Positions 1 through 29,555 of a stretch of 29,555 nucleotides of DNA are shown piece by piece. The first letter of the stretch is position 1. Every line of letters starts with the position of its first letter. A model generated the notes under the pieces. The model was given only the letters and a program-made list of their open reading frames with translations, did not search any database and was not told the origin of the DNA. The stretch is from Sphingomonas sp. (lineage in GTDB: Bacteria > Pseudomonadota > Alphaproteobacteria > Sphingomonadales > Sphingomonadaceae), in contig JASLBO010000036.1 in the NCBI GenBank assembly GCA_030146605.1, positions 1 through 29,555 of the forward strand, written 5' to 3'. The position numbers and the translations under genes are program-made.

Positions 1-134
1 CCCGAGGGCTGATACTCGCTGACCAGCCTGAACGCCCGGCCGCCCTCGAGCTTGTCGGGGCGATTGGGGCGATGGGGGACGAAGGACTGGCCGGTATCGG
101 GCTCGTCGAGCGAAGTGCGAATCTGAATAGGCAT
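1..134 (-). CDS. uvrB: UvrABC system protein B, N-terminal fragment (runs off left edge)
   Basis: An ATG at 132–134 on the minus strand opens a frame that stays open to the window edge (44 codons). The peptide begins MPIQIRTSLDEPDTGQSF and continues through FVPHRPNRPDKLEGGRAF to LVSEYQPSG. The F-x-L-V-S-E-Y-x-P-x-G stretch is the conserved start of UvrB just before its ATP-binding domain, and the roughly 30-residue leader before it is the type I associate with alphaproteobacterial UvrB. UvrB is the damage-verifying helicase-like subunit of nucleotide excision repair. The Walker A motif lies outside the window, so the call rests on the N-terminus only. The upstream gap of 80 bases (135–214) would hold its promoter. 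Confidence 0.8.
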   Translation of the reverse strand, partial: MPIQIRTSLDEPDTGQSFVPHRPNRPDKLEGGRAFRLVSEYQPS

Positions 135-214
135 CCGGACGAATATGGGACCTTTGCGCCGCGGCGCAATTGCCATGGCGGGTGCCGGATCGGCTCCCGC
201 CCGGGGCGCGCAGT

Positions 215-1063
215 TCAGGACCGGTCGCGATGGGGAGCCGGCCGGCTTTCGGGTCGATCATCGAGCCGGAAATGAAAGAGGCGACTGGGGCCATCTTCCG
301 GGATGACGTATAGATCGCGGCCCTCGATCGCCATTCCCTCGCCCGTATAGGGCCCGCCGCGGCCGAAAGGCCTGACCGGCCCGATCGCTCCGGCGCGCAA
401 CGTCCGTGTGAGCTTCATCGACGGCCAGTCGATCCAGTCGACGGCCCCGCTCCACAAGGTCAGAGATCCGCCCGCCACGAGCTGGCCGTCGACGAACTTC
501 ATGTCCTGGTGGCGCGTGGAGGAAGGGTTCGGCACGGTCCGTACCCGGGCATCGTTGCCCAGATCGAATATGTAGAGCAATTCGCTGTCCCAATTGCCCG
601 CCACGAGGTTGCGCCCGGATACCGCCACACACCCGAGATGGTCCGCCACCTCGATCTTCCGGCGTATCGCGAGGCTGTCCGCATCGAGCTCGACGAGAAT
701 TGCGGAGCTCTTCGGCTTCAACTCCGCAACCGGGACCCAGATCGAGCGGCCGGAGATCGATATCCCGCCCGGGTGATATCTTGCCCCGTCCGTCAGTTCC
801 AGGCGCCGCAGGAGCTTTCCGGTGCGCCGATCGAACTCATGGATATAGCCCTTGCGGTTTTCCTGATCGACCGAGGTGACCCAGATGCGCCGGCGGTCGA
901 GTTCGAGGCCCTGAACATGGAACAGTTCCCCCTCGAGCTGGAGAGCACCCAGCAGCCGCGCCTGCTCGATCCCGTCCCTGAACTCGTCCGGAGCGGCCAC
1001 CGCCAGGCTCGACAACACCAGAAAGAGCGCGGTCAAACTGGATCGCACGGTTTTGCGGATCAT
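215..1063 (-). CDS. Secreted DUF6454-like (beta-propeller-like) protein
   Basis: A 282-residue protein with a clear N-terminal signal peptide: basic MIRKTVR, a hydrophobic stretch to about residue 22, then AVAA|PDEF. The body is made of repeated short beta-strand units containing W, D and G, such as HVQGLELDRRRIWVTSVDQ, GGISISGRSIWVP and GEGMAIEGRDLYVIPEDG. They resemble blades of a propeller and match my recollection of the DUF6454 family. No catalytic motif is recognised and no function can be assigned. The ATG at 1063 directly precedes a good signal peptide and has a GGGGGC-type ribosome binding site a few bases upstream. It lies downstream of agaK on the same strand with a 119-base gap, and no AgaR-like operator was seen in front of it. 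It may be unrelated to the sugar locus. Confidence 0.6.
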   Translation of the reverse strand: MIRKTVRSSLTALFLVLSSLAVAAPDEFRDGIEQARLLGALQLEGELFHVQGLELDRRRIWVTSVDQENRKGYIHEFDRRTGKLLRRLELTDGARYHPGGISISGRSIWVPVAELKPKSSAILVELDADSLAIRRKIEVADHLGCVAVSGRNLVAGNWDSELLYIFDLGNDARVRTVPNPSSTRHQDMKFVDGQLVAGGSLTLWSGAVDWIDWPSMKLTRTLRAGAIGPVRPFGRGGPYTGEGMAIEGRDLYVIPEDGPSRLFHFRLDDRPESRPAPHRDRS

Positions 1064-1182
1064 CTGGCTTGCCCCCGAGCCTGCGTATCCGGGCTCTATG
1101 GCAAAGCCGTGTGTCAGAAAAACTGCACTGTCTCCGGATCGGCCCGCTCAGGCTGCCCGGGGCCTCAAGACCATCCTCGCGA

Positions 1183-2118
1183 TTACCGGACCATCCGCCG
1201 CTTCTGCGCGTACAGCGCGGCGCCGTATGCGGGCGAGTGGCGGGGCTCGACGCTCACGAAACCGCCGGCACGGTCGAGCAGCGCGATAAACGTGTCGCGT
1301 ATGATCGGCTGCCGCAGCAGCACCCCGCCCGACCAGGAAATCGGCGCCGCCGCATCGTCGGGAAAGCCGAGCCGTGTCCGTAGCGCAGACGCCAGCGCGA
1401 ACAGCTCGCTTGCTGCCGCGGTCAGGATCGCGTGTGCCTGCGCGTCGCCGGCGGCGGCGGCGTTGGAAACGAGGTTGGCGAGACTGGCGATCTGGCCGCG
1501 GGGCATCCCGCTGCCGCCCATCACGCGCTCGCAAAGCTCGAGGTCGCTGCGCAGGGCAAGGGCTTGGGTGACATGCGCGTGGAGCGGGCCCTTGGCGGCC
1601 CGGCCGTCGCTCATCCGCGAGAACAGCGCGAGGCCCTGGGTAGCGATCCAGTGCGCCGAGCCCTCGTCGCCGAAGACCTCGCCCCATCCCCCGACGCGCG
1701 CCGTCAGGCCCCGGTGCTCGCCATAGCCGATCGAACCGGTGCCGGCGACGATGTTGATGCCGTCCTCGCAGGCGAGCGAACCCGCCCAGCCGCACACCAT
1801 GTCGTTGTCGCAGGTGTAGCGCGAATGGCCGAGCAGCCGGCCGCACGCCGCGTGCAACTCCGGATCGACAATGCCGTCTTCGCCATAAGCGGGCAGCCCG
1901 AAAAAGACCTGATCGAACTCGGCCGGCGCGATCCCCAGCAGTGCGCAGACCGCGCCGATGCCTTCGGCCAGCCGCCGCTCGACTTCGTCGACGCCGATCT
2001 CGAGATGATAGGTCGTCCCGGTCACCGCACGCGCGACGACCTCGCCCGCATCATCGATGCAGACGAACTCGGTCTTGGTGCCGCCGCCGTCGACACCAAG
2101 ATAACGGGCGCCGCTCAT
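1183..2118 (-). CDS. agaK: BadF/BadG-type sugar kinase, probable N-acetylgalactosamine kinase AgaK
   Basis: A 311-residue ASKHA-fold kinase. The first phosphate loop GVDGGGTKTEF sits at residues 8–18. The second, AGTGSIGYG, is near residues 125–133, followed by the GGWGEVFGDEGSAHW motif typical of BadF/BadG/BcrA/BcrD and N-acetylglucosamine kinases. The third glycine-rich block, SWSGGVLLRQP, is near the C-terminus. The family phosphorylates N-acetylhexosamines with ATP in the cytoplasm. GalNAc specificity is inferred from its neighbours agaS and kbaZ, since AgaK of this type was shown to be a GalNAc kinase in Shewanella. Its ATG overlaps the agaS stop by four bases (ATGA), so the two are probably translationally coupled. 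It is the last gene of the operon kbaZ-agaS-agaK. A GlcNAc kinase remains possible. Confidence 0.8.
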   Translation of the reverse strand: MSGARYLGVDGGGTKTEFVCIDDAGEVVARAVTGTTYHLEIGVDEVERRLAEGIGAVCALLGIAPAEFDQVFFGLPAYGEDGIVDPELHAACGRLLGHSRYTCDNDMVCGWAGSLACEDGINIVAGTGSIGYGEHRGLTARVGGWGEVFGDEGSAHWIATQGLALFSRMSDGRAAKGPLHAHVTQALALRSDLELCERVMGGSGMPRGQIASLANLVSNAAAAGDAQAHAILTAAASELFALASALRTRLGFPDDAAAPISWSGGVLLRQPIIRDTFIALLDRAGGFVSVEPRHSPAYGAALYAQKRRMVR

Positions 2119-3257
2119 GCCCGGGCAGCGTGGATCCGCACGCCCTGGACGACGCGATTGACCGCGCCGCTCGCATTGGGGTTGTCGGGCGTGAGGCCGA
2201 GAAGCTGCGATACGCGCACGCCGAGCAGCTGGGCGGGGACGATGAAGGGGAAGAGCAGGTCGGGATCCGCAGCCTGCGCCATGCCCGGAACCGTGATGTC
2301 TGCCCCGTCCGCGGGCTGCGCCGACACGACGATCACGTCGCCGCTATGCCCGTCGCGGCGAAGCTCGTCGACGATATCGAGATCGTAGAGGCGCACCAGC
2401 GGATCATTGGCCACGAACACGACGACCAGCGTCTCGGCGTTGACGATCGTCTTGGGGCCGTGGCGGAAGCCCAGCGCGCTATCGAAGCAGGTTACGACCG
2501 CGCCGTCGCTCAATTCCATCATCTTGAGCGCCGCCTCGCGGGCGAGGCCCGTGAAAACCCCGCTGCCGAGATAGACGACGCGCTTGAACCCGCGCTGGGC
2601 CAGCCGCTCGACCACCGGCTCGGCCTGCGCCAAAGCGCCTTCGACGCCGGTGGCGATCACCGGGACGCGCGGATCGAGCGCATCGACGCCGCCGAGGATC
2701 GACAGCGCGGCGAGCATCATCGCGCTGAAGCTGGAGGTCATCGCGAAGCCGCGGTCATGCGTCGCCTCGGGAAGAATGACGACGAGGCTGTTGGTGCCCG
2801 AGCGCTGGGCGAGCGCGCCCGCCGCGTTGCAGGTGACGACGAGGTGGAAGGCCTGGGCGACATGCGCGTCGAGCAGCTCGACCGCGGCGATGCTTTCGGG
2901 GCTGCTGCCCGAGCGGCCGAACGAGACCAGCAGCGTCGGGGTGTCGCGGCGAAGGTGGTAATGCGGCGCGCTGACGATGTCGGTGGTGGCGATCGCCTCG
3001 ACCGAGCGGCCGAGCAGCTGCGACAGCCACGGCGCGAGGCATTCGCCGACAAAGGCCGAGGTGCCCGCGCCGGTGAGGACGATGCGCAGCTCGGGCCGGG
3101 CGAGCAACGGCGCGACGAACGCCTCGATCGCGGTCTGCCGGGCGCGGAGGACCTGCTGGGTGGCGCGTAGCGTATCCGGCTGCTGCTCGATTTCGCGGCG
3201 CGTCCACAGCTCGGTGCCGGAAATGTCGGCGTCCGTCGCGAGAAGAGTGTCAGGCAT
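2115..3257 (-). CDS. agaS: SIS-domain galactosamine-6-phosphate deaminase/isomerase AgaS
   Basis: A 380-residue protein with two SIS (sugar isomerase) domains, the length of E. coli AgaS. The first domain has LTGAGTSAFVGE at residues 61–72 and SFGRSGSSPESI at 112–123, the usual phosphosugar-binding Ser/Thr loops. The second SIS domain includes YLGSGVFTGLAREAALK. AgaS converts galactosamine-6-phosphate to tagatose-6-phosphate plus ammonia in the cytoplasm. The start was placed at the ATG at 3255–3257 (MPDTLLATD) because it gives the family N-terminus. It overlaps the end of kbaZ by eight bases. A longer in-frame start at 3359 would add 34 residues that duplicate kbaZ coding sequence in another frame and was discarded. 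The gene downstream is agaK, overlapping by four bases. Confidence 0.88.
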   Translation of the reverse strand: MPDTLLATDADISGTELWTRREIEQQPDTLRATQQVLRARQTAIEAFVAPLLARPELRIVLTGAGTSAFVGECLAPWLSQLLGRSVEAIATTDIVSAPHYHLRRDTPTLLVSFGRSGSSPESIAAVELLDAHVAQAFHLVVTCNAAGALAQRSGTNSLVVILPEATHDRGFAMTSSFSAMMLAALSILGGVDALDPRVPVIATGVEGALAQAEPVVERLAQRGFKRVVYLGSGVFTGLAREAALKMMELSDGAVVTCFDSALGFRHGPKTIVNAETLVVVFVANDPLVRLYDLDIVDELRRDGHSGDVIVVSAQPADGADITVPGMAQAADPDLLFPFIVPAQLLGVRVSQLLGLTPDNPNASGAVNRVVQGVRIHAARA

Positions 3258-4533
3258 GGGGATAGCAGGCTCCGTGATAGGCATCGAGCGTTGCGCAGAC
3301 ATGCGCCATGACCAGCTCGGCAGGGTCCAGAGAAAAATCGCCGGCGCGGACGGCGGCATAGGCCAGTGGCAGATACTGGCTGACCAAAGGCAGCGACGGC
3401 ATTGTCGCGCGCAGATTGTCGAACAGGCGCGCCTGCGCCGCGGCGATCGCCGTGTCGGGCCAGTAATAGCGGATGCGATCCGAGAGGCTGTACTGGAGCT
3501 GGAGAGTCAGCGCGTCGCCGGTGGCGTGATAGTATTTCTGCCAGTTCGCGGGATCGGCGCGCATGCGATCGAGCGCCACCGCGCGCAGCCCGGCCCGTCG
3601 GTCCGCCGGCACGGTCTCGGCTTCGATCGCGTCGAGCGCCCACAGCGCCTCGCGCAGCGCGAAGGTGACCCCGGGGCCGACCTTGAGGATGGCGAAATGG
3701 TCGCGGACCAGCGCGGCGAGGCCGGCGGGGGTCTGATAGTCGGTAGAATGCGCCTCGAAGACGAGGTGGTCCACGGGCTCGATCGCGCGGCTGAGTTCGG
3801 TGGCGCGTTCGGGGCGGTATTCGACGACTTTGTCGTGATCGAATTCGACGCCGGGCTGGACCACCGTCGCGATTACCCGTTCCCAGGCGTCGGCAAGGCC
3901 GAGGTCGCGGAACAGGTCGCGGTGCATGTCGACGGTGGCAATTGCGGCTTCGGGGGCGGTGACCGCGAGGCCCTCGAGATCCTCGGCGGCGCCGCCCGGG
4001 ACGGGCACTTCGGTGCCGATGACATAGACCGGGGCATCGGCGCGATCCCCGGCAAAGGCCTCCTCGGCGGCACGGCACAGCCGGGCGGCGCGCTCTCCGA
4101 TCACGCGTTCGGGAAGCGGCACCGGATCGTCGGCGCAGCTCATCGAGCAATCGAGATGGATCTTGCGGAATCCGGCGCGGACATAATCGCCGACCATGAT
4201 CTCGGCCTTGTCCATCGCCTGGCCGGCGGGCAGTGCGGTCCATGCGTTGGGGCCGAGATGGTCGCCGCCGAGCACCAGTCGCTCGATCGGGAAGCCGGTC
4301 TTGGCGGCGATCGATTCGACGAAGACGCGGAAGTCGGCGGGGACCATGCCGGTATAGCCGCCGTCCTGATTGACCTGGTTCGAGGTCGCTTCGATCAGCA
4401 CGACCGGCTGCGCGGTGCGCAGCGCGTGGCGGAAGGTCGCCTCGATCACCAGCGGATGCGCCGAGCAGACCGAGGTCACGCCAACCTGCTCGCCTGCCTT
4501 GTGACGCTCGACGATGTCTCGAATCAACTCCAC
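3250..4533 (-). CDS. kbaZ: D-tagatose-bisphosphate aldolase class II non-catalytic subunit (KbaZ/GatZ/AgaZ)
   Basis: 427 residues, essentially the length of E. coli KbaZ (about 426). The N-terminus MELIRDIVERHKAGEQVG, then SVCSAHPLVIEA, GYTGMVPADFR, LGGDHLGPNAW and IHLDCSMSCADD, are the characteristic KbaZ/GatZ blocks. In E. coli this subunit stabilises the catalytic class II aldolase KbaY/GatY, which cleaves tagatose-1,6-bisphosphate. The same family has also been annotated as tagatose-6-phosphate kinase AgaZ, so its exact role is unsettled. The start is a GTG at 4531–4533 with GGAAGGGAG just upstream. It is the first gene of kbaZ-agaS-agaK, and an AgaR-like operator lies 40–70 bases upstream. 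No KbaY/GatY partner is visible in the window. Confidence 0.88.
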   Translation of the reverse strand: MELIRDIVERHKAGEQVGVTSVCSAHPLVIEATFRHALRTAQPVVLIEATSNQVNQDGGYTGMVPADFRVFVESIAAKTGFPIERLVLGGDHLGPNAWTALPAGQAMDKAEIMVGDYVRAGFRKIHLDCSMSCADDPVPLPERVIGERAARLCRAAEEAFAGDRADAPVYVIGTEVPVPGGAAEDLEGLAVTAPEAAIATVDMHRDLFRDLGLADAWERVIATVVQPGVEFDHDKVVEYRPERATELSRAIEPVDHLVFEAHSTDYQTPAGLAALVRDHFAILKVGPGVTFALREALWALDAIEAETVPADRRAGLRAVALDRMRADPANWQKYYHATGDALTLQLQYSLSDRIRYYWPDTAIAAAQARLFDNLRATMPSLPLVSQYLPLAYAAVRAGDFSLDPAELVMAHVCATLDAYHGACYPHA

Positions 4534-4574
4534 CTCGGCTCCCTTCCGTGCCTTGGATAACGCATCAAGATGCT

Positions 4575-4604
4575 AAACGCAATAAACCGAAATATAACGA
4601 AACT
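4575..4604 (-). promoter_or_regulatory. AgaR-like operator A, upstream of kbaZ
   Basis: Read on the minus strand, this 30-base AT-rich stretch contains AGTTTCGTTATATTTCGG followed by TTTATTGCGTTT. It has TTTC/TTTN units at about 10-base steps plus the TTGCGTT element shared with the other sites here. It sits in the 69-base gap between the permease stop and the kbaZ GTG, which implies that kbaZ-agaS-agaK has its own repressible promoter. Similarity to the E. coli AgaR TTTC-repeat operator is from memory, and binding is inferred. Confidence 0.55.
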
Positions 4605-5511
4605 ATGTAATTTCTGCTTGCTGGTCGGCGCCGGCGTCGGGTTCGAGCGCGAGGAGCAGCGATGCAACCAGCGCCAACACGATGCCGAGCGTCTTGAGCG
4701 GACCGGGCACCACGCTGAGGACCGCCAGAGACAGCAAAGCCGTGGCGAGCGGAGCGCCTGCATTGGCGAGCGGGGCAACGAGGATCGCCTTGCCGTAGCG
4801 GAAGGCGAACACCAGAGTCAGCGCGCCGATCGCGTTGAGCGACTGAATGACGGTCGCGAGCCCGGGACCGTCCCAGCCCCAATTGATCGGGGCGGTGAAG
4901 TCGGTCATCGCCCAAGCGACCGGTGCCAGCAGCAGGCCGGAGATCGTCATGTAGACGAAGATGCTCTCGGCCGAGGTGACGTGGTTCGCCGCCTTCATGA
5001 AATAGGCCTGGATGCCCCAGCACAGCATCACGATCAGCGCGGGCACCAGCCAGGTCAGCGACGAGCCGCCGGCGCTTCCGGGCGCGAAATCGAAGGTCGG
5101 CAGCGCGAGCAGCGCAAGCACGATGCCGATCGCGCCGAGCCGCCCGGTGCGCTCGCGCATCACCAGCGTCGAGAGCGCGATCGTCACCACCGGCGACAGC
5201 GAGATGACCGGGAAGATCAGATAAGCGGGGCCGCGCGCGACCGCATAGAACAGCAGCATCTGGCCGCCGGCGCCGAGCAGGCCGATGGCGAGGCCATAGG
5301 CGACCGCACGCGGCGAGCGATCGAGCTTCCACCCGGCCTGGGCGAGCACGACGAGTGCCGGCGGGATCATGGTCAGCGCCCAGACGCAATAGACCAGGGT
5401 TTCGGGGAAGCCGCGCTGCGGCGAGAGCCCGGAAAACGCGCCCCAGATGCCCCACAGGACGACGGTGACGAGCGCGTAGACCAGCCAGGAGCGGCTCGAG
5501 GGAGCGGTCAT
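4603..5511 (-). CDS. DMT superfamily (EamA-type) permease, candidate sugar/amino-sugar transporter
   Basis: 302 residues made of about ten hydrophobic helices in two EamA repeats. The first starts WLVYALVTVVLWGIWGAFSG and the second starts LTWLVPALIVMLCWGIQAYF. Both carry the W-G near the first helix that marks this drug/metabolite transporter family. The protein would sit in the inner membrane. The ATG at 5509–5511 overlaps the stop of the alpha-galactosidase gene (ATGA), so the two are probably coupled. A longer in-frame start at 5826 lies inside the glycosidase gene and was rejected. No MFS, PTS or ABC sugar permease is visible in this locus, so this is the best candidate for moving the released monosaccharide into the cytoplasm. 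The substrate is inferred from context only. Confidence 0.8.
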   Translation of the reverse strand: MTAPSSRSWLVYALVTVVLWGIWGAFSGLSPQRGFPETLVYCVWALTMIPPALVVLAQAGWKLDRSPRAVAYGLAIGLLGAGGQMLLFYAVARGPAYLIFPVISLSPVVTIALSTLVMRERTGRLGAIGIVLALLALPTFDFAPGSAGGSSLTWLVPALIVMLCWGIQAYFMKAANHVTSAESIFVYMTISGLLLAPVAWAMTDFTAPINWGWDGPGLATVIQSLNAIGALTLVFAFRYGKAILVAPLANAGAPLATALLSLAVLSVVPGPLKTLGIVLALVASLLLALEPDAGADQQAEIT

Positions 5512-7598
5512 GCCGGAGTTCCGCCGACGGGAGTCGCACGGACCAGCAGGAAGCGCTGGAACGACGCGCGCAGGCTGTTGGCGCCGCGCGCCGCGGTGCC
5601 GAGCGCCGCGCCGGTGAAGCCGTCGGTCAGGGTATAGCGCCCCTCGCCGAGGCCGCGCAGTTCGATCGGGCCGTCCCACGTGTCGGCGTAGAAGGCGTAG
5701 TGGAGCGCGCCATCCTTGGCGATCGCGTGCGCCTCGGGCTTGTCGAAGCCGATGTCGTAGAGGCCGCCGAGATACTCGCCCCTGGCGAGCATGTTGGCGC
5801 GATAGAGGTCGATCCACTTGCGCCACATCGCTTCCTTGGCGGGCGTCAGCACATAGCCGCCGGGCGGAAGCTTGTCGGTGGGGTTGGGGGTGTCGGCGGG
5901 CCAGGTGAACTTGGTCGAGGGGATCGCGCCGATGCCATAGGTCGAGGCAAAGTCGTTGCGGCCGTCGCTAAGCTCGACATGGTCGCCGGCATAGGGCGCC
6001 GACGGGCCCATCAGCGCCTTGAAGGTCTTGCCCTTGGTGCGGACCTGCCACGAGGAGAGCGGATCGGACGCGGGCGTGCTGTTGGTCCCGATGAGGTTAT
6101 GGAAGGCGAAGCTGTCGCCGCACGGGCAGAGCTCCATGACCGCGTCCGGATTGCTCGCAATCGCCTCGTCGTAGAGCGCTTTCCAGAAGTCCTGGAGCTT
6201 CTCGTACGATTCCTCGGGACGGGCATGGTTGTGCGCCGGATTGTAGCAGGGCGCGACGGCATTGAGATGCTGGCCGTCGAGCTTGAGCCCCTCGAACCCC
6301 CATTCGCCGATGATCCGGCGGACGAGTTCGCGGTGGAAATCGATCGTCGGCTGATAGGCCGGGCACAGGGTGAAGGCGTCCCACCAGGTGACTTTCTGGC
6401 GCGCGCCGCTGCGATCGAGCAGCAGCATGTCGGGGCGGTCGCGCAGCAGATCGGTGCCCGGATCGACCGCGAGCGGCGCCAGCCACAGCCGCGGCCGCAT
6501 ACCGTCGGCCTTGATGCGATCGGCAAAGGCCTTGATGTCGGCGCCTCCGCGCGGGAAGCGCTTGCGATCGACATACCAGTCGCCCTCGGCGGTCTGCCAG
6601 CCGTCGTCGATCACGGCCCATTCAAAGCCGAGTTCCTTGGCCTTGGGCAGCGTGCCGTACACCTGCTCGGGGGTGAAGTTGCGCTCATAGCCCCAGGCGC
6701 ACCAGATCGGCGCATAGCTCGATTCGGGGATCTTGGGGGCCGCGACGCCGCGCTCGGCCATGATCCGGCGATAGGCGTCGAGCGGGCGGAAATAGTCGCC
6801 GATATGCGCCATTACGAAGCCGACCGGCAGGGTCAGCGTCTCGCCCGGGGCGAGCCGCACGGCCCCGTCGCCCGACATGCCGAGGCGGGTGCCGTTCGGG
6901 CCCGCGGCGATCGGCAGCGAGACAAGCCGCGGGACCGTTTCGACATGGCCGATGGCGAGCCCGACATCGCGGCGCCAGGCGACCGCGACCGGGGTGCCGC
7001 CGCCATAATCCGAGCTGTTCATTCCCATGAAGTTGCGCTGGTCGAAGCCTGGCTTGAGGCGCTGCACCCAGTCGCGGCGATCGGGGTGCGAGGCCCCCGA
7101 GAAGCTCCAAGCGCCGCCGGGCGCGGCGAGCAGCTCGTGCGTCGCGAGCTTCCAGCCGGCGACCTCGATCGGCGCCGATCCGGTGTTGCGGAAGCGCGCC
7201 TCGTAGAGCGCCAGCCCGGGATAGCGATCGAACAGGCTGATGCTCAGATCGAGCTCGACGCCGCCGCTCGCGGTAGCGCGGATGCGGTGCCGGCGGCCGG
7301 GGCCATGCGGGCCGCTGGCAGCCGCCTCGGTGTGATCGAGCAGCAGGAAGCGGTCGACCGCGCCGCGATCGGTGAGCAGCGTCGCTATGGGCGCGGCCGG
7401 CGTGATCGCGCGGCCGTCATGGAGCAGGCGCGCGCGCAGCTGCGCGTCGAGGTCGATCGCCAGAACGCCGTCGGAGATGCGGACGCCGGCGGGCGCGGCG
7501 GCCCAGGTGCGGGTGCCGAGCGCGGGCGTGGCGACGATCGCACCGCTTGCCATCAGCGACCGCAGCATCGTGCGACGAGTGACGATATTCGACGGCAT
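5508..7598 (-). CDS. GH36-type alpha-galactosidase (melibiase-like), exported with Tat-like signal
   Basis: 696 residues. The N-terminus MPSNIVTRRTMLRSLM followed by ASGAIVATPAL looks like a twin-arginine signal (T-R-R-x-M-L-R), suggesting periplasmic export. An N-terminal beta-sandwich (about 40–280) precedes a TIM barrel with IWCAWGYERNFTPEQV, VIDDGWQ (near 329) and GFEGLKLDGQHLN. D441 in KLDG is in the place of the GH36 nucleophile. The acid/base is less obvious: D495 in CPCGDSF or D512 in PASDPLSSW are candidates. A C-terminal beta domain follows. The enzyme should release terminal alpha-linked galactose, or possibly GalNAc. The start was chosen at 7598 because it gives the signal peptide and has GGGAGAG upstream; the frame opens earlier but without a better start. 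It is first in a unit with the DMT permease, and an AgaR-like site lies upstream. Confidence 0.8.
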   Translation of the reverse strand: MPSNIVTRRTMLRSLMASGAIVATPALGTRTWAAAPAGVRISDGVLAIDLDAQLRARLLHDGRAITPAAPIATLLTDRGAVDRFLLLDHTEAAASGPHGPGRRHRIRATASGGVELDLSISLFDRYPGLALYEARFRNTGSAPIEVAGWKLATHELLAAPGGAWSFSGASHPDRRDWVQRLKPGFDQRNFMGMNSSDYGGGTPVAVAWRRDVGLAIGHVETVPRLVSLPIAAGPNGTRLGMSGDGAVRLAPGETLTLPVGFVMAHIGDYFRPLDAYRRIMAERGVAAPKIPESSYAPIWCAWGYERNFTPEQVYGTLPKAKELGFEWAVIDDGWQTAEGDWYVDRKRFPRGGADIKAFADRIKADGMRPRLWLAPLAVDPGTDLLRDRPDMLLLDRSGARQKVTWWDAFTLCPAYQPTIDFHRELVRRIIGEWGFEGLKLDGQHLNAVAPCYNPAHNHARPEESYEKLQDFWKALYDEAIASNPDAVMELCPCGDSFAFHNLIGTNSTPASDPLSSWQVRTKGKTFKALMGPSAPYAGDHVELSDGRNDFASTYGIGAIPSTKFTWPADTPNPTDKLPPGGYVLTPAKEAMWRKWIDLYRANMLARGEYLGGLYDIGFDKPEAHAIAKDGALHYAFYADTWDGPIELRGLGEGRYTLTDGFTGAALGTAARGANSLRASFQRFLLVRATPVGGTPA

Positions 7599-7689
7599 CT
7601 CAAGGGCTCTCCCGCTCGGGCGCCGCCGCACCCACAAGCGACGCGCCATTGAGAAAGAGCTTGCACGAAGCAACCATGCGGCGCAAATC

Positions 7690-7704
7690 AAAACGCAACA
7701 AAAT
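7690..7704 (-). promoter_or_regulatory. AgaR-like operator B1, upstream of GH36
   Basis: On the minus strand this reads ATTTTGTTGCGTTTT, followed by GATTTGCG. It contains the TTGCGTT core also present in the sites before kbaZ and before both receptors. It lies about 90 bases upstream of the GH36 start in the 145-base divergent gap 7599–7743. Repressor binding is inferred. Confidence 0.45.
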
Positions 7705-7709
7705 CGAGC

Positions 7710-7724
7710 GTTTCGTTTCGATTT
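7710..7724 (+). promoter_or_regulatory. AgaR-like operator B2, upstream of amidohydrolase
   Basis: The sequence GTTTCGTTTCGATTT lies 20–34 bases before the amidohydrolase ATG. The tandem TTTCG units match the TTTC-repeat pattern of E. coli AgaR operators. Being so close to the start codon, a bound repressor would block promoter clearance or early elongation. It is separate from, and oppositely oriented to, the site at 7690–7704. Confidence 0.5.
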
Positions 7725-7743
7725 ACATCGATGGGAGTTGCGG

Positions 7744-8844
7744 ATGCAGATTTGGCGCAGCGTGCTGCTGGTGGGGACCGCGACGTTGATCGGGGCAACC
7801 GCGCCCGAGCGCGGCTACAGCGAAGCCGATTTCGTGCAGGTCGCCAAATTCGACGCGCATGTGCACGCCAATGTGAACGATCCGCGCTTCCTCGAAGTGG
7901 CCAGGCGCGACGGCTTCCGGATGCTCTCGATCAACGTCGATTATCCCGATTTCCCGCCGGTGCCCGAGCAGGCGGCAATCGCCGAGGCGATGCGCAAGGC
8001 AGATCCGCGGCTGCAGTTTGCCACCACCTTCTCGATGCAGGGCTTCGGCACGCCGGGCTGGACCGAGCGGACGATCCGCACGATCGACGCCGCCGTCGCG
8101 CGCGGCGCGGTTGCGGTGAAGGTCTGGAAGAATATCGGGATGGTCGAGAAGGATGCGCAGGGCAAGCGCGTGTTCATCGACGATCCGCGCTTCGACGGGG
8201 TGATCGCGCATCTCGAGCGGCGCAAGATCCCGATCATCGTTCACCAGGGCGAGCCCAAGAATTGCTGGCTGCCGCTCGACCAGATGACGACCGAGAACGA
8301 CCGCGCCTATTTCAGCGCGCATCCCGAATATTACATGTACCTCCACCCCGAGGAGCCGAGCTACGAGGCGCTGATGGCGGCGCGCGACCGCTTCGCCGCG
8401 CGACACCCCAAGCTCGCCTTCGACGGCGCGCACATGGCGAGCCTGGAGTGGAGCGTCGACGAGCTCGCGCGCTTCCTCGATCGCCATCCCAACGCCGTGG
8501 TCGATCTCGCCGCGCGGATGTCGAACCTGCAGGCGCAGTCGGTCGGCGACCGCGCGCGGGTGCGCAATTTCTTCATCCGCTACCAGGACCGCATCCTCTA
8601 CGGCACCGACCTGACCGACAGCCCCCCCGATCCGGCGGCGCGCGCGCAGAACCCGCCGGCGACCAACGACTTCGCGCGCGAGGCGGACCGCGTGTGGCGC
8701 AACGACTGGCGCTATCTGGCGACGCCGCTCCGCCAGCGAGTCGATGCGATCAAGGCCGATGCCCAGGGGCTCGATCTGCCGCGCGGGGTGATCGACAAGA
8801 TCTACAGCAAGAATGCCAGGCGCTTCTTCGCGCGGATGACCTGA
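7744..8844 (+). CDS. Exported amidohydrolase (Amidohydro_2-like)
   Basis: 366 residues. A short hydrophobic N-terminus (MQIWRSVLLVGTATLIGATA) suggests a signal peptide or membrane anchor. The TIM-barrel metal site is visible: FDAHVHAN (H-x-H, near residue 38), a lysine in KVWKNIG, IIVHQGEP, FDGAHMAS and LYGTDLTD, supplying the His/His/Lys/His/His/Asp ligand set of the amidohydrolase superfamily. Such enzymes hydrolyse lactones, amides or act as decarboxylases, and the substrate here is unknown. The ATG at 7744 is preceded by GATGGGAG. The gene diverges from the GH36 unit, has an AgaR-like operator immediately upstream, and ends facing the regulator gene at a hairpin. Co-regulation makes it a candidate for a missing amino-sugar or lactone step, but this is speculative. 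Confidence 0.75.
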   Translation: MQIWRSVLLVGTATLIGATAPERGYSEADFVQVAKFDAHVHANVNDPRFLEVARRDGFRMLSINVDYPDFPPVPEQAAIAEAMRKADPRLQFATTFSMQGFGTPGWTERTIRTIDAAVARGAVAVKVWKNIGMVEKDAQGKRVFIDDPRFDGVIAHLERRKIPIIVHQGEPKNCWLPLDQMTTENDRAYFSAHPEYYMYLHPEEPSYEALMAARDRFAARHPKLAFDGAHMASLEWSVDELARFLDRHPNAVVDLAARMSNLQAQSVGDRARVRNFFIRYQDRILYGTDLTDSPPDPAARAQNPPATNDFAREADRVWRNDWRYLATPLRQRVDAIKADAQGLDLPRGVIDKIYSKNARRFFARMT

Positions 8845-8852
8845 GCGGGACA

Positions 8853-8880
8853 GGGTGGGCGCCGCGGCGCCCGCCCACCC
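8853..8880. terminator. Bidirectional terminator-like hairpin
   Basis: Arms GGGTGGGC (8853–8860) and GCCCACCC (8873–8880) pair perfectly around a 12-base GC-rich loop. The hairpin lies between the convergent stops of the amidohydrolase (8844) and the regulator (8893). There is no U-tract on either side. Confidence 0.5.
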
Positions 8881-8892
8881 ACGCCGGGCGCG

Positions 8893-9672
8893 TCAGGCGA
8901 TGTGGAGGCGGAAGCCCGCGCGTTCGGCCGCCGCCTGCATGCCGTCGGCATCGTCGGCATCGGTGATCAGATCGTCGATCTCGGCAACGTTGAGGATCCG
9001 GTGGAGGCAGACGCGCCCGAACTTCGACTTGTCGGTGACCGCGATGACCTGGCGTGCGGCCTTGACCATCTTGCGATTGAGCATCGCCTCGGGCTCGTAA
9101 TGGGTGGTGATGCCGCGTTCGAGATCGAAGCCGTCGACCCCGAGGAACAGCTTGTCGACGTGGAGGTCCTCGAGCGCGTTCTCCGTCTGCGCGCCGTAGA
9201 AGGCGCGGTTGCGGCGGCGCAGCGCCCCGCCGAGCATGACGACGCGGATCCGCTCCTTGCGGGCGAGCGCGCAGAGGATGTCGAGATCGTTGGTGAGAAC
9301 GGTGATGTCCTCGTCGTCGGGCAAGTGGTGCGCGATCTGGAGCGTGGTGGTGCCCGAATCGAGCACGATCGAATCGCCGGGCTGGACCATCGACGCCGCG
9401 AGCGCGCCGATCCGCGCCTTTTCGTCGATATGGCTCGCGCGCTTGGTCTCGAGTGGGGGCTCGGCGACGACGTTGACCGCGTCGGCGGAGATCGCGCCGC
9501 CGTAAGAGCGCTCGGCGACGCCGCGCTTCTCGAGATAATGCAGGTCCTTGCGGATCGTCTGCATCGACACGCCGAAGCGCGTGGCGAGCGGCGCAACCTG
9601 CACGCTGCCGCGCTCGCGGACGAGCGCGCTGATCTGTTGACGTCGTTCGCTGGTGTCCCGGATTATGGACAT
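8893..9672 (-). CDS. agaR: DeoR/GlpR-family transcriptional repressor, AgaR-like
   Basis: 259 residues, close to E. coli AgaR (269). The N-terminal DeoR winged helix-turn-helix covers about residues 8–60: ERRQQISALV, then VAPLATRFGVSMQTIRKDL and YLEKRGVAERSYGGAI. The C-terminal DeoRC effector domain includes EKARIGALAASMVQPGD, LDSGTTTLQIAHHL and LGGALRRRNRAFYG. Such proteins bind phosphosugars and repress sugar catabolic genes. The AgaR name is inferred from its position beside kbaZ-agaS-agaK and from AgaR-like operators in the locus, including two between it and the divergent receptor, which suggests autoregulation. The start is the ATG at 9670–9672 with GGGAGGG five bases upstream. The open frame extends far upstream to 10380 inside the receptor gene, but that part is not protein-like. 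Confidence 0.82.
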   Translation of the reverse strand: MSIIRDTSERRQQISALVRERGSVQVAPLATRFGVSMQTIRKDLHYLEKRGVAERSYGGAISADAVNVVAEPPLETKRASHIDEKARIGALAASMVQPGDSIVLDSGTTTLQIAHHLPDDEDITVLTNDLDILCALARKERIRVVMLGGALRRRNRAFYGAQTENALEDLHVDKLFLGVDGFDLERGITTHYEPEAMLNRKMVKAARQVIAVTDKSKFGRVCLHRILNVAEIDDLITDADDADGMQAAAERAGFRLHIA

Positions 9673-9732
9673 GAAACCCTCCCGAAACTCCCACTTATCA
9701 GCGCTTGATGGCGCCGACAACACGCTGGCGAG

Positions 9733-9752
9733 GTTTCGTTTAGTTTCTGTTT
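9733..9752 (+). promoter_or_regulatory. AgaR-like operator C1 (regulator / receptor 1 divergent region)
   Basis: GTTTCGTTTAGTTTCTGTTT is the best match in the window to the TTTC-repeat AgaR operator pattern. It overlaps the first bases of the TTGACA box of the receptor promoter and lies about 60 bases upstream of the regulator ATG, so one site could control both directions. Confidence 0.6.
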
Positions 9753-9780
9753 GACAGTTTCGCGTCATGCGCGTTACGAA
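9751..9780 (+). promoter_or_regulatory. Candidate sigma70 promoter of TonB receptor 1
   Basis: A consensus -35 box TTGACA lies at 9751–9756, with a weak -10 TACGAA at 9775–9780 after an 18-base spacer. The AgaR-like sites C1 and C2 overlap the -35 and -10 boxes respectively, as expected for a repressed promoter. The -10 is a poor match, so the exact start site is uncertain. Confidence 0.4.
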
Positions 9781-9789
9781 ACGCAATAT
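9774..9789 (-). promoter_or_regulatory. AgaR-like operator C2
   Basis: TTACGAAACGCAATAT on the plus strand; its complement carries TTGCGTTTCGTAA. The 11-base block ACGAAACGCAA recurs at 12862–12872 in front of receptor 2, and TTGCGTT recurs before kbaZ and GH36. It lies about 55–70 bases upstream of the receptor 1 ATG. Confidence 0.5.
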
Positions 9790-9841
9790 ATCGCGCTGGC
9801 CGGTTGGCCGGGGCGGCGCTACCTGGAGCGAGGGAGTTGTG

Positions 9842-12697
9842 ATGACCCAACGGTGTCTGTTCCGCGATCTGGTGATGGGAAGCGCGAGCGCAACGGCGCT
9901 GCTGGCGGCCTCGAGCGCGCTGGCGCAGAGCGACGGCGCGCCGGTCGCCGCCGCCGCCGCACAAACCGAAGAGCAGGCGGGATCCGCAGATGAACCCGAA
10001 ATCGTCGTCCGCGGCGTGCGCGGCAGCCTGTTGCGATCGATCCAGGCCAAGCGCGACGCCGACACGATCGTCGACGCGATCTCCGCCGAGGAGCTCGGCA
10101 AGTTCCCCAACCGCAACGTCGCCGAGGCGCTGGCCAACATCCCCGGGGTGACCGTCGGCCGCGACGGCCGCGGTGAGGGACGCGACATCACGATCCGCGG
10201 GCTCGGCGACAATTTCGCGATCACCACCCTCAACGGACGCATCCTGCCGACCGACGGCTCCGACCGTTCGTTCGCGTTCGACGTGCTGCCCTCCGAGATC
10301 ATCTCCGGCGCGCAGGTCCAGAAGGCAGTGCGCGCCTCCGAGCTCGAGGGCAGCATCGGCGGCAATGTCGACCTGCGCACTGCGCGTCCGCTCGATCGCC
10401 CGGGGCTCCAGCTCTCAGCGGCGATCGAGGGCCAGTATAACGACCTGGTCGAGAAGGGCGGCTACAAGATCTCGGGCGTGGTCAGCACGACCTTCGCCGA
10501 CGACACGATGGGGTTCCTGATCGGGGCGAGCTACAACAAGTACAAGTTCCGCACCGACAATCTCGGCGAATATTCGATCACCGATGGCAGCGAGGCGGGG
10601 TATGGCGTCGACTTCGACGGCGACGGCCAGGTCAATCCCGACGAAAACGGGCCGGCGTTCATCTGGCCGGACTATTACAGCGTCGGCTATGTCCGCGGCG
10701 AGCGCGAGCGGATCGGCTCGGCGGCGGCGTTCCAGTGGAAGCCGTCTTCGAGCTTCGAGCTGACGATCGACGGGCTGTACAGCCGCTACGACGTCACCCA
10801 GAACAATTACCGCGCCTCCAACTATCTCAACCCGCTCGGCGACGATGGCGGGCTGCGCTGGGATCCGGCGTCGATCGAGACCGACGCAAACAACGTCGTC
10901 ACCAACTTCGCGATCGACGATCTGGTCACCGAAGTGCTCACCACCGACGAGCCGCGCAACAGCCAGACCTGGCAGCTTGGCGGGGCTATCGACTGGCGCG
11001 CGACCGATCGGCTCAAGTTCGCGCTCGACGGCTATTTCGGCAAGGCGCGCGACAATACCGGCGGGCAGAACCGCTTTGTCGTCGCAGGCATCCCCGGCGC
11101 TTCGGCCGAGTTCGCGACGCGCCCCGGCGGCATCCCCGATCTGGCCATCACGATCCCCGGCGGCCGATCGCTCGACCAGGCGACCAATGACGATTTCCGC
11201 GCGCATTATATCGGCATCCAGGGCCAGAATATCGAGGACGAAACCAAGGGCGCCAAGCTCGACGCGACCTATGAACTGGGCGGCGTGTTCAAGTCGATCA
11301 GCCTGGGTGGAGCATGGACCGATCGCGAGAAGACCGTCGCGACGATCGACAACCAATACACCACTTCGTGCAATTATTGCGGCTACCCCTTCACGTTCGG
11401 CCAGCTCGGCGCCGACGTCGTGCGGCCGGGAAGCGGCAACGGCATCCTGGGCAAGCTGGGCGGCAATTTCCCCCGCAACTTCCCGATGTTCGACATCGAC
11501 ACCTATCTCGCGGCGCTGCCGCGCGCGGACAGCAATCCGGCGATCCTCGACCCGAACAGTTGCCTCGATGCAACCGGCGCACCGATCCCGGGATGTTCGC
11601 TGTCGCCCTATCCGGCGGGCTATTCGACGCAGGTGATCGAGCCCGATCTGCCGGCATCGTACCGGATCAAGGAGCGGACCTGGGCAGGATATTTCCAGAT
11701 CAACCTCGCCGGCGCGCGCTGGCGCGGCGAGATCGGCGCGCGGCTGGTCTCGACCAAGGTGTCGTCGACCGGCTATGGCGCGACGATCGCGAGCATCATC
11801 CCGCGGGCCGGCACGCAGGACAATGACGTCGACTTCAATCCCGTCGACGCGATCAACGGCGGCGGTGACTATACCCGGCTGCTGCCCGCAGCGAACTTCG
11901 CCTATGACATCAGCGACGGGCTGCGCGTGCGGCTCGCCGCGTCGCAGGCGATCTCGCGGCCGACCTTCGGCGAGCTCTCGCCCGCCAAGGACGCAACCTC
12001 GGCGCAATCGGGCACTTACATCATCTACGATGCGGGCAACCCGAACCTCAAGCCGACCGAGGCGGACCAGCTCGACATCTCGTTCGAATATTACCCGTCC
12101 AACCGGCTCGCGCTGACCCTGGCCGGCTTCTACAAGCATATCACCAACTTCGTCTCGACCGTGCCGGTCGACGTGCTGATCACCCCCACCGCGCAGCCGG
12201 CCAATCAGCAGCAGAGCTTCCCGTTCGTCGAATATCAGGTGGTGAACGGCGACGCAGCCGACGTCTATGGTGTCGAGCTCGGCGGCCAGTATTTCCTCGA
12301 CAACGGTTTCGGTGTGCAGGCCAACCTGACCTATAACCGCTCGCGCGCGAAATCGGGCGACGTCACCACCGACCTGCCCGGCGCGATCCCGTTCTCGGCG
12401 AACGCCAAGCTGTTTTACGAGAAGAACGGCATCGGCGCGCAGGTCTCGTACAGCTACCAGTCGCGCTACGTGTACGCGCAATCGGGCAATCTCGGCTATC
12501 TGCCGGTCAAGGAAGACCCGTATCACGAGATGTCGGCGAGCCTGTCGTACGACGTGACCGACAATGTCTCGGTCTATATCCAGGGATCGAACCTGCTCGG
12601 CTCGGACATCCGGCGATTCAACACCTATCGCAACGTGCCGAACTTCTACGAATATTCCGGGCGCTCGTTCTTCATCGGGGTGCGCGGGCGGCTCTGA
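9842..12697 (+). CDS. TonB-dependent receptor 1 (Caulobacter/Sphingomonas glycan type)
   Basis: 951 residues. The signal peptide runs from MTQRCLFRDLVMGSASATAL to about SALAQ. The plug domain has EIVVRGVRGSL, a TonB-box-like start, then DTIVDAISAEELGKFPNRN, VAEALANIPGVTVGRDGRG and TIRGLGDNF, the hallmarks of the TonB-Xanth-Caul receptor group (TIGR01782). The rest is a 22-strand-type outer-membrane barrel rich in alternating aromatic strands. It would import oligosaccharide across the outer membrane using TonB energy. The ATG at 9842 was chosen because it gives the signal peptide and follows GAGGGAG; the frame opens at 9767 but overlaps the putative operator. The last residues are VRGRL, lacking the usual terminal aromatic. 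Its promoter region carries two AgaR-like sites. Confidence 0.88.
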   Translation: MTQRCLFRDLVMGSASATALLAASSALAQSDGAPVAAAAAQTEEQAGSADEPEIVVRGVRGSLLRSIQAKRDADTIVDAISAEELGKFPNRNVAEALANIPGVTVGRDGRGEGRDITIRGLGDNFAITTLNGRILPTDGSDRSFAFDVLPSEIISGAQVQKAVRASELEGSIGGNVDLRTARPLDRPGLQLSAAIEGQYNDLVEKGGYKISGVVSTTFADDTMGFLIGASYNKYKFRTDNLGEYSITDGSEAGYGVDFDGDGQVNPDENGPAFIWPDYYSVGYVRGERERIGSAAAFQWKPSSSFELTIDGLYSRYDVTQNNYRASNYLNPLGDDGGLRWDPASIETDANNVVTNFAIDDLVTEVLTTDEPRNSQTWQLGGAIDWRATDRLKFALDGYFGKARDNTGGQNRFVVAGIPGASAEFATRPGGIPDLAITIPGGRSLDQATNDDFRAHYIGIQGQNIEDETKGAKLDATYELGGVFKSISLGGAWTDREKTVATIDNQYTTSCNYCGYPFTFGQLGADVVRPGSGNGILGKLGGNFPRNFPMFDIDTYLAALPRADSNPAILDPNSCLDATGAPIPGCSLSPYPAGYSTQVIEPDLPASYRIKERTWAGYFQINLAGARWRGEIGARLVSTKVSSTGYGATIASIIPRAGTQDNDVDFNPVDAINGGGDYTRLLPAANFAYDISDGLRVRLAASQAISRPTFGELSPAKDATSAQSGTYIIYDAGNPNLKPTEADQLDISFEYYPSNRLALTLAGFYKHITNFVSTVPVDVLITPTAQPANQQQSFPFVEYQVVNGDAADVYGVELGGQYFLDNGFGVQANLTYNRSRAKSGDVTTDLPGAIPFSANAKLFYEKNGIGAQVSYSYQSRYVYAQSGNLGYLPVKEDPYHEMSASLSYDVTDNVSVYIQGSNLLGSDIRRFNTYRNVPNFYEYSGRSFFIGVRGRL

Positions 12698-12719
12698 GCC
12701 GGCGGCGGGACGCGCCGGC
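12698..12719 (+). terminator. Terminator-like hairpin after receptor 1
   Basis: GCCGGCG (12698–12704) and CGCCGGC (12713–12719) form a seven-base-pair stem immediately after the receptor 1 stop. No U-tract follows, so it may be a weak or Rho-assisted terminator, or an mRNA-stabilising end. Confidence 0.35.
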
Positions 12720-12763
12720 CGGGTCGAGTCGCTCAGGCGCGTCGCTGCGTTAACCAAGTTTAC

Positions 12764-12783
12764 TTTCGTTTTGTTTCCTTGCG
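12764..12783 (+). promoter_or_regulatory. AgaR-like operator D1, upstream of receptor 2
   Basis: TTTCGTTTTGTTTCCTTGCG combines the TTTC-G-TTT-G-TTTC repeat seen at 9733 with the TTGCG element. It lies just upstream of a good -10 like hexamer (GATAAT, 12805–12810). Confidence 0.55.
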
Positions 12784-12810
12784 TTCATCATTCAGTATTT
12801 ATCAGATAAT
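12782..12810 (+). promoter_or_regulatory. Candidate promoter of receptor 2 operon
   Basis: GATAAT at 12805–12810 matches TATAAT in five of six positions and sits in an AT-rich segment unusual for this window. The -35 is unclear: CGTTCA lies at 17-base spacing. The operator-like repeat D1 overlaps the -35 side. This would drive receptor 2 and probably the genes to 21944. Confidence 0.35.
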
Positions 12811-12859
12811 TCTTACTTGCGAATGGGATCGAATCGTGCGAGCCAGTGCAATACCAATG

Positions 12860-12873
12860 TAACGAAACGCAAG
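12860..12873 (-). promoter_or_regulatory. AgaR-like operator D2
   Basis: TAACGAAACGCAAG on the plus strand (complement CTTGCGTTTCGTTA) shares ACGAAACGCAA with the site at 9774–9789. It lies 35–48 bases before the receptor 2 ATG and about 50 bases downstream of the candidate -10, so it could act as a roadblock or second site for DNA looping. Confidence 0.5.
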
Positions 12874-12907
12874 ATTTCAACTAAATTGCATGGGGGGACG
12901 ATTTACT

Positions 12908-15900
12908 ATGAGACGTGCGCGCTTTCGCAATGCCCTGGTCGCGGGCACCGCGCTTTGGCTGATCGGTACCGCTGCTCCCGCGCTTGCCCAGGATGCGGCG
13001 GACACGCAGGCAGAGGCTGGCGAGACTGACGAATCCGAGGACATCGTCGTTACCGGCCAGCGCCGGGCGCTAGCCACCGCCGCCAAGCTCAAGCGCGATG
13101 CGGACACGGTGGTCGATTCGATCACCGCTACCGACATCGGCGCCTTCCCCGACAAGTCCGTCGCCGAAGCGCTCCAGCGCGTCCCCGGCGTCACCGTCAT
13201 CCGCTCTGCCGCGCGGGACGACGTGATGCACTATTCGGCGGAACCCTCGGGCGTGGTCATTCGCGGGCTCCAGCAGGTCCGCTCCGAATTCAACGGCCGC
13301 GACAGCTTCTCGGCGACTTCGGGCTATGGCCTGAGCTGGAGTGACGTGTCGCCGGAGTTGATGGCGGGCGTCGACACCTACAAGAACCAGACCGCCGAGA
13401 TGATCGAGGGCGGCATCGCCGGCACGGTCAACCTGCGGACGCGCAAGCCGTTCGACCAGGAGGGCCGCGTCCTGACGCTCAGTGCGACGCAGAACTACGG
13501 CGATATCAGCCAGCGCGCGACGCCCGATATCTCCGGCCTGTTTTCCGATCGATGGTCAACCGGCATCGGCGAGTTCGGCCTGCTGGCCAACGCCGCCTAT
13601 TCGCAGGTGGTGACCCGGTCGCAAGGCATCACCACGCCGCGCATCATGCCTTTCGCCCCCGGCGTCTATGAAGACCGGATGGTCTACATCCCCTCGGGGA
13701 TCGGCTTCTCCGAGACCGACTATGACCGCAAGCGCTTCGGCATCGCGGTCGCCGGCCAATGGAAGAGCAACGACGGCGGGCTGGTCGCTACCGCCCAGTA
13801 CAACCGCTCAAGCTACAAGACGACCTGGGTCGAGCACCAGCTGCTCAGCTATTGGACGTGGGTCGATCCGGCCAACACCAATCACTCGACGGTGTGGACA
13901 GATCCCACCCTGATCCAGTCGCCGCGCGCGCCGGGGCCGACTGCACCGAACGGGCCACCCTTCACCTTCCGCGAGGACGGGCTGTTCCAGACGGGCACCA
14001 TCACCACCTCGCGCGGGGGTTGGGGCTTTGGCGGCATCGCCGACTGGGCAACCGGGGAATATACCCCCGGATCGACCGATAACCTCGGGGTGCTGCCCAA
14101 TGGGCTGCCCCTGTATCAGCCGTGCCTCAATACCGATGTCACCACCGGCAATCGGCCTTGCCGTGCCGGCTCCGCACTGGACATTGCCACGCGCTATTCG
14201 AACGAGGACCGCGTCATCTCCGACGCTTCGTTCAACCTGGTCTGGCAGGCCACCGACCGACTGATGTTCAACTTCGACTATCAGCGGGTGAAGGCGACCA
14301 ACTATAATTACGACATCACCTTCAACATGCGCACCTGGGCGGACATCAACCTGGACCTGCGCGGCGCGACCCCGCAGGTTACGTTGCTGTCGCCGTCGGG
14401 CTACAACACCACCGGCCCGGACTGGCTGACCAATCCGAACAATTACACCCCCGCCTCGGCGATGGACCATATCACCGACAGCAGCGGGCAGATGGACGCG
14501 TTCCGTCTCGATGGCGGCTACAGCTTCGACTCGCCATGGCTTTCCGAGATCCGCTTCGGCGGCCGCTATGCCGACCGGCAGCAGGAGCATCAGTGGTCGG
14601 TCTACAACTGGCAGAGCATCACCTCTGACTGGCAGACCAACCCGGCGGGTTCGGTGTTCGCGAACAGCGGGCGCAACACCATCGGACGGGACGCAAACGG
14701 CAATCCGATCCTCTTCGAGGGCTATGGTTCGCCGTATTGGGAAGTTCGTCCCTACGGCCAGCAGATCTTCGGCGGCGGCGTGATCACCAACCCGAACCTG
14801 TTGTTCATCCGCTCGGACATCCTCGCCAATCCGAACGAAACCTATGACCGCTTCAGCATCGGCGGGCAGACCAACGAGGGCGGCGTCGCCTCTTCGCAGT
14901 GGAACCCGATCTGCCACCGTCCCGAAGAGATCGAGGGCAGCTGCTTCACCCCGGGTGAGCTCCTGAACGTGCAGGAGAAGACCAAGTCGGGATATGTCAT
15001 GGCCAAGTTCGGCGGCGACAGCGCGACGCTGGGTGGCGTCAGCGTGACCGGCAATATCGGCGTCCGCTACGTCAATTTGAGCACGCGCAGCGAGGGTTCG
15101 CTGATCTACGCCGATGCGTTCACGCCCGCGGAGACGCTCTGCGTGCCGCTGACCCCGGAGCAGATCGGTCAGCTCGGTCCGGGTCAGTATGCGATCTCGC
15201 CGGGTTGCCTTGCGGCGGGCTCGACCCAGGACCGGGCCTTCTCGACCGGCGGCAGCCTTGCCTCGACGGTGGAGAACAAGAACGAGTACTGGCTGCCCAG
15301 CCTCAACCTGCGCTTTGGCCTCGGCGACGATCTGTTCGTGCGCTTCGCGGCATCGCGGGCGATCTCCAAGCCCGACATCGGCCTGCTGAAGAACTTCACG
15401 CAGATTCGGCGTGGCGGCCTGCCGCAGTCGGAGATCCGCGTCGGCAATCCGAACATCGTTCTCGATGCGGGCGGCAACCCGATCGCCTATCGCTATGCCT
15501 ATACCGCGCAGACCGGCAATCCGCGCCTGCGGCCGATCCAGGCGGATCAGTTCGACATCTCGATCGAGAAATATGACGGTGACGTCGGGTCGTTCAGTGT
15601 CGCCGGTTTCTACAAAAGGTTCCGCGACTATATCCAGAACGGCACCTTCTCCGTGCCGGTAACCAACGGCGGCGTTACGCGTGACGTCATCGTTACCGGG
15701 CCGGTTAACGGGGATGGTGCCTCGATCTATGGTTTCGAGGCCGCCTTCCAGCGGTACTTCGACTTCCTGCCCGGCCTGCTCAGCGGCTTCGGTGTCCAGG
15801 CGAACTACACCTACATCAAGAACGACGGCGTCAAGAACGCACAGCTGGTGGTCGACACCACCGGCGGCAGCGCGGTTGCCCGCTCGGCGCTGTCCGGCAT

Positions 15901-16276
15901 GATCCAGGTCGATCGACTGGAAAATCTGTCGGATCACTCGTTCAATGCCATGCTGCTGTACGAGAAGGGCCCGATCGGCGCCCGCCTCGCCTATAACTGG
16001 CGTTCCGAATATGTGAACTCGATCAACGATTGCTGCCTGGGCTTCCCGGTGTGGAACCAGGCGGAAGGGTTCCTCGACGCGTCGCTGCGCATCGCGGTGA
16101 CGCCGAACCTGGAGTTCAACTTCCAGGGCTCGAACCTGCTCAGGACCCGCATCAAGATGAAGTCGCAGGTCAGCGGACCCACCGACGTCGATCCCGATCG
16201 CGAAGTGCTGTTCATGCCTGGCGGCCAGTTCGAATATGATCGTCGCTTCCAGTTCGGCGTCCGCGCGAAGTTCTGA
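12908..16276 (+). CDS. TonB-dependent receptor 2 (large Caulobacter/Sphingomonas type)
   Basis: 1122 residues. The signal peptide MRRARFRNALVAGTALWLIG ends near PALAQ. The plug domain carries EDIVVTGQRRAL, DTVVDSITATDIGAFPDKS, VAEALQRVPGVTV and VIRGLQQVRSEF. The barrel ends with the canonical aromatic C-terminus FGVRAKF. It is larger than receptor 1, with extended loops that are typical of carbohydrate receptors. Two starts are possible six codons apart. The ATG at 12908 was preferred because the GGGGGG ribosome binding site (12893–12898) lies at proper distance before it and it begins with the basic part of the signal peptide. It heads a probable operon with the halogenase-like and GH27 genes, and AgaR-like sites lie upstream. 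The exact ligand is unknown. Confidence 0.9.
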   Translation: MRRARFRNALVAGTALWLIGTAAPALAQDAADTQAEAGETDESEDIVVTGQRRALATAAKLKRDADTVVDSITATDIGAFPDKSVAEALQRVPGVTVIRSAARDDVMHYSAEPSGVVIRGLQQVRSEFNGRDSFSATSGYGLSWSDVSPELMAGVDTYKNQTAEMIEGGIAGTVNLRTRKPFDQEGRVLTLSATQNYGDISQRATPDISGLFSDRWSTGIGEFGLLANAAYSQVVTRSQGITTPRIMPFAPGVYEDRMVYIPSGIGFSETDYDRKRFGIAVAGQWKSNDGGLVATAQYNRSSYKTTWVEHQLLSYWTWVDPANTNHSTVWTDPTLIQSPRAPGPTAPNGPPFTFREDGLFQTGTITTSRGGWGFGGIADWATGEYTPGSTDNLGVLPNGLPLYQPCLNTDVTTGNRPCRAGSALDIATRYSNEDRVISDASFNLVWQATDRLMFNFDYQRVKATNYNYDITFNMRTWADINLDLRGATPQVTLLSPSGYNTTGPDWLTNPNNYTPASAMDHITDSSGQMDAFRLDGGYSFDSPWLSEIRFGGRYADRQQEHQWSVYNWQSITSDWQTNPAGSVFANSGRNTIGRDANGNPILFEGYGSPYWEVRPYGQQIFGGGVITNPNLLFIRSDILANPNETYDRFSIGGQTNEGGVASSQWNPICHRPEEIEGSCFTPGELLNVQEKTKSGYVMAKFGGDSATLGGVSVTGNIGVRYVNLSTRSEGSLIYADAFTPAETLCVPLTPEQIGQLGPGQYAISPGCLAAGSTQDRAFSTGGSLASTVENKNEYWLPSLNLRFGLGDDLFVRFAASRAISKPDIGLLKNFTQIRRGGLPQSEIRVGNPNIVLDAGGNPIAYRYAYTAQTGNPRLRPIQADQFDISIEKYDGDVGSFSVAGFYKRFRDYIQNGTFSVPVTNGGVTRDVIVTGPVNGDGASIYGFEAAFQRYFDFLPGLLSGFGVQANYTYIKNDGVKNAQLVVDTTGGSAVARSALSGMIQVDRLENLSDHSFNAMLLYEKGPIGARLAYNWRSEYVNSINDCCLGFPVWNQAEGFLDASLRIAVTPNLEFNFQGSNLLRTRIKMKSQVSGPTDVDPDREVLFMPGGQFEYDRRFQFGVRAKF

Positions 16277-16288
16277 CGCTTGGGGTAG

Positions 16289-16321
16289 CCGGGCGCCGAT
16301 GTTCAAAACATCGGCGCCCGG
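16289..16321. repeat. Perfect 15-bp inverted repeat between receptor 2 and halogenase-like gene
   Basis: The arms at 16289–16303 (CCGGGCGCCGATGTT) and 16307–16321 (AACATCGGCGCCCGG) are exact complements with a three-base loop. It lies 13 bases after the receptor stop and 21 bases before the next ATG, and has no U-tract. A full terminator is unlikely. Partial termination or a 3' stabiliser that gives more receptor than enzyme mRNA fits its place. Confidence 0.6.
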
Positions 16322-16342
16322 CGCCGCTCGGAAGGAGAAGGC

Positions 16343-17839
16343 ATGCAGCGGATCGTGATCCTGGGCGGCGGCACCGCGGGGTGGATGGCGGCGGCGTGCC
16401 TGGCGCGGACCCTGGGGACCGCAGGGCGTTCGATCACCGTGGTCGAATCGGAGGAGATCGGCACCGTCGGCGTCGGCGAGGCGACGATCCCGCTGATCGA
16501 GACCTTCCACCAGATCCTCGGGATCAGCGCGGTCGACGTGCTGCGCGATTGCGAGGCGACCTTCAAGCTCGGGATCGAATTCGTCGATTGGGGGCGGCGC
16601 GGCGAGCGCTATTTGCACCCGTTCGGGCCGATCGGTGCCGACCTCAACGGCGTCGGCTTCCTGCAACATTGGCTGCGCCACCGCGCAGAGGGCGGCACCA
16701 GCGCCTATCTCGACTATAATCTCGAAAGCCGCGCGGCGATGGCGGGGCGGTTCGGGATGACCCAGCTGCGCCAGCCCGGCGAGCAGCAGCTCCACTTCGC
16801 CTATCATTTCGACGCGGCGCTCTATGCCGCGATGCTGCGGCGCTATTCCGAGCGGCTCGGGGTGACCCGCGTCGAGGGGATGGTGCAGGACGTCCGGCGC
16901 GACGGCGAGACCGGCGACGTCACCGCGCTCGCGCTGCGCGACGGGCGCGAGATCGCCGGCGACTTCTTCCTCGATTGCTCGGGGTTTCGCGGGCTGCTGA
17001 TCGAGCAGACGCTCGGCGCTGGCTATGACGATTGGAGCGAGTGGCTGCCGTGCAACCGCGCCGCGGCGGTGCAGAGCGGCCGGCTCGCCCAGCTTTCGCC
17101 CTTCACCCGATCGACCGCGCGCGATGCCGGCTGGCAGTGGCGGATTCCGCTCCAGCATCGCACCGGTAACGGGCTTGTGTTCTGCGACGCCTTCCTCTCC
17201 GAGGACGAGGCGACGAGCACGCTGCTTTCGGGTCTGGACGGCCCTGCGACGATCGAGCCGCGCATGCTGCGCTTCGTCACCGGGCGGCGGCGCAAGACCT
17301 GGGACCGCAACGTCGTCGCGCTGGGGCTGGCCGGCGGCTTCGTCGAGCCGCTCGAGAGTACGTCGATCTATATGGTGCAGTCGGCGCTCGCCAAGCTGAT
17401 GGCGATGTTCCCGCGCGGCGAACGCGCGCACCCCGCGACGATCGCGCGCTTCAACGCGATGATGGCGACCGAATGGGAGCGCGTCCGCGACTTCATCATC
17501 GCGCACTATAAGGTCACCGAACGCGACGATACGCCCTTCTGGGCGCATTGCCGCAACATGGCGATCCCCGACAGCCTGAACGAGCGGCTCGCTCTGTTCG
17601 CGGAGGAGAGCCTGTTCATCGAGCAGCCGCACGATCTGTTCAAGGAGCCGAGCTGGGCCGCGGTGCTGATCGGGCAAGGGATGATGCCCAAGCGCCATCA
17701 CCCGGTTGCCGACGCGGCGCCGCGCGAGGCCCTCGACACTCAGCTCGAGCGGATGCGCACTGCCCTCGTCGCGCGGCTCGCCGGGCTGCCCGACCACGCC
17801 GACTATATCGATCAATGCATCAGCAAGGCTGCCGCGTGA
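16343..17839 (+). CDS. Flavin-dependent tryptophan-halogenase family protein
   Basis: 498 residues of the Trp_halogenase family. Visible are the FAD-binding loop ILGGGTAGW at 6–14, VGVGEATIPLIETF near 42–55, the lysine of ATFKLGIEF (K75, in the place of PrnA K79), WQWRIP (the W-x-W-x-I-P signature of flavin halogenases) and EPLESTSIY with E338 in the place of PrnA E346. The catalytic Lys/Glu pair and flavin sites are therefore intact. Members of this family sit beside TonB-dependent receptors in sphingomonads and Caulobacter, where no free-tryptophan halogenation is established. The reaction and substrate here are unknown. No signal peptide is seen, so it should be cytoplasmic. The ATG follows GGAAGGAGAAGG. 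It lies 66 bases after receptor 2 and 38 bases before the GH27 gene. Confidence 0.85.
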   Translation: MQRIVILGGGTAGWMAAACLARTLGTAGRSITVVESEEIGTVGVGEATIPLIETFHQILGISAVDVLRDCEATFKLGIEFVDWGRRGERYLHPFGPIGADLNGVGFLQHWLRHRAEGGTSAYLDYNLESRAAMAGRFGMTQLRQPGEQQLHFAYHFDAALYAAMLRRYSERLGVTRVEGMVQDVRRDGETGDVTALALRDGREIAGDFFLDCSGFRGLLIEQTLGAGYDDWSEWLPCNRAAAVQSGRLAQLSPFTRSTARDAGWQWRIPLQHRTGNGLVFCDAFLSEDEATSTLLSGLDGPATIEPRMLRFVTGRRRKTWDRNVVALGLAGGFVEPLESTSIYMVQSALAKLMAMFPRGERAHPATIARFNAMMATEWERVRDFIIAHYKVTERDDTPFWAHCRNMAIPDSLNERLALFAEESLFIEQPHDLFKEPSWAAVLIGQGMMPKRHHPVADAAPREALDTQLERMRTALVARLAGLPDHADYIDQCISKAAA

Positions 17840-17877
17840 CGCGGCGACCGGGCTCTCCCTCCAATACAGGTCCCGCC

Positions 17878-19803
17878 ATGTCCAAGCGCACGCTTTCGAC
17901 CTCTTTCCTCACCCTTGGGCTGCTGCTCGCCCTCGCGGCGCCCGCCGCGGCGCAGACCGAGACGATCGCCGATCCGCTCGCGCCGACCGGGCGGTGGAGC
18001 CTGCCCGAGCGCAAGCAGGGGCTGACCCCGCCGATGGGGTGGAGCTCGTGGAACGCGTTCCGCACCGAAATCGACGAGGCCAAGGTGATCGGCTCGGCGC
18101 AGAAGCTGGTCGATAGCGGGCTCGCCAGGCTCGGCTATGTCTATGTCAATATCGACGACGGCTGGTGGCTCAAGCGCCGGACGAGCGACGGGCGGATGCA
18201 GATCCGCACCAAGATCTTCCCCTCCGCAATCGGCAAGGGCGGGAATACGAGCTTCCGCCCGTTCGTGGACCGGATCCATTCGATGGGGCTGAAGGCCGGC
18301 CTCTACAGCGATATCGGCCGCAACGCCTGTTCGCAGGCCTATGACCTCCACTCGCCCAATTTGCCCGAGGGCACCACCGCCGAGCGCGAAGTCGGGCTGT
18401 TCGGGCATGTCGACCAGGACATCGCGCTCTATTTCCGCGAATGGGGATTCGACTATCTCAAGGTCGATGCCTGCGGGATCAACGTCTACGCCCCCGGCAG
18501 CGCGATCGTGAAGCAATATGCCTATACGCCGGTCACGCCGCTGATCGATCAGGCATCGATCAACCGCACCGACGTGCCGGCGGTGCGCGGGCTCTATGAA
18601 ACGGTCGGCGCAGCGCTGGCGCGGCACAATCCCGACGGCGACTATATCTTCTCGCTATGCGCCTGGGGCAGCGCCGATGTCCGCAGCTGGGGCAAGCAGG
18701 TCGGCCATATGTGGCGCACCAGCGGCGATATCACGCCCAACTGGACGCGGATGCTGCACAATTTCGACAGCGCCTCGACGCGCGCGCTCTATGCCAAGCC
18801 CGGCGCCTGGAACGACCCCGACATGCTGTTCGTCGGCCATGGCGATTTCGACGAGCGGCATTTGACCGAGGCGCAGTCGCACTTCGCCTTATGGGCGATC
18901 ATCAACGCGCCGCTGCTGATCGGCTATGACCTGCGCAATGCGCCACAGAGCCTGATGGACATCTGGAGCAACGCCGACATCGTCGCGGTGAACCAGGACA
19001 AGGGCGGCCATCAGGGCGTGATCGCCTATGCCAGCGACGATGTGCAGATCATCGTCAAGACGCTGAGCGGCGGGCGCAAGGCCGTCGCGCTGTTCAACCG
19101 CGGCCAGGGCCCGGCGCAAGTCGACCTGACCGCCGCGCACCTCAAATTCGCGGACGCCGCTCCGATCGGGCTGCGCAACCTGTGGGACAAATCGACGCTG
19201 GCGCCGTTCAAGGGCGAGAAGCGCTTCACCCTGGCGCCGCGCCAGACGCTGATCTTCGAGGCAACCGGCGAACGCCGCCTCGCCGACGGCGTGTACCTCT
19301 CCGAGATCCCGGGCGACATCAATGTCGCCACCGACGGGATCGTCGCGCCCGAAGCCGACCCGGTGGTGCATCGCATGGCCGGGCAGTGGAACGGCACGCG
19401 CGACAATGGCGAGCGGCCGATCTACGCGGGCTGGGGCGGGGCGCAGGCCGATGCCACGCCCTATGACCAGGCGCTCCAGATCGCCGGGCGGCGCTTCGAC
19501 ACCGGAATCGGCATCCTCGCCCGCTCGCGGCTGGAGGTGCGCAACACTGGCGGGCGTACGCGCTTCGAGGCGCTGGTCGGCGTCGACGATTCGACCCGCA
19601 ACACCAGGGACCAGGTGCGCTTCCGGGTCTATGGCGACGGTCGCCTGATCGCCGAGAGCGCGCCGATGCGCTTCGGCGATGCCGGGCAACCACTCAGCGC
19701 CGATATTCGCGGCGCGAAGCTGATCGAGATCGTCGTGGCGGCGGAGGGTGGCACCAGCGACCTGCCGCTGGTGGCGACCTGGGCCAACGCGGCGCTGCGC
19801 TGA
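17878..19803 (+). CDS. GH27 alpha-galactosidase / alpha-N-acetylgalactosaminidase with NPCBM domain
   Basis: 641 residues. The signal peptide MSKRTLSTSFLTLGLLLALA ends at about AAAQ|TET. The GH27 barrel shows PPMGWSSWNAF, YVNIDDGWW, FDYLKVDACG (nucleophile D197), SLCAWGSADV (259–268) and WRTSGDITPNW (acid/base D284). A C-terminal beta domain is followed from about residue 470 by an NPCBM-like carbohydrate-binding domain: VYLSEIPGD, then GIGILARSRLEV and VGVDDSTRN. It cleaves terminal alpha-linked Gal or GalNAc in the periplasm or at the cell surface. At the loop where alpha-galactosidases usually carry Glu, Gln or Asn after the Cys, this protein has A262, and S265 follows. Small residues here favour GalNAc, which suits the AgaK/AgaS pathway. 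The open frame extends upstream but only this ATG gives the signal peptide. The stop overlaps the next ATG. Confidence 0.88.
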   Translation: MSKRTLSTSFLTLGLLLALAAPAAAQTETIADPLAPTGRWSLPERKQGLTPPMGWSSWNAFRTEIDEAKVIGSAQKLVDSGLARLGYVYVNIDDGWWLKRRTSDGRMQIRTKIFPSAIGKGGNTSFRPFVDRIHSMGLKAGLYSDIGRNACSQAYDLHSPNLPEGTTAEREVGLFGHVDQDIALYFREWGFDYLKVDACGINVYAPGSAIVKQYAYTPVTPLIDQASINRTDVPAVRGLYETVGAALARHNPDGDYIFSLCAWGSADVRSWGKQVGHMWRTSGDITPNWTRMLHNFDSASTRALYAKPGAWNDPDMLFVGHGDFDERHLTEAQSHFALWAIINAPLLIGYDLRNAPQSLMDIWSNADIVAVNQDKGGHQGVIAYASDDVQIIVKTLSGGRKAVALFNRGQGPAQVDLTAAHLKFADAAPIGLRNLWDKSTLAPFKGEKRFTLAPRQTLIFEATGERRLADGVYLSEIPGDINVATDGIVAPEADPVVHRMAGQWNGTRDNGERPIYAGWGGAQADATPYDQALQIAGRRFDTGIGILARSRLEVRNTGGRTRFEALVGVDDSTRNTRDQVRFRVYGDGRLIAESAPMRFGDAGQPLSADIRGAKLIEIVVAAEGGTSDLPLVATWANAALR

Positions 19804-21203
19804 TGCATAAGGTGTATGCAATGCGCCGGGCGGCGCTCGTGCTGATCGCCGCGGCAGGCATAAGCGGGCAGGCCAATGCGCAAAAGCGGGTGGAGGCGCG
19901 TCTCGCCCCGACCGATGCGCCGCTGGCCAACCCCGAGCGCGGCTTCTATCGGGCGAGCCGAGGCGACCTCGACCGGATCGATCCGGGGTTTCTCGAAGCC
20001 GCCTATCGCGACGGCTACCGGTTGATCTATGCGCGGATCAATCTCGAGCCATATCGGACCGGCCCCCTGCCCGCCGACTATCTGGCGCGCCTCGAGACCG
20101 GGTTCGCCGCGGCGCGACGCGCCGGGGTCAAGCTGATCGTCCGCGCGGTGTATAACTATCCTCGCGGCGAGACCGAGTATCGCGACGCCAAGGATGCGGC
20201 GCTGCCGATGGTGCTGCGCCATCTGGCGCAGCTCAAGCCGGTGCTCCAGGCCAATGCCGATGCGATCGGGTTCGTCCAGGCGGGCTTTGTCGGGGCGTGG
20301 GGCGAGTGGCATACTTCGTCCAACGGGCTGACCGAACCGGCGGCACGCGGCGCGATCAAGGATGCGCTGCTCGACGCGGCGCCGGCCGATCGCTTCGTCC
20401 AGTTCCGCTATCCCCCCTATATCCGCGACTGGGCAGCCGAGCTGCCGACGCCGGCGACGGCGATCGCGCGCGGGTTCCGGATCGGCTTCCACAACGACTG
20501 CTTCCTCGCCAGCCAGACCGATGTCGGCACCTTCAGCGAGGATGCGGGCACGCGTACCTCCGAGCAGGCCTATCTCGACCGGCTCGGCGACGTCGCGCCC
20601 TTCGGCGGCGAGACGTGCAACCCCGCCGACGATCCCGGCGCCGCGCCGCGGACGGCGTGCGCGGACATTCTTCGCGAAGGCGCGCGGTATAATCTGACTT
20701 ATCTCAACGCCGACTATTATCGTCGGCTGTTCCACGACGCGTGGGAGCGCGGCGGCTGCTCCGAAGCGGTCGCGGCGAAGATGGGATATCGGCTGGCGTT
20801 GGTCGCGGTTGCGCATCCGGCGCAGGCCTTGGCGGGGAGCGGCTTCCGGCTCGACCTGACGGTGCGAAACGACGGCTGGGCGCGGCTGTTTAATCCGCGC
20901 GTGCCCGTGCTGATCCTGCGCAACCGCGCGGGCGGCGCGCCGGTGCGGCTGACCAGCGATGCCGACATGCGCGGCTGGCTGCCGGGGGAAAGCCAGGTTC
21001 TGCCGCTGGCGGTGACGCTTCCGCGCACCATGCCGCGTGGGACCTATGATCTGCTGGTCGCCTTTCCCGACCCGAGCGCGCGGCTCACGAACGATCCGCG
21101 CTACGCGGTTCGGCCGGCGAACGCCGAGGTCAGCGCCAAGGGGCAGGGCTGGGACGCCGCACTTGGCGCCTTTCGCACCGGGACGCGCGTTGACGTGCGC
21201 TGA
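19803..21203 (+). CDS. Secreted DUF4874/DUF4832 protein, TIM-barrel-like
   Basis: 466 residues. A signal peptide runs through MRRAALVLIAAAGISGQANA. An N-terminal block with NPERGFYR near residues 43–50, then YRLIYARINLEPYR, KLIVRAVYNYP and AIGFVQAGFVGAWGEWHTS, is characteristic of DUF4874. The later part (FRIGFHNDCFLASQTDVGTF, then YLNADYYRRLF) matches DUF4832. A C-terminal beta-sandwich follows from about residue 340. The strand-ending acidic residues, above all E in WGEWH, resemble glycosidase catalytic residues, but I know of no proven activity for this family. Its start overlaps the GH27 stop (TGATG), so it is translationally coupled to a glycosidase. A second in-frame ATG at 19821 also fits the signal peptide. 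It is probably an auxiliary glycan-processing protein. Confidence 0.8.
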   Translation: MHKVYAMRRAALVLIAAAGISGQANAQKRVEARLAPTDAPLANPERGFYRASRGDLDRIDPGFLEAAYRDGYRLIYARINLEPYRTGPLPADYLARLETGFAAARRAGVKLIVRAVYNYPRGETEYRDAKDAALPMVLRHLAQLKPVLQANADAIGFVQAGFVGAWGEWHTSSNGLTEPAARGAIKDALLDAAPADRFVQFRYPPYIRDWAAELPTPATAIARGFRIGFHNDCFLASQTDVGTFSEDAGTRTSEQAYLDRLGDVAPFGGETCNPADDPGAAPRTACADILREGARYNLTYLNADYYRRLFHDAWERGGCSEAVAAKMGYRLALVAVAHPAQALAGSGFRLDLTVRNDGWARLFNPRVPVLILRNRAGGAPVRLTSDADMRGWLPGESQVLPLAVTLPRTMPRGTYDLLVAFPDPSARLTNDPRYAVRPANAEVSAKGQGWDAALGAFRTGTRVDVR

Positions 21204-21224
21204 CCCGATGAGAAGAAAGACGAG

Positions 21225-21944
21225 ATGACCGCACCGCATCCCCTGGCACGCAGCTTCGCGGCGTTCCTGTTCGACATGGACGGCACGCTGCTCGACAGCA
21301 CCGCGGTCGCCAATCGCGTGTGGCGCGACTGGGCCGAAGGCCATGGGCTCGACGCGGATCAGGTCATTGCCGTGCTGCACGGGGTGCGCGTGCGCGATAC
21401 GGTGCGGCGCTTCGCTACCGGCACGATGGACGTGGACCAGGAAGCCGCGCGCATCACCGCGGCTGAGATCGCGCAAATGGATGGGATCGTCGAGATCGCG
21501 CAGGCGCGGACCTTCCTGGAGAGCCTGCCACGCGATCGCTGGGCTGTCGTCACCTCGGCACCGCGGGCACTCGCGACCCGGCGGATCGAAGCCGCGGGGC
21601 TTCCGTCACCGCCGCTCCTCGTGACTGCCGAGGACATCGTCAACGGCAAGCCCGCGCCCGATTGCTTCATCGCCGCTGCCAAGGCACTCGGCGTCGAAAT
21701 CCGCGACTGCCTCGTCTGGGAAGACGCTCCCGCCGGCATCGCCGCGGGCGAGGCTTCCGGAGCGACGGTCATCGTCGTCGAGGCAACGCATGCCGATCCG
21801 GGCAATGCCCGGCGCCTGCGCATTCCCGATTTCGGCGATCTCTCGTGCAGCGTGGAGCCCAACGGTACGCTCCGGCTCCACGGCGCTAGTCCAGTGAATC
21901 GGCTGCGGCATCTGCAATCGCGCGCGCCTGCATCTCACGCATAA
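21225..21944 (+). CDS. HAD-superfamily sugar-phosphatase-like hydrolase
   Basis: 239 residues with all four HAD motifs: FLFDMDGTLLDS (residues 14–25; nucleophile Asp and acid/base Asp), VVTSAPRA, NGKPAPDCF with the Lys, and VWEDAPAGI. The helical cap after motif I marks subfamily IA, which contains small-molecule phosphatases acting on sugar and polyol phosphates, such as the E. coli hexitol and glycerol phosphatases. It is cytoplasmic. The ATG follows AGAAGAAAG, 21 bases after the DUF4832 gene on the same strand, so it is probably the last gene of the receptor 2 operon. The substrate is unknown. In this locus it might remove phosphate from an overflow phosphosugar. It converges on the tRNA-Lys gene. 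Confidence 0.8.
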   Translation: MTAPHPLARSFAAFLFDMDGTLLDSTAVANRVWRDWAEGHGLDADQVIAVLHGVRVRDTVRRFATGTMDVDQEAARITAAEIAQMDGIVEIAQARTFLESLPRDRWAVVTSAPRALATRRIEAAGLPSPPLLVTAEDIVNGKPAPDCFIAAAKALGVEIRDCLVWEDAPAGIAAGEASGATVIVVEATHADPGNARRLRIPDFGDLSCSVEPNGTLRLHGASPVNRLRHLQSRAPASHA

Positions 21945-22033
21945 GAGCAAAACGAGCTGCTGTCCGGCGATTACGGTCGCCATAAGGATGCCCAAAGGGC
22001 GGGGTCAGGTTTTCCCGGCACCGTCGCAAAATG

Positions 22034-22109
22034 TGGTGGGTCCGCCGGGATTCGAACCCGGGACCTCTCGATTAAAAGTCGCTTGCTCTACCAACTGAGC
22101 TACGGACCC
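22034..22109 (-). tRNA. tRNA-Lys (anticodon UUU)
   Basis: A 76-base cloverleaf on the minus strand with encoded CCA. The acceptor stem GGGTCCG/CGGACCC pairs perfectly, the D arm is GCTC...GAGC, the anticodon loop CTTTTAA has anticodon TTT, and the T arm is CCGGG-TTCGAAT-CCCGG. The anticodon stem pairs only CGA with TCG. The two outer positions are A·G and G·A, so that stem is unusually short, or uses a tandem purine pair. Confidence 0.93.
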
Positions 22110-22120
22110 CACGCTGCCGC

Positions 22121-22148
22121 CCCTAGGCGCGGGGCATCCGCGGGTCAA
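22121..22148 (-). promoter_or_regulatory. Candidate promoter of tRNA-Lys
   Basis: Read on the minus strand, TTGACC (22148–22143) and CTAGGG (22126–22121) are separated by 16 bases and lie 11 bases upstream of the mature tRNA 5' end, as expected of a stable-RNA promoter. The -10 match is weak. Confidence 0.4.
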
Positions 22149-22203
22149 CCGGAGGAATGGAACCCTTTCGCCGCGGCATGGCTTGTCGGGCGAGGAGGAG
22201 CAT

Positions 22204-22977
22204 GTGCGGATAGCGACGTGGAACGTGAATGGGGTCAACGGCCGGCTGCCGGTGCTGCTGCGCTGGCTCGAGGAGCGCGTGCCCGACGTGGTGTGTCTGC
22301 AGGAACTCAAGGCACCCGACGAGAAATTTCCCGAAAAGGCCATTCGGGACGCCGGCTATGGCGCGATCTGGCACGGGCAGAAAAGCTGGAACGGCGTAGC
22401 GATACTCGCCAGGGGCTGCGATCCCGTCGAAACCCGACGTGGGCTGCCCGGTGATCCCGAGGACAGCCATAGCCGGTACATCGAAGCGGCGGTGAACGGG
22501 GTGCTGATCGGCGGCCTCTATCTGCCCAACGGCAATCCCAGGCCGGGGCCGAAGTTCGACTATAAGCTCGCATGGTTCGACCGGTTGATCGCGCATGCCG
22601 CGACGCTGATCGACATGGACGTGCCGGTGGTGATTGCGGGGGACTATAATGTCATGCCGACCGACCACGACGTCTACAAGCCGGAGCGCTGGCTCGACGA
22701 TGCGCTGTTCGCGCCCGAAGTGAAGGCGGCCTATTTCCGGATGCTGGGGCAGGGCTGGAACGACGCGCTTCGCACGCTGCACCCGGAGGAGACGATCTAC
22801 ACCTTCTGGGACTATTTTCGGAATGCCTATGGACGCAATGCCGGGTTGCGGATCGATCACCTGCTGCTCAACGCGCCAGCGGCGCGGAGGCTGAGAGCGG
22901 CGGAGGTGGACGCGCATGTTCGCGGCTGGGAGAAGACCAGCGATCATGCCCCGGTATGGGTGGAACTGGATGGATGA
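22204..22977 (+). CDS. xthA: Exodeoxyribonuclease III
   Basis: 257 residues, typical of exonuclease III / AP endonucleases. Motifs seen: RIATWNVNGVNGRLP at the N-terminus, VVCLQELKAPDEKFP (metal-binding Glu), GLYLPNGNP, VIAGDYNVMPTDHDVY (D-x-N), LRIDHLLLN and the C-terminal SDHAPVWVEL (catalytic Asp-His). It acts in base excision repair in the cytoplasm as AP endonuclease and 3'-exonuclease. The start is a GTG at 22204–22206 (VRIATWN) with AGGAGG at 22193–22198, ideal spacing. The TTG at 22183 would place that ribosome binding site inside the gene. The ATG at 22202 reads into a stop after three codons. It diverges from tRNA-Lys. Confidence 0.92.
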   Translation: MRIATWNVNGVNGRLPVLLRWLEERVPDVVCLQELKAPDEKFPEKAIRDAGYGAIWHGQKSWNGVAILARGCDPVETRRGLPGDPEDSHSRYIEAAVNGVLIGGLYLPNGNPRPGPKFDYKLAWFDRLIAHAATLIDMDVPVVIAGDYNVMPTDHDVYKPERWLDDALFAPEVKAAYFRMLGQGWNDALRTLHPEETIYTFWDYFRNAYGRNAGLRIDHLLLNAPAARRLRAAEVDAHVRGWEKTSDHAPVWVELDG

Positions 22978-23265
22978 GATTTGCGGCGCGGGGGCTTTCG
23001 TGCCGCCACGCAGGGCCTGAACGATCCTGGCCGGACCTTGGCTGCCGGATCGACGCCGCAACTTTGATGATCCGCGCTCAGCCGGCCCAAGCCATCAAGC
23101 CCCCCCTCGTCACGTGGCGTAGCTGTTCCCCTCTTCGGTGCGGACTCCGGATGGCGCAGTCGCTGACCAGGTTCGAGAAATTTTGCGCCCCGCTTGTTGC
23201 GGTTCGCCCTCCCCCTGCTCTAAAGCCCGGTTCGCGGAGCGGCTTCCAGCAGTTCCGCATGATCG
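22978..23265. other. Intergenic region between xthA and the cobalamin riboswitch
   Basis: About 290 bases with no protein-like frame on either strand. A weak imperfect hairpin (GGCGCG...CGTGCC, near 22991–23011) follows the xthA stop. The btu promoter should lie in the last 100 bases. TTGTTG near 23195 and TCTAAA near 23219 are a poor-quality candidate pair. Nothing else is recognised. Confidence 0.4.
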
Positions 23266-23455
23266 CGCCGGTGCCCGAAAGGGCTTCAAAGGGAATGCGG
23301 TGCGGGCGGTTTTCCGTCCAAATCCGCGGCTGTCCCTGCAACTGTAAGCGGCGAGCACGATGCGCTTGGCTCCCCATCGAGGGAGCAGCCACTGGGCCTT
23401 GCCCGGGAAGGCCGCACATCGGGCGACGACCCGCGAGCCAGGAGACCTGCCGGCG
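23266..23455 (+). promoter_or_regulatory. Cobalamin (B12) riboswitch
   Basis: The conserved blocks of the cobalamin aptamer appear in order: GGTGCCCGAAAGGGCTT, then AAAGGGAATGCGGTG, GCGGCTGTCCCTGCAACTGT (from 23326), GCCACTGGGCC, and the B12 box GAGCCAGGAGACCTGCC (23435–23451). The outer helix closes with CGCCGG (23266–23271) pairing CCGGCG (23450–23455). It senses adenosyl- or methylcobalamin and would switch off the downstream btuB operon when B12 is plentiful. The expression platform lies in the next 190 bases before the btuB ATG. Confidence 0.93.
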
Positions 23456-23459
23456 TCTG

Positions 23460-23515
23460 GTCGCTCTTGCCTTGGTCCAGGGAGTGGCCCGGGCACGGTT
23501 CTCCGTCTGAGCGAC
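23460..23515 (+). promoter_or_regulatory. Possible expression-platform stem after the riboswitch
   Basis: GTCGCTC (23460–23466) is an exact complement of GAGCGAC (23509–23515), enclosing a 42-base GC-rich interior. It starts five bases after the aptamer closing helix. It could be an alternative stem or terminator of the switch. There is no U-tract, so translational control is also possible. Confidence 0.3.
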
Positions 23516-23644
23516 GAACCAGGCGGCGGGGGCCGCTTCGGTGTGCCGGACGGGGGAACGAAGCGCCCTCTCGCCCGACGCGCCACCGTGCGTTCGCGAC
23601 ACGGCAGATCCCCGCCCTCGTTGCTCGGCGCCGGGGGGACACCC

Positions 23645-25573
23645 ATGTTGAAGACCTGTTTCAGTTCGCTGCTCGCCATCGCGGCAGCCTCGCCTGCCTT
23701 TGCCCAGATCGCCGACGACCCGGAAAACGCTGCGGATACGGTCCTGGTCACCGCCTCGCGCTCGGGCGAAGGCGTGCCACTATCGCAACTCGCCGCCTCC
23801 GCCACGGTGCTCGATGCCGCGGCGCTGGAGCAGCGCCAGACCCGCATCGTCTCCGACATCCTGCGCGATGTGCCCGGCGTGGCGGTGAGCCGGCTGGGGG
23901 GCGTCGGCGGGCAGACGCAGCTGCGTATCCGCGGCACCGAAGGCAATCACGTGCTGGTCCTCATCGACGGAATCGAGGCGGCAGATCCCTTTTACGGCGA
24001 GTTCGATTTCGGCACGCTGATCGCCGATCCGGAAGCCCGGATCGAGGTGCTGCGGGGGCAGCAGAGCGCGCTCTACGGCTCGGACGCGATCGGCGGAGTC
24101 ATCAATTACATCACGCTGTCCGGCGCCGAGGCGCCGGGCTTCGTAACCCGCGCGGAAGGCGGATCCTTCGGCACGTTCAACGGCGCGGCGCGCGCGGCGG
24201 GCGCAGACGGCGATTTCGACTATGCGGTTTCGGGCGGGTACAACCGCACCAAGGGCTTCGCCACCGCGCGCAACGGCTCGCGTGAGCTGGGTTCCGAAAT
24301 CGGCGCGGCGAGCGCCAAGCTCAACTGGACGCCCTCGGCAGGGTTCAAGCTGAGCGCGGTGGGCCGCTACAGCACGACCGCTGCGGAGACGAACGACTCC
24401 GAGAGCGACTTTTCCAGCCCGCTGTTCGGCTATATCGTCGACACGCCGGGCGCACGTTTCGTCAATCGCGCCTTTTACGGCCTGGTGCGCGCGGAAGTGA
24501 CGGCGCTGGACGGGCGCTGGACCAATTCGGTGTCGGCTCAGATCGTCGACGCCACCCGCCGCAACTATGACGCGACCGGCCGGACCGGCGGCGACAAGGG
24601 CCAGCGTTACAAGGGCTCGCTCGTGTCCAGCCTGAGACTCGACACCGGCGCGGTGACGCACCGGATCACCGGCGCGGTGGATTTGGAGCGCGAGCAGTTT
24701 CGCAACACGACGCCTTCGTCCTTCACTTTCCAGGGCCGCCGCGACACCGAGAATCTCGGCCTGGTCGGCCAGTATGAGCTGACCGCCGGCGGGCTCTCGT
24801 TCGGCGGATCGGTGCGGCACGACGACAATAACCGCTTCGACGATGCGACCACCTGGCGCGTCCAGGGCAGCTACAGACTGCCCGGCGGCACGCGCGTGCG
24901 CGCCGCTTATGGCACCGGCGTCAAGAACCCCGGCTATTACGAACTCTACGGCTTCTCCGACGGCCGCTATATCGGCAACCCCAACCTGAAGCCGGAAAAG
25001 TCCGAAGGCTGGGAAGCCGGGATCGAGCAGAGCTTCGGCGAGGGGCGCGCGACGATCGGCGCGACCTGGTTCGATTCGACGCTGAAGGACGAGATCTTCA
25101 CCGATTTCCCGCCGCCCACCTTCATCGCCTCGCCGGGCAATCGCACGACCGAATCGACCCAGCACGGCGTCGAGGCCTTTGTCGCGGCGCGGCCGATTTC
25201 GCAGCTGCGGCTGGACGCGGCCTATACCTATCTGAAGGCCCGCGAAAACGGCATGCAGGAGGTCCGGCGGCCGACTCATATCGCGAGCTTCAACGCCACG
25301 GTGTTCAGCACCGACCAGCGATTTTCGAGCACGCTGACGCTGCGCTATAACGGGCGCATGCGCGACGCGGCATTCACCGATCCGAGCTTCGTGCCGGTCA
25401 CGGTATCGTTGCGCGAATACGCGCTGGTGAACCTCGCCGCCAGCTACGCGCTCACGAGCGGCGTTTCGCTCTTCGGCCGGGTCGAGAACCTGTTCGGCGA
25501 GGAATATGAGGAAGTGTTCAGCTACGCGACGCCCGGGCGCGCCGCTTATGGTGGTCTTCGTGTCGCCTTCTGA
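23645..25573 (+). CDS. btuB: Outer-membrane vitamin B12 TonB-dependent receptor BtuB
   Basis: 642 residues (E. coli BtuB about 614). The signal peptide is MLKTCFSSLLAIAAASPAFA|Q. A TonB box, DTVLVTASR, is followed by the plug: SDILRDVPGVAVSRLGG, TQLRIRGTEGNHVLVLIDG and IEVLRGQQSALYGSDAIGG. The barrel ends in the aromatic GGLRVAF. The highly typical RGTEGNHVLVLIDGIE and LYGSDAIGGVIN blocks match BtuB-like receptors. The cobalamin riboswitch directly upstream makes B12 or another corrinoid the expected ligand. The ATG at 23645 follows GGGGGGA. The frame extends upstream through the riboswitch without protein-like sequence. It heads an operon with two further genes. Confidence 0.92.
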   Translation: MLKTCFSSLLAIAAASPAFAQIADDPENAADTVLVTASRSGEGVPLSQLAASATVLDAAALEQRQTRIVSDILRDVPGVAVSRLGGVGGQTQLRIRGTEGNHVLVLIDGIEAADPFYGEFDFGTLIADPEARIEVLRGQQSALYGSDAIGGVINYITLSGAEAPGFVTRAEGGSFGTFNGAARAAGADGDFDYAVSGGYNRTKGFATARNGSRELGSEIGAASAKLNWTPSAGFKLSAVGRYSTTAAETNDSESDFSSPLFGYIVDTPGARFVNRAFYGLVRAEVTALDGRWTNSVSAQIVDATRRNYDATGRTGGDKGQRYKGSLVSSLRLDTGAVTHRITGAVDLEREQFRNTTPSSFTFQGRRDTENLGLVGQYELTAGGLSFGGSVRHDDNNRFDDATTWRVQGSYRLPGGTRVRAAYGTGVKNPGYYELYGFSDGRYIGNPNLKPEKSEGWEAGIEQSFGEGRATIGATWFDSTLKDEIFTDFPPPTFIASPGNRTTESTQHGVEAFVAARPISQLRLDAAYTYLKARENGMQEVRRPTHIASFNATVFSTDQRFSSTLTLRYNGRMRDAAFTDPSFVPVTVSLREYALVNLAASYALTSGVSLFGRVENLFGEEYEEVFSYATPGRAAYGGLRVAF

Positions 25574-25586
25574 CGGGAGCAAGCGC

Positions 25587-26102
25587 ATGGAACGCAATAT
25601 CATCTGGGCGGGCGCGATCGCAGTCGTGACCGTCGGCGGCAGCCTTGCCGCCGCCTGTCTGATGCCCTTCGTGGCGCTTGCCGCGATGGCCGCGACGACG
25701 CTGCCGCGACGCGAGGGCCTTGCGACGATCGCAATCGGCTGGGCCGCAAACCAGGCGATTGGCTTCGGCCTGCTCGGCTATCCGCTCGATGCGGGCGCGC
25801 TGGGCTGGGGCGCGGCGCTCGGCATCGCCGCTCTTGCTGCCTTTGCCGTCGTTCGGCGCACCACCCGCGGATCGGGCGCTGCGCTGCCGCTGCTCGGCGC
25901 CGCCGTGCTGGGCTTCGTGGCCTATGAACTGGTGCTTTATGCCTGGGGGCTCGTTGGCGGCGGCACCGGCGCGTTCACGCCCGCGATCATCGGCCTGCTG
26001 GCGCGCAACGAGGCGCTGTGGCTTGCCGGCATGATCGTGGCGCGTGAAGCGGTGATGCGGCTGGCACCCGGCTGGGCACCAGCGCCGCGCGCAGCAACAT
26101 GA
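25587..26102 (+). CDS. Small integral membrane protein of the B12 operon
   Basis: 171 residues with five or six predicted membrane helices: around IIWAGAIAVVTVGGSLAAAC, LMPFVALAAMAATTL, TIAIGWAANQAIGFGLLGY, ALGWGAALGIAALAAF, LLGAAVLGFVAYELVLYAWG and AIIGLLARNEALWLAGMIVA. I do not recognise a characterised family with confidence. It lies 13 bases after btuB with its own GGGAG site and overlaps the btuF-like gene by four bases, so it is part of the riboswitch-controlled operon and probably takes part in inner-membrane corrinoid or cobalt transport. BtuM occupies a similar genomic place in other proteobacteria. The only cysteine here is at residue 24, which does not match the mid-protein functional Cys I recall for BtuM. 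Confidence 0.75.
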   Translation: MERNIIWAGAIAVVTVGGSLAAACLMPFVALAAMAATTLPRREGLATIAIGWAANQAIGFGLLGYPLDAGALGWGAALGIAALAAFAVVRRTTRGSGAALPLLGAAVLGFVAYELVLYAWGLVGGGTGAFTPAIIGLLARNEALWLAGMIVAREAVMRLAPGWAPAPRAAT

Positions 26103-27022
26103 GCGCGCTTCCCCGCATCGTCTCGCTGCTCCCCAGCGCCACCGAAATCGCGGTAGCGCTGGGGCTCGGCGATGCGCTGGTCGGGAGGTCGCACGAATGT
26201 GACTTCCCGCATTTCGTACGCGACCTGCCGGTCTGCACCGCGACCAAGCTCGAAAAGGGCCTGCGCTCGATCGAGATCGATCGCCGCGTGCAGGAGATCG
26301 TCCGCCAGGGGCTGTCGGTCTATGAGGTCGACGCCGAGCTGCTGCGCCGGCTGAAGCCGGACCTGATCCTCACCCAATCGCAGTGCGCGGTCTGCGCAGT
26401 GACGCCCGCCGACCTCGAGGAATCGCTTTGCGCATGGACCGGGGCGGCACCGCAGCTGCTCTCGCTTGCTCCCGACACCCTGGGTGACGTCTGGAACGAC
26501 TTTCGCGCGGTCGGCGCGGCGGTCGATCGCATGGCCGAGGCGGAGCGGGTGCTCTCGCGCCTGGCCGAGCGCATGGCCGCAATCGGCGACGCTGCCGGAA
26601 GGCGGGGCAGCGTGCCGCGAGTGGCGGCGATCGAATGGTTCGATCCGCTGATGGCCGCGGGCAACTGGGTGCCCGAACTCGTCTCGATCGCGGGTGGCGA
26701 GCCGCTGTTCGTTTCCGCCGGCCAGCATTCGCCGTGGCTCGATTGGGATGTGATGGTTGCGGCGCAGCCCGACGTGATCGTCCTGATGCCGTGTGGCTAT
26801 CAGATTCCGCAGAGCCGCGCCGACATTGATGCGGTCGCCGGCGATCCGCGTTGGGCCGGAATGGCAGCGGTGCAGCGGGGGCAGGTATATGTCGCCGACG
26901 GCCACCATTTCTTCAATCGTCCCGGGCCGCGGCTGGTCGAATCCGCCGCTATCCTGGCTGAGATCTTCGATGCATGGCACGGCTCCGGGGCTATGGCCGG
27001 TACCGGGTGGGAGCGTGTCTGA
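26099..27022 (+). CDS. BtuF-like cobalamin-binding protein without signal peptide
   Basis: 307 residues of the periplasmic-binding-protein type III fold (BtuF/FhuD-like). The N-terminal lobe begins RIVSLLPSATEIAVALGLGD at residue 6, followed by LVGRSHECDFP, DAELLRRLKPDLILTQSQC and CAVCAVTP. The C-terminal lobe includes VAAIEWFDPLMAAGNW, VPELVSIAGGEPLF and QPDVIVLMPCGY. The arrangement matches BtuF-like cobalamin-binding proteins. There is no signal peptide: the conserved first strand starts almost at the N-terminus, so as annotated the protein would stay in the cytoplasm. Its ATG overlaps the stop of the membrane protein gene (ATGA). No BtuC or BtuD gene follows. The role may be corrinoid capture after entry, or export by an unrecognised route. 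Confidence 0.78.
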   Translation: MSALPRIVSLLPSATEIAVALGLGDALVGRSHECDFPHFVRDLPVCTATKLEKGLRSIEIDRRVQEIVRQGLSVYEVDAELLRRLKPDLILTQSQCAVCAVTPADLEESLCAWTGAAPQLLSLAPDTLGDVWNDFRAVGAAVDRMAEAERVLSRLAERMAAIGDAAGRRGSVPRVAAIEWFDPLMAAGNWVPELVSIAGGEPLFVSAGQHSPWLDWDVMVAAQPDVIVLMPCGYQIPQSRADIDAVAGDPRWAGMAAVQRGQVYVADGHHFFNRPGPRLVESAAILAEIFDAWHGSGAMAGTGWERV

Positions 27023-27061
27023 CGAATGAAATAGCGGCCCCCTCCCCGATGGCGCAGGACA

Positions 27062-27077
27062 CCGCCTCAGCAGGCGG
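27062..27077 (+). terminator. Terminator-like hairpin after the B12 operon
   Basis: CCGCCT (27062–27067) and AGGCGG (27072–27077) pair around a CAGC loop, 40 bases after the btuF-like stop. No U-tract. A second small inverted repeat (CAATGC 27108–27113 / GCATTG 27124–27129) follows. Both are candidates only. Confidence 0.35.
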
Positions 27078-27186
27078 CATGACGCGAGCACCGGAACGGA
27101 CGAGGAACAATGCCGGGCTGCCAGCATTGCCAAAGCCGGCGATTTGCGCTGAGGAGCGATCGTCAACGACCAGGAAAGTAGCTACG

Positions 27187-27756
27187 ATGCGCGTCATCAT
27201 CCTCCTCGGGACGGCACTTGCCCTCTCCGCCTGTCAATCGGCGGAGGAGAAGCGCGCGGCCGACACCGGCGAGATCGAAGTGACCGACGCCCCCACCGAT
27301 CAGGTCTCGAGGCTGATCAAGGCCGCGGCGCCGAAGACCGCGGTCACGCCGGGCCTGTGGAAGGCCGAATTGCGCATCGAATCGGTCGATACCGGCCCGG
27401 GAAGCGACAATGCGCAGCAGCTCGCGCTGGCGAAACGCCTCGAGCGCGACGCGACCGAGTGCAAGACCGCCGAGCAATTGAAGCCGTTCGACATCGAGAA
27501 GCTCGAAAACGCCGCCGGCAAATGCACCTTCATCCGTTATGTCGCGAAGCGCGGGAAGGTGGACGCCAAAATCCAGTGCACGAAGCCCGATGCGCCCGCC
27601 ACCGCGATACTGATCAACGGCACCACCTCCGCCAGCGGCTTCGACGTGGCGATCGACAACCAGACCGGCGCCGCGGGACGGCCGGGCTATTCGCGGGTCA
27701 GGATGCGCTCGATCGGGACCCGGGTCGGCGAATGCCCGGCGCAGGCCAAAAGCTGA
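27187..27756 (+). CDS. DUF3617-like lipoprotein
   Basis: 189 residues. The signal sequence MRVIILLGTALALSAC has a lipobox (L-S-A-C, Cys16), so it should be a lipoprotein. The mature part contains TPGLWKAELRIESVD, an internal Cys pair within ATECKTAEQL and GKCTFIRY, and a C-terminal IGTRVGECPAQ. This pattern of PGLW start, central Cys residues and R-x-G-x-C-P end is what I recall for DUF3617 family proteins, common in sphingomonads and of unknown function. The ATG at 27187 has AGGAAAG upstream and gives the lipobox at the right distance. The frame is open from 26974 but that part is not protein-like. It is 164 bases after the B12 operon and probably transcribed separately. Confidence 0.72.
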   Translation: MRVIILLGTALALSACQSAEEKRAADTGEIEVTDAPTDQVSRLIKAAAPKTAVTPGLWKAELRIESVDTGPGSDNAQQLALAKRLERDATECKTAEQLKPFDIEKLENAAGKCTFIRYVAKRGKVDAKIQCTKPDAPATAILINGTTSASGFDVAIDNQTGAAGRPGYSRVRMRSIGTRVGECPAQAKS

Positions 27757-27772
27757 GGCGGCATATCGGCGC

Positions 27773-28216
27773 CTAACGGCTGCGATAGGCGATCCGCCAC
27801 ATCACGCCGCTGATCGCCGCGGCCACGCCCGCGAGAATCGCGCTCGTGGCGAACGCGCTCAGCCAGCGGAACAGCCAGGTGCGGCCGTCCATCGCGGGCA
27901 TGTCGAACATGCCGAAGCCATAGGTCTGCGTGCCGACGAAGATCAGCATCGCGGTCATCGCGCCGACCGCCGCGGCGTGCCACGCACGGCGGAGCCCGGC
28001 GAGGTGGAGCACGAGCCAGATCGGACCGCCCACCGCGGTGATCCCGATCGCGGAGAACAGGCTGCCGATCAACCAGCCGCCGAGCAGAGCGAGCGGATCG
28101 CGCTGGCCGCCGAGCAGCAGAAGGCCGGACACGATTCCCCCGGCGAGCGCGCTGCCCGCGCCGAGCGCCAGCCCGGTACGGTCTATCGTCGTCTCGTAGC
28201 GGCGCGGCGCGCGCAT
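27773..28216 (-). CDS. Small four-helix membrane protein of unknown function
   Basis: 147 residues with about four hydrophobic helices: LALGAGSALAGGIVSGLLLL, LLGGWLIGSLFSAIGITAVG with GPIWLVLHLA after it, AAAVGAMTAMLIFVGTQTYG and FATSAILAGVAAAISGVMW. No family was recognised. The ATG at 28216 gives MRAPRRYETTID but has no clear ribosome binding site in front. The frame continues upstream, and a CTG eight codons earlier (LEQINRRAM) follows GAGAGGGG, so the true start may be there. It lies downstream of the MBL-fold hydrolase on the same strand with a 76-base gap, and converges on the DUF3617 gene, leaving only 16 bases between stops. Confidence 0.6.
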   Translation of the reverse strand: MRAPRRYETTIDRTGLALGAGSALAGGIVSGLLLLGGQRDPLALLGGWLIGSLFSAIGITAVGGPIWLVLHLAGLRRAWHAAAVGAMTAMLIFVGTQTYGFGMFDMPAMDGRTWLFRWLSAFATSAILAGVAAAISGVMWRIAYRSR

Positions 28217-28292
28217 GGCGCGGCGGTTGATCTGTTCCAGAGCCCCTCTCCCGGCGCCACGATACGCCGGTCGGGAAGCGGCCTCAAGCCGG

Positions 28293-29516
28293 TCAGCGCA
28301 GCGCGTCGAGCCGGCCCTCCCTCGTGCACCGTTCGACTTGCACCATATCGGGGCGCCGCGCCGGCGCGCCGAGCGCCGGCACTTCGAACGGCACGCCGAT
28401 CGCCCTCGGAGCGAAGCGAGCCGGGTCACTGCGGGCGCAGGCCTGCATTGCAGCGAGCATGCGCGGCGGCGTGGCATAGCCTTCGCGCGACAGCCGGAAG
28501 GTCCCCCAATGGATCGGCAGCGCGAACGGACGGCCGAGACCGTCCCAAACGCGGAGCGCATCGCGCGGCCCGATATGGCTGCCGCTCGCCATCTGCCCTT
28601 CCTCGAAGCGGAACGCGCCGATCGGGATCGCGGCGAAGCGGATCGGGCCTAGCGCGGCCGCCTCGGCGGGCCATTTGCCGTCGCCGAGACCGGTATCGCC
28701 GGAAAAGAAGATGTTGCCGCCGGGAAGCTGGACGACGAAGCTCGACCAGGAGGCGCGGTTGCGGTCGGCGAACCAGCGGCTGCTCCAATGGTGGTTGCGC
28801 GTCACCGTCACCGTGGCGCGATCGCCGGGACAACTGGCGATCGGGTCGCAGCGAGGAACGCCGCCGTCGCGCTCCGCTCCGTTCGCGCCGAGCGTGATCG
28901 CAGCGCCCCAGTCGAGCGCATGCGCCGGGACGGCGGCCTGGCCGATGACGCTGTCGTTGCCGAGCGAAGTGACGATCGTGGGGCGATCACGATCCCAGAG
29001 CCGCTCGAGCGTCGCCAGGTCCATATGGTCGTAGTGATTGTGGCTGACGAGGACCAGATCGATCTTCGGCAGATCCTCGAACCGCACGCCGGGCTCGGCC
29101 ACGCGCTGCGGGCCGAAGCCGAACGGCCCGGCGCGTTCGCTCCACACCGGATCGGTGAGGATGTTGAGGCCATTGGTCTGGATCAGCACCGTCGCATGCC
29201 CGATCCAGGTGACGCGCATCCGTTCGCCTTCGACCTGCGCCGGCGGCTTCGAGGTCCGTACCGCCACGCGCCCGGGCCAGACCGGCTGCGTCGGGTCACC
29301 GAAGATGCGTCGCGCGATGAAGCCGGCGCGGCTGCTTCCGGCGGGCAGGCGATCGTCGTCGCCGTCGGGATTGAAGAAGCGGGCGCCGTCAAAATGGGCG
29401 CTGGCGGGCCCGCGATAATAGATGCGGTCGAGGAAGTGCGGCAGCATGGTGAGGAGGAGGCAGAGGATCACCACGATCCACAACAGCCCGGCAAGGGCAA
29501 GCTTGAGCAGGCGCAT
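28293..29516 (-). CDS. MBL-fold metallo-hydrolase (NAPE-PLD/UlaG-like), membrane anchored
   Basis: 407 residues. An uncleaved-looking N-terminal helix (KLALAGLLWIVVILCLLLTM) likely anchors the protein in the inner membrane. The metallo-beta-lactamase fold follows: VTWIGHATVLIQTNGLNILT, the zinc motif LVSHNHYDHMD (H-x-H-x-D-H, near residues 155–163), RNHHWSSRWFADRN, IFFSGDTGLGDG (metal Asp) and a final metal His in LPIHWGTF. The W-S-x-R and DxNxxSWSSFV region resembles the N-acyl-phosphatidylethanolamine phospholipase D group, whose bacterial members are mostly uncharacterised. The ATG at 29516 opens with the membrane helix. 39 bases remain to the window edge. Unrelated to the sugar locus as far as can be seen. 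Confidence 0.82.
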   Translation of the reverse strand: MRLLKLALAGLLWIVVILCLLLTMLPHFLDRIYYRGPASAHFDGARFFNPDGDDDRLPAGSSRAGFIARRIFGDPTQPVWPGRVAVRTSKPPAQVEGERMRVTWIGHATVLIQTNGLNILTDPVWSERAGPFGFGPQRVAEPGVRFEDLPKIDLVLVSHNHYDHMDLATLERLWDRDRPTIVTSLGNDSVIGQAAVPAHALDWGAAITLGANGAERDGGVPRCDPIASCPGDRATVTVTRNHHWSSRWFADRNRASWSSFVVQLPGGNIFFSGDTGLGDGKWPAEAAALGPIRFAAIPIGAFRFEEGQMASGSHIGPRDALRVWDGLGRPFALPIHWGTFRLSREGYATPPRMLAAMQACARSDPARFAPRAIGVPFEVPALGAPARRPDMVQVERCTREGRLDALR

Positions 29517-29555
29517 TCGCCCCTATCGCTACGCCGCGGGGTGCAATCAAGCTTG

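Follow-up and report, generated by a model that had tools for sequence, protein, structure and literature searches.

Glycan loci of sphingomonads and Caulobacter commonly combine a TonB receptor, a Trp_halogenase-type protein and a glycosidase, and their regulators are mostly of the LacI or GntR type. AgaR regulons have reportedly been described across the Proteobacteria by Leyn et al. in 2012, with a common CTTTC word repeated ahead of the aga genes in several copies and arrangements, and this work is also said to be a precedent for a TonB receptor in a non-enterobacterial GalNAc pathway. Passages of PMC5018945 describe E. coli AgaR as binding in tandem to several repeats in the aga intergenic regions. 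For Shewanella, passages of PMC2996990 present a GalNAc pathway with a GalNAc kinase, agaS and the TonB-dependent outer-membrane receptor omp-Aga, and a table in this paper shows no newly assigned regulator for it. No AgaR operators in sphingomonads appeared among the literature matches listed, where “agar” picks up the growth medium as well, and PMC5343134 carries no mention of AgaR; we do not claim their absence from print.

The locus investigated here lies in a window of 29,555 nucleotides from a Sphingomonas sp., which is the whole stretch of DNA analysed. Its regulator gene (8893–9672, minus strand) encodes a DeoR-family repressor of 259 amino acids with HTH_DeoR and DeoRC domains. The curated NCBIfam model NF040755 identifies this protein as AgaR (297.6 bits, cut-off 260), as the earlier note had supposed, and E. 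coli AgaR shares 45% identity with it over 247 residues. Among solved structures, one relative was found (7l6l, the sensor domain from a repressor of the deoxyribose operon, 54.9 bits). No relative was found in viral contigs, and 54 plasmid records carried partial matches of 60–80% identity, none of them spanning 80% of the query.

Five further genes on the minus strand are kbaZ/agaZ (3250–4533; TIGR02810, 623 bits against a cut-off of 569), the sugar isomerase/deaminase gene agaS (2115–3257; SIS domain), a BadF-type kinase that adjoins agaS in relatives and is a candidate agaK (1183–2118; PF01869), an EamA-type permease present in 76 of 81 loci and a candidate GalN/GalNAc importer (4603–5505; PF00892), and a Melibiase-like, GH36-type glycosidase (5508–7598; PF02065). 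AgaS is recognised by TIGR02815 with 465 bits, below the cut-off of 529; this score and the SIS domain both come from the longer frame 2115–3359. GalNAc catabolic genes thus stand behind the operator sites described below. The plus strand carries an Amidohydro_2 hydrolase (7744–8844; PF04909), two TonB-dependent receptors, TBDR1 (9842–12697; TIGR01782, 605 bits on the longer frame 9767–12697) and TBDR2 (12908–16276, the frame used for Pfam; TIGR01782, 580 bits on the longer frame 12890–16276), a Trp_halogenase-family protein 3′ of TBDR2 (16343–17839; PF04820), and a GH27-type alpha-galactosidase/N-acetylgalactosaminidase with an NPCBM domain (17836–19803, longer frame 17548–19803; PF16499, PF17801, PF08305). 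A search for a dedicated GalNAc-6-P deacetylase (agaA or agaAII) found no NagA-type family among the window proteins scanned, a subset of the open reading frames; the Amidohydro_2 protein looks secreted, its N-terminus resembling a signal peptide by eye.

Four gaps harbor the operators: 4534–4602 before kbaZ, 7599–7743 between the GH36 and amidohydrolase genes, 9673–9841 between agaR and TBDR1, and 12698–12907 before TBDR2. The flanking gene starts (GH36 7598, amidohydrolase 7744, TBDR1 9842, TBDR2 about 12908) were set from frames and by eye. The earlier note had listed seven stretches with TTTC and TTGCGTT elements in these gaps; all seven are present where it placed them. Each operator consists of direct repeats in tandem, approximately TTTCGTT every 10 bp in two or three copies, on a strand that varies from site to site. 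We rejected TTGCGTT as a separate element because in the kbaZ operator it occupies the third of the 10-bp steps and is a variant of the same repeat. The two elements proposed earlier therefore exist as given but belong to a single motif.

To score these sites, we used a 24-column matrix trained on relatives' genomes, excluding both the window and the relative closest to it. The kbaZ operator O1 (4573–4606, minus strand) consists of three tandem repeats at 10-bp steps, TTTCGTTATA, TTTCGGTTTA and TTGCGTTTAG, overlaps the last four bases of the EamA gene and yields two overlapping matches of 27.6 and 26.4 bits in one array. The GH36/amidohydrolase gap contains O2a (TTTTGTTGCG TTTTGATTTG; 7679–7704, minus strand) and O2b (GTTTCGTTTCGATTTA; 7707–7735, plus strand, 21.4 bits). 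Between agaR and TBDR1 lie O3a (9730–9756, plus strand, 24.9 bits) and O3b (TATATTGCGTTTCGTAAC; 9767–9790, minus strand), and TBDR2 is preceded by O4a (TTACTTTCGTTTTGTTTCCTTGCG; 12760–12783, plus strand, 26.9 bits) and O4b (CTTGCGTTTCGTTAC; 12848–12876, minus strand, 18.9 bits). All eight window sites of at least 12 bits, counted with starts at least 12 apart, fall into the four gaps and none outside; so do the matrix's best 12 window matches, the 13th (10.95 bits) lying inside TBDR2. The five top scores compare with a maximum of 20.3 bits in 200 shuffled windows, while the weak sites O2a (7679–7702, 13.2 bits) and O3b (12.6 bits) are within the shuffled range, whose 95% point is 13.65 bits. 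A single operator family across the four gaps, as first suggested from the letters alone, is thus recovered by a held-out matrix.

Word counts gave a similar picture. Of six TTTCGTT copies on both strands of the window, five are within the four gaps and the sixth (14834) is inside TBDR2; TTGCGTT likewise has five of six copies there, the other being at 25591. All four copies of AAACGCAA are in the gaps, one in each, and ACGAAACGCAA, noticed earlier as identical at 9776 and 12862, has only these two copies. Markov copies of the window (orders 1–3, 100 each) contained on average 1.4–1.6 TTTCGTT, 1.9–2.3 TTGCGTT and 0–0.02 ACGAAACGCAA, so that single 7-base words exceed chance only a few-fold, which does not hold for their placement and for the longer words.

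The operator is conserved in relatives. In 7-mer counting over 81 loci, TTTCGTT ranks first or second in enrichment before agaR (66/81 regions, 4.9 expected), before kbaZ (34/76, 2.9 expected) and in the GH36/amidohydrolase gap (56/60, 2.3 expected), and TTTCG pairs at 10-bp spacing number 30 against 0.4 expected. As in the CTTTC-type description, TTTCG repeats of two to three copies stand before agaR, before kbaZ and in other gaps. Over the same loci the matrix finds 316 sites of at least 16 bits in 80 of 81; seven of these are in homologous coding sequence, which makes up 58% of the DNA. At this threshold the sites mark operon heads, being present before TBDR2 in 7/7 cases and before agaS and agaK in 0/68 and 0/65, all held out from training as was E. 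coli, with 2/1514 in a coding control. A site is missing before kbaZ in 25/74 loci and before agaR in 12/79, counts that, like those for the GH36/amidohydrolase gap, take in training regions. A matrix from distant clades recovered 28/33, 31/33 and 25/33 sphingomonad regions, and one trained on kbaZ alone recovered agaR in 64/81 and the GH36/amidohydrolase gap in 45/60; the near-to-distant test was weaker (agaR 33/48, kbaZ 17/43). Invariant columns are more frequent inside the operators than outside: 25/30 versus 13/41 for O1 (four species), 32/35 versus 61/112 for O2a and O2b, 30/37 versus 64/147 for O3a and O3b, and 23/32 versus 59/181 for O4a and O4b. In E. coli K-12, the best 12 matches of the relatives-trained matrix all fell into the two aga promoter regions (598 of 12,501 bases), and the best five exceeded the maximum of 200 shuffles.

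In relatives the sites are also restricted to aga loci. In 24 genomes above the AgaR cut-off, with agaR positions matched to contigs by eye, exact TTTCGTTNNNTTTC occurs 27 times within 10 kb of agaR (54/Mb) and 15 times elsewhere (0.14/Mb), compared with 94 times in 118 genomes without AgaR (0.21/Mb); it is missing within 10 kb of agaR in 7 of the 24. The exact pattern has a background of its own, since a reversed control gave 35 matches against the 94. With one mismatch allowed, four genomes gave 11 matches, seven in aga stretches, against four for the control. No matrix site of at least 16 bits was found in other genome stretches totalling 400 kb, be it upstream of 319 open reading frames or in 117 gaps free of them. 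The matrix scan for commonness and conservation that the earlier note had named as its refuting test, run in relatives, leaves its proposal standing. At exact-match stringency an extended regulon is rejected, as the off-locus density in genomes with AgaR does not exceed that in genomes without. In 30 genomes, 26 off-locus exact matches, assigned to loci by coordinate range alone, divide into 19 in 18 stretches and seven in short loci. Six of the 18 stretches (L122, L126, L127, L128, L130 and L137) contain a site of at least 14 bits, so there may be a few true outlying sites: in L137 (S. yunnanensis) a 25.7-bit site directly precedes a TonB receptor, and the others lie near RecA/RadA-like ATPase, CsgG-type, Cons_hypoth698 and unassigned genes.

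Based on sequence evidence, AgaR very probably controls the amino-sugar genes, including the two outer-membrane receptors. We have high confidence in the explanation as a whole, namely that AgaR binds the tandem operators of the four gaps, represses their promoters and is released by an amino-sugar phosphate. Without substrate, AgaR would occupy all four gaps and block the divergent promoters of agaR itself and TBDR1, those of GH36 and the amidohydrolase, that of TBDR2 with its downstream genes, and that of kbaZ-agaS-agaK. Its DeoR C-terminal domain would sense an amino-sugar phosphate arising as GalNAc/GalN is broken down, releasing the protein. Repression of the whole locus, as originally suggested, fits the predicted operons from about 1.2 to 22 kb but not the receptor cluster for vitamin B12 that begins at about 23.2 kb, which has its own cobalamin riboswitch and no site of at least 12 bits.

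A second AgaR-like DeoR paralogue, about 35% identical (three copies compared), might bind these sites instead of or alongside AgaR. It was found at E 1e-60 in 15 of 151 genomes, six of which also carry AgaR, and in 11 of the 15 an AgaR-matrix site of at least 16 bits lies within 601 bases around its start, always on the paralogue strand, against a background of none in the 400 kb of other stretches. Nevertheless, we regard such crosstalk as unlikely at the present locus: 18 of the 24 genomes above the AgaR cut-off lack the paralogue at this E-value, 14 of these 18 keep an exact site no more than 10 kb from agaR, and the clustering of exact sites at agaR argues against it. Tentatively, and with some doubt, the TTTCG tandem operator could be the code of a whole branch of DeoR repressors; in sphingomonads the paralogue would use a near-identical operator, and where a genome has both regulators, the uptake of amino sugars and that of plant sugars may influence each other's regulation. 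In one locus (L143), the paralogue gene is next to transketolase-like, FGGY-kinase, apiosidase-like and rhamnosidase genes.

O3a runs into TTGACA at 9751–9756, the presumed –35 region of TBDR1. Because this repeat lies just upstream of it, AgaR might activate the receptor promoters, or both activate and repress them, and the spacing is indeed fixed in 19 of 81 regions upstream of agaR, related species among them, where TTGACA begins 17 bases downstream of the repeat's first base. No TATAAT-type –10 region or convincing σ70 promoter was seen in the three gaps scanned (GH36/amidohydrolase, agaR/TBDR1 and TBDR2), the sole promoter-scan match lying inside agaR (9637–9666). We consider activation improbable, still more so than crosstalk, because passages of PMC3668189 describe E. 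coli AgaR as a repressor whose deletion raises agaA and agaS, and because O3b is positioned about where the –10 region and start would lie and only a short distance separates O4b from the start of TBDR2. A reading of the repeats as T-rich or promoter-like words that arose by chance and serve no regulator can practically be dismissed: such words are widespread in intergenic DNA, but the site-free 117 gaps, the 10-bp phasing, the footprint conservation and the E. coli match all speak against it.

The predicted repression by AgaR gives a supported and testable regulon for a sphingomonad GalNAc-glycan locus. Predicted co-regulation would tie the two TonB receptors, the EamA permease and the two glycosidases to GalNAc-type substrates, and the operator matrix could help to annotate receptors without a known substrate.

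A known regulatory system is thereby confirmed and extended, and not a new one described; the novelty is modest because a Shewanella GalNAc TonB receptor and tandem AgaR repeats of E. coli are already in print. The extension of an enterobacterial regulon to TonB-receptor loci, as the earlier note put it, is not new in kind, judging from the passages on omp-Aga in PMC2996990. Like that Shewanella pathway, the locus unites kinase, agaS and a TonB-dependent receptor; it differs from Shewanella and other proteobacterial systems in its two TIGR01782-type receptors, the Trp_halogenase-type, GH27/GH36-type and EamA proteins, and the alphaproteobacterial operators that precede them. With other sphingomonad and Caulobacter glycan loci it shares the adjacent receptor, Trp_halogenase-type protein and glycosidase, whereas its regulator is of the DeoR/AgaR type. 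The E. coli regulon, with the agaR, kbaZ and agaS promoters, resembles it in its DeoR-family AgaR, in carrying TTTCGTTT-type repeats in tandem every 10 bp, and in having agaR and kbaZ as targets. In place of a PTS, of which no gene was found among the window proteins scanned, the window has TonB receptors, GH36/GH27-type enzymes and an EamA permease, and its agaS follows kbaZ and has no separate site. The base before TTTC is C in five of the six best E. coli matches, whereas G, in 58% of 117 contexts, is more frequent than C in the aga loci compared here; the operator word itself is kept between alphaproteobacteria and E. coli.

The predicted operators lie around agaR, a DeoR-family regulator gene (8893-9672, minus strand) whose product is 96% identical to the regulator of Sphingomonas xinjiangensis, the closest relative of the window, and 97% identical to a protein labelled S. 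hankookensis, which marks the window as part of a Sphingomonas-type genome. Genes for a BadF-type kinase, AgaS, KbaZ, an EamA permease and a GH36-type enzyme are also on the minus strand, and the plus strand carries an amidohydrolase (7744-8844, PF04909), the TonB-dependent receptors TBDR1 and TBDR2, a Trp_halogenase-type protein, GH27, DUF4832 and HAD. A frame at 7731-8966 over the amidohydrolase gave no match in a Pfam search and was rejected as a gene, the Amidohydro_2 gene occupying a different frame. Among 81 loci (the window and the best 80 of 259 confirmed loci with AgaR relatives), the gene set around agaR is conserved: eamA, kbaZ and gh36 are each present in 76 (some loci are truncated by contig ends), agaS in 74, the amidohydrolase in 73, the TBDR1-type receptor in 72 and agaK in 68. 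The EamA-type permease (4603-5505) is a candidate inner-membrane GalN/GalNAc importer. Further along, a tRNA gene (22037-22109, minus strand) separates the glycan genes from a vitamin B12 cluster (23252-27022) independent of them, in which a cobalamin riboswitch (106 bits) precedes a BtuB-like receptor and a periplasmic binding protein.

The earlier note had described seven TTTC/TTGCGTT repeats in four gaps between 4.5 and 12.9 kb (before kbaZ, GH36/amidohydrolase, agaR/TBDR1 and before TBDR2), and every stretch was found as described. The window holds four copies of AAACGCAA, one per gap, and five of the six copies of TTTCGTT (1.4-1.6 expected) lie inside gaps. Plain 7-mer counts in 81 agaR, 76 kbaZ and 60 GH36/amidohydrolase gap regions, made without the reader's motif, put TTTCGTT at the top of the ranking for the kbaZ and gap regions; for the agaR regions it came second to the overlapping TTCGTTT. 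These counts are the independent discovery step, since the 24-column matrix was seeded with a consensus hand-written from the relatives' words. It was trained on 211 regions (185 used), with the window and the S. xinjiangensis locus held out; its top 12 window matches all fall in the four gaps. The top five score above all 200 shuffled windows; of the listed sites, the two with the lowest scores (13.2 and 12.6 bits) lie within the shuffled range. With the threshold set so that 0.5% of 2,377 coding stretches exceeded it, training on distant clades recovered 28/33 agaR, 31/33 kbaZ and 25/33 gap regions of sphingomonads, and the reverse recovered 33/48, 17/43 and 24/27; the low kbaZ value indicates that kbaZ sites are absent or different in many distant clades. 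Training on kbaZ only recovered 64/81 agaR and 45/60 gap regions, and training on the gap only 57/81 agaR and 47/76 kbaZ regions.

Aligned on TTTCGTT, the kbaZ regions (32 contexts, near-duplicates removed) read GTTTCGTTTT.TTTCG.TTTATTGCGTT, with three repeats at steps of exactly 10 bp and TTGCGTT as the third; agaR (51 contexts) and gap regions (34 contexts) hold two. Across 176 regions without near-duplicates, same-strand TTTCG pairs occur 30 times at 10 bp (0.4 expected) and TT[TG]CG pairs 29 times at 20 bp (1.5 expected); TTTCG pairs at 5 and 6 bp are enriched too (13 and 8). Because 10 bp is one helical turn, the repeats would share one DNA face.

Sites of at least 16 bits within 300 bases upstream, counted with the window and the S. 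xinjiangensis locus left aside, mark the heads of operons: agaR (67/79), the TBDR1 type (62/72), TBDR2 (7/7), GH36 (54/74), the amidohydrolase (50/72) and kbaZ (49/74). Lower counts were obtained for GH27 (6/27) and eamA (7/74), and in all seven loci of the latter (L045-L048, L059, L062, L063) eamA adjoins agaR divergently. No such site precedes agaS (0/68), agaK (0/65), the halogenase (0/9), DUF4832 (0/4) or HAD (0/1); the coding control gave 2/1514.

We also examined how common the motif is elsewhere in relatives. Exact TTTCGTTNNNTTTC matched 62 times in 30 relatives (reversed-pattern control 9), 36 times in the 20-kb aga stretches of 24 of the 30 genomes and 26 times elsewhere; TTTCGTTTNGTTTC with one mismatch gave 11 matches in four genomes, 7 of them in aga stretches (control 4). 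Among 151 genomes of the group, the 24 with an AgaR over the cut-off have 42 matches; 27 of these, spread over 17 genomes, are no more than 10 kb from agaR and 15 lie away from it (0.14/Mb). The 118 genomes without an AgaR match contain 94 (0.21/Mb; reversed control 35), and the 9 with a weaker relative only contain 7. No site of at least 16 bits was found in 20 stretches of 20 kb chosen by coordinate from 7 genomes. Conservation in related loci likewise held: in four close species, 83, 81, 91 and 72% of site columns are invariant in the four gaps, versus 32, 44, 54 and 33% outside.

Off the aga locus, S. yunnanensis carries a 961-aa TonB receptor (L137:3022-5978, also L141:9822-12778) that shares 28% identity with TBDR1 and is directly preceded by a 25.7-bit site; judged from sequence, it may be a distant member of the regulon. 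Sphingomonas-group genomes also encode a second AgaR-like DeoR paralogue of about 35% identity (L140, L142, L143, L144-L158), with 15 such genes below the AgaR cut-off in the 151 genomes. When 601 bases around each start were scanned with the AgaR matrix, 11/15 had a site of at least 16 bits, all of the tandem TTTCG type, on the paralogue's strand and 183 to 309 bases upstream of where the matched stretch starts; the remaining four reach 14.6, 11.0, 10.0 and 1.1 bits. The paralogue adjoins a transketolase-like gene in all three loci read further, one of which (L143) additionally has FGGY-kinase, apiosidase-like and rhamnosidase genes.

The repeats had been proposed as operators through which the DeoR-family protein represses the locus; the sites, their conservation and, in relatives, their restriction to aga loci are now computed, and AgaR remains the protein predicted to bind them. 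In the agaR/TBDR1 gap, operator O3a (9730-9756) runs into TTGACA at 9751-9756, and 17 bases further on comes O3b (9767-9790). The 17-base offset to TTGACA recurs in 19/81 agaR upstream regions, related species included. The simplest reading would be that AgaR blocks the TBDR1 promoter, a step that we infer, since a promoter scan recognised no –10 box in this gap. The sensor-domain stretch DSGTTT, common to the window AgaR and E. coli AgaR in an alignment, fits a sugar phosphate as the presumed inducer.

In 12,501 bases of E. coli K-12, the 12 best matrix matches fall between agaR and kbaZ and upstream of agaS, two regions of 598 bases in all, five of them above the maximum of 200 shuffles, and 8 of 10 copies of TTTCGTT lie in the same two regions. 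The base preceding TTTC is mostly C in the E. coli aga sites, whereas it is more often G in the loci compared here. Leyn et al. reportedly reconstructed AgaR regulons through Proteobacteria in 2012, with a shared CTTTC word. E. coli AgaR is described as binding at aga promoter regions (PMC3668189; PMC5018945), with tandem repeats (PMC5018945), and a Shewanella TonB receptor was assigned to a GalNAc pathway in 2010 (PMC2996990). Because the regulons, tandem repeats and Shewanella receptor were already known, the window locus is an added example, well supported as a further AgaR regulon predicted from sequence; the details that it adds to the known AgaR systems are that the repeats are phased at 10 bp, that the sites are locally restricted and that the code is shared.
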